A stretch of 64,000 bases of DNA, taken from the NCBI GenBank assembly GCA_963422465.1, contig OY730170.1, forward strand, positions 2,952,379 through 3,016,378, given 5' to 3'. This document shows, one piece after another, positions 1 through 64,000 of this stretch. The position numbers were made by a program, and so were the translations under genes. How positions within the stretch are numbered: the first letter of the stretch is position 1; each line of letters starts with the position of its first letter. This stretch comes from Lichina pygmaea. Taxonomy: Eukaryota; Ascomycota; Lichinomycetes; Lichinales; Lichinaceae. The notes beneath the pieces are model-generated. The model was not told the origin of the DNA and made no database searches. It saw only the letters and a list, made by a program, of their open reading frames with translations.

Positions 1-1234
1 CAGTAGTGGACAGAACACCACTCTCCAAAGACAAGGGACAAGTGATGAAGGAGACCAAGAGCCTGAGACTGAGTGTCCATGGCACGACGATCAGAACAGA
101 AGAATTCGACTTGGTCCAGATACCACACAAAGTTATATTGGGACTTCCGTGGTTGGAAAAACAAAACCCAAGGATTGACTGGAAAAGAAGGCAACTAGTC
201 TTTCCGGATGAAACACTGGTCATGTCAGAACCAGGGGTGATGATTAAAGAAATCTCACTGACACAGTGGAAGAAATACCACCAGCGCGGGGAGGCCTGTG
301 TGGCCTGGATGAAACCCCGAACACAACAACTTTGCACCACACAAGGCGCCGTGGGCAAGACTCAGGCACCGCAGTTGCCAAGTGAGTATAAAGAATACCA
401 GGAGATGTTCGAAGAAACAGCGATCGTGACACTACCGGAACATCAGGAGTGGGACCACGAGATTCTGCTGGAAGACAGAAAAAAACCCACACACAGCCCT
501 ATCTACACTCTGTCAGCAAAAAAGCTTGAGGCCCTGAGAAACTACCTGGACGAGAACCTAGCGAAAGAGTTCATAAAACCTTCAACATCACCGGCTGGAT
601 ACCCGATATTGTTTGTACCAAAGAAAGACAGCAAACTTCAACTGTGTGTTGATTATCGGCGGCTAAATGTGATTACAGTGAAAAACTGTTACCCGCTGCC
701 ATTGATATCAGAAATCCAAGACCAGATCCAAGAAGCCAAATAGTTTACCAAGTTCAACATTCAAGGCACTTTCAACCTGGTTAGGATGAAAGACAGCGAA
801 GAATGGAAGACAGCCTTTCGTACAAGGTACAGGCACTACAAGTATACCGTGATGCTATTCGGCCTTACGAATGCACCAGTGACATTCCAATCACTTATTA
901 ACACTGTCCTCCGACAATACCTGGACATATTTGTCACCACTTATATTGATGATGTCTTGGTATACACCAATGGAACTTTGGAGGAGCACAAACAGCATGT
1001 CAAGAAGATCCTACATGCACTCCAGAGAGCAGGGATGAGGTTACGCCTGGATAAAAGTGTTTTCCACACAAAGGAAGTGGAATATTTGGGGTCAATCCTG
1101 ACAACAGAAGGAATCCGAATAGACAACACAAAGACGGCAGCAGTACGAGACTGGCCAACACCCAAAAACCTCAAAGAAGTACAATCCTTCCTAGGATTTG
1201 CAAACTTCTACCGACAATTCATCAAGGACTACTC

Positions 1235-1778
1235 TGTTGCGGTCCGTACCGTACCGTCCTATCCGAGTATAGGATTAGGGCGAGAGGTGGAAGGCGGGTT
1301 GGTTCTCGCAGGAGAGGAGTGTCAAGGAGCGCGAAGGGGTTTGGTGGAACGTGGTGGTGGTGACACCTGATCAACGGCTTCGTACAAAAGGATTGTATTG
1401 AAGTAGATCTAGTTGTCTGGATCACAACATGAGTTGAAGACAATCATTCCATAGGGGAACTATCGCCTGGCTATATAGTGCCCAGTTCGTGAGCAGAGTG
1501 AGCTCTGCTCACTTTGCTCACTTTTCATGCACGCTGCGGTGAGCTGGGTGAGCTCTGCTCACTTTGCTCACTTTTCATGCACGCTGCGGTGAGCTGGGTG
1601 AGCTCTGCTCACTTTGCTCACTTGTTCGTGCATATGCATACTGCGGCGAGCACCCCCTGGTTTGTCTCGCCGGTCACGTGACCGGTTCCCGTGTCACGCT
1701 GTCTGGTACCTCTGTCCAGTATCCTGTCTGCTGCTTTCTGTGAGTATATAAAGACTGTGTTCCTCCTGGGTCGTAACA
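1235..1778 (-). repeat. A1 3' LTR
   Basis: Direct copy of 7120-7663. On the + strand it begins TGTTGCGG and ends GTAACA, so it has TG...CA ends in both orientations. It is flanked by TACTC. It contains about 2.5 tandem copies of a roughly 50-bp unit with GAGCTCTGCTCAC (about 1490-1640). The differences I see from the other LTR are transitions. Confidence 0.95.
1745..1753 (+). promoter_or_regulatory. TATA box in the LTR facing the antisense frame
   Basis: TATATAAAG on the + strand lies 26 bp inside the LTR edge and about 75 bp upstream of the ATG of the antisense frame at 1822. A start site about 30 bp downstream would fall at the LTR edge and leave a 40-nt leader. The LTR of copy A2 keeps a TATAAATAA at the matching place although most of its LTR differs. 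Promoter function is inferred. Confidence 0.55.
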
Positions 1779-1821
1779 CTATCCTCCTCTCCATCTTTCA
1801 TTGTCTTGATGAAATCTGGTC

Positions 1822-2136
1822 ATGCCTCCAAAGTCACGTGCGACTATTAGCCGAACTCAGCTGGCTGCTCAAATCCGCGATCAGGGTTTTGTTTCACGTA
1901 CGCCCTGCAACTTTTGTGTTCTCTGTGGTCGTCCGTGCTTCCAGATGCCAGGAGAAGACAATAAGTTGAAATGTGCTGCGTGCACTCAGCGCGGAAGGTC
2001 TTGTGTCTCTGTGTCCTGGGAATCTTTGAACATGTCCCGGGACAACCTCCGTGAGGATGTTGCCGCTGACAAGGCAACACATGATGCACTCTTTGAACAA
2101 CTTGCCACAGTGCAGGCTTGTCTGTCTCGGAAGTGA
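1822..2136 (+). CDS. Antisense Cys-rich (Zn2Cys6-like) accessory frame of A1
   Basis: A 104-residue frame on the strand opposite to A1, between the chromodomain and the 3' LTR. It starts MPPKSRATISRTQLAAQIRD. Its cysteines follow C-x2-C-x6-C-x11-C-x2-C-x6-C (residues about 29-57), the spacing of fungal Zn(II)2Cys6 binuclear clusters, but without the usual basic residues between the second and third cysteines. The C-terminal part looks helical. A related frame is present at the same place in copy A2 and a more distant one in family C. The function is unknown; DNA or RNA binding is only a guess. It could also be a captured gag-like zinc module. Confidence 0.6.
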   Translation: MPPKSRATISRTQLAAQIRDQGFVSRTPCNFCVLCGRPCFQMPGEDNKLKCAACTQRGRSCVSVSWESLNMSRDNLREDVAADKATHDALFEQLATVQACLSRK

Positions 2137-5100
2137 AAGGTGTTGGAGGGCGCCGAGGTCCGTGCAAGGCAGAAGCTTCAGTGCTTGGTGAAAGAGATGG
2201 AGTCGGATGGCGAGGATTTGACTTGATCAGTCATTGACATGTCCCTCCTGCAGGCCGAGCTGTTCGGTCCTGCTCCTGCCGAAACTGTCGCAGAAGAAGC
2301 TGGCAGTTCGCGAGGTTCTTGAGTGGTTCCCAGGTATTTTCTGAGTCTGGGTATCCTTTCCACTTGACGAGGTATTGCTGACCTTTCCTAGCCAGGATCT
2401 GTTCAACCTCAAACTCTTGTTCTTCTTCGGGTTGGTAATGGAATGTTTCCTGCAAGGGTGTGCTCTGGTCGGCTGGTTCAATCATTGATATATGAAAGTT
2501 TGGATGGACTCTGGCATCTCTTGGTAGTCGCAGTCTGATGTTGACTGGTCCAGTTCTTTCTTCGACTGAAAATAGTCCAACCTTAACATGGTCCAGTTTC
2601 TTTATTCTTGGTTTCTTTGTTTTCCAATTTCTTGTGAGGAGGTAGACTTTATCCCCCTTCTTTAGCTGAGGTGCCATTTTCAATTTCTTGTCCATCTGAC
2701 GTTGCATTTTTTCTGAGGTCTCTTGAAGGTAGTGCCTCATCATTGTGTGCATTTGTTGTAGGAGCTTGTTGTGTTGGAGTGCTTTCTCCGTGTTTGGTGA
2801 AGCTCTGCTTGGCATCCTGATGTTTGCATGTTGTCCAAAATTGGCAAAAAATGGCGATTCCTTTGTTGAGTCTGATCTGTGCTGGTTGATTGCCAGCTGT
2901 GCCACCGGTAATAACTGTACCCAATTGCTGTGGGTCTTGTTGATGTAATGCCGTAAGTAAGTCTCCAGGACTTGGTTCGCTCGCTCCGTCTGGCTGTCAG
3001 TTTGTGGGTGATAGGCCGTAGACATTTTGGGTTTTGTTCCCATGGTTGCACTGATTGTCTTCCAGTAGTTGGATGTGAAGAGTTTATCTCTGTCTGTAAT
3101 GATCGTGATCAGAACTCCGTGGTCTCTGACCAATCTGTCCAGTAAAAGATGTCCCAACTGTTCTGCTGTGTGGGTTTCCTTGAATGGTACCGCTATTAGA
3201 TATTTTGTGAATCTGTCCACTATCACCATAATCGAGTCGTAGGTGATTCCTGTGACTAGGTCTTTGGACTTGGGTAGCTTTGTAATAAAGTCCATTGACA
3301 TGTCTTCCCACAGGCCTCTCGGTATCGTGTTCGGGTGTCCTTCTCCGTATGGCTTGTGTCTCCCATATTTGTTTTTCTGGCATAGTAGACACTTGCTGAT
3401 GTAGTTTGTGACATGTTGTCAGAGGTTAATGACATTGTTCCCTGCCTGTTGGATAAGGTCTGTGGTTTTGGAGATTCCTGGGTGACCATGTGCTGGATTG
3501 TTGTGGTAGTTCCTTATTAGTTCTTCAGTGTCTTCTGCCGTGAGCTTGTTGATCTGTGGCTGGGGCACCAGGTTTCCTTGCTGGTCCTGCTGTAAGATTG
3601 TTCCTTGGCGTTCATCATCTTCCATGTGGTCTTTTTGTCGGCTTAGTGCGTCTGCTCTCCCATTGTCTTGTCCAGGGGTGTACAAGATCTTGAACTTGTG
3701 TTGCCCTAGGAGTTCAGCCCATCTGACTTGCTGTCTGTTCAGCTTCTTGGTTGTCGTGAACGTTGTCAGATTCTTGTGGTCTGTGAGAATGGTGAGTTCA
3801 GAACTGCTTTCCGCGTACACTCTCCAGTGTTCAAGTGCGTTGACGACTGCCAGTAGCTCTTTATCGTGGATATCATAGTTTCGTTCTGCTTGTGTCATCT
3901 TTCGTGAGTAGTAGGCAACTGGGTGCCACTTGCTGTCTGCCTGTTGGCATAGACATGCTCCCACTGCTTGGTCTGAAGCGTCTGTCTTGATTCATGTCGG
4001 CTGGCCTGTCTTGAAGTTGAGGAGAACTGGTTCCTTGGCGCAAGCGTCCTTGAGCTGTTGGAATGCTTTTTGTTGTCTCTCTGTCCACCGGTACTCCACG
4101 TCCTTCTTTGTGAGTTCTGTCAGTGGTGTTGCCATCTGTGAGTAGTTCTTGATGAACTGTCAGTTGAAGTTGGCAAATCCCAGGAAGGCTTGTACTTCCT
4201 TAACTGATGTCGGTGTTGGCCATTGCTGAATCACTTTGATTTTCTCAGGGTCAATCTTGATCCCTTCAATCCCTATGATGTATCCGAGGAATTCAACTTC
4301 CGGTTTGTTGAACTCGCATTTCTTCGGGTTGAGCTTGAGCCCTGCCTCTTGTAGGCATCGTAGAACATCCTTCACATGTTTGGTATGTTCCTGTTGTGTG
4401 TTCGAGTAGACAAGAATGTCGTCCAGGTAGGTGATAGCTGTTTGGTCCAGGTGTGCTCTGATGATGTTGTTGATCAATGCTTGACATGTTGCTGGTGTGT
4501 TTGTGAGTCCGAATAGCATAACCAGATACTTGTAGTGTCCATATCAGGTTCTGAAGGCTGTCTTCCATTCTTCTCCTTTTTTCATGTGTATCAGGTTGTA
4601 TGCTCCTTTCAAGTCCAGCTTGGTAAAGATTGTAGCTTGGCTGATCCTGTCTCGCAATTTGTTCGCATTTGGCAACAGATATCAGTTCTTGATGGTAATG
4701 TCGTTGAGTTTCCTGTAGTCCACACAAAGTCGAAGACTTCCGTCTTTCTTTGGTGCAAATAGTATCGGGTATCCTGCTGGTGATTGAGATTCTCGAATGA
4801 AACCCTTTTTCAGGTTTTCCTCCAGGTACTCGCGAAGTACTTGGAGCTCTTTCTCTGATAACTGGTAAATTGGTCCAAATCCTGGCTCTGTCCCTGGTTG
4901 CAACTTGATCTCATGATCCCAAGGTTGGTGCTTAGGCAACACTGCTGTTGTTGTCTCTTCCTGAAAGAGGTTATCATACCCAGGTCAGTACTCTTCAGGG
5001 ATCTCCAGAGGGTTAACAACTTCCTCTCTCTTCATCTCTGACTGTTTGGCCACCTGGTTCCGGGGTGTGCCTGTCAAGGCAGACCTCTTCTTTTGAGAGT

Positions 5101-7109
5101 TGTCCTTTCTGTCGGTGAGGTTCCACTGAGGACTCCTTCCCTCATCTGTCCACGCCTTCTGCGGCTGGTAACAGGTCCGAGCTGTGTTGTTAGTGCAGTT
5201 CCTAAACGTGAGTACTCCTGTCTTCCAGTTAACAACTGGGTTGTGCTTCTTTAGCCAAGGCATCCCCAAGTAGATATCCTGAGTGGCCAACTTGACAATA
5301 TCAAGTTGGATCCTTTCAGCATGGTGTCCGGTAACCATTTCCATTGGCTGTGTCTCATGGCAGACTAGCTCTGTCTGTCCATTTGCCATCACAAGCTGAT
5401 AGGGCTGCTGCTTGCGTCTCCTTCCAGTGCCGAGGGTATCGTAAAGTTGTCTTGAAATGTAGTTCCCACTGGCTCCAGAGTCAACAAGTGCGTATGTCCG
5501 TATCAGCGTGTTGGCGTATAGTGACACAGGCAATCGCAGGTGCTTTGCGTTGCTAGGGGTCATGTTGTTGAGCTCCTGATGTCGCCCCTTGACAAGGGAG
5601 TTCAGTCTTTTCCTGATCGAAGTGTCTTACCACTGACTGGGCAATGGGTCCAGCCATTCCCATCAGTTCTGAGGAATCTGTTCATGAATTTGTCTTGCTG
5701 ATGCTTGTCACATCCAGGCTTGAGGCAGTACTGCCAATTGTCGATGTAGCAGTTGTAGTTGTTACCTTGCTGTAGGAACATGAGGTGTTTGTGCCAATCA
5801 TGTGTGTGCCCAGGGAATGCGGTGTGTTGGCGTTTGTCCCAAAGATGGATCTCACACACATCCTTCTCGCAATTGACCCAATGCTTGTGGCAGGTGGCGT
5901 GGTAGGGTGAATGTCCTCCGTACCTTCGTAGTTGTTTGTGGTAGGTGCAGTAGTGCCTCGTGCAAAATCTCCACTGTAGTTCACCGTGCTGTAGATTTCG
6001 TGGGTCCATGCTGTAAGCATAGCTTCCTTGTGGTATTTCTTCTTTGATAGACTCGGGTTCATCTTGGTCCCCATCAGAGGTGGTTAAGGGCTCCTGTCCC
6101 TTGTCCTGACCTGTTAGTTCTGGTAGGTCCTTGCCTCCTGATGTTGCCAGTTGGTGGGCTGCTTCCAATGTCTGATCGTAGTCATCCCATTGTTCGAGGG
6201 ATAGCTGAGCCTCTCCTGGTGGGTCCTCTGGCTTGATGACATTCCAGTCTCTGTCGAGCGTATTAAGTTGCTGTCAGTGCACCTTGTTCTTTGAACGACA
6301 GTCTTTCACCATGTGGCCTAGCTTGCCACAGGCATAGCACTTCAGTGCTTTCCCCTTTTTGTTGTTCCTTCCCTTCGTGAACCTTCCCTTGTGGTGGACT
6401 GCATCCAGTTCCATGGGTGCATAGCCATATGGGTCATGTGGTGGTGCCTTGTTAGGCGGCTTGTAGTGGTTGCTCACATGCCATGCGGGGTGGCTGTATC
6501 CTCCGTCGTAGTGTTTCTCCATCGCTCGCTCAAATAGTTTGTCATCAATGTTGATTGCTTGTGCGATGAGTTCATCCAGTGTGTCGACTGCTCGTCCGTC
6601 AAAGGTGATTTCATCCTTCATGTTTTCCTTGAGTCCATGTCAGTACATGACCATCAGGGCATCGTCGTCCCAGTCGGTCAGTACTGAGTATTGTTTGAAC
6701 TGCGTGGTGTACTCTGCGGCTGAGCGTTGTTGTTTGATGTGCTGGATCATTCGTATAGCCACTTTATCTTTGTTAGATAGTCCAAGGATCTTTTTGATCT
6801 CATCCTTGAATCATGTCCATTTTGTCATCTATTCTGTTGTGCTGTCGTGGTCTCTGTTTCCTGAGAGATGTTTGTTGACGTAGGGCTTGATCCATCAATA
6901 GGCATTGCCTCTCATGTAAGTGGTTGCAAAGAGGGGCCACTTTTCCTTAGGCAGCTTCATCTCTGGTTGGAATTGAAAGTAGACTTGGAGTTGCATGAGC
7001 CAGTCGTCGACCTTGTTTCTTTCACTGTAGAACAGGTCTGGCTTGGCGACGCTGATCTTTCCATCTGGGAAGTTGGGGTTGGTTGCTCCTGAGGTACTCA
7101 TCCTTGAGG

Positions 7110-7119
7110 GTCTTCAAAG
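7110..7119 (-). other. A1 putative self-priming primer binding site
   Basis: Directly inside the 5' LTR the minus strand reads CTTTGAAGAC. The 8-mer TTGAAGAC is complementary to GTCTTCAA inside the same LTR (minus strand, 7326-7319), which lies about 30 nt downstream of a TATA-like CTATATAG (7363-7356), near the expected RNA 5' end. No complement of a tRNA 3' end (TGG...) is seen here. This is the arrangement known from Tf1 and related chromoviruses. Confidence 0.55.
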
Positions 7120-7663
7120 TGTTGCGGTCTGTACCATACTGTCCTATCCGAGTATAGGATTAGGGCGAGAGGTGGAAGGCAGGTTGGTTCTCGCAGAAGA
7201 GGAGTGTCAAGGAGTGCGAAGGGGTTTGGTGGAATGTGGTGGTGGTGACACCTAATCAATAGCTTCGTACAAAAGGATTGTATTGAAGTAGATCTAGTTG
7301 TCTGGATCACAACATGAGTTGAAGACGATTGTTCCATAGGGGAACTATCGCCTGGCTATATAGTGCCCAGTTTGTGAGCAGAGTGAGCTCTGCTCACTTT
7401 GCTCACTTTTCATGCACGCTGCGGCGAGCTGGGTGAGCTCTGCTCACTTTGCTCACTTTTCATGCACGCTGCGGCGAGCTGGGTGAGCTCTGCTCACTTT
7501 GCTCACTTGTTTGTGCATATGCATGCTGCGGTGAGCACCCCCTGGTTTGTCTCGCCAGTCACGTGACCGGTTCCCGTGTCACGCTGTCTGGTACCTCTGT
7601 CCAGTATCCTGTCTGCTGCTTTCTGTGAGTATATAAAGACTGTGTTCCTCCTGGGTCGTAACA
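7120..7663 (-). repeat. A1 5' LTR
   Basis: 544 bp, the partner of 1235-1778, followed on the + strand by the target duplication TACTC (7664-7668). It carries the same tandem GAGCTCTGCTCAC units (about 7375-7525), a sense TATA-like site at 7356-7363 and the opposite-strand TATATAAAG at 7630-7638, which here points outward into family C. Confidence 0.95.
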
Positions 7664-9548
7664 TACTCAAGAACAGCAGCAGCCTTGACAGAGTTAACCA
7701 GAAAGAACAAATCTTTCAGGTGGGGGGAGAGCCAACAAGCGGCCTTCCAGGAGTTGAAGGATAAATTCATCTCCACACCTATTTTGGCATCATTCGATCC
7801 TGAGAAGAGGATCATTCTGGAGACTGATGCCTCAGACCAAGCATTGGGATCCTGCTTGTGTCAACCAGACACCAACAACCGCTTACACCCTGTCGCGTAC
7901 TGATCAAGAAAGTTCTCTGGCCCAGAACTGAGGTATGATGTTCACGACAAAGAGTTGTTAGCAATCGTCAACGCATTCCAAGAATAGAGGCCTTACTTGG
8001 AGGGGGCAAAATACACGATAGACGTGTACTCAGACCACAAAAACTTAGCTTACTTCACAACAACAAAGAAGCTAAACCAACGACAAGTTCGATGGGCAGA
8101 GTTGTTAGCATCATACAACTTTCAAATCCTCTACCGGAAGGGCACTGAAAATGCTCAAGCGGACACCCTCAGCAGGCGACCAGACCTGATGGATAAGAAA
8201 ACAACAGAGGAACACCCAATCCTAGCGACAAAAGGACAAACCCTGGTCTATGCCCAACCCCAACTGGCAACAACGGAAACAAAGGGTTCACTCCTTACCC
8301 TTGGCCACAAGACAGCAAACAAAAAGGAAACTGTGCCAGGAAGAGCACAAGAGGAGGTGATCCGGAGGCACCATGACAGGCCTTTGCATAGACACCCCGG
8401 GCAAGATAAAACCTTGGAGAAAATCCAAAGGAACTACCACTTCAACAGAATGAAGTGCAAGGTGACAGAGTTCATCTGCAACTGCAAACAGTGCGCGAAG
8501 AACAAACCATCAAGGCATAAGCCCTACAGGCAGGCACAGCAGATGGACCTACCTGAGGCACCATGGGAAACTATCATGATGGATTTTGTGGTCAAGTTGC
8601 CAAAGTCAATAGACCCAGCAACAAAGGTGGTATACAATAGTATTTTGGTGGTTGTCGACAAACTCACCAAATACACCCACCTGGTCCTATGGAAAGAGTC
8701 AGGAACTGCGAACAAACTTGCGAGTGTCCTACTCAGAGAGCTGGTAAGCCACCAAGGGCTACCAAAGACAATCATCTCAGATCAAGACAAACTCTTCACC
8801 TCGAAATTCTGGAACACGTGGACAAGGCAACTTGGCATTGATACAAGGATGTCAACAGCCTACCACCCACAAACTGACAGACAAACTGAGCAGACAAACC
8901 AGACAATGGAGCAGTATCTACAACACTACGTCAACCACCAGCAGAACAACTGGGTGGAACTGCTACCAATAGCCCAGTTTGCGTACAACGACCAGCAACA
9001 CAGTGTGACAGGGACAACACTGTTCTTTGTGAACTACAGAAGAAACCCCCGATAGCAGGCAACAGCAGGAGGCAATGTTATTGATGTTAGCAAACTCGCT
9101 GCTATGCACAAGATGATGAAAACAACGATCGACCATGCCCAGAACACCACCACCCGCCAGTTACACAACAAAAGGTTGAAGGGACCAACCCTGGAAAGAG
9201 GGGATAAGGTCTACCTATCAACAAAAAACCTGCGCTCAAAGCGACCGAGCAAAAAGCTGGACCATGTACGAATCAGACTATTCGAAATCGAGAAGCGCAC
9301 TGGGAAGGTCAACTATTGACTGAGACTGCCACGAAAAGCAAGGATACACCAAGTATTCCACGTCTTGCTGCTCAAACCAGCACCCAGCGACGCAGAGGTC
9401 GAAACAGAATAGAACTTTGAGGACGACAAAGAAGAGTACAATGTTGAAAGGATTCTGGATAGTCAAAGGAACAGACAGAAGACTGAGTACCTGGTGAAGT
9501 GGTTAGGATTTGACGAAGAGGAGAATTCATGGGAACCAACCGAGAACT

Positions 9549-9998
9549 TCAGCTCTGCGATGAACCAGAAACTGGTGGATTACCACCAAGCAAATCCGCA
9601 GCAACCAGGTCTGACAGAGACAACAGCTTGAGAGAAGCCAAAGCCTCCGAAGAGAAGACATCCTCAAAGAACAGCGGAGCAGCAGCTTGACAGGCCTCCT
9701 GTTTGCGGATAACACAGAGGGCCTCTTGTTCCTGAGCATCAAGGGACTCTTGATCCTTGATGGCTGACAGCTCACGACGGATGGCATCAGCCTCCTTCTG
9801 TGAGAGACAACCCAGCTGCCAGCAGAGGTGGATCTGCCGGGGAAGCAGCTTTGACAGTTGGTCATCAGTCTCCCGCAGCTGAGCCTCAAGCTGCTCGCGC
9901 TCAAGTTCCATCTTCTTCCATTCTGATTCCGAGAGATGAAGGTCACAGCGACAACCCTTCTTGATGCACCGACAACAAAAAGATGATGCAGAACTCAC
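9549..9998 (-). CDS. Antisense Cys-rich frame of family C
   Basis: An open frame of about 150 codons on the strand opposite to element C. It overlaps the end of the chromodomain region and runs toward the 3' LTR. The same frame stays open upstream for some 60 bp. Including that part, the cysteines can be read as C-x2-C-x6-C-x8-C-x2-C-x6-C, close to the pattern of the antisense frame in A1. A leucine- and glutamate-rich, probably coiled-coil segment follows (ELEREQLEAQL). No TATA box facing it is seen in this LTR. It belongs to a fossil element and its function is unknown. Confidence 0.4.
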   Translation of the reverse strand: MSSASSFCCRCIKKGCRCDLHLSESEWKKMELEREQLEAQLRETDDQLSKLLPRQIHLCWQLGCLSQKEADAIRRELSAIKDQESLDAQEQEALCVIRKQEACQAAAPLFFEDVFSSEALASLKLLSLSDLVAADLLGGNPPVSGSSQS

Positions 9999-10182
9999 AA
10001 CACACTTGGTGTGGTCGCAACAACAAGCACCGCATGCAATTTTTGATTCCTTGCCTATTTTGCCAACATGACAAGAGAGAAAACCACAACGACAAGTTCG
10101 AGTTGTCTGGCTTTAGTTCATGGCAAAAGAGGAGCAGGAACAAAAAGGATCTGGGGACAGAACCCTTGGAGGGAGGGGATAG

Positions 10183-10648
10183 TGTTAAGGCCTAGGCCGG
10201 AACAGCCCAGGTAAGTGAGGGAGAGATGTTAGTCATGCGGAACAACATCCGACTGATCCGGTGGACGAGCAAGAGCTAAGCGAGGAGCTCGTCCGGTGGA
10301 CAAGCAGGAGCTAAGCGAGGAGCTTGTCCGGTGGACGAGCAGGAGCTAAGCAAGGAGCTTGTCCGGTGGACAAGCAGGAGCTAAGCGAGAAGCTTGTCCA
10401 CGCAAAAGGATGATACCTCTCGAGGAGACCCCCCCCCTTGGGGCATCTGTATAAAGACCCCCAAAGAGCCCGGAGGGATTAGCTCTCCAGGCTGAACACA
10501 TGCAAGCAATACAAACCCATCGTACGGAGACAATAGCACAGGAGAGTTACCCCACCTGTCTATTCCTCTACCGAGTCCCTGACTAGAATCCGCCCACGAA
10601 GCAACAGACTGTACCGGTTTCTGTGTGAACCCAGCCCGGCCTTTAACA
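10183..10648 (+). repeat. Family C 3' LTR
   Basis: 466 bp with inverted ends TGTTAAGGCC and GGCCTTTAACA, preceded by a purine tract GAGGGAGGGGATAG (10169-10182). It contains a sense TATA-like TGTATAAAG (about 10449). It is followed by ACCAT, probably the right-hand target duplication; the left one is outside the window. Confidence 0.9.
10255..10397 (+). repeat. Tandem 35-36 bp repeats in the family C LTR
   Basis: About four copies of a unit containing GTCCGGTGGACAAGCAGGAG followed by CTAAGCGAGGAGCTT. The unit holds the small palindrome GTCCGGTGGAC. It lies upstream of the LTR TATA box, where enhancer-like repeats are common in LTRs. Confidence 0.85.
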
Positions 10649-10653
10649 ACCAT

Positions 10654-13600
10654 GTTTTCTTGCCTAGTCCTGACATTTGGAATGTGTAGACTTCAACTTG
10701 AGAAGGTTGCTTTTTAAGGAAGAGGAGAATGCAAGAAGATTAGTGTTATCTGCAAACCCAAGTGCTGAAACTCCTTTCTCAGGGGTGTGTACAGTATTGT
10801 GCAGTTCTGAGATATAGAAAAGAAATAGAATAGGAGAGAAAGGTGATCCTTGAGAGACTCCACAGTATATAGGGAACTCGGGGGATTCTGAGTCATCAAA
10901 CACCAGAGAGGTAGTACGTGAAGTAGTGAAAGAAAAGATCCAGGATGCAAACCACTTAGGAATCATTCTCTTAATCAGGATCTTTCTGAGAACTTCTGGC
11001 AAGACTCTGTCATAGGCTCCAGAGATGTCTAGAGAGAGAAGACTAGCAACCATTCCTTCTTTCCAGATCTTTTCTACCTGGGAGGTCAGAAGAAAAAGTG
11101 CTGATTCTGTTGATCTTCCTTTTCTGAATCCTATCTGGATTTCTGGCAAGAGATTTTCTTTCTCAGCTAGTTCACTTAGTCTTGCAGCTGCAATAGCTTC
11201 CATTAGCTTCCCAATTGTATTCAGGAAAGCTATAGGGCGCCATGCTTTTGCTTGACAGTAGGATCCCTTGCCAGGTTTCCTTAGGCAGATTGTCTTGGCT
11301 GACTTGTACCTGTCTGGGAAGTATTCCAGTCTCCAGCAAGCCTCCAAAACCTTAGCAATTCTTTTGTTGAAAGGGTCTCCCAGTGCTCTTAGAAATCCAT
11401 TTGGTAGAGTATCTTGGCCTGGTGCTGAGAGAGGTTTTTTCTTCTTTAGAATCTCTTGTACTTCTTCCTTAGAGACTTCTTGGGATAGTTGCCATTCCTG
11501 GGTTTCTTCTGGCAGGTCCTGTTCCTCTGGCTCTGGCTGTAGGGGAAGAGGGAAGAATTGAGTCTTGAAAGCTTCTGTTTTCTCTTCAAAAGACTTTGCC
11601 AGCTGTCCTTGTTGTCCTATAAGTTCTGGGACTATTGGTAGGTCAGGAACTTTGCCAGCTTTTTCTTTTCCCTATTTGGCAATTCTCCAGTAGTCCTGGG
11701 TTTCTGCTAGCTGGTGGAGATGTGTTCTGAATGTCTTTCTTTTGGCTTGTCTGATCAGACTCTTTTTCTTTTTAGTTATCTCCTCTAGTCTGGTGGTTTC
11801 CTCTTGGCCTTGGAGTACTTTTCTTCTTACTTTTCTTTCCTCCTGGATTATTTCTTTGATTTCCTGGTTCCACCATGGTACTGCATACCTGGACTCTTTG
11901 CAAGGTTGGGTTGTCTTGTTTGCAATTTCTTGGAGAGTTTTGTCCAGTCTTTCCAGGTAATCATCCACTTCTTTCTTGCTAGTAAGAGATGGAATAGGTG
12001 GTAGGTTATCAGCTTCTTGTCTTGCTTGACTAGCATCCAGAGTTCTCCAGTTCTTTTTGTCTGTTCTGGTTTTTCTTGGAGTCTCCAGACTGAGAATTGT
12101 GTGCACTGGTCTGTGGTCTGACCCTGTGTGGAATCTCATGTTAATTTGTGAGTAAATAAGAGAATTAAGTAAAGAACTTGAAATAAAAGAAAGATCAATT
12201 GCTGATGAAGGTGGTTCTAGAAGAGTTCTTGCTCTTGTTGGTGTGTAGGGAGCTATTGCCAGCTCTAGTCCCTATTTGTCTGTTAGGTTCTTGAAGGATA
12301 AAGCCAGTTCTGAGTATAGCTGGCTTGACTTTGACCAACTTGGGTGGTGGAGATTTGAGTCTGTCAGGAGAATATGTTCACCCTCTTTTTGGATAGCTTG
12401 TTCCAGTAGGTCTAGAAGAGTCTGAGCTGACTCTCTATAGTTCCTTTGGCTTGTGGGTGTGAAATAGAGGTTGTGGATCCAGAATGACTTTGTTTGAACT
12501 CTTATCTCCAAGGAGACTAGATCTTTACTCCAGAAAATTGAACAAGTGTTCTTCCTAGCTCCTGGCTTTGTAAAGGGTAGAAGGCTGAGAATGTTGTAGA
12601 GATGCTTGATTCTTGGTGGGGGTTTTTCCAGAGTTCTTGCAGAGTGATGATGTCCACTTCCTGTAGTCTAGGGTTTGCCAGTAGAAGTTCTTGGCATGTC
12701 TGGCTTTTCTGGACATTGTACTGGAGAAGGTTAAGTGTGGAGTAACTCATTAATCCTCTTGGCTAGAGTCTTCCAAGATCTCAGTAGCTTTTTTTCTGGG
12801 TATGTTGATTTGGAACTCTGAGTTCTGTGCAAGTGGGAAAGTGGGGAGCTGAGTGTTCAGTCTTGAGCTTGAGCATGCTCTTAGTACTTCCCCTTGTTTT
12901 CTTTTCTTAGCTTCTTGTCTGTCTTGTAGACTTGGCTCTTTTTCTTGTGTTGAGGGAGTCTGAGGTAGAGCTAGTCTGGGAGCTATTGTGTACCTCCCTG
13001 GTCTTGCTAGCTATACCTCTCTTGCTTTCTGGATTGCTTCCTGTTTTTTCTGGCAGGACTTTGACCAGGCTGGGTGGTTTCCCTTGCAGTTTGCACATTT
13101 TGGTGTTAGAGTTTCTGGAGAAGTCTGGCAGTCTCTTCTGGCATGCTTTCCTCCACAGGCTGTGCACTGGGCTTGGGCTTGGCAAGTGCGTGCTTGGTGT
13201 CCAAACCTAGCACATTTGTAGCACTGGGTGACTGATGTTGCTAGCAGGGCTGGTTCTACTTCATGTAGAGTGTATCCTAGAACTACTCCTTTCTCAATTA
13301 GGAGGTTTGCTTGCTCTGGGGTGGCTAGATCCAGATGTAGAGATGTGACTGGCTTCTGGAGGAGTTTGGCTTTTCTGGACCAGTAGGTTCTTAGGATGTT
13401 GACCTTACTTTCCATCCCAGAGTTTTGGGAGAAGATTGTCTTTTTTGTTTTCTCCAGGTTTTCTGGCTTGAAGTCTTTTGTCTGCACTCCATGGACTAGC
13501 ACTGGAAAGATTCTGGGTGATATCTTGGCCTCTGCTGTAAAGACAGCTGTGATCCAGTCCTTGTTTTCCTCTAGCTGAGTCTTGGCTTGAGGAGTTTCTA

Positions 13601-13816
13601 GAGAGATTATAATATCTCCTGAGGGTAGTTTTCTGGCTGCTCTTATTTCTTTTTGGCAGGAGAGTGGTGTTTTCTTCTTGAGAGCTTCCATGAGCTGGGC
13701 TGGTGTTCTGTTTGCTAACTGGCCAGTCTGAGTTCCAGGTCTGATAGTGATTTCACTGTGGATTCTGGTTGGAACAGGGATTTCCTGTCCTACTGTTTTC
13801 TGGGCTGCCTGGGCAT
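10654..13816 (-). mobile_element. Tad-like LINE L1, ORF2 and ORF1 part (3' truncated)
   Basis: Non-LTR retrotransposon on the minus strand. Reading leftward, the C-terminal half of ORF1 has CCHC knuckles (13691-13011; CYKCARFGHQARTC). ORF2 starts near 12750 (LLQYNVQKS, endonuclease), passes GSDHRPV and reaches reverse transcriptase (GFRKGRSTESALFLL, about 11150). The polymerase box reads FADN rather than FADD. ORF2 is split into several frames and is cut off at its 3' side where element C abuts. ORF1 is interrupted at 13816 by L2, and L1 continues at 19035-19877 and 25196-25395. The copy is dead. Confidence 0.85.
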
Positions 13817-14063
13817 TTTATTTATTTATTTTATTTATTTTATTTATTTGATTCTTACACTGGTAGTAGCTTTACAGCCATGCAGATCTTCTAGCTAATA
13901 GTGAACTCCTTCAGAAAACCTTTGAAGGGATAAAAACTGAAGGCAGGGTGTGACTAGGGAATGTAACAAAAGGAATCTTGAAGTTTCTGGTAAGAGAAGA
14001 GAATCTAGGTATTGGATTGGGAATAGTGGAGTTTGAAAGCTAGATTAAACTGGTTTAGTCTTT

Positions 14064-17000
14064 TCAAAGACATAAACCAGTACAAGAACTTCTGTAGTAG
14101 CTCTGGGTTTGAAATAATAGTGGTGAAGTCTTGGGGATTAAAAGAGACTTGTTGTCTTTGTCTTGAATAAAGAGAGCATGAAGAGGTGATATGTTTTGCA
14201 GTTTCTTCTCAGCTTTCTGTAACTCTTTGTAGAGCTTCAGATTGTTTTTGTGTGGCTTTTGACAGAAAGTCTGCCAGCCTGGATAGCTTCTTCTTTTCTT
14301 CTCTTCCCATTGGTCTTCCCACTCTTTAGTAAAGAGCTTTTGTAGTTCTTTCTTTGAACTAGCCTGGTTAGTAGTTATTTGACTTAACCAAGTGAATTTC
14401 CACTTAGAAGAGATAGTTGAGGATTCCTTTAAAGGTTTCTTCAAGAGAGAGGCATAGCTGGAAATAGTGGAAAAGATACTGTCAAGAAAGTATTTGAGAG
14501 GGGAGTTTTGAATAGAAGAAAGAAAACAGGCAGTGCGAAATTTAAAGTATAGGTCTAGAGGTAGAAGAAAAAGCTCACTCTCTAATAGAAAAGAAGGAGT
14601 GGCTTTGAAGGCACCCCCAATAAGTCTTAGGCATCTGTTTTGAAATGAAACAAGAGAAGAGATATTGGAGGATTTTCTTAGAGGGTTAAACCAGATCCCC
14701 ACTGCATAGCTCAGTAGAGATCTCAGTATAGCAGTGTACACCAGACGTGATGTGTGAACTGGAAAGCCCCAAGTAGAATAGGAAGTTCTAGAAAGAGAAG
14801 AGAGTGCTTTCTGTGCTTTTTGAAGAATAATCCTCTGGTGTTTGTGCCAGTGGAGCTTTGCATCTAGGTACACTCCAAGTACTCGCACTTCTTCTTTTGG
14901 TTTGAGAATCACATTCCCCAGTCTGAGCTTGAGCTGAAGATTGTCTGATCTTCTTCTGGAAAAATGAAGTATTTCATATTTCTCAGGAGAGAAGACCATT
15001 CCATGTCTTGCAGCCCATGATAGACATTTGAGGTGTGTGTTCTTTAACTTCAGAAGGTTACTTTTCAAGGAGTGACCAAAAGCAAGCAGATTTGTATCAT
15101 CTGCAAACCCCAGGGCAGATACACCAGAAGAGGGAGTATGCACAGTCTCATGCAATTCAGAAATGTAGAATAGAAAAAGAATAGGGGATAATGGAGAACC
15201 TTGAGGAACTCCACAATGAATAGGAATAGAATAAGACTCAGAATCATCAAAGACAAGAGTGGTAGAGCGCTTATCACAGAAGGAGTAGATCCAGGAAGCT
15301 AGCCAGGCAGGTATTCCTTTTCTTTTCAGAATTTGCTGTAGTATCTTGGGGAGAACTCTGTCATAGGCTCCTGAGATATCCAGTGAGAGTAGGGATGCAA
15401 CCATGCCTTCCTTCCAGACTTTTTCCACTTGGGAGGTTAGAAGGAAAAGTGCTGCTTCTGTGGATCTTCCTTTCCTAAAGCCCATCTGGATATCTGGCAA
15501 TAGTCCAGCTTCTTCTGCTATCTTGCTTAGTCTGGCTGCAGCAATAGCTTCCATCAGCTTGCCTGTTGTGTTTAGCAGAGCTATAGGGCGCCAGGCTTTA
15601 GCTTGATTGTAGGTTCCCTTGCCAGGTTTCCTCAAGCAGACTGTTTTTGCACTCTTAAATCTTTCAGGGAAGTACTCCAGTTTCCAGCATGTTGAAGTCA
15701 GAATAGCTAGAGCTTGGCAGAACCTAGGCCCCAGAGCTCTCAGAAATCCATTTGGCAGCTTATCTCTCCCTCCTGCTGTGAAAGGTTTCTTCTTGGCCAG
15801 AATTTGCTCCACTTCTTCACATGTTACCTCCTGGGAGAGCTGTATCTCAGAGATAGTCTGGGAGCTTTCTGAGCCTGGTTCTGGAACTAGAGCTTTTGGA
15901 AAGAACTGTTGTGAGAAGGCTTTAGTCTTTTCCTCAAAGGTTTTGGCTATTCCTTCTTGTGTTTCCAGGTCAGGAACCAGAGGAAGATCAGGAGTCTTGT
16001 TGGCTTTGGACTTTCCCCACTTTGCAAGCTTCCAGAAGTTTGAAGAGCTGGACAGCTCATGGATTTGGTGTCTGAAAGTGTTCTGTTTTCCATCTCTGAC
16101 TGCCTTTTTCTTGAGCTTAGTTGCTTGCTCAAGTTCCTCTTGACTTGCTTGCCTTTTTTGCACTTTTCTTCTTACTCTTCTTTCCTCTTTAACCTTGTTT
16201 TGGATCTCTTGATTCCACCAGGGAACTGAGTGGCCAGATTGCTTCTGGAGCTGTGTGGATTTGCTTGCTATTTCTTGGAGAAAGTTGTCAAGATACTCCA
16301 AGTACTCATCCACTTCATATTTGTCTTGGAAGTGGAAGAGCAGGTGTAGCTTCTCACACTCTACTCTTGCAAGGTTTGAGTCCAGTGTTCTCCAGTTTCT
16401 TTCTGGTTTCCAGATTTTCCTTGGAGGATCCAGGTCCAGGCAGGTTAGTACAGGTCTGTGGTCAGACCCATGAAAGAACTGAAAAGCCACTTTAGAGAAA
16501 ATCAGAGAGTTAGAAAGAGAAGAAGAAATAAAAGACAGATCAATAGAAGAACATGGTTTTTCAGAAAGAGATCTTGCTCTGGTAGGGGTGAAAGGTGCAA
16601 TAGCTAAATCCAGATTTAAATCTTTCATTAGGTCTTGAAACTTGTTTGCAGTCTCAGAGTACAGTCTTCTTTTCTTTGACCAGTCTGGGTGGTGAAGATT
16701 TGAGTCTGTGAGAAGAATATGTTGTCCTTGTTCTTGTAAAGCATTTTGGAGTAAACAGAGAAGAGCTTCTGATGCCTCTGTGTAGTTTTCTTGACTTGAT
16801 GGGGTGAAGTAGAGATTATGTACCCAAAGAGAAGTAGAAGAGTTTTCCAAGTAGATTTCAAGAGAAACAAAGTTTTTATTCCAGAAGGTAGAATGAAGAG
16901 AAGAGAGTTTCAGATTTTTATTAATAAGAAAAAGTGTTCTGCCAATCTCTGAACAGTAGAGAGGAAGAAAGGAAGAGAAAACAGTTGAAGTGCTTGTTTC

Positions 17001-17138
17001 TAGGTGAGGGTTTTTCCAGGGCTCTTGAAGTGCAATAATGTCCACCTCTTGGAGAGCTGAGGTTGCTAGCAGTAGCTCTTGGACTGATTGGCTTTTTTGC
17101 ACATTATACTGGAGAAGTGTCAGCTTTGTGTCTTTCAT
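14064..17138 (-). CDS. LINE L2 ORF2: endonuclease-reverse transcriptase
   Basis: 1024 residues. The N-terminal AP-endonuclease-like domain shows LLQYNVQKS, ALQEPW, LLTDSNLHHPDW and GSDHRPV. The reverse transcriptase shows LLSLDISGAYDRV, CGVPQGSPLSPILFLFYIS and ALGFADDTNLLAF, with the catalytic FADD intact. Compared with L3, a deletion of roughly 100 bp near 14205 removes the C-terminal Cys motif (CMCGQ...SC) and shifts the last residues into another frame, so the protein end is abnormal. The start codon overlaps the ORF1 stop as ATGA (17138-17135), which suggests translation by termination-reinitiation. This copy is probably not active. Confidence 0.9.
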   Translation of the reverse strand: MKDTKLTLLQYNVQKSQSVQELLLATSALQEVDIIALQEPWKNPHLETSTSTVFSSFLPLYCSEIGRTLFLINKNLKLSSLHSTFWNKNFVSLEIYLENSSTSLWVHNLYFTPSSQENYTEASEALLCLLQNALQEQGQHILLTDSNLHHPDWSKKRRLYSETANKFQDLMKDLNLDLAIAPFTPTRARSLSEKPCSSIDLSFISSSLSNSLIFSKVAFQFFHGSDHRPVLTCLDLDPPRKIWKPERNWRTLDSNLARVECEKLHLLFHFQDKYEVDEYLEYLDNFLQEIASKSTQLQKQSGHSVPWWNQEIQNKVKEERRVRRKVQKRQASQEELEQATKLKKKAVRDGKQNTFRHQIHELSSSSNFWKLAKWGKSKANKTPDLPLVPDLETQEGIAKTFEEKTKAFSQQFFPKALVPEPGSESSQTISEIQLSQEVTCEEVEQILAKKKPFTAGGRDKLPNGFLRALGPRFCQALAILTSTCWKLEYFPERFKSAKTVCLRKPGKGTYNQAKAWRPIALLNTTGKLMEAIAAARLSKIAEEAGLLPDIQMGFRKGRSTEAALFLLTSQVEKVWKEGMVASLLSLDISGAYDRVLPKILQQILKRKGIPAWLASWIYSFCDKRSTTLVFDDSESYSIPIHCGVPQGSPLSPILFLFYISELHETVHTPSSGVSALGFADDTNLLAFGHSLKSNLLKLKNTHLKCLSWAARHGMVFSPEKYEILHFSRRRSDNLQLKLRLGNVILKPKEEVRVLGVYLDAKLHWHKHQRIILQKAQKALSSLSRTSYSTWGFPVHTSRLVYTAILRSLLSYAVGIWFNPLRKSSNISSLVSFQNRCLRLIGGAFKATPSFLLESELFLLPLDLYFKFRTACFLSSIQNSPLKYFLDSIFSTISSYASLLKKPLKESSTISSKWKFTWLSQITTNQASSKKELQKLFTKEWEDQWEEKKRRSYPGWQTFCQKPHKNNLKLYKELQKAEKKLQNISPLHALFIQDKDNKSLLIPKTSPLLFQTQSYYRSSCTGLCL

Positions 17139-18526
17139 GCAGACATCTCAGCATCAAAGATCTTGAAGGAGTTAGCTGGTAGCTTTCCTCCAGAGTTGGC
17201 TGATCTTGAAGAAAGAATTTGCACTTCTGGGAGTGCACCTCTGAGTCTCTCTGAGCTTCTGCTTGGCTCAGCTGTTTTATGTTTTTTCCCCCCTGGTAGA
17301 GACTGAGAGAGAGGGAAAGACATAACTGGGGAGGGTTGTAGAGCTGGAACAGAGGTAGCTGTTGGGATCTCATATTTTCCTGGGCGTGTGTTCCATGCTT
17401 CTCTTGCCTTCTTGGCTGCTTCCTGGCGTACTGGACAGACACTGGCCCAGGCTGGGTGAGCTCCTCTGCAGTTGCAGCATTTTGGCTTGAGAAGCTGTTC
17501 AGGAACTTGGCAGGCTCTCCTTTCATGCTGGCCTCCACAGGCACCACACACAGCTTTGTTCTTGCAGAAGTGTGCTTGGTGCCTATAGCCAAAGCACTTG
17601 AAACATTGTGCAATAACTGTGTCTGCCAGAAAAGGTTCTGCTTCATGCATCCTGTGCCCCAGCACTAGCCCACTCTCAATCAAAAGATTGGCTTGTTCAG
17701 GGGTAGCCAGATCCAGGTGGAGAGAGGTAACTGGCTTCTTTTGAGCTATAGCCTTCTTAGACCAGTAGGCTCTCAGGATGGTGATTTGCTTGCTCAGAGA
17801 TGGGTTGCTGTTCTGGATTATCTGGCGGGTTTTCTCCAGGTCTTCAGGTTGGATATCTTCTGTTCTGACTCCATGGATCAGAACTGGAAATCTCTTGGGC
17901 TGGATGGTTGCTTCCTTTGTGAAGATAGCTGATACCCAGGCAGGGTTTTTCTCTAGGAAGACTTTAGTCTCTTGGCTTTCTGTGTTAATAAGGATATCCC
18001 CTGAAGGAAGTTTCCTTACTGCTCTGACCTGCTTGTTGTAGGGGCTGGGTAGTCTGTCTTGAAGAGTCTGGAAAAGCTGGATGTGAGTTCTATTAGCCAT
18101 GTCAGGTGGCTGGATACCAGGATGTACAAGAACTTCTTTGAGAATTCTTGCAGGTAGAGGGATTTGTGCTGGAATAGATTTTTGGACAGCCTGGGCATAT
18201 GATGGCTTGGCTTCTTGTTTGTCCAGCTGCTTGTTGATATTCTCCAGCTCCTGGAAGATTCTGTTGGTGAGGCCAGTGGAGCTAGACTGGGCTTCTGTAG
18301 GGAAGGAGTTCTTTTTGATATTTTCCCAGCTTTTCAGAATGGATTCTGGGACTGGTTGAGTTTTGATCCAGGAGTCTACTAGTTTGTAGTCACTCTGGGG
18401 AGCTGGTTGGGGGGTAGGAGAGCTGGACTGGGTGCTAGCCAGACTGGGAGCTGGTTGGGAGAGTATAGCTGGTGTAGCTCTGGTGTTACTTTCTGAAAAG
18501 GTGGGTTTTTTCTTCTTGGGAGCCAT
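17135..18526 (-). CDS. LINE L2 ORF1: gag-like CCHC protein
   Basis: 463 residues starting MAPKKKKPTFSES. The basic, Ser/Pro/Gln-rich N-terminus is followed by a conserved middle domain and three zinc knuckles at about residues 330-385 (CFKCFGYRHQAHFC, CGACGGQHERRAC, CCNCRGAHPAWASVC). LINE ORF1 proteins of this kind bind the element RNA. The frame is intact. Its stop codon overlaps the ATG of ORF2 in the tetranucleotide ATGA. Confidence 0.9.
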   Translation of the reverse strand: MAPKKKKPTFSESNTRATPAILSQPAPSLASTQSSSPTPQPAPQSDYKLVDSWIKTQPVPESILKSWENIKKNSFPTEAQSSSTGLTNRIFQELENINKQLDKQEAKPSYAQAVQKSIPAQIPLPARILKEVLVHPGIQPPDMANRTHIQLFQTLQDRLPSPYNKQVRAVRKLPSGDILINTESQETKVFLEKNPAWVSAIFTKEATIQPKRFPVLIHGVRTEDIQPEDLEKTRQIIQNSNPSLSKQITILRAYWSKKAIAQKKPVTSLHLDLATPEQANLLIESGLVLGHRMHEAEPFLADTVIAQCFKCFGYRHQAHFCKNKAVCGACGGQHERRACQVPEQLLKPKCCNCRGAHPAWASVCPVRQEAAKKAREAWNTRPGKYEIPTATSVPALQPSPVMSFPLSQSLPGGKKHKTAEPSRSSERLRGALPEVQILSSRSANSGGKLPANSFKIFDAEMSA

Positions 18527-19034
18527 GTTAGAGATTGTTTGGCACTGGTTGGGTGTTTCCTGTCTGCAGAGTACTGCCAGAAAGAAGAGTCACCTGGTTT
18601 CCCAGCAGTAATAATCTAGTCCTGGGACCAATCCCCAAGACTAGACTTTCCTGGGCAGCTTTTTCCAACTAAGCTCTGGGCAAAGCTAGAAGTATTAACC
18701 TAGACTAGGGACCAGACCCCCTATCTAGACTTTCCTTGAGCCAAAGACTCTGCTAGCTCCAGAGTCAGTCAGACTCTAACCATTCCTCTTATCCTGAGAC
18801 TCTCTCTCTGGTTGTGGGTAGATTGCTGGTTGTTGAAGAAGAAGATCGTGGATTCAAGATCACAACTTTTGACAAACAGGTGTGATTCTCAAAGGTGATG
18901 GGTTTTCACCTTAAGGTTTGGGTGGTTTCAGAGAGGAACTCGGCTGTTTTCCAGAACATATGACAAATTGTGGTGTTTGTCAAAATTGATGGTCCTTGAA
19001 GAACGTGGTTCTGGGAAGAGTTTTTGGACTTGTG

Positions 19035-19877
19035 GGGCTGCCTGGGCATATGTTGGCTTGGTGTTTTGTTTTTGGACTTGTTTCTTAATGCTGTCCAGTC
19101 TCTCAAGTATCTTCTGGAGACTCTGGGAGTTAGGTGAGTGAGTAGAGACATTTTTGTCCAGAGCTTCTGCCACTTTGGACAGAATACTATCCTATGCTTT
19201 TTTGATGTGTTGGGGAGCTTTTGTGTGGATAAGCTATTCTTCCACTAGCTGGGGAGGTGTCAGCCCCTTCTCTTCTTCTTTTTCTTGAGTCTGGGACTGG
19301 TCTGTCAGGGAGTTAGCCACTGGGGGTTGCTGGGAGCTTGGAGAAGGCTGGTTTTCTTTCTCTTTCTCTGGTTTTTTCTTTGACATTATGTGATTTTGGG
19401 TGTCTTCCAGCAGTTCTTTTTGGCTGGGATTGGTGAGACTCTTTTGGAGGCTTCTTCCAGTTGTTCGCAAAGAGTCACCTGGTTCCTAGCAGTAGTTGCA
19501 CAATCCTGGGACCACTCCCCAAGACTGTACTTTCCTGGGCAGTCTTTTCCAACTAGACTCTAGGGAAATCTGGTTGTATTAACTCAAGCTAGGGACCACA
19601 CCCCCTGCCTGAGCTTTCCTAGAGTTTTTCAACTCTACCAGCACTAGAGGCAAGCTCTAAACTATTCCTCTTATCCTGGGAGCCCTGATCTCCTTGTTGG
19701 TGGGTGTTTCTCACTTTTAGGAGAGGTTTCGTGTTTTATCTCTGATAGACTGGGAGTGCTGGCTCAATCCTGAGTTTTAGTCTCAGGGCTGATTGTTCCA
19801 AGGTAGGTAGGGCTTTGCCCAGTCCTTCAGAATACCTCTGGTCCCTCTCACTCTTGTTGTGGCTGGGTGGTTGGTAG
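19035..19877 (-). mobile_element. LINE L1, ORF1 N-terminus and 5' UTR
   Basis: Continuation of L1 to the right of L2. It holds the ORF1 N-terminal part (about 19395-19050; YAQAAPQVQ matches the ORF1 region of L2 and joins the segment left of L2) and the 5' leader (19400-19877). It is interrupted at 19877 by B1. The leader has two similar blocks with CTGGGACCA and CCTGGGCAG. Confidence 0.75.
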
Positions 19878-20148
19878 TGTGACGAGGCAATGGCAGAGCA
19901 GAACTCAAGTCTAACTGATTTGGTAACCTTGACCTGACTTGGCTTGAGACTTGAGACTTGGATTGATGTACAAGGCGAAAGACGAGGAAGGAAAAGAGAA
20001 AAGAAGAGAAGAAGCTGGGGGAGCAGGAGAAGTTCTTATAGGCAGGGGATCAGGCAACAGCGGAGTAAACAGGCAAACAGTGCAGATGGGACTTCCCAGC
20101 AAGGTGTGTGGCTTGTGCCAGATATGCAACTGGGCCAGAACTGTGACA
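19878..20148 (-). repeat. B1 3' LTR
   Basis: 271 bp beginning TGTGACGAGG and ending CTGTGACA on the + strand. It is a direct copy of 24925-25195, with differences that all appear to be transitions. Confidence 0.95.
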
Positions 20149-23100
20149 TTACCCCCCTCCTTCACATGGTGAACTCCTGTGAGCCTCAGGCCACTCGTGG
20201 GTGTAGTTCCGTGGCTGTGGTTTCCTTGGGTATTTCTCATGGAAGTTGTAGATAGTGTTTTTGGTGTTGTCAAGATGCTTAATAGGCTCTTCAGTGGTAT
20301 CTTTGATTGGCTATCCAGACTATTTGACCAGGTACTTGAACTTCTGTCAAGATGTTGCTGGCTTGGAGTCAAGGATTTCTTCAACCTGGAACTCTTCATC
20401 TGTGTCTTGACCAATGACAGGGCCAGGGTGTTCATTTGATTGGCCAGGGATAGGATTAGCAGGTGTCAGACGTAGAAGGGAAACATGAAAGACAGGGTAG
20501 ATCTTGAGAGTGTGTGGAAGCTCCAGATAGCAGGCACAGCTTCCGACTGTCTTCAACACCTTGAATAGTCCAATCCACTTGTTGTCAAGCTTTTTGCATG
20601 GGCGGCGTATCCTGATGTTCTTGGTATTCAGCCAAACAAGATCTCCAGTTTGATAGGATAGTGACGGGACTTGATGCAAATTGGCGGCGTGAGCTTGAGC
20701 TTCCTGGGATAGTCGGAGTTCAGCTTGCAACTGTTCCAGAATCTGCGTCATTTCTCCAGAGATTTCCATAGCATCTTGGTTGCAGGCTTCACCCATAGGT
20801 GTGATGCTGAGCTGTGGATGGAACCCTTTGTTGGCAAAGAACGGTGACATGCCAGAGGAATCAGACTGGGAGTTGTTCTGCGTGAACTCTGCCAGAGGAA
20901 GCCATTGGACCCAGTCATCTTGGAGATAGTTGACATAGGATCTCAGGTAGTGTTCAAGCTCCTGATTCTCTTGTTCTGTCTGACCATCTGTCTCTGGGTG
21001 GTGTCCTGAGGATAGTCGTAGCATGACGTCAAGATGGGCACAGAGTGCTTTCCAGAATAAGCTGACAAACTGACCTCCTCTGTCTGAGATAATGCTCCTG
21101 GGTAAGCCATGGGTACAGACAACAAACTGGATGAACATCCAGACAAGATGCGAGGTTGTCATCTCAGCACATGGCACAAAGTGGTGTTCTTTGGTGAGAC
21201 AGTCAGTGATGACCCAGATGTGCTTGGCACCAGGGAAGCAGGCATCTCTTGACTTGGGCAAGTCAGTAATGAAATCCATAGCCAGATCCTGCCAACATTG
21301 CTGAGGCACGGGAAGAGACAGCAGCTCTCCTTGGCGATCACAGGCAGGCTTTGCTCGAGAGCAGACATGACAATTCCTGATGTACTGCTGTATGATGTTC
21401 ACCATCTTTGGCCAATAGTACCAACGAGACAGAAGATTGTGGGTCTTGGCAATCCCAGTGTGGCCAGCCATTGCTTGGTCATGGGCTTCTTGGAACAGGT
21501 GTAGGCGTAGCTTATCGTTCTCAGGGATCCAGAGTTGGTTCTTGTAGAAGAGACAGTTATTTTCCAAGCTGCAGTCTGAGAGAGACACTTCTTGACTGTG
21601 CCTGACACTATCCCTTAGCATCTGTGACACTGTTGCCACTGGATCATCTTCAGCAAGGTTGTTATAGGCAGCTTGGATAATGTCTGAAAGAGGTGTAGTA
21701 TCAGGTTCAGTGTCAACTGGTGCAGCTTCTGAACGTCTCAGGATCTGGATAGGCTTGACTTGAACCTCTGAATGTGCAAGATTCTTGGGCTTGAGGATGA
21801 CTTGCTCCATGAAGTCTTGACAGGGATCACTGTCTGATGGGAGGTCTTGGGAATATCGAGTGAGGGCGTCGGCCTTGCACTGACTGCCTGGACGGTAGCT
21901 GATCTTGAAATTGAAGCGTGACAAGAACTCACTCCAACAGGCTTGACGGCGGGAAAAGCGCTTTGACAACATGAAGTACTCCAAGTTCTTGTGATCAGAG
22001 ATCACTTTGACAGGTTCTGGAGATTCTTCAAGCTCTGCTCGCTATTCTTCAAAGGCACAGACAATTACCAGCAACTCTTTGTCGTAGATTTCGTAGTTGC
22101 ATTCTGCCGGCAGGTGGCAGCATGACAAGAAGGCAACAGGGCGTAGAACTCCTTCATGGTCTGGCTGTGACAGGACAGCACCAGAGACATAGTCAGAAGT
22201 GTCAGTCTCAACAACACACTCCTTCTCCGGATCAAAGTGCTGCAGGATGGGTGCAGTGCTGAACGCCTTCTTGATGCTTTCAAACAAGCGCTGCTCTGGG
22301 GTTTCCCACTTGAAGGCAACATTCTTCTTGGTCAGAGCTGTGAGCAGGGATGCAAGCTTGGCAAAGTCTTTGATGAACTGGCGGTAGAAGTTTGCAAAGA
22401 CAATGAAGCTCTGCACTTCCTTGAGACTGGCAGAAGGCTTCCACTCCTTGATGGCGTCAGTCTTGGCTGGGTCCATACTCACAGATCCAGGTCAGCCGTC
22501 TTCAGTGGCAGACTGAATGATGAGGCCAAGGTACTTGACTTGATGGACTTCAAAGTCACACTTGGAGATGTCAACTTGCAGGCTTGCATCTCGTAGTCGA
22601 CTGAGAACAAGCTTGACATGCTTCTGGTGTTCCTTGAGTGTCTGACTGTAGATAAGGATGTTATCCACATAGGTAGTGCTAAAGACGTCAAGGATGTCAG
22701 GTCCCAAAACATCATTGATGTAGTTCTGGAATGTGCTTGGAGTATTGGCAAGACCAAAGGGCATGACAAGGTATTCGTAGAGGCCTGAGCGTGTGCGGAA
22801 CACAGTCTTCCATTCTTCACCTTCCTTCATCCGGATACGGTTGAAGGCACCAACAATGTCAAGCTTGGTGTACCACACAGCTTTGCAAAGCTGGTCCAAC
22901 ATCTCCCGGATCAGTGGTAGGGGGTAACAGTTCTTGATGGTGATAGTGTTGAGTACTCTGTAGTCTACACAGAAACACAATCCACCTTCTGGCTTCTTGA
23001 CAAAGAGGACTGGTGCAGCAGTAGGTGATGAAGATGCTTGAATGAAGCCCTTGTTCAGGTTCTCTGTCAGGTATTTCTTGAGAACTTCAAGTTCTTCTCT

Positions 23101-24913
23101 GCTCATGCTGTACAGAGGTCCAGAGAGTGCCTGGGTTCCTGGTTCCATCTTGATCTTGTGGTCAACTCCTGGGCGTAGAGGAGGAAGCTTGTCAGCGTCA
23201 TCCTTGCTGAAGATGTCCAGGAACTTGTGGTACTGAGCAGGGAGAAGTGTGGCAGGGTCCACACACTTCTTTGGCTTCAACGCCTGCTCAATGTCTCTCA
23301 GAGAAACACTGAACACCTGATGATCTGGCTTGGCAGCAAGAAGAGAAAATGCGGCAGCATTGATGGGGATTGGCATGGCAGAAAGAGGCTTGGGATCCTG
23401 AGACTTTCCAGCAGACGTCTTGGCTTCAAGATCCAAAGAGATTGGATAGCCATTGTTTGACTTGAGGCATGCGGATCAGCAGTGATCTGACTTGAACATG
23501 ATTGAGGTGTTTGCCCAATCAATGTGTGGCCTGTGCTTCTGGAGCCATGGCATCCCCAGAATCACATCATAGTGAAGACCAGGAGACACAAAGAGAGAGA
23601 CTTCTTCCTGGTGCACACCATGTACTGTGGTCATGATTGTCTTGGTGAGATGCGTGGTTTGTGACGTCTTGCCATCGAACGATCGCAATGTGCGTGGGTA
23701 GGGGAGAGGTTCTTGGTGAAGAGATTGCGTAAAGGAAGCACCAATGCAGCTAAATGCTGAACAGCCAGAGTCAATAAGAGCATTGCACTTGAATTTCCCA
23801 TCTAGGATACAAGGAAGAAACAAGCACTTACTGTCCAATTGCTGGTCTGGAGACAGATAGCCAACATGGAGATTCTTTTCATATCCTTGGGTGCGATGAT
23901 AACCAAGGACTACTTATTTTCTGACTCTGGAGTAGTCTCAACAGTGGCAGACTTGGTGGTGGTCGTGGTGGTGGCAACAACAGGTATACTTTTCACTGGA
24001 CAGAAGGTTGAGACGTGACCTTGGTTCCCACAGTAGAAGTAGAGGCCTTTGCTTCAGCGATGTTCTCGCTCTTCTGGTGTCAGCTTAGAGTGGCTGAGAT
24101 CCATAGTAGGACTTGGTGGCTGTGGCGTGAAGGCTGGCTTGATGAACTCTGGACGCAGAACTGAAGCTCCTGACCGTGGAACTGAGGCTTGGGTGGGAGG
24201 TGCTTGACATAGACAGTGAGAGTTGGCAGAAGTGGCACACAACTGGTTGTCCTGCAGCTGGCATTCCTCAACAAGCTTCTGATAGCTGATGTCCTTGAGG
24301 TTGATGCTGACAAGCTGCTTGGCAAGCTCTTCAGAGACAGCGCATTGAAGATGGCACTTCAAGGCCTTGTCGTTGAAGCCTGTGCGTGGAGTATACTGAT
24401 TGAACTCTGTGAAGAACTTGGCAAAGGAACGGTTGGCCTGACGTAAGGTGATGAGCTTCCTCTGAGCTAGGAACTCTGGGTCTGGGTCAGAGAAGGTGTT
24501 CCGGAGATCTTGGACGATGTCATGCCAGTCAATGTACTGGCCAGCCGTGATCTTAGCTGAGATGTAGGACTGCGCAGTGCCAGTCGTGCGTGAAAAGACG
24601 TACGCAATCCGTGATGTTTCTGTGGGGTACCGGTCAGCGTTGAGTATTATCTTGAGTGACAGTGACATGATGAAGCTCTCAAGCTTCTCATGCGTGATTT
24701 CCGTGTTTCCGCCATCACCACTGAAGATCTCTGGGTCAGCAGTGCGTTCGGACTTGGACTTGGGAGTAGTGTTAGTAGCTTGAATTCGCATGAACTCTGC
24801 AAACATGTTGTGAAGGAACTTATTATTTCCAGCAACTGGCATAGCTTGGTCTGGTTGTTGAGACATGACAAGGACGTGAACGTGGCTTGGTGAAGTGTGT
24901 TATGGTTGGGTAG

Positions 24914-24922
24914 GTCTTTCGC
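24914..24922 (-). other. B1 putative self-priming primer binding site
   Basis: Two bases inside the 5' LTR the minus strand reads GCGAAAGAC. The LTR carries the exact complement GTCTTTCGC on the same strand (25030-25022). This fits priming by the RNA 5' end as in Tf1-type elements. In B2 both arms carry the variant ACAAAAGAC/GTCTTTTGT. Confidence 0.6.
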
Positions 24923-24924
24923 AG

Positions 24925-25195
24925 TGTGACAAGGCAATGGCAGAGCAGAACTCAAGCCTAACTGATTTGGTAACCTTGACCTGACTTGGCTTGAGACTTG
25001 AGACTTGGATTGATGTACAAGGCGAAAGACAAGGAAGGAAAAGAGAAAAGAAGAGAAGAAGCTGGGGGAGCAGGAGAAGTTCTTATAGGCAGGGGATCAG
25101 GCAACGGCGGAGCAAACAGGCAAACAGTGCAGATGGGACTTCCCGGCAAGGTGCGTGGCTTGTGCCAGATATGCAACTGGGCCAGAACCGTGACA
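24925..25195 (-). repeat. B1 5' LTR
   Basis: 271 bp, partner of 19878-20148, followed by the target duplication GGTAG and then by the remaining 5' part of L1. Confidence 0.95.
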
Positions 25196-25395
25196 GGTAG
25201 TTGAAGCAAGAAGATGTGAGTTCTGGGATCACAACTTTTGACCAATAGGCCTGATTCAGAAAAGTGATGGGTTTTCACTCTCGGGAAGTGGGTGGTTTCA
25301 GCAAGCTTCACGACTGGTTTCCAGGACTTATGACCAAATCCGCTGATTGTCAAAAGTGATGGTCCTTTGACGATGTGGTACTGGGAAGAGTTGTT
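25196..25395 (-). mobile_element. LINE L1, 5' end
   Basis: The last 200 bp of L1 beyond B1. It matches the 5' end of L2 (about 18830-19034) in many blocks, such as ATCACAACTTTTGAC, GTGATGGGTTTTCAC, GGGTGGTTTCA and CTGGGAAGAG. The end is placed where similarity to L2 stops and the L0 sequence begins. Confidence 0.75.
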
Positions 25396-25668
25396 GTGTA
25401 ATAGGTGGTAGGTTATCAGCTTCTTGTCTTGCTTGACTAGCATCCAGAGTTCTCCAGTTCTTTTTGTCTGTTCTGGTTTTTCTTGGAGTCTCCAGACTGA
25501 GAATTGTGTGCACTGGTTTGTGGTCTGACCCTGTGTGGAATCTCATGTTAATTTGTGAGTAAATAAGAGAATTAAGTAAAGAACTTGAAATAAAAGAAAG
25601 ATCAATTGCTGATGAAGGTGGTTCTAAGAAGAGTTCTTGCTCTTGTTGGTGTGTAGGGAGCTATTGCC
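25396..25668 (-). mobile_element. LINE fragment L0 (ORF2 endonuclease part)
   Basis: Almost identical to 11997-12257 of L1 over about 265 bp (endonuclease region with GSDHKPV). It directly abuts the 5' end of L1, so L1 seems to have landed in an older copy of its own family. The rest of L0 would lie left of the window. Confidence 0.8.
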
Positions 25669-25681
25669 ACCAACGGTTATG

Positions 25682-25749
25682 TACATACGTACGTATGTTG
25701 ATTTCAGATGTAGTGCGTCCAAGAATTTTTTGGTGGTCTTATGGCTTTT
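25682..25749 (+). repeat. Left arm of a 68-bp inverted repeat
   Basis: It matches the reverse complement of 33535-33602 at roughly three quarters of positions, including the exact 16-mer TTTCAGATGTAGTGCG and TTGGTGGTCT. B2 lies between the arms. Without B2 the arms would be about 400 bp apart, so this may be a small DNA transposon (MITE-like) relic. The 179 bp from 25750 to B2 contain no gene. Confidence 0.5.
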
Positions 25750-25928
25750 GATAACTTGAGTCGACCTTCTATGTGATACACCTAAGTCCATGTCCTCGGT
25801 GTCCTTGCTTGATGAGGATGTTGGAATTGAACTGATGGACAAGGTCAATACAACCAATAACCAGATGTTTCCTAGTATAACCTAGGATGACTATCCTTCA
25901 ATCACCAGGAGTCCTTGGAGTTAAAGTC

Positions 25929-26195
25929 TGTGACAAGGCAATGGCAGAGCAGAACTTGAGCCTAACTGATTCAGTAACCTTGACCTGACTTGGCTTGAGA
26001 CTTGAGACTTGGATTGATGTACAAGACGAAAGACAAGGAAGAAAAAAAGAAAAGAAGAAGAGAAGAAGCTGGGGAAGCAGGAGAAGTTCTTATAGGCAGG
26101 GGATACAGTGGAGCAAGCAGGCAACAGTGCAGATGGAACTTCCCGGCAAGGTGCGTGACTTGTGCCAGATATGCAACTGGGCCAGAACTGTGACA
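25929..26195 (-). repeat. B2 3' LTR
   Basis: 267 bp, direct copy of 33046-33312, followed by the pyrimidine tract TTACCCCCCTCC, which is the purine tract on the coding strand. Confidence 0.95.
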
Positions 26196-26974
26196 TTACC
26201 CCCCTCCTTCACATGGTGAACTCCTGTGAGCCTCAGGCCGCTTGTGGGCGTAGTTCTGTGACTGTGGTTTCCTTGGGTATTTCTTATGGAAGTTGTAGAT
26301 AGCGTCTTTGGTGTTGTCAAGATGCTCAATAGGCTCTTCAGTGGTATCTTTGATTGGCCATCCAGACTATTTGACCAGGTACTTGAACTTCTGTCAAGAT
26401 GTTGCTGGCTTGGAGTCAAGGATTTCTTCAACCTGGAACTCTTCATCTGTGTCTTGACCAATGACAGGGCCAGAGTGTTCATTTGATTGGCCAGGGATAG
26501 GATTAGCAGGTGTCAGACGTAGAAGGGAAACGTGAAAGACAGGGTAGATCTTGAGAGTGTGTGGAAGCTCCAGATGGCAGGCACAGCTTCCAACTGTCTT
26601 CAACACCTTGAATAGTCCAATCCACTTGTCGTCAAGCTTTTTGCATGGGCGGCGTGTCCTGATGTTCTTGGTATTCAGCCAAACAAGATCTCCAGTTTGA
26701 TAGGATAGTGACAGGACTTGATGCAAATTGGTGGCGTGAGCTTGAGCTTCCTGGGATAGTCGGAGTTCAGCTTGCAACTGTTCCAGAATCTGCGTTATTT
26801 CTCCAGAGATTTCCATAGCATCTTGGTTGCAGGCTTCACCCATGGGTGTGATGCTGAGCCGTGGATGGAACTCTTTGTTGGCAAAGAACAGTGACATGCC
26901 AGAGGAATCAGACTGGGAGTTGTTCTGCGTGAACTCTGCCAGAGGAAGCCATTGGACCCAGTCATCTTGGAGAT

Positions 26975-29795
26975 TTTTTTTTTTGATTTGATTCTTACAC
27001 TGTTTGTAGCTTTACAGCCATGCAGATCTTCCAGCTAATAGTGAACTTCTTCAGAAAACCTTTAAAGGAATAAAAACTGAAGACAGGGAGGTGACTAGAA
27101 AGTGTAGCAAAAGGAAATCTTGTAGTGTCTGGTAGGAAAAGCTTCTAGATGTTGGAGTGTGAATAGTGAAGTTTGAAAGCCAGATTAAATTGGTTTAGTC
27201 TTTTCAAAGACATAAACCAGTACAGAAACTTCTGTAGAAGCTCTGGGTTTGAAATAATAGTAGTGAAATCTTGGGGGTTAAAGAGAGCATGTTGTCTTTG
27301 ACTTGAGTAGAGAGAGCATGAAGAGGTGATATGCTTTACTGTCTCTTCTGCTTGACCACACATGCATAGGGGGGTAGGAAAGTCAGGGACTCCAGCTCTG
27401 AAAAGAAAACTTGCTAGACCAATTCTCCCAGTTCTGGTTTGCAGTAGTAGACTTGCCTCAGCTTTCTGTAGCTCTTTGTAGAGCTTTAGGTTGTTGTAGT
27501 GAGGTTTTTGGCAAAACACCTGCCATCCAGCATAGCCTTTTCTTTTCTTCTCCTCCCATTGGTTTTCCCACTCTTTAGTAAAGAGTATTTGTAGTTCTTT
27601 CTTTGAACTAGCCTGGTTAGTAGTTATTTGACTTAACCAAGTGAACTTCCAATTAGGAGAGATAGTTGAGGATTTCTTTAAAGGTTTCCTCAGTGAAGAA
27701 GCATAGGAAGAAATAGTAGAAAAGGTACTGTCAAGAAAGTCTTTCAGAGAGGAGGTTTGGATAGAAGATAGAAAACAAGCTGTGCGAAATTTAAAATAGA
27801 GATCTAGAGGTAAAAGAAAAAGCTCACTCTCTAATAGAAAAGAAGGAGTGGCTTTGAAAGCACCCCCAATAAGTCTCAGACATTTGTTTTGGAATATGAT
27901 AAGAGAGGAAATATTAGAGGATTTTCTGAGTGGGTTGAACCAAATTCCCACTGCATAGCTCAGTACAGATCTGAGTATTGCAGTGTACACAAGGCGTGCT
28001 GTGAGAACTGGAAAGCCCCAGGTGGAGTAAGAGGTTCTAGAAAAAGAAGATAGTGCTTTTTGTGCTTTTTGAAGAATAATTCTCTGGTGTTTGTGCCAGT
28101 GGAGTTTGGCATCCAGGTACACTCCCAATACTCGCACTTCTTCTTTTGGTTTTAGAATCACATTCCCAAGTCTAAGCTTGAGCTGCAGATTGTCTGATCT
28201 TCTTCTGGAAAAATGAAGTATTTCATATTTCTCAGGAGAGAAGACTATTCCATGTCTTGCAGCCCAAGATAGACATTTAAGATGTGTATTCTTCAACTTC
28301 AGAAGGTTGCTTTTAAGAGAGTGTCCAAATGCAAGCAGATTTGTATCATCTGCAAATCCCAGAGCAGAAACACCAGTAGTAGGAGAATGTACAGTCTTAT
28401 GAAGTTCAGAAATATAGAATAGAAAAAGAATAGGAGACAAAGGGGAACCTTGGGGAACTCCACAGTGAATAGGAATAGAAGAGGACTCAGAGTCATCAAA
28501 AACTAGGGTGGTGGTACGTCTGGTACAGAAAGAGAAGATCCAAGAAGTTAGCCAGAGAGGGATTCCTTTTCTCTCCAGAATCTTTTGAAGAATCTCTGGA
28601 AGAACTCTGTCATATGCTCCTGAGATGTCCAGAGAAAGTAGAGATGCAACCATGCCTTCTTTCCAGACTTTTTCCACTTGGGAAGTTAGAAGGAAAAGTG
28701 CTGATTCAGTTGATCTGCCTTTCCTGAACCCCATCTGGATTTCTGGCAAGAGTTTAGCCTCTTCTGCTACCTTGCTTAGTCTGGCTGCTGTAATAGCTTC
28801 CATCAGCTTGCCAGTTGTGTTTAGCAGAGCTATAGGGCGCCAGGCTTTAGCTTGGTTATAGATTCCCTTGCCAGGTTTTCTTAGACAGACTGTTTTTGCA
28901 TTCTTGAATTTCTCTGGAAAGTATTCCAGTCTCCAGCATGTTGATGTGAGAACAGCTATAGCTTGGCAGAACTTGGGACCCAGAGCTTTCAGAAATCCAT
29001 TTGGCAGCTTGTCTTTTCCTCCTGCTGTAAAAGGTTTCTTCTTGTTCAGAATTTGCTCCACTTCTTCAGTGGTAACCTCCTGAGAAAGCTGGATCTCTGG
29101 GGTACTCTGGTGACTTTCTGTACTTGGTTCTGGAACACGTGCTTCTGGAAAGAATTGAGCTGAGAAAGATTTTGTCTTCTCCTCAAAGCTTTTGGCTAGT
29201 CCTTCTTGAGTCTCCAGATCAGGGACCAGAGGAAGATCAGGGGTCTTGTTAGCTTTTGATTTTCCCCACTTTGCAAGCTTCCAGAATTTTGAGGAACTGG
29301 CTAGCTCATGAACTTGTTTTCTGAAGGTGTTCTGTTTGCCTTCTCTGACAGCTTTCTTCTTGAGCTTAGTTGCTTCTTCTAGCTCTTCTTGGCTTGCCTG
29401 TCCTCTGAGCACTTGTCTTCTTATTCTTCTTTCCTGCTTAACTTTAGTTTGGATCTCTTGGTTCCACCAGGGGACTGAGTGGCTAGATTGCTTCTGGAGT
29501 TCTGTGCATCTGTCTGCTATTTCTTGGAGAAAGTGGTTAAGATATTCCAAGTACTCATCCACTTCATGTTTATCTTGAAAGTGGAAGGGCAGCTGCAAAT
29601 TATTACACTCTTGTTTTGCCAGGTTTGTGTCCAGTGTTTTCCAGTTCCTTTCTGGCTTCCAGGTTTTTCTTGGTGAGTCCAGGTCCAGGCTAGTTAGCAC
29701 AGGTCTGTGGTCAGACCCATGAAAGAACTGCAAAGCAATTTTAGAAAAGATTAGAGAGTTAGAAAGAGAAGAAGATATAAAGGAAAGATCAATAG
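26975..29795 (-). mobile_element. LINE L3, 5' truncated
   Basis: Tad-like LINE of the L2 family, 2.8 kb, minus strand. The 3' end carries a run of A (T run at 26975-26984) followed by the same terminal sequence as L2 (GATTCTTACACTG). The 5' end is cut within ORF2, just after the endonuclease core. Its left flank is B2 and its right flank is A2, so no simple target duplication is visible. Confidence 0.9.
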
Positions 29796-29808
29796 GTGGA
29801 CTTCCCAT
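27145..29808 (-). CDS. LINE L3 ORF2, 5'-truncated reverse transcriptase
   Basis: An 887-codon open frame. Apart from the first few codons, which come from the A2 flank, it is ORF2 of the LINE from the end of the endonuclease (GSDHRPV) through an intact reverse transcriptase (LLSLDISGAYDRV, CGVPQGSPLSPILFLFYIS, ALGFADDTNLLAF). The C-terminal Cys motif CMCGQAEETVKHITSSC, lost in L2, is kept here. The initiating region and endonuclease are missing, so the copy cannot work on its own. Confidence 0.9.
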   Translation of the reverse strand: MGSPPIDLSFISSSLSNSLIFSKIALQFFHGSDHRPVLTSLDLDSPRKTWKPERNWKTLDTNLAKQECNNLQLPFHFQDKHEVDEYLEYLNHFLQEIADRCTELQKQSSHSVPWWNQEIQTKVKQERRIRRQVLRGQASQEELEEATKLKKKAVREGKQNTFRKQVHELASSSKFWKLAKWGKSKANKTPDLPLVPDLETQEGLAKSFEEKTKSFSAQFFPEARVPEPSTESHQSTPEIQLSQEVTTEEVEQILNKKKPFTAGGKDKLPNGFLKALGPKFCQAIAVLTSTCWRLEYFPEKFKNAKTVCLRKPGKGIYNQAKAWRPIALLNTTGKLMEAITAARLSKVAEEAKLLPEIQMGFRKGRSTESALFLLTSQVEKVWKEGMVASLLSLDISGAYDRVLPEILQKILERKGIPLWLTSWIFSFCTRRTTTLVFDDSESSSIPIHCGVPQGSPLSPILFLFYISELHKTVHSPTTGVSALGFADDTNLLAFGHSLKSNLLKLKNTHLKCLSWAARHGIVFSPEKYEILHFSRRRSDNLQLKLRLGNVILKPKEEVRVLGVYLDAKLHWHKHQRIILQKAQKALSSFSRTSYSTWGFPVLTARLVYTAILRSVLSYAVGIWFNPLRKSSNISSLIIFQNKCLRLIGGAFKATPSFLLESELFLLPLDLYFKFRTACFLSSIQTSSLKDFLDSTFSTISSYASSLRKPLKKSSTISPNWKFTWLSQITTNQASSKKELQILFTKEWENQWEEKKRKGYAGWQVFCQKPHYNNLKLYKELQKAEASLLLQTRTGRIGLASFLFRAGVPDFPTPLCMCGQAEETVKHITSSCSLYSSQRQHALFNPQDFTTIISNPELLQKFLYWFMSLKRLNQFNLAFKLHYSHSNI

Positions 29809-30034
29809 GACAAGTGCATTCAGCGCACTTCAACTTATTGTTGTTGTCAGACATTCGGAAGCAGGGCTTGTGGTTCAAAACACAGAAGTCACACAGAGCA
29901 AGTAACACAAAGTTATAATCACAGATCTGGGCTACCAGTTGTTTTCGGTAAGCAGAGGTACGTGATTTTGCAGATATACTCAAGAATTCATCAGGACAAT
30001 GAATGAAGGAGAGGAGGGTAGTGTTACAACCCAT
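29801..30034 (-). CDS. Antisense Cys-rich frame of A2 (partial)
   Basis: Homologue of the frame at 1822-2136, again opposite in strand to its element. It keeps KSRT, QLVAQI, CDFCVL, KPCF and NKLKCAEC, so five of the six pattern cysteines of A1 are visible, while the extra cysteine inside the first x6 loop of A1 is not conserved. The distal part is cut off by L3. Preservation of the same spacing in two divergent subfamilies suggests the frame was once under selection. Confidence 0.5.
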
Positions 30035-30581
30035 AGGATGGGAGCCACTTATTTATAGGCAATCAGGCCGCAGGCCAGGCAAGAGGACACCATGGAAGTC
30101 AAGTGACCAACCAACAAGGAGTCACGTGACTGTCAAGACACACACAGGAGTCTTGATGCAGGATGTATGAAGTATTGAGACAATCTCACTAGTCTTGACG
30201 CAGGATGCATGAAGCATCAAGACAATCTCACCAGTCTTGACGTAGGGTGCATAACATGGTGGGACTGTCAAGACAATCTCACCTGTCTTGACATCAAGAC
30301 TGTCAAGACAATCTTGATTGTCTTGACAGGCCAGCACTATATAGTCTGATGATAGTTCCCCTATGGAACAATTGTCTTCAACTTATGTTGTGATCCAGAC
30401 AACTAGATTGACTTCAATACAATCCTTTTGTACGAAGCCATTGATCAGGTGTCACCACCACCATGTTCCACCAAACCCCTTCGCACTCCTTGACACTCCT
30501 CTCCTGCAAGAACCAACCCACCTTCCGCATCTTGCCCTTAATTCTATACTCAGTTAGGATGGCACAGTACAGACCGCAACA
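30022..30581 (+). repeat. A2 LTR
   Basis: 560 bp from TGTTACAAC to CCGCAACA. Both ends match the A1 LTR, but the middle differs and has its own repeats built on CAAGACAATCTCAC and GTCTTGAC (about 30130-30330). The TATA-like CTATATAG followed about 30 nt later by GTCTTCAA is conserved, as is an opposite-strand TATAAATAA near 30050. Confidence 0.9.
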
Positions 30582-33045
30582 TCTTGGCTGGGTCCATACT
30601 CACAGATCTGGGTCAGCCGTCTTCAGTGGTAGACTGAATGATGAGGCCAAGGTACTTGACTTGATGGACTTCAAAGTCACACTTGGAGATGTCAACTTGC
30701 AGGCTTGCATCTTGTAGTCGACTGAGAACAAGCTTGACGTGCTTCCGGTGTTCCTTGAGTGTCTGACTGTAGACAAGAATGTCATCCACATAGGCAGTGC
30801 CAAAGATATCAAGGATGTCAGGTCCCAAAACATCATTGATGTAGTTCTGGAACGTGCTTGGAGTATTGGCAAGACCAAAGGGCATGACAAGGTATTTGTA
30901 GAGGCCTGAGTGTGTGCGGAACGCAGTCTTCCATTCTTCACCTTCCTTCATCCGGATACGGTTGAAGGCACCAACAATATCAAGCTTGGTGTACCACACA
31001 GCTTTGCAAAGCTGGTCTAACATCTCCCGGATCAGTGGCAGAGGGTAACAGTTCTTGATGGTGATAGTGTTGAGTGCTCTGTAGTCTACACAGAAACACA
31101 ATCCACCTTCTGGCTTCTTGACAAAAAGGACTGGTGCAGCAGCAGGTGATGAAGATGCTTGAATGAAGCCCTTGTTCAGGTTCTCTGTCAGGTACTTCTT
31201 GAGAACTTCAAGTTCTTCTCTGCTCATGCTGTACAGAGGTCCAGAGGGTGCCTGGGTTCCTGGTTCTATCTTGATCTTGTGGTCAACTCCTGGGCGTAGA
31301 GGAGGAAGCCTGTCAGCGTTATCCTTGCTGAAGATGTCCAGGAACTTGTGGTACTGAGCAGGGAGAAGTGTGGCAGGATCCACGCGCTTCTTTGGCTTCA
31401 ACGCCTGCTCAATGTCTCTCAGAGAAATACTGAACAACTGGTGATCTGGCTTGGCAGCAAGGAGAGAAAATACGGTAGCATTGATGGGGATTGGCGTGGC
31501 AGAAAAGGGCTTGGGATCCTGAGGCTTTCCAGCAGACGTCTTGGCTTCAAGATCCAAAGAGATTGGATAGCTATTGGTTGACTTGAGGCATGCGGATCAG
31601 CAGTGATCTGACTTGAACATGATTGAGGTGTTTGTCCAATCAATGTGTGGCCTGTGCTTCTGGAGCTATGGCATCCCCAGAATCACATCATAGTGAAAAC
31701 CAGGAGACACAAAGAGAGAGACTTCTTCCTGGTGCACACCATGTGCTGTGGTCATGATTGTCTTGGTGAGATGTGTGGTTTGTGACGTCTTGCCATCAAA
31801 CAATCGCAATGTGCGTGGGTAGGGGAGAGGTTCTTGGTGAAGAGATTGCGCAAAGGAAGCACCAATGCAGCCAAATGCTGAACAGCCAGAGTCAATAAGA
31901 GTATTGCACTTGAATTTCCCATCTAGGATACAAGGAAGAAACAAGTACTTGCTGTCTAATTACTGGTCTGGAGACAGATAGCCAATATGGAGATTCTTTT
32001 CATGTCCTTGGGCGCGACGACAACCAAGGACTACTTGTTTTCCAACTCTGGAGTAGTCTCAACAGTGGCAGACTTGGTGGTGGTTGTGGTGGTGGCAACA
32101 ACAGGCATACTTTTCACTGGACAGAAGGTTGAGACGTGACCTTGGTTCCCACAGTAGAAGCAGAGGCCTTTGCTTCGGCGATGTTCTCGCTCTTCTGGCG
32201 TCAGCTTAGAGCGGCTGAGATCTATAGTAGGACTTGGTGGCTGTGGCGTGAAGGCTGGCTTGATGAACCCTGGACGCAGAACTGAAGCTCCTGACTGTGG
32301 AACTGAGGCTTGGGTGGGAGGTGCTTGACGTGGACGGCGAGAGTTGGCAGAAGTGGCACGCAACTGGTTGTCCTGCAGCTGGCATTCCTCAACAAGCTTC
32401 TGATAGCTGATGTCCTTGAGGTTGATGCTGACAAGCTGCTTGGCAAGCTCTTCAGAGACAGCGCATCGAAGATGGCACTTCAAGACCTTGTCGTTGAAGC
32501 CTGTGTGTGGAGTATACTGATTGAACTCTGTGAAGAACTCGGCAAAGGAACGGTTGGCCTGACGCAAGGCAATAAGCTTCCTCTGAGCTAGGAACTCTGG
32601 GTCTGGGTCGGAGAAGACGTTCCGGAGATCTTGGACAATGTTGTACCAGTCAATGTACTGGCCAGCCGTGATCTTAGCTGAGATGTAGGACTGCGCAGTG
32701 CCAGTCGTGCGTGAAAAGACGTACGCAATCCACGATGTTTCTGTGGGGTACCGGTCAGCGTTGAGCGTCATCTTGAGTGACAGTGACGTGATGAAGCTCT
32801 CAAGCTTCTCATACGTGATTTCTGTGTTTCCGCCATCGCCACTGAAGATCTCTGGGTCAGCAGTGCGTTCGGACTTGGACTTGGGAGTAGTGTTAGTAGC
32901 TTGAATTCGCATGAACTCTGCAAACATGTTGCGAAGGAACTCATCATTTCCAGCAACTGGCATAGCTTGGTCTGGTTGTTGAGACATGACAAGGACGTGA
33001 ACGTGGCTTGGTGAAGTGTGTTATGGTTGGGTAGGTCTTTTGTAG

Positions 33046-33312
33046 TGTGACGAGGCAATGGCAGAGCAGAACTCAAGCCTAACTGATTCGGTAACCTTGA
33101 CCTGACTTGGCTTGAGACTTGAGACTTGGATTGATGTACAAGACAAAAGACAAGGAAGGAAAAAAGAAAAGAAGAAGAGAAGAAGCTGGGGGAGCATGAG
33201 AAGTTCTTATAGGCAGGGGATACGGCGGAGCAAGCAGGCAACAGTGCAGATGGAACTTCCCGGCAAGGTGTGTGACTTGTGCCAGATATGCAACTGGGCC
33301 AGAACCGTGACA
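33046..33312 (-). repeat. B2 5' LTR
   Basis: 267 bp, partner of 25929-26195, followed by AAGTC. The adjacent primer site (33035-33043, ACAAAAGAC on the minus strand) is complementary to GTCTTTTGT in this LTR (33151-33143). Confidence 0.95.
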
Positions 33313-33534
33313 AAGTCTTGTTCTCAGACTTTTATTTGAAGGTGTGTGATCTGTGACTTTGATATGCCAGTGATCTCTGGAATGCAGGTGTATGAATAGC
33401 CATCTTCTGCCAGAGAAAGGACATGCCGTGGATCTACTCTCCAACTGAGTAGTATTTCTTTACCATGACATGTATAGGTGGAGGACAGAGACAATGTTGA
33501 GAACTGAAAATTCTCACCAATATACGCTAACCAC

Positions 33535-33602
33535 CAAAAAAAGTCCTGAGACCACCAAAATTTTTACGGCCGCACTACATCTGAAACCGACATACGTATG
33601 TA
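33535..33602 (-). repeat. Right arm of the 68-bp inverted repeat
   Basis: Reverse-complement partner of 25682-25749. The 217 bp between B2 and this arm contain no gene. The arm is followed by a GTAC- and TACG-rich stretch (33600-33670) that leads into the promoter of the decarboxylase gene. Confidence 0.5.
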
Positions 33603-33847
33603 CTCGTATGTACTACGGTACTCCGTACGGTACAGTACCGGTACAGACTACCGTACATGCTTACGTCATGCCAGTACTCGTAGACATCCGTGGGCAGCTC
33701 CCACAGGAATCAATCGACTCCGTACTCGTAGGTCCTAAGAACTCACCATGAGGAAGACTCTATCATTGCGCATCTCCGCACAGACTGGATAACTGGTGAC
33801 TCGTATCATCATCTTGGGCCGGTGTGTCACTAGCTCTGTTTTGATCA

Positions 33848-35627
33848 ATGGACTCCCAACAGTTCAGAAAAGCGGCTCATGCAGCCGTCGACGAAAGTAC
33901 GGCACGGAGACCACATCGTCCTCGACGCAGTGCTGATGGAAGGCTACGTAGTCATTGACTACTATAATACCATAGAAGTACGCAACGTGCTACCCGATGT
34001 CGAGCCTGGATATCTTAGGAAGCTCCTGCCGGACGCTGCACCAGAGGAAGGAGAGTCATGGGATGAGATCCAACGAGACATCTCGTCGAAGATCATGCCA
34101 GGCCTGACGCACTGGTGGGTGCGGGCATGCAATGCCATCTCGATCCATCCGTCCTATTCCTGAATCGTAATAGGCAGTCTCCAAATTTCATGGCGTTCTT
34201 TCCCTCGGCTTCCAGTTATCCGGGCATCCTTGGCGAGCTCTACTCGGCTGCGCTTACGGGCCCAGCGTTCAATTGGATATGCTCGCCTGCCATCACGGAG
34301 TTGGAGACCATCGTTCTGGACTGGCTGGCCAAAGCCCTCCATCTGCCAAGCTGCTTCCTTTCTACTGGCCAGGGTGGCGGCGTGATCCAGGGTTCGGCAT
34401 CGGAGGCGGTGGTTACGGTGATGGTAGCGGCCCGAGATCGGTACCTAAAACGTACCACGGCTGACCTGGCGGATGACAAGAAGGAGAGCGCCATCGCGGC
34501 GAAGCTCGGGAAGCTGGTGGCGATTGGGAGCGAGCTGTCTCATAGCTCGGTTCAAAAGGCCGCCATGATCACTGGAACGAAATACCTGTCTGTACCCGCA
34601 GGGAAGAAAGACGATTATAGGATGACGGGCCAGAGCCTCAGAGAGCTGCTCGAACTTTGCGTCGATCAAGGCCTCGAGCCTTTCTTCCTCACCGCCACCC
34701 TGGGAACAACGGCCACCTGTGCCATTGACGACCTCGGGGAAATAGCCAAGGTGGCGAAGGAGTTTCCTGACCTGTGGACACATGTTGATGCTGCCTATGC
34801 GGGAGCAGCGCTGGTATGCGAAGAGTATCAACACCTGACCGACCACTTGGCCAGCTTCGACAGCTTCGACATGAACATGCACAAGTGGTTGTTGACCAAC
34901 TTTGATGCCAGGTTAGCGGCGGTCGGCACCTGTTGCTCTTACCCGGCACTTTCGCTGATCGTTCTGCATCAGCTGTCTTTACATCAAGAACCGCGTAGAT
35001 CTGATTGGTGCGCTCTCCATCACGCCGTCCTACCTTCGAAACGAGCACTCCGAGTCTGGGCTGGTCATTGACTATCGGGACTGGCAAATCCCACTTGGCA
35101 GACGATTCCGAGCGCTCAAGATCTGGTTCGTCCTGCGCTGCTACGGCACCGAAGGCCTCAAGGCGTACATCAGAAAGCACGTCCAGCTGGGCGAGATGTT
35201 TGCTTCTCTCCTCGCCTCTCGACCCGACATCTTCCGAATCTTGACCAAGCCGGCCTTTGCGCTCACCGTCTTTGCGGTCGTACCTCCATCGCACTCCTCC
35301 TCGGTGACCGGGGCAACTCAGAGGTATCCACTTGCTCAAGGACAGCCCACGCCACCGGGCCCTGATGCCACAGCAGAAGAGAATAGCGCTGCCAACGAGA
35401 TGACGAAAGAAGTACGCGACCGAATCTTCAACCGCAAAGATCTTTTCCTGACAGCGACCCTCGTCGACGGGCAGCATGCCATTCGAGTCGTCAGCGGCAA
35501 CGCACGCACGGAGGAGAAGTATCTGAGGCGAGCGTTTGAGATCATCGTCACAACAACCGAGGAGGTTCTCCGCCACCGTGCTCATGGTAACAGACCCGAC
35601 GAGGATGGTCCGAAAAGTGTAGAGTGA
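33848..35627 (+). CDS. Aromatic-L-amino-acid decarboxylase (PLP group II)
   Basis: Exons 33848-33896, 33952-34114, 34174-34911 and 34973-35627 give 534 residues; the three introns are 55, 59 and 61 bp, and at least two show CTGAT-type branch points. The family removes the carboxyl group of tryptophan, tyrosine or DOPA to give the amine, using pyridoxal phosphate in the cytosol. The N-terminus (MDSQQFRKAAHAAVDEIIDY), the LPDVEPGYLRKLLPD block, SPNFMAFFPS, the STGQGGGVIQGSASEA segment and the PLP lysine in NMHKW (about Lys308) all match the family. Length is usual. The C-terminal insert (about residues 425-460) is Pro/Ser-rich and probably a surface loop. The exact substrate cannot be told. It starts only about 250 bp from the repeat nest and is convergent with FIS1. 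Confidence 0.93.
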
Positions 35628-36142
35628 CCAGTACGGACGGCAACATGCAGCGTGGGGCCCAATATATGGAACATCTAGAGCGTATGGAGCATGTTGGGCT
35701 GGGAGATCTATGTCGAGGACGACGAGTCTGGCCAGGAAATCCTCTCATGACAATCCTTGCCAGCAAAGCCATGTCAAGAAACCAAGCACGGCCACCTCCC
35801 GAGCCCGCCCGGACGCACGAGGGCTCGTCGTCTGCCCGGCCCTGTGCTCACTTGCCATATCAGTCAAGAGGAGTGCTTCAACATCTTCGACTACCAATCC
35901 ATCAATGATTTTACGCCACTCGAACGCTGTAGCACCGTGCCGTACAGTATTTCTGACTTTACAGTCGTGTGGCTCTGATACTGTTTATATGTCAGGCCTG
36001 CTCTCCGCAGCTTGCGAGCCACGAGGGCCCTAACGTTCGGTCGCCAAGATGACCGCCGATAATTAATATTCGACTGACTTGTACAATGAGTATGACGTGG
36101 AGACGACGAGAATTGCGTTCTGCACGGCCCGGCTTCTGGGGC
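35628..36142. other. Intergenic, convergent 3' ends
   Basis: 515 bp between the stops of the decarboxylase and FIS1. I see no convincing gene, RNA or repeat. Confidence 0.6.
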
Positions 36143-36835
36143 CTATCTCCTGCGGCCCATGCCCTTAAAGAGTACGCCTCCGACGACGCCAGCGGCGACG
36201 GCGAGACCGCCGACGATGGCGACCCCGATCATGCCCTCCTTGGCAACCTTGTCGTCGATCAGAGACTGCAGGCTGCTGGCCTGGAGGTTTTTTGGCTCAT
36301 GATCCAGCAGGCTTTCGTTGTATCGACGGGCCTCGGCGTAGTTCCCGAGTCGGTAGTTCCCCAGCGCCAGGTAGTACAGGCATTCTCGTCTCCGCTCGGG
36401 CGAGTCGCGGTAAATGTCCGACAGCAGCTGCACACCAGTTTGTTGTTCCTGCCGCGAGTTGGATTTGATCAAACCCTGCCAACGGCAGATTTCAGTTCAC
36501 GTGTTCGGAGCTCGACAGCATATCTGGACTCGTACCCATGCGTAGTTGAACCTTGTCTGCACGCTGACGAATTCGCCCTCTTTCTGATACTGGCTGCGAA
36601 GTACTTGCAACTCCTCTGGTTTGAGTGGACTGCGACAGAACGAGTGAGTCTTTCCCCCCGACATCTCTGCATATATGTTGGGCCGTTGAGCAGAGCTCAT
36701 GCCACCTCATCGTCGTGCTGTACTGACCTCTCTGCGTCAGCGGCATCTGAAGTGACATGAGTCTTGTTAGCATTACACCATGGCGTCACAGCGTAGGGAA
36801 TGCCTGCAAAGCCTACATGGGAGATCGTTCGCCAT
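36143..36835 (-). CDS. FIS1: Mitochondrial fission 1 protein FIS1
   Basis: Minus-strand exons 36835-36817, 36746-36728, 36629-36536 and 36475-36143 give 154 residues. FIS1 is a tail-anchored protein of the mitochondrial and peroxisomal outer membrane that recruits the fission machinery. The conserved [15 protein letters not shown] start, the TPR-like helices ([30 protein letters not shown]), and the C-terminal membrane anchor (about residues 128-148) followed by GRRR are all present. The start was chosen because the first two 19-nt exons restore the family N-terminus MANDLPYAADAESP. Introns are 70, 98 and 60 bp. The gene is divergent from GCV2 and probably shares its promoter region. Confidence 0.93.
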
Positions 36836-37302
36836 GGCGGTATGAGAGATTGAAGGGCTGGTCTACAGAAACTGTGGCCACGCCGATGTATGGCTCTGCC
36901 GGCCGGTGTGGAACAGAGTGAGTTTGTTTGTCGGTGGTTAAGCCAGTGGTGCCAGTGTAGGGGAGTGTTCGGTGGAGTCGGTGGACCTTGCTATCGATGG
37001 AGACTCGACCGAAGGTCACGTGTCGATAGCCGTTTCAACGCCACCTGACGCGTGCCACGCCACCCAAATTAGAGTTTGATATTCGGGATAAATCGGAGTG
37101 GCACTCTGCTGGTAGCTTTACGATCCCGTACTCTCCCGCCGCCCGAGCTTGGGCGCACGGGCACAAAGTACGTTATGTACTTTGTGCATGATCTGTGTTC
37201 AGATGCGTTTCAATTAGTAGACGGTGCTTGGAATAGCTCGAGCGGAATCTAGAGCCATCTAAAGCGCGGAGGATCCGAATCTATAGCAGGCGTTGCATCA
37301 GG
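36836..37302. promoter_or_regulatory. Divergent FIS1/GCV2 intergenic region
   Basis: 467 bp between two start codons. It holds one CACGTG E-box (37018-37023) and the self-complementary AAAGTACGTTATGTACTTTG near 37166. No gene is seen. Regulatory use is inferred from position only. Confidence 0.45.
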
Positions 37303-40300
37303 ATGCGAGCTGCTTGTCGCGTCCTCGGGCGTGCCAGATGTCGTGGCGGCGTTGCAAGATGGGCCAAGAGTCCGTGGACCGAACAGCACCATGGGACTCG
37401 CTGTCGTGTGGGAAGCAGACCATTCCATTCTAGTCCGATAAAAGCCAGTGGCGATCTTCAAGATGTTGATGGCTCTTCTTCGTTTGCCCCGTTGGATTCT
37501 TTTGCTCGCAGACATATTGGACCCTCGCCGTCTTCCATACAGGAAATGCTACAGGCCCTCGACCCTCCGACCAAGTCCTTGGATGATTTCGTATCTCAGG
37601 TTGTGCCAGCGGAGATTAGAACCAGCGAAGAGCTGGAGATAGACGGTCCTGAATCTCAAGGGCTTGGCCAGCAGCAGAGAGGTTTCACCGAGAGCGAATT
37701 AATATCCAGGGCACTGGAGATTGCCAAGGCCAACCAAGTCATGAGGAGCTACATCGGCTGCGGCTACGCTGGCACACGTGTCCCTGAGGTCATCAAGAGG
37801 AACGTGCTGGAGAGTCCTGCGTGGTACACGAGCTACACGCCGTACCAGCCGGAGATCAGCCAAGGTCGACTGGAATCTCTGTTGAATTTTCAAACAATGG
37901 TCTCGGACCTGACAGGCCTACCCATATCTAATGCGTCCTTGCTGGACGAGCCGACCGCTGCCGCTGAAGCCATGATGCTCTCGTTGAACGCCATGCCCAT
38001 GTCACGGCAGAAGCGGGCCGAGAAGACTTTCGTGGTGTCTCATCTGGTCCATCCACAGACCGTAGCCGTGCTACATTCTCGTGCCCAGGGTTTCGGAGTT
38101 CGGATAGAAGTCGCCGATGTCCTTGCCGATGGCTGTCGTGCCGTCGAGGGTGCTGGTGAAAGCCTCGTTGGCGTCCTGGTGCAGTACCCGGATACCGAAG
38201 GCGGTGTCGAGGATTTCCGCCGTCTCTCCGAGATCACGCACGAGCTGGGATCCACGTTTTCGGTAGCGACGGATCTGCTGGCTTTGACCGTACTGACGCC
38301 GCCGGGTGAGTTTGGCGCGGATATCGCCTTTGGAAATGCTCAGCGCTTCGGTGTGCCTTTCGGATATGGCGGGCCGCATGCGGCCTTCTTTGCGTCCAGC
38401 GAGCAGCATAAACGCAAGATTCCAGGGCGCATGGTTGGAATGTCGAAGGACAGACTCGGAAACCGAGCCATGCGACTGGCCCTCCAGACCCGAGAGCAGC
38501 ACATCCGGCGGGAAAAGGCCACCAGCAACATCTGCACGGCGCAGGCTCTCCTCGCCAATATGAGCGCTCTATACGCCGTATACCACGGCCCCGAGGGCTT
38601 GAAGGCAATCGCCGCGAAGATCATCGCCAACGCCCGGATCCTGGAAGAAGCGATCAGAGCGCTCGGATTCGACACGGGCTCGAGGGGGAAGGGAGAAGAC
38701 GGAAGGACCGTCTTCGACACCATCGTCGTGGATGTCGGCCAAGGCAATGCTGCACGCATCGCTGATTGGGCAGTGCTCAACAGAAAGGTCAACCTGCGGT
38801 CTCTCGATGACCGCAGATTGGGCGTGACGGTCGATGAGACGGTCGACAAGCAGGATCTGGAGGACATCGTGTCAATATTCCAGCAATTCTCGTCTCACAA
38901 GCCCAAGATATCGGTCGACGATCTAGCTCATAAACTGAAGACCGGTTCGACCAGCATGTCCCTATCGATTCCTGCCGCCCTCAAGAGGAAATCGCGCTAC
39001 ATGACCCACCCGGTCTTCAACTCGTATCATTCAGAGACCGAGCTACTCCGATACATCCACCTCCTCCAATCCCGTGACCTATCCCTGACTCACTCGATGA
39101 TCCCCCTCGGCTCGTGCACGATGAAGCTCAACGCGACAACCGAGATGGTGCCGATATCGTGGCCCGAGTTTGCCTCGATCCACCCTTTCGCGCCGGTCGA
39201 ACAGGCCAAGGGCTATGCGACCTTGATCCGTGAGCTCGAGGAGGACCTGGCACGGATCACGGGGTTCGATGCCATGACGCTGCAGCCTAACTCGGGCGCG
39301 CAAGGCGAGTTCGCGGGACTGCGGATCATCAGGAAGTACTACGAGTCGCAGCCTGGGGCCAAGCGAGACATCTGCCTGATACCCGTATCCGCACATGGTA
39401 CCAATCCAGCGAGCGCCGCCATGGCCGGCATGAGAGTGGTCGCCGTCAGATGCGAGCCTGGAACGGGTAATCTGGACATGGAGGATCTCCGGGCGAAATG
39501 CGAGAGGCACGCGGAGAACCTCGGAGCCATCATGATCACGTACCCGAGCACCTTTGGCGTTTTCGAGCCTCACGTCAAGAAGGTGTGCGACATTGTCCAC
39601 GCCCACGGCGGCCAGGTCTACATGGACGGCGCGAACGTGAATGCCCAGATTGGGCTCTGCACTCCGGGCGAAATCGGGGCCGACGTGTGTCACTTGAACC
39701 TGCACAAGACGTTCTGCATCCCCCACGGCGGCGGAGGTCCTGGAGTAGGCCCCGTGGGGGTCAAGAAGCATCTGGCGCCATACCTTCCCGGACATCCCTT
39801 CGTCAAGGTTGGGGGCGACAGGGCGATTGCGCCGGTCAGCGCAGCGCCGTGGGGAAGCGCCGGAATCTTGCCGATCAGCTGGGCTTATATCAAGATGATG
39901 GGTATGTGATCGACCTGCACAGGTCGCATGTCCACGCTAACTTGCGCCAGGCGGACCTGGCCTGACTCATGCCACGAAGATCACCCTGCTCAACGCCAAC
40001 TACATCCTCTCTCGACTCTCGCCGCATTACCCGATCCTCTACACAAACCCGTCCGGACGCTGCGCGCACGAGTTCATCCTGGACGTCCGAAAGTTCAAGG
40101 AGAGCGCTGGCGTCGAGGCGATCGACATTGCCAAACGGCTGCAGGACTACGGCTTCCATGCGCCGACCATGTCCTGGCCCGTGGCCAACACCCTCATGAT
40201 CGAGCCAACCGAGTCCGAGAGTAAGGCGGAGATGGACCGCTTCTGCGACGCGCTCATCGAGATCCGAAAGGAAATCAAGGCGGTCGAAGACGGGGAGCAG

Positions 40301-40620
40301 CCTCGAGATGGCAACGTACTCAAAATGGCACCACACACCATGGTCGACCTGCTGGGCAAGGGCTGGAACAGAACCTACGAGCGAGAGACGGCCGCTTATC
40401 CCTTGTCGTGGCTCAGGGAGAAGAAGTTCTGGCCCAGCGTCACGAGACTGGACGATGGTAGGTTCTATCCGACATTGAGTAGTCCGGGGCGTCAAAGCTG
40501 ACCCTGGTTTTTTTTTTTTTTGTTTCAGCTTACGGTGATATGAATCTCTTCTGCACATGTTCGCCTGTCGAACCCGAGGACAGCAGCATCACCGGCGCAG
40601 CAGCACCGGCACCGACATAG
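37303..40620 (+). CDS. GCV2: Glycine dehydrogenase (glycine cleavage P protein)
   Basis: Exons 37303-39901, 39951-40457 and 40529-40620 give 1065 residues, normal for the mitochondrial enzyme. It decarboxylates glycine and passes the aminomethyl group to the H protein lipoamide in the mitochondrial matrix. The first 50 residues are Arg-rich without acids, fitting a targeting peptide (RPFHSS resembles a cleavage region). [40 protein letters not shown], and the PLP lysine in [16 protein letters not shown] (Lys802) are visible. Intron 1 (49 bp) has GCTAAC; intron 2 (71 bp) ends in a T-rich tract before TTTCAG. The C-terminus [14 protein letters not shown] is typical, followed by a short Ala/Pro tail. 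Divergent from FIS1. Confidence 0.95.
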
Positions 40621-41191
40621 ATTACACGATTCACCTGCTACGAATCCTCTACATCTAATTAGAAAAGGTACCGCGGCGAAGGCTTTGGAGCAATGTTCTC
40701 AACAGCATTGAATCCTGAAACCGCAGGGGAAAGCGGACGGTTGCTCAACATATACCAGTTCTTTTTTCATGGGTCTTAAACCTCGGAGATGTGGCTTCCT
40801 CTTCACGTTCTATGGACTAGATTCAACCGTACTGGATCTGGGCGTGGCACTTCAACATCACCTTGCCGAGTCCCAATCTACAAGACACCATTCCAAAATG
40901 AACATCCAACGATGAAGATTCATGAAGCTGAGGACTCTTTGCAAGTGCCCATCAGACTCAATTTTCCTTCTGCCCCTCCCTCTCCTTCTGGATCCTTTCT
41001 TCACTGCCCGTTAACTTATTTCGACGGAGCGCCGAGCAGGACCAGAACAAGGTGAATGGAGAGGGTCAACTTACTGGTCAGTACAGCACAGCATGGACCG
41101 TTGTGGCCGTGCAAAGACTCTTGAGGCTTGGAAGGTAGAACAATACGAAGATACAGATGGGCCGTTTCAACCCCGAGCGTGAGACATGTAG

Positions 41192-41446
41192 CCATGTGGA
41201 AGCGACACGGCTGTTCGGAACACGGTTTCTGCGAGCTGGGAACGTCTTCGGCCGAGAGCCACGACGAACGGCAGGGTTCAGCATGCGCAGCAAAACCAAC
41301 AGCTGCAACAGAACCAACGCCCCCAACAGCCGCAGCAGTCCCAGCAGCCGCAACAGCCGCAGCGAGAGGCAGAGGTAGAGGCAGGCAACCTACACGCGCA
41401 AGACGTCGTGTATGTGATCGGGCTACTCCTCTATCTCCTACGTTGA
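41192..41446 (+). CDS. Possible last exon: Gln-rich segment with hydrophobic tail
   Basis: An 84-codon frame opening after an acceptor-like ATGTAG. It contains about 35 residues rich in Gln, Asn and Pro, then an acidic patch (REAEVEAGNLHAQD) and a C-terminal hydrophobic end (VVYVIGLLLYLLR). The order low-complexity, acidic, hydrophobic tail is that of a membrane-anchored protein, but I could not find convincing upstream exons and do not recognise a family. It may be chance. Confidence 0.22.
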   Translation, partial: PCGSDTAVRNTVSASWERLRPRATTNGRVQHAQQNQQLQQNQRPQQPQQSQQPQQPQREAEVEAGNLHAQDVVYVIGLLLYLLR

Positions 41447-41582
41447 CCATTGGACACAGCGGAAAGCAACGCACCCGGCGCGAAGAAAACTCTGGCCCAG
41501 GTCGCTCGTCAAGGCATACCGCACAGCTTGATGCTTGATTGGTGACATAGGTCGTATATGTCAGATTCCCCGGGGTTCCGCG

Positions 41583-41607
41583 CGTGTGTGTGTGTGTGTT
41601 CTATTGT

Positions 41608-41654
<47 letters not shown>

Positions 41655-41668
41655 TGTGTTCTATTGAC
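41583..41668 (+). repeat. TG/CA microsatellite
   Basis: About 86 bp of mostly (TG)n, with the longest pure run near 41614-41650 and the interrupter TTCTATTG at both sides. Confidence 0.97.
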
Positions 41669-42403
41669 GACAGTAGAGCAGCTGTTCTCGAGCCACGCCG
41701 CCACCGCCGCAACGCCAGTAGCAACAACGACAGCAGCAGCAACGGCAACAGAGGAGAAGCGCCAACAAAGGGAGAAATCTTCGAGGCCCATACCAATTGG
41801 CGGCAACGACTTTGAGGCTGGGCGAACACACCATCCTTCCCAATCGAGGAATCAGCTAGCCGCGCCTTGGGCATTATGCAGCCATGGACTTGCTCCTGGT
41901 GGAGTGATACAGACTTGCTGATCTCGAGTACGTTGACATAGGACTTTCATCGACACCGTAGGTTTCGACCCTTGTTTCGTGAAATCTACTTCGACGACTC
42001 GGAGCAAGAGTGATTCGAGTTTACCTTCGACGGCTTTTGCATTGAGGCTGGAGCTACCCAATATAAGTAGTGTCGCGCTTTTGAGTGTCGTTGCGCGGCC
42101 CCGCCCGCCATCCGCCCCCTCCCCCTCGCTGGGCCATCTCATACGACTGACCTCGTCGTCCTGACTAAACCGAGCCTACTTTCACCGACTTCCCTAGCCA
42201 TCCGTTCCTCGCAGCAATCGGCCTCTCTCATCTCGACTGCCGCTGCCCTTCTGTACCGGAGTGCGCTTCGTCTCGGATCGTTTTCATATCAAGAACAACC
42301 GGCCGACGACCTTGTTTTCCACGTGCTCCGTAATGCACTGGTCATCCTCATACGACGCGATGGCTTTGCTCGCCGAGATTACTATATGCACTAAGACGGA
42401 GAC

Positions 42404-42682
42404 TTGCACCGCCGGCAGTTGGATGCTAGGTATCGACAGTTGCTCCTTCGAAGCCTGACCAGCATAGATGCCGTGTCGTCAGAGAGCTCGGCTGGCACGC
42501 CTGTCACGGCAGATCCAAGTCCCAGGACCGACGAAGATGACGAGGATCTCCAGGAAGTGCTGGGGCTGCTATCGACGGATAGCAATGGCGCCAAGCCAAT
42601 CCGAAAGTTATCACAACCGCTGCAGAGCTTTCCGCTGCTGCTGGATTGCCGTCATCACCCTCAAGGGAATCTGATCGTTTAG
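42404..42682 (+). CDS. Hypothetical frame with acidic stretch
   Basis: An open frame of 92 codons without a convincing ATG. It has a Ser/Thr-rich part and the acidic run DEDDEDLQEVLGLL. The same frame is open upstream from about 42110, separated only by a TAA at 42392-42394, and there reads a plausible helical segment (FHVLRNALVILIRRDGFARR). This may be the remains of a gene or a missed intron. No family recognised. Confidence 0.22.
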   Translation: MHRRQLDARYRQLLLRSLTSIDAVSSESSAGTPVTADPSPRTDEDDEDLQEVLGLLSTDSNGAKPIRKLSQPLQSFPLLLDCRHHPQGNLIV

Positions 42683-42770
42683 TCCCACGAAAGGACTTGC
42701 GGTTTCTGCTAAGACTGCTTCTTGCCGCCCAGCTATGCTATTGCGGCATCGCCCCGAATCATTCGGCTGG

Positions 42771-43307
42771 TCACGCAGACAACTTGGTACAAGTCACCCA
42801 CTGCATTTCCAAGGCCTTGTCGGAAGCTCGAGACGACACCATCAAAGCCGGTGTGATCTGGGCGACCTTTGATGCTGTCGTAGCCAAGGTGATGGCCAGT
42901 TCTCCCCGTTCTTTTCTATTCGCCGTGGTAGCCGCGCTTGGAAGCAGCCCGAGCTGTTCTCTGGTCTGCCACGACTGTTTTGGCCTGTTGATCGTTCCCC
43001 AGAACTCGTATCTCGAGTCTCGCAAATCCTCATCCTCATCGTCAGAAGCTGCAGAGCTTCTCAGACCGGCGTACGGCACACTTCCTTTACGCCTGCCATC
43101 CCGGAGCTTGGTATCATCGTCCAGTTTCCGCTTCTCCGCCGACCGGCGACCTTTGTACTGCAAGATATTGCTGCCAACGATGTAGCAGTCCTCTAATCCA
43201 CAGGCGGCGGGACCTTTCACCGCGGCGACCATCGAGCTACACGTGACGCTATTGAAAGGGCTGGTGATGATGTTGATCTCTGACACAGTCACCATGACAT
43301 CGTGCAA
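42771..43307 (-). CDS. Hypothetical protein
   Basis: 178-codon frame with a basic stretch (KGRRSAEKRKLDDDTKLRDGRRK) written here in parts as KGRRSAEKRK and LRDGRRK, then an acidic patch (SDDEDEDLRD) and FWGTINR. Charged low-complexity runs are more often real than chance, but the opposite strand is also open over most of this span, so the strand is uncertain. No family recognised. Confidence 0.25.
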   Translation of the reverse strand: MHDVMVTVSEINIITSPFNSVTCSSMVAAVKGPAACGLEDCYIVGSNILQYKGRRSAEKRKLDDDTKLRDGRRKGSVPYAGLRSSAASDDEDEDLRDSRYEFWGTINRPKQSWQTREQLGLLPSAATTANRKERGELAITLATTASKVAQITPALMVSSRASDKALEMQWVTCTKLSA

Positions 43308-43869
43308 CGACGTGGATGAGCGGCGTGTTGGTTTTGGGCTCGAAGAGCCCGGATTAGATCGAGAAGGCTGATAGAAGAGGCCTGTGTCACGAGCAGATGC
43401 ACGTCACGGGTAGGTGCAGGGCGCGTAGAAATAAAGCTTACGAGCCGACGCAGGTCACGTACGGTAGCACGAGTAGATGCGGGGGCACGTCGTAGACTCA
43501 TGTCACGTAGTCGCTTCATGGCACGATTAGATGCAGGCCACGTAGTAGCCAAGTTCACGATAGATGAAGATATGTACAGCAACGTCCCTTGAGAATTTGA
43601 CGTCTCGAGCCTGCAAGAAACAAAATGCCAGAAGAAAGTAGAGTATAGTAAGATGAAAAACAGAAGAGAAGAGGAGAGACACGAGGGGTGGGAGAAGAGG
43701 GGAGAGGAGAAGAGGAGAAACATGGGATGGAGACCAAGAAGAAGGATATTGAGACCAAGGATAAAGATATTGGGCGGAAAGGAGGAAGGAGCGAGGGTCG
43801 AGACGATCCGGTCCCTAGCGAAGCGTCGCTGTTCGGTGTGCCTTGCGAAAGGAGAGCTGTTTCGGCGGT

Positions 43870-45333
43870 TTAGGGCTTTCGTTTCCTGCCTCCTCCAGCA
43901 CCGCTAGGCTTTCCTCTGGTGCGTGTTGGTCTGGTCTTCGTTTCCGCTGGTGCCGGGAACGAGTCTCTGACGTCGCCTTCTTCCTCATCTTCGTCGTCTT
44001 GTATTGGTGCTGCTTCTTCCGTCTCGTGCATGTCGTCGTCTTTGTCGTCATCGTCCGGGGTCACTGATCCTTGTGGCGTATCCCACGGGTCTTCAGCTTC
44101 GTAATCATCATCCTCGTGGTGACCTCTGGCAGGCCCTGCTTGCACTCTCGTGCGGGAAATTTTCTGCTTGCCAATGCCCCGGCCGCCCGGCGGAACAGCT
44201 ACGTCTGGACGATCGTGCCGCTGCTTCTTGAGCTCGTCGTACACAATTTTCCTCGCTGTTTCTTCTTCGCCGTTCAAGCTCCCGCAGCCTTGGCAGCGCC
44301 ATCGGCCCACTTCGGCGAGGTCTTTCGTTCCCGGAGGCGCTTGTCCGTTGACGAGTTTACATCGAAAGCATATCAGCGCGAGGCGGTTTTTGGGGAGGGT
44401 CTCGTCGTCGCCGAGAAGCACGTCCAACAGACGGTCGTACCAATGAGATCCTGATGCTCCGTGGCTGGGAGCGTATTGCGGCGGTTCTGCAAAGGCGTTC
44501 GGCGCAAACTCCGGTGGGCCTGGCTGAGGTCCCTCCAACGGTTGGCCTGGGAGCGGTTCCGGTGTCCTCGACGGCAACACATTCCGCGATGAGCCGGCGG
44601 GAGGTGGGAGATTTGGTCGCGGCGGTGAAGACGACACAAGATTGCGAGGGATATTTGCAGTTGGAGGTGGAGGAACGCCCGTCCTCCTCAGCGTGCCAGC
44701 AGCGGCTTGGGGTGAGTCATCTCCAGGACGCCCCGGCTTGCGTTTTTTCGCGCTGCCCTCGGGGGAGCTGACCCCCTGCGGAGAATTTCCGCCATACTTC
44801 TCGAGGAGTTGCTGTGTAGAGTTGTATCTTGTGCTGGCCTTGAGTTTGTCAATGGTTTTATCACGCTCCTTCTGCAGCTCATCGAGCCGGGCTACCACGG
44901 TTGAGATGCGATACGCGTAGTAGCTGTCCACCGAGAGCCGGACCAGGTATATGCTTCATTTCACAGGAGCCCAGTTAGACATCCTTGCCAGCCAGCCGAG
45001 GCAGAACCAAGCTCACATCATGGGCCCTGCAACGACCGCGCCGTACTCAACAGCACCCCAGTTGCTCCATTCGATAACGAGCCCAAGTATCAGGGCTACC
45101 ACTATGTAGACGAAGCCGGCATAAAGTGTCCATAGAGCCTTCAACCGACGTGATCTTGACCGAAGCGAGTCCAACTGTGAGCTGTTCTTCGAGATCCTCC
45201 CGGCCAGAGCCGCGAGAGCTCGCTCGAAAGACTCGGGAGATGTATCACCACCCTAGGATGAGAGCACAACTTAGCTAGGGCACGGCAATGTGGCTGACTT
45301 CCAACTCACTCTCCAAGGCCACAGTGACACCAT
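43870..45333 (-). CDS. LNP1: Lunapark, ER three-way junction protein
   Basis: Minus-strand exons 45333-45310, 45252-45017 and 44953-43870 give 447 residues. Lunapark stabilises three-way junctions of the tubular ER. The N-terminus is MVSLWPWRGGDTSPESFE, then a coiled segment, and a two-part membrane hairpin (LWTLYAGFVYIVVALILGL, about residues 47-65, and VEYGAVVAGPMIIYLVRL). A coiled coil and the family signature YNSTQQLLEKYGG follow. The middle is Pro-rich. A C4 zinc finger (CFRC...WRCQGC, about residues 280-305) and a long acidic tail complete it. Introns are 57 and 63 bp. The start sits in the conserved MVSLWPW context. Divergent from the golgin gene. Confidence 0.95.
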
Positions 45334-45850
45334 CACTGCAACCCTTGTTCAGACCCAAGGGTCTCGCATTTCGGCTTGCAGAGGCTGAGATGCAGGGGAA
45401 GCAGGGGGGTGGACTTGTGTGTGTCAGTAGGGTACCCGAAATTCATGAGACTGCCCACTAAATTTGAGCGCAACTTGCTAGAGCTTAGGGCGATAGGTCT
45501 AATGATAGAAATGGCTATTCGCTAGCTACTAAGCGATTTCGAGCCTGGCTTGCCTGGATGGTAGGCTCAGAGGCTTAAATTTAGGGGACGAGGAACCAGA
45601 TCCGTGTGCTAAAAACCTCCGGAAACTTCTACAAACTTTTGACTTTGGCCTAGGCAGTCATATGAAGGCGCAAGGGTAAGTCACGCACCGCAAACGGACT
45701 GTACGCAGCACGACTCATGCGACTGACATCTTGGTTCCGTTCTAGCGCTGAGGATTGGGCGTGGTTCAGCGCTGGATAAATCACGCTGCCATTGCTATCA
45801 TGCCATGAGTACTTGATAGATCGATATTTGTTCTACCAATATTTGCGAAG
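45334..45850. promoter_or_regulatory. Divergent LNP1/golgin intergenic region
   Basis: 517 bp between two start codons. No gene or repeat is seen. Likely holds both promoters; no specific element identified. Confidence 0.45.
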
Positions 45851-48800
45851 ATGTTTCAGGTGCGAATGTCTTCCGAACACCCGCTCAGGTCAGCTAATGA
45901 ATCTCGAAATAGCGTCTGAAAGGAGCTATAGATTCCCGCATAGCGGAGGAGCAAGCCCGACAAAGAGCGGTGCAGGCGTCGCCATCGAGATCGAATTCCA
46001 CCGCTCGACAATCCCGAGCGTCAAATGCCTCTCCAGCCGGCAGACAGTCTAGATCCAGACGAGCCGCTCGAGCCGATTCGAATGGCGATGGGTCCAGAGA
46101 ATCAGTCGACCCTGCGGAATTTGACGGGGAGGTTCTCGAAGACGGCGACGAAAGCTCGAGTGCTACCGGCACGACTTCCGCGGACAAGGAGAAGGTGAAC
46201 GATGGAGGCGCGGATTCCAAACCAGAATCAGGGGACCTCCTTGCAGCTGGCGATACGCAATTGAAGGATGGATCCGCCGAGGCCAGACGGACGTCAATCT
46301 CTTCTGAACTATCAACAGACGTTCGTGCGAGGCTACGGAAACTCGAAAAGTTAGAAGGAAGATTCGGTGGTAATCTATATCCAAGGGAGTTCGCTCTGGT
46401 CAGGAGCTAATCTCGGCAGAATTGCTACGATCCTACAGAATCGCACATGCCCGGGTTACGCTTATCGATAGCTTCGAGACTTCCCTGCGCGAGCACACTC
46501 CTCTCACGTCCATTGCAGATCCCGGCGCTATGGTTGAATATTTGAACCAGATGCAACTGAAGAGCGACATGGTCATGGATGAGCTTAAACGGGTGACCAA
46601 CGAGCGAGGAGACTTGAAGCAAAAGCTCGACATCGCGCAAGACGACTCGAGGAATGCCTCGGACGAGGTGGCCAAGCTGCGGGACGAGCTCGAATTTGTC
46701 CGCAATGAGCAAGCGGCCAAAGCCGAGAACGCCCCGGGAGCCGCTACGCCACCAAAAATAGCCCAGGAGCCGGTCGAAGGTAGCGAAGAGCTCTTTTCTT
46801 ATGACGACGAGCTCCCGCGTGTCAAGTGCGAGCTACAGGCGAAGGAGGTGGAAGCTGAGAAGGCGAAGCGCGACATACAGTCGCTCCGAAGTGAATTGGC
46901 CGCGGCTAGGGAATCGACGCAGGGAGTCGCGCTGAAGTTTAAAGCGGCGACGCGAGAGCTTCAGGCGCTGAAGGAAGTGAGGGGTCGAGATGAGACTCGA
47001 TACCAAGAACGCCGAGCTGCGCTCGACAAAGAGGCGCAGGTCCTACAGCAAAAAGTCTCGCTCGTCGAAGGGGAGCTGCAAGATCTGCGCGTCAAGTATA
47101 CGGGACAGGAAGAAGAGCTGAGGAAGCACGAAAACCTAGCAGCAGAGCTTGAAACACTAATCAAGGGGAAGAAGGAGCTCGAGTCTACCCTAGCGGAGCA
47201 TGAGAAGCGCAATCGGACTTTGACAAGCCTCCTCGATAGCGTGCGGACGCAGCTGAAACACTCGGAGACAGCAAGAGAAACAGTCCGCAAAGAGCTAGAA
47301 ACACAAAGACAGTCCAACCAGCGCAGCGAGACGGGCAAAACAATGACAGATGAGTGTGCGATGAATGCAGGCAAACACGGCGATCCTGGCCAGGTCACAC
47401 CACAGAGAGTTCAAGACTCAGATCAACCTCCCAATGGTCCGGGCGCGGGCCGAAAGAGGAAACCAAAGAAGAAAAAGAAGATAGAGAAAGCTGGGATCGA
47501 TCTAGCGAGCGCGACTCACGATCCGGACTGCGCCCCTACCGACGCCAAGGAGGACGACCAGACCAAGGCGGTGTCGACCAATACAGACTGCGCAAGCTCG
47601 TACATGTCAATTTCAAATGTAGCAGAGCTGCAAAAGGAGGTCGATACGCTGCAGACCCTTCTCAACGAGAGGGATGCCGAGCTCGAGCGCATCTACAAAA
47701 AGATAAAGCAACAGGAAGACCTTCAGGAGGAGATTGAGCTGCTCAAGGACGACTTGGTCAGTGTAGGGCAAGATCTGGTCGAAAGCGAGCTGGTCGGGCA
47801 GCTATTATCGGAGAAGCAGGAAATACAACGACGTCATCAGGCTCTGGAGGCTCAAGTCACCGAGATGGAACAGCACGCTTCTGACACGGCGGCGACCGAG
47901 ACCGCTCTCAGCGAACTGAGAGCAAGCTTTGAGGACCTCCAACGCACGTCGACCAGCCTGCAGACGGACCTTGCAGCCGCTCAGCACCTTGCCGCTTCCC
48001 GGTACAAGGATATCGTCACGTTGAAGGAAGCGCTGCAAAAGGCACAGCCCGAGCTCAACGAGCTCCGATCCGAGGTGGCAAACCTGAAGACGGTTAGGGA
48101 CGACTTGGACAAGAAGATCAACGACGTGACACGGCTCGAGAGCAGGGAAAAGGATCTTCGCTCAGACCTGCTTGGCCTTAAGAAGCAGCTGTCCAGCGCG
48201 GAGGCCGAGAGTCACAGACTCAACGCGCAGCTCAAGCAACAGAAAGACGATGGCGAAAGGGCGCAGGCTCTTCTGGAAGCTGCTCAGAAGGATCTGCGTG
48301 GCTCCGAGGACGCCAGGAACAGGCTTGCCGACTCCAAGGCAGCAAGCGCCAGGGAGGTCGCGAGGCTGCAAGAACAGCTGACTGGCCAGAAGGACAGGGC
48401 ACGGAGACTCGAACAACACTCGAGCAAGCTCGAGCGAGAACTCGAGAGTCTTCGTGAAGAGACCGAGCTCAAGACGGCCCAGCATGCCAGTGTCCAGAGC
48501 CTCATGGCGAGCATGCGAGACCAGACATCGGAGCTGAGCATGCAAATGAAAGAAGCGCGTGAGCGGTGCGAAAGCCTCGAGGAAGAAGTCACGGACGCCC
48601 ATCGACTGTTGGGCGAGCGCAGCCGGGAGAGCGAGACGATGCGGCGCTTGCTGGCGGACGTAGAGGGCCGAGCTGACGCCAAGCTCCGCGAGATGCGGGC
48701 ACGGCTCGAGAGCGTCACCGAAGAACGGGATCGAGCAGAGGAGGAGGCGAGCACGGCAGGCCGGAAACGAGCGAGGGAGATTGAAGACATGAAAGCCAGA

Positions 48801-49585
48801 GCACGAAGCGCCGAGAAGGACGCAAAAGCGATCGAGGAGCAGCGTGACGAGCTTGCTCGAGCGCAGAGAGAGTGGAAGCGCACGCGCGACGATCTCGAGG
48901 CGCAGTCGGAGAAGGCGGCCGAGGAGGTCAAGGAGATGCGGCGAGCGATGACCGAGCTCCGAGACGCCCTGGACGAGAGCGAGCAGCAGGCGCGAGAGAT
49001 GGAGCGGCAGAAGGCGGAACTGCGGCGCGACGTCGAGGAACGGCAAGGGCGTCTGGAGAGGCTTCAGAGCGCACAGAAGGCGAGCATAGAACGTCGTCCC
49101 TTGAGGTTCACCGCATCGTCGCTAACCCTTTGGTCACGATGCAGACTACGGCCGAGGAGCTACGTGGCCTGAAAGCAAAGACGAAGGCTTCCGGGACGGA
49201 TCCGCCACGGCCTCGCTCGTCCTTCGAGACCAACGGCACAGCACGTCGAGTGGCGTCGGCGGCCAAGCATTCGAGCTCCAGCGGTGACGCGAACGGGTCG
49301 AGCGACGCAGGCGCCACGCCGATCGACTACGTCTACCTCAAGAACGTGCTCCTTCAGTTCCTCGAGCAAAAGGATAAGAGGCACCAGATGCAGCTGATTC
49401 CTGTGCTCGGAATGCTGCTACATTTCGACGGGTAAGTGGCACTTCTCTTTTCTCCGTGAAGCGCGGGCGAACGACGGCCGAGTACGTATGACTTCTCCAA
49501 GGTATGGACTGCTGACTCGGGCCGTGGGAAACGGGAACACAGGAAAGACGAGCAGCGCTGGATGAGTGCCGTCTCGGCCAAATGA
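45851..49585 (+). CDS. IMH1: GRIP-domain golgin (IMH1 type)
   Basis: Exons 45851-45859, 45913-46369, 46420-49079, 49145-49431 and 49543-49585 give 1151 residues. Such golgins are long coiled-coil tethers of the late Golgi, held by an Arl1-bound GRIP domain. The first exon encodes only MFQ and joins to RLKGAIDSRIAEEQARQR, the conserved N-terminus. ELLRSYRIAHARV and DPGAMVEYLNQMQLKSDMVM are family blocks. Residues about 190-980 are nearly all coiled coil with one basic break (KRKPKKKKK). The GRIP domain (about 1085-1140) shows IDYVYLKNVLLQFLEQKD and QLIPVLGMLLHFDG. Intron 3 (65 bp) seems to have a GC donor: only this join is in frame. Introns 1, 2 and 4 are 53, 50 and 111 bp. Confidence 0.93.
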
Positions 49586-50783
49586 CCATCCACCCATCCC
49601 TCCTTGTTCCCTATTTCAGTCCAGCGTCTGACGTGACCAGAGCCCTCTTCTTGTCTTTCCGAGAACTAGCCCACACATATCTCCTCATCTGTCTTCATTC
49701 GCCTTGTAACAGTACCCAATTCCTTCTCGTCATCGTCACCTTGCGCTAACGATGCTGTTTTCATTGCTCCTGAAATTCCTGTTCGTTGGAGAGGGAAACT
49801 ACGCACTCTCACCCACATGTTACCGTACTCCGATATGTGTGCCAATCACATGTCATGCTACGGATGAGTAACGAGGAACAAGGCAAACAGTTCTGCTTCC
49901 TCTTTTCCAAGAGGAGTCGAGAATGAGACCCTGCTGCACCATGCACCTGGGCATGAGACCTGCATGTACTGTATGTCGACCAGCCCAGGGCACACCCGTG
50001 CAAGTACGTACTACGTATCTCATGTTCACTTGCCCTTTCCTTCAATCCAAAGTCAGCCGCTCACAGAACTTCTGCCACAATAGCGGCCAGGAACGATCTG
50101 TTTCTTGCTGGGCACCCCTAACTGCAAGTGCAGAATCGACGCCGGGGACGAGGGTGGCTTAGTCAGCGTCGAAGAGGCGTAGTCACACAGATAGATCGCT
50201 AGCCGATACCGTAGTAGATCTCGAGTCCTTCGAGTCAGGTTAAATTCTACTCGCGGACGTTGTACGTATCGCGTACGTACCCATGAGTCTTGGTGGAGAT
50301 GGTCAGGACTTTCGTTTCCTTAGTCAGCAAAATGCATTACCGTATGTAACTTCGTGGCCCTTTGAAGGAGGGTGCGCTCGAGTAACGTACTCGACGAGAG
50401 GATGACGATGAAGATCCTGTGAGGTGTGGAGCGAAGACGACGGGCGTTCCCTTGTACCTTTCTGTAAATAACCATTTCTTGTTGGAAGTTGGGCTTGTCA
50501 TTCACCATCACACGTAATTGCTCTTCCCCCACGTCTCTAAAGGGCAATTGCAGAACCCCAGCCAGATCCCTCTTAACAACAACACAACATCATCTACTCT
50601 GCTGCATCCCCTCGGATTCGATCAGTTCTGTCGTATCGTACCGTACGACTTGATTTACTCAAGCGCGAGCATCACTTCCACAGAGCAGATCAACTCAAGC
50701 TGAAGCAAAAAAACCCCCAAAGAAGCACGAGAAAGAGCAAGAGAAATCAACAAAAGCATAATAGATGGAAGTCAGATATCGAC
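49586..50783. other. Intergenic
   Basis: 1.2 kb between the golgin and the HNH gene. Several GTAC/TACGTA palindromes (for example near 50005 and 50260-50280). An A-rich leader-like segment with CAACACAACATCATC lies at 50580-50760, just before the HNH gene. No gene seen. Confidence 0.5.
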
Positions 50784-52213
50784 ATGGAGCCCAAGCTACA
50801 GGAATTCGAGCGGATGGTTGATCTTGGCCCAATCTCCCCAGTACCTCCTCATCATCGGCATCAAGCCTCGCTTGAACACAATTTCTTCCTCCAACCTGTT
50901 GTCAGTCTTACAGCAGAAGAGCGAGTTGAAGCCAGACAGCTACTCGACTCTGTTGTCAAGGGCTACATCACGGAGCGACAGCACACCGCCAGCGATGAAT
51001 ATCTTGCCGGTACTTTGGTCCAAGCTGTACTGGACTACAGCGTGAGTGATCAGGGGCGGGATAACATGCTCCGTCACTTTGTCCTCAGCCTGGCCAACAA
51101 TTCTCCGCCTGGTGACAGTCGCCACGTCCAAGATGTTGTCGATGAGCTGCGTGGGTTTGAATACTGGCACCTAGAACAGCGGGATCCAGTCTTCGATCGT
51201 GTCAAGCGTTATGCTGATCATATCCTCCACGGTTTTCTCATGCCAAGTAAGATAGCCACTGCTACCCTTGCCCTTGGTCAACAAATCTAACAGTCCACAC
51301 CCCTGTCAGTGAGGACAAAGTTCAACGAAAAGACACCACAGATACAGTCAGTGCGAGTGGAAGCTTTATCAAACATTGAGCCTGCATCGACCAACACACG
51401 ACTCTCGGGATTGTGGGAAAAGTGTCTCTTACGTGATGGCCATCGGTGTGTTGTGAGTGGTGGGTTTGATAGGGAGGAGGCCCTGAAGCGGCTCAAGGCA
51501 GCTGGTCCACGTGCTTGTGACGATGACGGCCGCCTATTGCAGGATGGCACCTCTCGGTCAAAGCAGCGGTTCGTGGAAGTGGCACACATCATCCCGCATG
51601 CTTTAATGACAAGCCCATCCACCCAACAGGTATCCAGACTCTTTCCCACCATCTCCGACCTGTCCGATGCCTAGATGTGGCTGACCTATGGTGTTCCCTG
51701 CTCAAGGCAGCGCACAAGATGACTGTCCGCCGAATCCTCGAGATGTTCGACCCGGGTGTTGTGTCTCTGATCGAGGGGCGTGACATTGATCGACCCAGCA
51801 ACGCTCTGACCCTGGCTGTGGAAGAGCACAAAGAATTCGAGATCCTCCGGTTGTATCTCGAGCAGGTGCCAGACGAGGAGCCCACTCATCGTTACATGCT
51901 CAAGAGATTTCCAGACCCACCCGCTAGAGGCATACCTCAGGGGGGTGATATCATCGTCCTTCGCCAGTCGCCTGACAAGTCTGTCGATATGCCTTCACGG
52001 CGGCTGCTCGCCATCCATCGTGCATGCGCCATCATTCTGCACCTCAGCGCTGCTGGCGATTACGTAGACGATGTTCTCTACGATTACAAAAAAGGCAAGA
52101 TAAGGGCTGACGGGTCGACGCAAGTGGGGAACATGATCGCGATGGGATTGGGGCTCGGGGATGGTTTCACAGTTGAGGCCTATGGTTCGAACCAGACGAC
52201 CCGGGTGCACTAG
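50784..52213 (+). CDS. HNH-endonuclease domain protein
   Basis: Exons 50784-51246, 51310-51629 and 51707-52213 give 429 residues. It resembles the many fungal proteins with an HNH nuclease-like domain of unknown role. The N-terminal 150 residues are helical. The domain runs over about residues 185-300: CLLRDGHRCVVSGGFD, then VEVAHIIPHAL (His246 of the HIIPH motif), then ILEMFDPGVVSLIEGRDIDR and a conserved PSNALTL with the expected Asn. Intron 1 (63 bp) offers two acceptors; only the second (51309) keeps frame. Intron 2 (77 bp) was placed by its CTGAC branch point and by frame. Nuclease activity is not shown by sequence alone. An upstream ATG at 50765 is less likely. Confidence 0.8.
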
Positions 52214-53528
52214 CGAGGCGGTCTACGAGCACAGTAATTAGCAGATTCGAGGACCTTGGCCTTGATTTCAGTCATCGGTCTCATGACTTCCTTCTGGACA
52301 GTATCTCATCGAGTCGTGTATATGAAGACTTGTAAGTATTTCCTCCATAAGGTATTAGGCTTGGATGGGTTGTGAGTAGAAGAGACTCGATAGCTCTGCT
52401 GAACCAAGCTGTCATGCTGGAACATGCTGGCTCCTCGATGTTGTGCTGACGTAGCGCAGACGTAGAGATCTGATATCCAGGCACGCCAGGGTAGGGACAT
52501 TGTACAAGGCAGCGACGGGGAGATTGGTGCAGTGGGACTAATTGGTGAGTGAGTGACACAGCATGTCATCGAGCAGGAACCTGAACGTGCTGGGCCCGAG
52601 TAGCGGCAGACAGCCACAGCCAAAGAACAGCACGCCCTCAGCATCGACATCGTCATCCTGCACCAGAGCGGTCGCATATCAAAAGTCGAGGACGCACTTC
52701 CACCGCAGGGCTGGGGCAAGCTTCGTCTAGGTCGAAAAGACCGGCCACCACCAACACCACCGTCAAGCCTGCGGTGAGCCAATCACCGGCGTGACGGCTC
52801 GTCCGCTCCCTGCCCCCCGGCCGACGGCGACGAGGCCACGGCGAAGACGCAGTCCGGCAGCTGTCGCGGCGGCGAACGGCGTGACGACCAAGTCCGTCCC
52901 AAGGACCACGTTTGCCCGTCTCGGTCGCTGTTCTTGCATGACCGGACCACCGCTCTGAGTGTCTACGTCGTAGCACAGTACGGAGTAAGCTCGTTCGGTT
53001 CCGTTGACGTTGACGCCGCTCGGTCGGACCTGATCGGAGCCGAGGTAGCGACCGCGAACGGACCTTTGATCGAACACGAGCGCTTTGGTTATCTCACGTC
53101 GCGGCGACGGCATCTACGGAGGGATTGTACAGGTCGAGATAGACGAGAAGCCATCCCGAGCTCCCAGCAGCGTTTGCATCGGTGAGTGGGCTCGATCGGC
53201 GCGCTGCGCCGCGCTGTCGAGAAGTCGCCGGATCCCCCGAACTGAGCGCCGTCAGACGGACTCGCCTCAAGCATCCACTCGATGAGCCGCCACATCCCAA
53301 TGTTGCAGGACCCCACCGAGCTTGACCATCGCCCCTCGCAGACAGACTTCTCGACCAGGCAGGTCGCTCGGCCGTAGGAGGAGGACCGATTTGATGACCG
53401 ATTCGTGGCGGAATTGGACGACGTTCGGATAATCGCTCACGGAGGTCGACGTGTGCTCTCCGCAGCCTGTGGTGTACGCTCAATCGGCCATCTTGGAAGG
53501 CAGAGAGGCATCATCGACGCACTTCACG
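52214..53528. other. Intergenic
   Basis: 1.3 kb between the HNH gene and the kinase gene. Short overlapping frames on both strands at 52650-53480 look like chance in GC-rich DNA. No gene, RNA or repeat can be supported. Confidence 0.5.
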
Positions 53529-55709
<2,181 letters not shown>

Positions 55710-57251
55710 ACAAAGGGCCAAAGGAAGGAGGAACGTGTACTTGTTCATCTTTGTTTGTTTGTCTGCGTGTAACGTTCATTGGCCCCGTCTCGACTCTCTT
55801 TTCCACTTGGGGTGCACTTTTTCTCTTTTCTCTTCTCTCCCTCTCGGTCTAGTTGCCTATGCGTGCGTGCGTGCGATCTCCTTCTTTCCTCCCACTCTTT
55901 TCTTCCGTCTCCCTATCTTCTACTTATCCTTTCTCTCCCTCTTTCTCTCTCTCTCTCTCGCTCTGCTTGTCTTTGCTCACTCCCGTCTTGTCAAGCAGTG
56001 AGTGCTGATACGTACAGTAAATGAAAGTTCTCATCTTGCTTTGATCATGATCTTATCGTGCACATGACTAACTACTGTCAACAACCAAGTCTATCCCTGT
56101 CATCATTATCATCATTCTCATCGCCATGCTGATTGTTATCATCATCAGTATTATCATGGCCGCTATCATCATCATGGTTGTTATCTACAAACTTACCTTA
56201 ACGACTTGTCCATCTTTTCCGACCCCCCTCCCCCTCCACTCTTTTTTTTTTCCACCTACTTGTCTATATTTCTGTATCTTCTTTCCTGTGAGCCAGTCAC
56301 AGGCACAAGCGACAGCTCTTGTACAGAGCCCACCCTCACTGTCCTTTTTTCCCTCTTCTTTTCTTTTCTGTTCTTTTCTGCTCTTTTTTCCTCTAATCAT
56401 TGCCGGTCAGTGACCCGTGTTGATCTGGAAGGTCAGCATTTCAACCAAAGAGGTGTGGAAGTGAGCAGAGAGATGGATGGAAGCAGGGATTGAAACAGAT
56501 GGAAGCAGGAGAAAGGGGACCATAGAGGTAAGTATGAAACCAGAATGATTGGAACCAGAGAGATGGAAGGAGAGACTTGGAAGGAGAAGCACACCCCGAT
56601 GAAGACAGACGGCCCAGACAGGATACGCAGGCGAAGATGCAACCAAGAAGTACGGCCAATCGTGTTCTTTTGTCCTCCACGACAATACATGTGTCGTCTG
56701 TGATAAGTGATGATGATATGATTGGGAGGTTCGTCGATAGATGTTGGCACTTGAGTCGATCTTTTTGTACTGCCTAGCTTGTTTGCGTGTGTACGTTCTG
56801 GTTCGTGTATTCAAGTTGTGTACTCCATCGGTTGTGTGATCCCCCCTGCATGTATCGTACCGGCACAGTTCTAACAGAGTGACGAGAATGATGATTTGGA
56901 TGATCTGGGAGGTCCTTTGATGATCCATTGGGCTTTTATCTTGTGTGGGACCGGAGAAGGAGGAGAAGGAGAGGAAGAAAAGGCGTGAATGGAGGAAAAG
57001 AAGAGGAGGATGAAAGGGAAAAGAAGAGGGTACAAGGGAAAGGAAGAGGATGCGAGATGGAAAGAGACGGAAGGAAGGAAACAGCAAAGAAAGAGAGAAG
57101 AAGAGAAAAAGAGAAAGATGAGGTGGGAGGCGGAAAGATTGTCCCGAAGGAGAGAGCGGAAGAGTAAAAGGAGTGAAGGAGTGAGTGAAGAGAAAGAACA
57201 GACATCAGCCGACGAAAAATACCCCTCGGACCAACGCCGTCCAGGCATCCC
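55710..57251. other. Convergent 3' region with low-complexity DNA
   Basis: 1.5 kb between the stops of the kinase and BRL1. It contains CT-rich runs (55820-55980), a (ATC)n-like stretch (56100-56180), degenerate GATGGAAGCAGG repeats (56470-56580) and a 230-bp purine-rich tract (56950-57180), which is pyrimidine-rich in the BRL1 3' region. No gene seen. Confidence 0.6.
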
Positions 57252-59275
57252 TCAGCGATAGTCATACCGTCGAGACAAGTCGTCCTTCTTCCAAGGAGAA
57301 CCCGGGCGTCTTCGTGGCATACCACCACCACCGCCACCACCATCAACACCGCCGCCTTGACCGTACCCGTACACGTAGCCGTAGTCACGACTCGGGCTCT
57401 GTCCGCGCTCGTGGGCGTGTGCGTGTGCGTGTGCGTGGCCGTGTGCGTGCAAGGCGTTGTCGGCGGGTAGATAAGAAGGGTGTTGAAGTTGCAGATAGGG
57501 AGGAGCGGAAGGATGAGGGAGGTAATGAGCAGCACCGGCGACTGCGCCGGGGCCGGGGTCGGTTCCCCGGAACGGACTGCCGTAGATGTCAGCCCCGGCC
57601 CCGGCTCCTGCTCCTGCCGCGGCTCCGGCTCCGGCTCCGGCTGTCGTCGCGGGCAGAGACTGCGGATGCGCGTGCGATGCCGAGGGGGGCGAGAAGAACG
57701 ATGCCGTGCCGGACGGCGACACGAAGGCGTGATGATCATGCTGCGCTTGGGCGTGCGCGTGCGCGTGCGAGTGTACTTTGGCGCGGATCAAGCCAAAGCC
57801 AAAGTTCGAGACGGCGACGCAGCCGAAGACGGCAATCAGGAAGAAGATCTGTTGTTGTTGTTGTTGTTGGTGGTTGTTGTTGTTGGTTGCGCTGTTGCTT
57901 TTGGGGACGGCGAGAGAGGTGGGAAGAAGGGGGATCGCCCCCCCCCCCCCCCCCCCTAAAAAAAAACTATGGGGAAAAGATGGGGAAAAGAGGGGGAAAA
58001 GATGGTGGAATCAATGGAGAGGACGATGAAGAGGATGAAACGACTGACCATCGTCTTGTAGCTGATCGGCTCGACGAACGAGTTGAAGATCTCGGCAAAG
58101 GTGTGCGCCGAGACGCGGGCGCGCCCGACGGCGTTCGGGTCCTTGTTCATGCAGCGCTCCCAGCCGTCGCAGACCGTCTCCATCGCCGGCACCCGGTGCT
58201 CGCGGTCGCATCGGTTGGCGACGAACTGCTGGGCGCAGGCGGCCATCTCGGCCAGGGTCTCGGCCGCGACGGCCTCGGACTGCCTGTCGACGTCGCCGCG
58301 CACCGTGGACCAGAAGCTGTAGACGACGTACATGACGAAGCAGACGACGAAGAAGTTGAGCAGCAGCTGCACGTAGAACGACAGCACGTGCGGCAGCTGC
58401 GGGTGCGACTCGATCCAGCCGAAGACGGACCCGATCAGCGATTGCGAGGCCTTTTGCCGTTGATGCTGAGACCCTGGCTGCTGCTGCTGCTGTTGCGGTG
58501 GCCGAAACTTGTAACCCCCCGTCCGCTCGGCAACCTGATACTGCTGCTGGTGGTCGGTGTCGTCCGACTCGGACTGGTACCCCGGGCGATGATGTCCAAG
58601 ACGCATCTCGCGAGGGTTGATCTCGTGACGACGTCGCTTCCGGACCTTGCGCGCCGCCGCGTCCGCATACTTCCCCCGTCGAGGCTCGCCCCGACCAGAG
58701 CCGGTCAGACCGGCCATGACGCCTGCGAAGATGGGCCCGTTCTTCCCGTTTGTCGTGGGGTCTGCTGCGTCGTCGGCCGAGTCTTCGATCTTGACCAGCG
58801 ACGTCTCCATGGCCGACGGCCGCTCCGGCGTATCTTCGGTATCGGCGAGGCTGTTGTTGTTATAGTCCGGCGACGACAGCTCGGCGCCCGACGAGCACGG
58901 CTCAGGGTCCGCTTTCCGCGGCGTCGTGAAGTTGGGGTTGTGCACGTCCAGGAAGCGCTTAACGGGCGACGGCGGCGAGAACAGAAACGGTTGCGCCGGC
59001 GGTAAAGGAAGGCCGGGTGAGGCTTGGGGCTGCGCAGAGGCCTGCTTCAGCGGCGAGTCGAACACGCTGTGCGAGCCTATCGCGAGGGGCCATCAGTCCG
59101 CAGTCCATGGCGTGCTCCGAACGAGGCAGGAACATGTACGCTTCACGCCGTGCTTCCCACCCTCGTCGTTCTTGCGATGCTTCTGGGCCAGCTGATAGAA
59201 CGGCGACGTCGTATCGGCCGGTGCGGATGTCTGCCACTCGAAATCCATGGGTGCCTCATGGCCGCGAGGATTCAT
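57252..59275 (-). CDS. BRL1: Brl1/Brr6 family nuclear envelope protein
   Basis: Minus-strand exons 59275-59140, 59076-58049 and 57848-57252 give 586 residues. The family acts in nuclear pore assembly and nuclear envelope lipid balance. After MNPRGHEAPMDFEW and RSHSVFDSP come about 220 disordered residues. The conserved core has one membrane segment (about 280-302, NFFVVCFVMYVVYSFW), a lumenal loop with four cysteines (AACAQQ, NRCDR, TVCDGWERC) able to form two disulfides, and a second membrane segment starting at exon 3 (IFFLIAVFGCVAVSNFGFG). The C-terminal 170 residues are unusual: His/Ala repeats (HAHAHAHAHE), Ala/Gly repeats and a Gly-rich stretch. Intron 2 (199 bp) contains a run of 19 G. 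Whether it is Brl1 or Brr6 cannot be told. Confidence 0.92.
57850..57956 (-). repeat. CAA-triplet and G19 tracts inside BRL1 intron 2
   Basis: On the coding strand the intron has TTTTTTTTTA, then a run of 19 G (57956-57938), then CAACAACAA repeats (57893-57851) that end directly in the CAACAG acceptor. Confidence 0.9.
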
Positions 59276-60005
59276 GGTTCTGTTGATCGACACTCCGAGG
59301 CCGGATCGCGCAGCTCTGGATATTTGGAGTGTTGCGGTTGTAAACAAATGGAGCTTCTGACTAAGAGTCGAGCGGGCCGAGACCTTCCGTCTGCCGTTGA
59401 TCGGCGGGCGGATCAGATATTTATCCGAAAACTCCACTGGTCGGCTGGGTGACTGACGTCATTGTGAGCCCATCCGCTTTCGATCCTTGTAATGATCTCT
59501 TGTAACTACGTACCACGCAGTCTCAAGGCCAGGCTGCTCATTCCGCTTGCGGTCGAAGAACTACTATGGAATCTATCTGGGCTGCTCTATAACGTGATAC
59601 TGATGAGTTCCAAACAGCTATAACATGGCATCCGCAAATGCGGACACTGCCCGAGAGCATTCGCAACTTCATCATCAACCCAAGGGGCTCAATAAACGAA
59701 AAAGCTGCAGACTTTTCAAACATCTCCACCGACCACCCAAATGATCGGGAGAATCCCTAGCTCTAGTTGAGCTCCAAGAAAGCCCTGAACAGCATCAATA
59801 GGTGTCGGACTGAGAAGCCCATCTGCAAGCCATTAAGAATGTGATATATCAACAGAAGGTGTATTAATACTGAATGAGAGAATAGAACGCGCAAGCACGA
59901 TGCAGCGGCTCTGTAGAGAATAGGCTGTTCCTCATCCACCATCCATCTTCCATTCGAGTTCTATCAACGTCACCCCCCCCCGGCATTACGGACACCGCAT
60001 CCCCT
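59276..60005. other. Intergenic
   Basis: 730 bp between the BRL1 start and the stop of the next minus-strand gene. It holds the BRL1 promoter and probably the 3' region of its neighbour. No further gene can be supported. Confidence 0.5.
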
Positions 60006-60722
60006 TCATACCAGCTCAAAGTCTTCGCATTCTGTTGGATCAGGCTGCTTCTCGCGACGAGCCCTGCGTGCAGGTTCCACTTTCGGACCCACCACCTCGT
60101 ACTCGTCCATGACCAACTTCTCGGTCACCTGGCCCTCGAACCGCTCCACCGCTTGCACCAAGGCCTGCCCGAGCACATGGTTGCCTTCGTGGGGACCAGT
60201 TGGCGCGTCAAAGGAGTAGGTCACTCCCTCGTCGTCGGGAGCCGCGGCTGACGGCCGCTCTGCCAAACCAACATCGACACCGTCGGGATCGAGCTGCTCG
60301 CGAACGTCGAACTTCTCCGCCATTGACTTCTGATGGCTTGCCCTGTCCATGTCTTTGCCGTTCAGTCGTCGGATCGCAGCGTTGGCCCTAGGAGCAGACT
60401 GTCAGTGTCTTCGATGGATGTGCGAGTGCGGTCCAACGTGAACATGGTCTTGCGTGCCAAGACATACACGCGGCGGAGTGTGAGCAAAGGAAGCAGAAAT
60501 CTCTCTCGGAGGTGTCCCAAGGGGACATGACACCTACCGTTGATGCGGATGAACTGGCCGTCTCGGATGCGACTCTGTCGTAGCGGTCTCCCCGGCGCCC
60601 GAATCGTCTTTCGTGTGACATACCGGGGTAAGCGCCCATTTGGCAGCCTGTGTCCTGTCGCGCTTGTAGCTGACCGCAGGGCTGCGCAGGTCGTGCGTGT
60701 CTGGAAGCTGGACCACTTCCAT
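60006..60722 (-). CDS. Unrecognised small protein
   Basis: Minus-strand exons 60722-60624, 60574-60534 and 60387-60006 give 173 residues; introns are 49 and 146 bp with GT-AG borders. I do not recognise the family. Visible are a charged N-terminus (SYKRDRTQAAKWALTP), a short exon with RIRDGQFIRING, a helix with ANAAIRRLNGKDMDRASHQK, a middle with SFDAPTGPHEGNHVLGQALV, a further helix, and a Lys/Arg-rich then acidic tail. No signal peptide or membrane segment. The join was chosen because it makes one continuous frame. It lies in tandem upstream of BRL1. Confidence 0.6.
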
Positions 60723-61628
60723 GGTCGGTCAAGCTCTAGGACCCTGCGAATCCTCGACGACGTTGAGGACGAGGTGATACGGTATTCTTGTTTTACGAAA
60801 ACCGACGACGGAGACTTTGGCGACAAAGATCGAGATATATCGGGAGTGCACTGGGAAGTGGCGGTTGATGAGAGAAAGAAAGAACGGTAGTTGCTGGTGA
60901 TGAATCCAGCAGTTAAGGAAGTTACCCTACTATGGTGAGTCACCGCAGAGATCGGAGAGAGCGCCGTAGATGAAAGAACAGGTGAGTTTGCTGCACCATA
61001 GATGACAAACAAAGGTTATTCGAATAGCGCCTAGCTACGGCCAGAGCTACCAAGGTGTATACAGAGGGGGGGGGTACGGACAAGGACGTGACACATGGCA
61101 TGACGAAACCGGAGAGATGACCGGGGAAGCTGCCGTTCCTCCAAAGGGCGGATGACTCAAGTCTGAGCCACCCTGGACCGATGAGACGGCTCGCCGAGGC
61201 ATGGCACGTCTGCGCTAGGTGATAGGCTGTTGTAGGCTTGGTGCAACGCTGTCTCAGGGGGCCCGGCTGTGCAACAGGCCCCCAGGATGACCCAATGGGA
61301 CGTGCTCAGCTGCCACGTTCTGCTGGGCATCGTTGCGGAACGGATGTGGCTGGCTCTTACTGTGTTTGTCCAGTGGCTCGGTCATCGTCGGGTGGCTGAC
61401 TCTTACCGGTACGTTACGTACTGTACGAGTATTTGTCCAGTGGCTCGGTCATCGTCGGCGCATGACGGGTGCTTTGTCACCAAGTCACGTGACAGTCAGA
61501 CACGTCACCTGATGTACTGTGTCACATGATCTAGCGACGATGAACCATCTCAACAACGCTCGATACGTAGAGTAGCCTATCTGAGTTCAACCAGAACAGA
61601 CTGCAATGAAGGGTCGAAGGCTACACCT
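60723..61628. other. Intergenic with a short direct repeat
   Basis: 906 bp between the unrecognised gene and ATL1. Contains a run of 9 G (about 61067) and two copies of a 27-bp sequence (61365-61391 and 61432-61458). GTCACGTGAC occurs at 61484-61493. No gene seen. Confidence 0.55.
61365..61458 (+). repeat. 27-bp direct repeat, two copies
   Basis: TTTGTCCAGTGGCTCGGTCA plus seven more bases occurs at 61365-61391 and again at 61432-61458. A related block GTGGCTGRCTCTTAC precedes and follows the first copy, suggesting a small degenerate tandem duplication. Confidence 0.85.
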
Positions 61629-62238
61629 TCAGGTCATTTGTGCCTGCTCTTCGCTGGGGAGCACATTGGGGAACCACCCGTATATACCAATGTCCACTGT
61701 CAACTCCCCCAGATTGCCTCGCTCGACCTCGACGTCTTCTGCCCTCAGCGCCTCGGCCTGGCGAGCGGCACCGGATGGCTCTCCCCTGGCACCGTTTAGC
61801 CAGCTCCCGTGTCTTGCATGGAGACTCTACCGGGCAGAGGCTGCAGCCAATGCTCACCTTGGTGAAATGATGCCCTTGGAGCTGATGACACGTTGCCATG
61901 GCACGTTCTCATTGTGAAACGCTGCTCCCGCATCGTCCGTGGCGGAAGGCAAATGCTTGAGGGAGAGGCCTACTTGTCTGTTCAAGTTGCGTCAGCCGTA
62001 GAGTATTTTCCGTAAGACTGTGATCCGACTCTCTGCAGTCGATACCTCGGTCGCTCCGCTTTTGTATCGTCGAGATTTAGTCCGTCTTGGTAGACAAGTA
62101 AGCAGTCGGACTCGAGCACTTACGATGTCCAATCAAGCGTGCGATGTGGCCGTATGAAGTGACCTTGCCATGCGGAATCTCCTGGACGGCTTGATAGACG
62201 GCCGCGAAGAAGTTCGCCGCTTCGTCAGAGCGGGGCAT
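61629..62238 (-). CDS. ATL1: Alkyltransferase-like protein ATL1
   Basis: Minus-strand exons 62238-62124, 62058-62046, 61977-61858 and 61785-61629 give 134 residues. ATL proteins bind O6-alkylguanine in DNA and pass the lesion to nucleotide excision repair without removing the alkyl group. KVTSYGHIARLIG is the DNA-binding helix region with the Tyr of the family, and RPRQVG holds the conserved arginine finger. The alkyltransferase PCHR motif reads VPWQRV, so the acceptor cysteine is a Trp, which separates ATL from active MGMT enzymes. The C-terminus has GELTVDIGIYGWFP. The second exon is only 13 nt; without it the frame fails and PERPR is missing. Introns are 65, 68 and 72 bp with CTAA/CTGA branch points. 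Divergent from CWC26, with 149 bp between starts. Confidence 0.92.
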
Positions 62239-62387
62239 GCTATAAGATTCGTAGTGGCGACTTTGTATCAACGCCCAAAGCGCATATGGATGGTGGAAGA
62301 TTGCCTTCACTGGGACAAAGCAGCATGGGGTTTGACTAAGCATAAGAGAGCTTCTCCTGTTCTAACCGCCTAAACGTAGCCGCCGTC
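62239..62387. promoter_or_regulatory. Divergent ATL1/CWC26 promoter region
   Basis: 149 bp between two start codons. Both promoters must overlap here or reach into the neighbouring gene. No specific motif identified. Confidence 0.5.
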
Positions 62388-63434
62388 ATGACCCTCGCAG
62401 ACTATCTCGCAAAGAGATATCTTACGGCCGACCCTCAGCCGGAAAAAAGGTCGAAGAAACGCAAGCGAAAACAGCAAGCTGATGAAGGACTGGTCGTCGA
62501 CGACGATGCGGCTCTTGACTGGAATGCGAGCCGACTCCATGATCAAGATGAAGACGGACCGGTGACAGGTACACGCCGTTCAAGACCCCTACCGCGAGCT
62601 ACGATCGTCGTTGGCGTCTTGGCTGACTCGTTCCGCATAGTCTCCGCGGGAAGTGCCGATTTCCGCCGCTCCAAGGCTTCCGGATGGAAGACCATCGGGG
62701 CGCCTGCCCCGAGCTCGGCCGAGCAGGCCGCCGCCGACGCCATCATCGCCTCGGCGACGGCTGAGAACGCAGCGCGCGACGCCGCAGAAGACGAATCACC
62801 CGCCTTGGTGGGCGATCTGCCGGATGGGGTGGCCAAGATGGAGTCCGGAGCCCACGCCGGCCTTCAGAGCGCCGAGCAGGTCACGGCAGCGCTGCGGGAG
62901 CGGCAGGCTGAGGAGCGAGCACGATTCGAGCGCGAAGGCGACGCGACGTCGGGCCGCGGACAAGAGACGATCTATCGCGACGCGAGCGGGCGGATTGTCA
63001 ACGTGGCCATGAAGCGCGCCGAGGCGCGACGCAAGGCGGAGGAGGAGGCGGCCAAGAAGGCCGCGGCCGAGGAGGCCCAGAAGGGCGCGGTGCAGCGGGC
63101 GCAGCGCGACGCGCGGAAGCAGGAGCTGGAGGAGGCCAAGTTCATGACCTTCGCGCGCTCGGCCGACGACGCCGATCTGAACCGGGAGCTGCGCGAGCGC
63201 GAGCGCTGGGACGACCCGGCGGCGCAGTTCCTGACGCGCAAGAAGGCGGGCAAGAGCGTCACGGGCAGACCGCTGTACGACGGCGCCTTCCCGCCCAACC
63301 GCTACGGCATCCGTCCCGGTCATCGCTGGGACGGCGTCGATCGCGGCAACGGCTTCGAGAGGGACTACTTTGCCGCGCAGAATCGACGGCGGAACCACCG
63401 CGAGCTGGAGTACGCCTGGCAGTTGGACGAGTAG
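62388..63434 (+). CDS. CWC26: Pre-mRNA-splicing factor CWC26/BUD13
   Basis: Exons 62388-62568 and 62641-63434 give 324 residues. BUD13 is part of the RES complex of the activated spliceosome. The N-terminus MTLADYLAKRYLTAD is the family start, followed by a basic patch (KRSKKRKRK). GSADFRRSKASGWKTIG, ETIYRDASGRIVN and the C-terminal block (GRPLYDGAFPPNRYGIRPGHRWDGVDRGNGFERDYF) written here as RYGIRPGHRWDGVDRGNGFE are conserved. A long Ala/Glu/Arg helix lies in the middle. The 72-bp intron has a CTGAC branch point and contains no in-frame stop, so retention would add 24 residues. Confidence 0.93.
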   Translation: MTLADYLAKRYLTADPQPEKRSKKRKRKQQADEGLVVDDDAALDWNASRLHDQDEDGPVTGTRRSRPLPRATIVVGVLADSFRIVSAGSADFRRSKASGWKTIGAPAPSSAEQAAADAIIASATAENAARDAAEDESPALVGDLPDGVAKMESGAHAGLQSAEQVTAALRERQAEERARFEREGDATSGRGQETIYRDASGRIVNVAMKRAEARRKAEEEAAKKAAAEEAQKGAVQRAQRDARKQELEEAKFMTFARSADDADLNRELRERERWDDPAAQFLTRKKAGKSVTGRPLYDGAFPPNRYGIRPGHRWDGVDRGNGFERDYFAAQNRRRNHRELEYAWQLDE

Positions 63435-64000
63435 GCAAACGGTGGGGGGACCGTTCTTCCGAAGAGCACCTCTCTCCGCCGAAGAGCCGTTGTGGCAGTC
63501 GTCCCACCGACGAGAGTACACCTCATCGGCCTATACCTCTCTCATCTTGGTGCTCACCTCGTCTCCAACTTGTTGCTCTATCGAGTTCTACATCCGTATC
63601 GAGTTGAACACCTTGTGCTCGTCCAGACGACACGGACCTTTTTTATATCCACGATGGTCTTTCGAGTGAATGTCCCCTTCTTGTTCTTGTTCTTCTTCTT
63701 CTTCTCCTCCTCCTCCTTCCCCTTCGTCACTGCTCATCCAATTTCACAGCAAGCAACATCTACCTTTCCAGCGACAAGAACCCGCTCTACTTACCTCCCG
63801 TACATACACACCGGCTCTGGTTTTCTGCAAGCATCTACAGCTGATCCCATCACGTCATGCCAAGCAATCAGAAGACGCCCCTATCTGCTCCGCCTCCGAC
63901 CCTAGCTGTTCTGCACACAAGAAAACCGCTGAAGGTCCGGAGCAGGACTACAAAAACCGTATGAAGTCCGACCCTGCGCAGGGCTGCATGTCTGAAGCAG
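63435..64000. other. End of window, downstream of CWC26
   Basis: 566 bp. Includes a TTC-rich stretch (63680-63720). A frame at 63654-63905 starts with a hydrophobic, signal-like segment (MVFRVNVPFLFLFFFFF), but it comes from the pyrimidine repeat and is not convincing as a gene. Confidence 0.5.

Follow-up and report, generated by a model that had tools for sequence, protein, structure and literature searches.

Organization of the locus

The DNA analysed here, a stretch of 64,000 nucleotides referred to as the window, lies on contig C2 of a genome searched as 32.5 Mb in 8 contigs. A gene for the pheromone receptor STE2 is present in this genome, which is therefore probably that of an ascomycete. 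The element A1 (sense strand -) has a 544-bp 3' LTR at 1235..1778 (-) and a 5' LTR at 7120..7663 (-), with boundaries set by sequence reading. Comparison of the two LTRs over 543 bp gave 96.3% identity, and the sequence TACTC, present before the 3' LTR and again after the 5' LTR, constitutes a 5-bp target site duplication. A polypurine tract (PPT) was recognized by sequence at 1779..1795 (-); read on the other strand, it supplies the pyrimidine-rich leader for the antisense gene described below. The 3' part of A1 pol, identified by ORF and Pfam at 2231..3301 (-), comprises integrase, a Tf2-1-like SH3 domain and a chromodomain, the last closing the ORF (Pfam Chromo, E 2e-16). Having integrase followed by a chromodomain, plus an LTR pair, A1 is a chromovirus of the Ty3/gypsy type.

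A1 is inserted into a second element, C, of sense +, which resumes at 7664 and extends to its 3' LTR at 10183..10648 (+). C-type pol sequence occurs on both sides of A1, within 1-10648, its 5' part recognized by eye; the 5' piece of C pol at 45-740 gave no match in Pfam. The 3' part of C pol continues from 1-1234 across A1 to 7664..9631 (+, by Pfam and alignment), with its stop codon at 9629-9631. Its integrase was found by Pfam and its chromodomain by alignment to A1 only, and the 5' LTR of C is located outside the window. The C 3' LTR, read from the sequence, holds a tandem repeat and a candidate TATA box at 10450-10456.

Of the element A2 the 3' LTR is located at 30022..30581 (+, by sequence). 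Family B, sense -, occupies 19855-25195 with LTRs of about 295 bp that are 94% identical, one of them at about 19855-20148; a further B-like pol piece lies at 26271-26963. No Chromo domain was detected by Pfam in the B ORF tested. In the integrase-chromodomain region A shares 43.9% identity with C and 34.7% with B. The window also contains LINE-like reverse transcriptase ORFs at 14064-17138 and 27145-29808, one of the two with an additional endonuclease domain, and the host genes for the glycine cleavage P-protein (37303-39909) and the splicing factor Bud13 (62388-63434).

The antisense frame and its copies

Opposite to the sense of A1, an ORF at 1822..2136 (+) begins with ATG and runs for 104 codons to a premature stop, with six cysteines at 1906-2004 (+) inside it. 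The preliminary description had reported this frame and its spacing C-x2-C-x6-C-x11-C-x2-C-x6-C; the spacing is correct and the ORF is real, but the gene is longer, intact A copies elsewhere in the genome having 166 codons. Comparison with these intact copies places the remainder of the A1 gene at 2137..2322 (+), in the same frame and interrupted again. The frame at 1822-2136 thus belongs to a copy, now decayed, of an antisense gene with 166 codons.

In C the corresponding frame is found as an ORF at 9552..10112 (-), open here for 187 codons, with the six-cysteine motif at 9945-10034, where the earlier reading C-x2-C-x6-C-x8-C-x2-C-x6-C holds on the - strand. Intact C copies encode 190 aa starting from an upstream Met, which a stop cuts off in the window copy. 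In A2 the first 60 codons were recognized as an ORF and by similarity to A1 at 29798..29977 (-). This copy retains five of the cysteines, as had been stated, since the similarity breaks off at about 29798, beside the start (29808, -) of the RVT_1-bearing ORF 27145-29808; in the 13 A2-type copies compared elsewhere each of the six sites is a cysteine in 13 of 13. Family B is without the antisense gene: its pol similarity to A1 reaches 20200, about 50 nt from the LTR, and so leaves no room for one. Related elements therefore manage without it.

Genome searches with the A1, the A2-type and the C protein each found at least 150 places (495, 499 and 277 candidates, respectively); the A1 and A2-type lists may overlap. 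For detailed comparison a set of 56 copies was used, 43 A1-type and 13 A2-type, with the truncated copy L028 excluded. The terminal stop of the 166-codon frame is at one position in all 56. Premature stops number 63 in this set, every one of them TGA; among the best 150 of the 495 A1-query candidates TAG and TAA are also present, at 11 of 57 interrupted places by hand count, and about 93 of the 150 are stop-free within the 104 codons searched (hand count). The frame is uninterrupted in 7 of 43 A1-type copies, a sample biased by consisting of the best genome-search matches plus twenty copies mostly picked for stop-free first 104 codons, and in 7 of 13 A2-type copies, which were loci picked mainly for open frames. 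Coding on the sense strand of this region of A was considered and rejected, as the three sense frames are closed in 56 of 56 copies. Read by eye along the A-type antisense frame, the copies L055, L056, L058, L069 and L070 look like mosaics of A1-type and A2-type sequence, an appearance which suggests recombination between the two subfamilies.

The position of the gene is fixed. In all 44 A1-type copies the inner end of an LTR lies 43 nt before the antisense ATG, so that the association with LTRs suggested as a check in the preliminary description holds throughout, and in 56 of 57 copies the antisense end of pol follows the ATG by 412-418 nt, the sequence of the one other locus ending too early. 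The tail-to-tail overlap between antisense frame and pol measures 92 nt in A1; in C it is 83 nt. In the 13 A2-type copies (12 of them with 150 nt of upstream sequence only) nothing near the ATG matches the A1 LTR, but a terminus resembling that of an LTR can be read at the equivalent place, together with the complement of the PPT.

Conserved cysteines and CpG decay

Site by site, the six motif cysteines are present in 43, 43, 42, 42, 42 and 40 of 43 A1-type copies and in 15, 16, 16, 16, 16 and 15 of 16 C copies. In A their codons are TGY in nearly every copy, whereas nine other columns of the A1-type copies are mixtures of Arg and Cys; the extra cysteines are thus products of decay and the motif cysteines are not. 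Among the polymorphic sites of the A1-type frame 83 of 126 are transitions at CpG, which shows that decay proceeds mainly via CpG mutation. Much of the cysteine-rich appearance noted in the preliminary description is therefore Arg-to-Cys decay at CpG, from which the six conserved motif cysteines are excepted. Three DNA-methyltransferase-like matches are found in the genome (C4:1525480, C7:1329739 and C6:2989554), and these genes might stand behind the CpG decay of the repeats.

A six-frame reading of the window yields the six-cysteine pattern twice, and none of 200 second-order Markov shuffles contains it. That the frame arose by chance, as an antisense reflection of pol or LTR sequence which CpG decay has enriched in Cys, is rejected and left with next to no probability: CpG decay does make Cys, as the nine mixed columns and the 83 CpG transitions show, but TGY codons encode the motif cysteines in nearly every copy, the overlap with pol is limited to 92 nt, the shuffles lack the pattern, the six cysteines are conserved and dN/dS is 0.19.

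Selection on the frame

The last value comes from the comparison of A1 with A2 in the claimed frame (pN 0.191, pS 0.591; 44 x 13 copies, 572 pairs); the other five frames gave 1.23, 1.22, 1.00, 0.30 and 1.45 in the same pairs, in which the truncated L028 is included and distorts the reverse frames. The frame at 0.30 is the reverse frame sharing third codon positions, and it contains stops in 56 of 56 copies. When transversions only are counted, which is unaffected by CpG decay, dN/dS is 0.33 in the claimed frame versus 0.64 in the frame that shares third positions. Three single A1-A2 pairs gave 0.15-0.18 (Fisher p 2e-20 to 1e-17), so that A1 versus A2 values lie at 0.15-0.19 altogether, far from the 1 that would have spoken against the preliminary description, and with the cysteines conserved.

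C1 and C2 were compared with 15 C1 copies against one C2 copy (15 pairs) and yielded a dN/dS of 0.30 (single pair p 3e-9), with control frames at 1.09, 1.56, 1.02, 0.40 and 1.34; the frame at 0.40 shares third positions, and its stops were left uncounted. Within subfamilies dN/dS is 0.45 for A1, 0.37 for A2 and 0.37 for C1. Control frames are equally low in places (0.38 in A2; 0.39 and 0.40 in C1), and the case consequently rests on the comparisons between subfamilies, by which the antisense frame is shown to be under purifying selection as a protein.

Relationship of the A and C proteins

The alignment of the A and C antisense proteins has 20 invariant columns, including the six Cys, a Gly and a Trp. 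Smith-Waterman scores were judged against 2,000 shuffles in which the cysteines were kept fixed. A2 x C2 scored 88 versus 42.0 +/- 8.9 (0/2000 shuffles) and A1 x C2 scored 75 (3/2000); A2 x C1 with 60 is not clear of the shuffles (89/2000), and A1 x C1 with 50 is not significant (397/2000). A comparison of A with C by hhalign was weak (E 0.061, probability 0.9%, from very shallow profiles). Judged by these alignments, the A and C proteins are most likely homologous beyond the cysteines, with the signal coming mainly from C2.

Most matches in the protein database come from this species or from one closely related to it, and one of them is identical to a place in the genome. They include a third A-like form (P0127, P0128 and P0131). 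P0127, of 165 aa, has the six cysteines with a middle loop of x10 and at most 65% identity among the genome matches listed, and the distant relative P0136 has six cysteines in C-type spacing and at most 35% identity among the genome matches listed. As neither has a close match among those listed, the third A-like form and P0136 probably stem from genomes other than this one. Viral contigs scanned with both the A and the C alignment contained no relative.

Protein features

The A and C proteins have the same layout: a basic N-terminal part, the six-cysteine cluster, a Trp, predicted helices and an acidic C-terminus, with net charges of +4 to +10 at the N-terminus and -2 to -7 at the C-terminus. 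The AlphaFold model of A, calculated zinc-free, consists of one helix at residues 66-128 with block-mean pLDDT of 82-96 over residues 71-130, and of a part below 50 across the motif (residues 1-64). The zinc-free AlphaFold model of C has helices at 65-104 and 108-147, predicted with moderate confidence, and block means of 48-57 in the motif.

The Zn(II)2Cys6 pattern of fungal DNA-binding proteins is C-x2-C-x6-C-x5-12-C-x2-C-x6-8-C, and the A and C proteins satisfy it. The resemblance to the Gal4-type domain (PF00172) extends to the order C-x2-C-x6-C-x(8-11)-C-x2-C-x6-C followed by a predicted helix; the A and C proteins do not, however, match the Pfam model of that domain. Pfam Zn_clus (PF00172) gave no match to the antisense proteins up to E 10, with HMMER filters that discard most matches above E 0.1. 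Pfam matches below the cut-off were DUF3716 for one A1 copy (E 0.055) and a zf-PHD-like domain for one A2 copy (E 0.0089). A profile search of the PDB with C listed nine sequences, none of them significant; CYP1/HAP1 zinc-cluster chains stand in 3rd, 4th, 7th and 8th place with E 1.1-3, in company with a capsid protein, a coiled-coil protein and RING fingers. The preliminary description's interpretation as Zn(II)2Cys6 is accordingly borne out in the cysteine spacing, but finds no match in Pfam, a best E of 1.1 for zinc-cluster chains in the PDB and low AlphaFold confidence in the motif. The genome itself has 27 Zn_clus matches, none of which coincides, by eye, with the listed places of the antisense gene.

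Candidate antisense promoter and LTR repeats

In the 3' LTR of A1 an antisense TATA box, TATATAAAG, is located at 1745..1753 (+), 69-77 nt before the antisense ATG. TATAAAG stands at -75 on the antisense strand in 43 of the 43 A1-type copies with enough upstream sequence (44 in all), and TATAAAT at -79/-80 in 13 of 13 A2-type copies; the A2 3' LTR in the window carries the antisense TATA box at 30051-30057, recognized by sequence as ATTTATA on the + strand. Transcription of the antisense gene is predicted to start near the boundary of LTR and PPT. In C no antisense TATA was seen by eye in the 190 nt before the start. The 5' LTR of A1 bears an identical antisense TATA box at 7630-7638, pointing outward to the neighbouring DNA.

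A candidate sense TATA box of the A1 LTR, the palindromic CTATATAG, was read from the sequence at 1471..1478 (-), and just upstream of it lies a 50-bp tandem repeat in 2.9 copies (1489..1632), which contains dyads GTGAGC-N3-GCTCAC. The C 3' LTR holds a 35-bp tandem repeat in 4.1 copies (10257-10399) and the A2 3' LTR tandem repeats at 30149-30252 and 30283-30328. Tandem repeats are thus found in 4 of 4 LTRs of gene-bearing elements, with units of 50 bp in A1, 42 and 18 bp in A2, 35 bp in C1 and 69 bp in C2; none is listed in the LTRs of B, the single control. Dyads, with nested ones counted repeatedly, are in excess in A1 (19 vs 1.77) and A2 (21 vs 2.31), neither count being reached in any of 300 shuffles. 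The excess is absent in C1 (80/300 shuffles), C2 (54/300) and B. Input to the dyad test was the A1 LTR minus one base at one end and the C1 LTR minus two bases at each end. A 6-3-6 dyad shared by all LTRs was rejected as a candidate, the 3-nt spacer being above every shuffle in A1 only. Repeats and dyads provide a lead towards a candidate binding target, and no more than that.

Interpretation and alternatives

The antisense frame is almost certainly a protein-coding gene. The antisense accessory gene proposed in the preliminary description is strongly supported by selection, by the kept cysteines, by the fixed position beside the 3' LTR and by the likely homology across two families. Going by their spacing, the six cysteines probably bind zinc as a cluster. 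In the mechanism proposed here they would form, on the basic N-terminal part, a binuclear zinc cluster, while the predicted long helix would make a parallel dimer; this dimer would enter the nucleus and bind nucleic acid. On balance we favour such a nuclear nucleic-acid-binding dimer. Its likeliest target would be the LTR of the element itself with its tandem repeats, and the outcome a regulation of LTR transcription, either as activator or as autorepressor; that the product is an LTR regulator is quite possible, if somewhat short of probable. The reading as a whole, an antisense accessory gene of the chromovirus families A (A1/A2) and C (C1/C2) serving as a self-encoded LTR regulator, is about evenly balanced between right and wrong. 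A more specific version is put forward only tentatively: a minimal Gal4-like factor made up of zinc cluster, coiled coil and acidic tail, transcribed from a promoter on the antisense strand of the 3' LTR, which would bind the repeats of its own LTR and co-evolve with them in each subfamily.

The gene-level evidence would equally suit an antisense accessory protein that acts other than as a regulator, be it an RNA/cDNA chaperone or a nuclear-entry or integration factor of the pre-integration complex, provided in trans to Gag-Pol. Any nucleic-acid-binding dimer would be compatible with the motif and the helix, and nuclear entry of the pre-integration complex and roles of retroviral accessory factors are treated in the available text of a review on antisense ORFs of the aORF-3R type (PMC7264820). 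We consider this explanation rather unlikely; a separate antisense LTR TATA box in A1 and A2, apart from Gag-Pol expression, fits a regulator better, as an argument from layout only. Capture of a host Zn2Cys6 gene that now drifts in the element is improbable. Zinc-cluster genes are numerous in fungi, and this genome has the 27 matches mentioned, but searches of Pfam, the PDB and a protein database gave no significant match to any host factor, the gene is present in two element families that are 44% identical in the integrase-chromodomain region, and the frame is under purifying selection. An ancient capture is conceivable. The antisense core promoter, which appears conserved in A1 and A2, would also serve a functional antisense RNA, acting by dsRNA/siRNA or by promotor interference with the open frame being incidental, and RNA-based antisense regulation has been proposed for plant elements, according to the available text of the same review (PMC7264820). 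A non-coding RNA would not, however, be expected to show codon-level purifying selection confined to a single frame when subfamilies are compared, nor conserved cysteines and stop position, which renders this possibility very improbable.

Relation to known systems

An additional antisense gene of Boty-like elements, brtn, was reportedly described by Zhao et al. in 2011 (Virology 417:248). The consulted parts of later papers place it in Boty-like Ty3/gypsy elements of Botrytis cinerea (PMC8365987, PMC7264820, PMC4227169, PMC5987419); the review counts brtn among the antisense ORFs between pol and 3' LTR (PMC7264820), and excerpts of the literature citing it mention a Monilinia transcript that resembles brtn. 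As far as these sources go, Boty shares with A and C a fungal Ty3/gypsy background with chromodomain and an additional gene antisense to gag-pol. BRTN may well be a relative of the A and C antisense protein, a comparison made by description only.

In plants the aORF-3R genes (gene23 of Grande, RIRE2, PvRetro13 and TRP28 of Retand) are likewise located antisense between pol and 3' LTR and are conserved in most copies, according to the available text of the review (PMC7264820). An own promoter and a nuclear protein are reported there for Grande, and DNA binding is predicted for TRP28 (PMC7264820, Retand paper, both as available in part). Unlike in A and C, the domains reported in these texts are TRP28 or SMC-like, and the main text of the Retand paper does not contain the word "zinc" at all. 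The same two sources, in their available parts, state that it is not known what the antisense accessory genes of LTR retrotransposons do (PMC7264820, Retand paper).

Among the titles listed in a literature search, with subscription journals mostly outside its scope, none dealt with a fungal element carrying a zinc-cluster gene in antisense. Antisense accessory genes are already known, and the version with a zinc cluster is apparently new within the titles searched. By analogy only, and as outlined in the sources consulted, HBZ of HTLV-1 resembles the proposed gene in that its antisense promoter lies within the 3' LTR and its product is a nuclear regulatory protein. HBZ dimerizes by a leucine zipper and is not known to contain a zinc cluster.

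Significance

The findings suggest that elements of both families encode their own regulator. A small protein with a zinc-cluster pattern, a predicted helix, a candidate promoter and candidate targets in the LTR would make the regulatory hypothesis directly testable, with hundreds of natural copies in several subfamilies with differing LTR repeats as test material. If true, the gene would represent a retrotransposon counterpart of Tat and HBZ, built from a fungal DNA-binding motif. The copy of the antisense promoter in the 5' LTR would then face host DNA, and the outward antisense TATA boxes of 5' LTRs could drive transcription of the host flanks.
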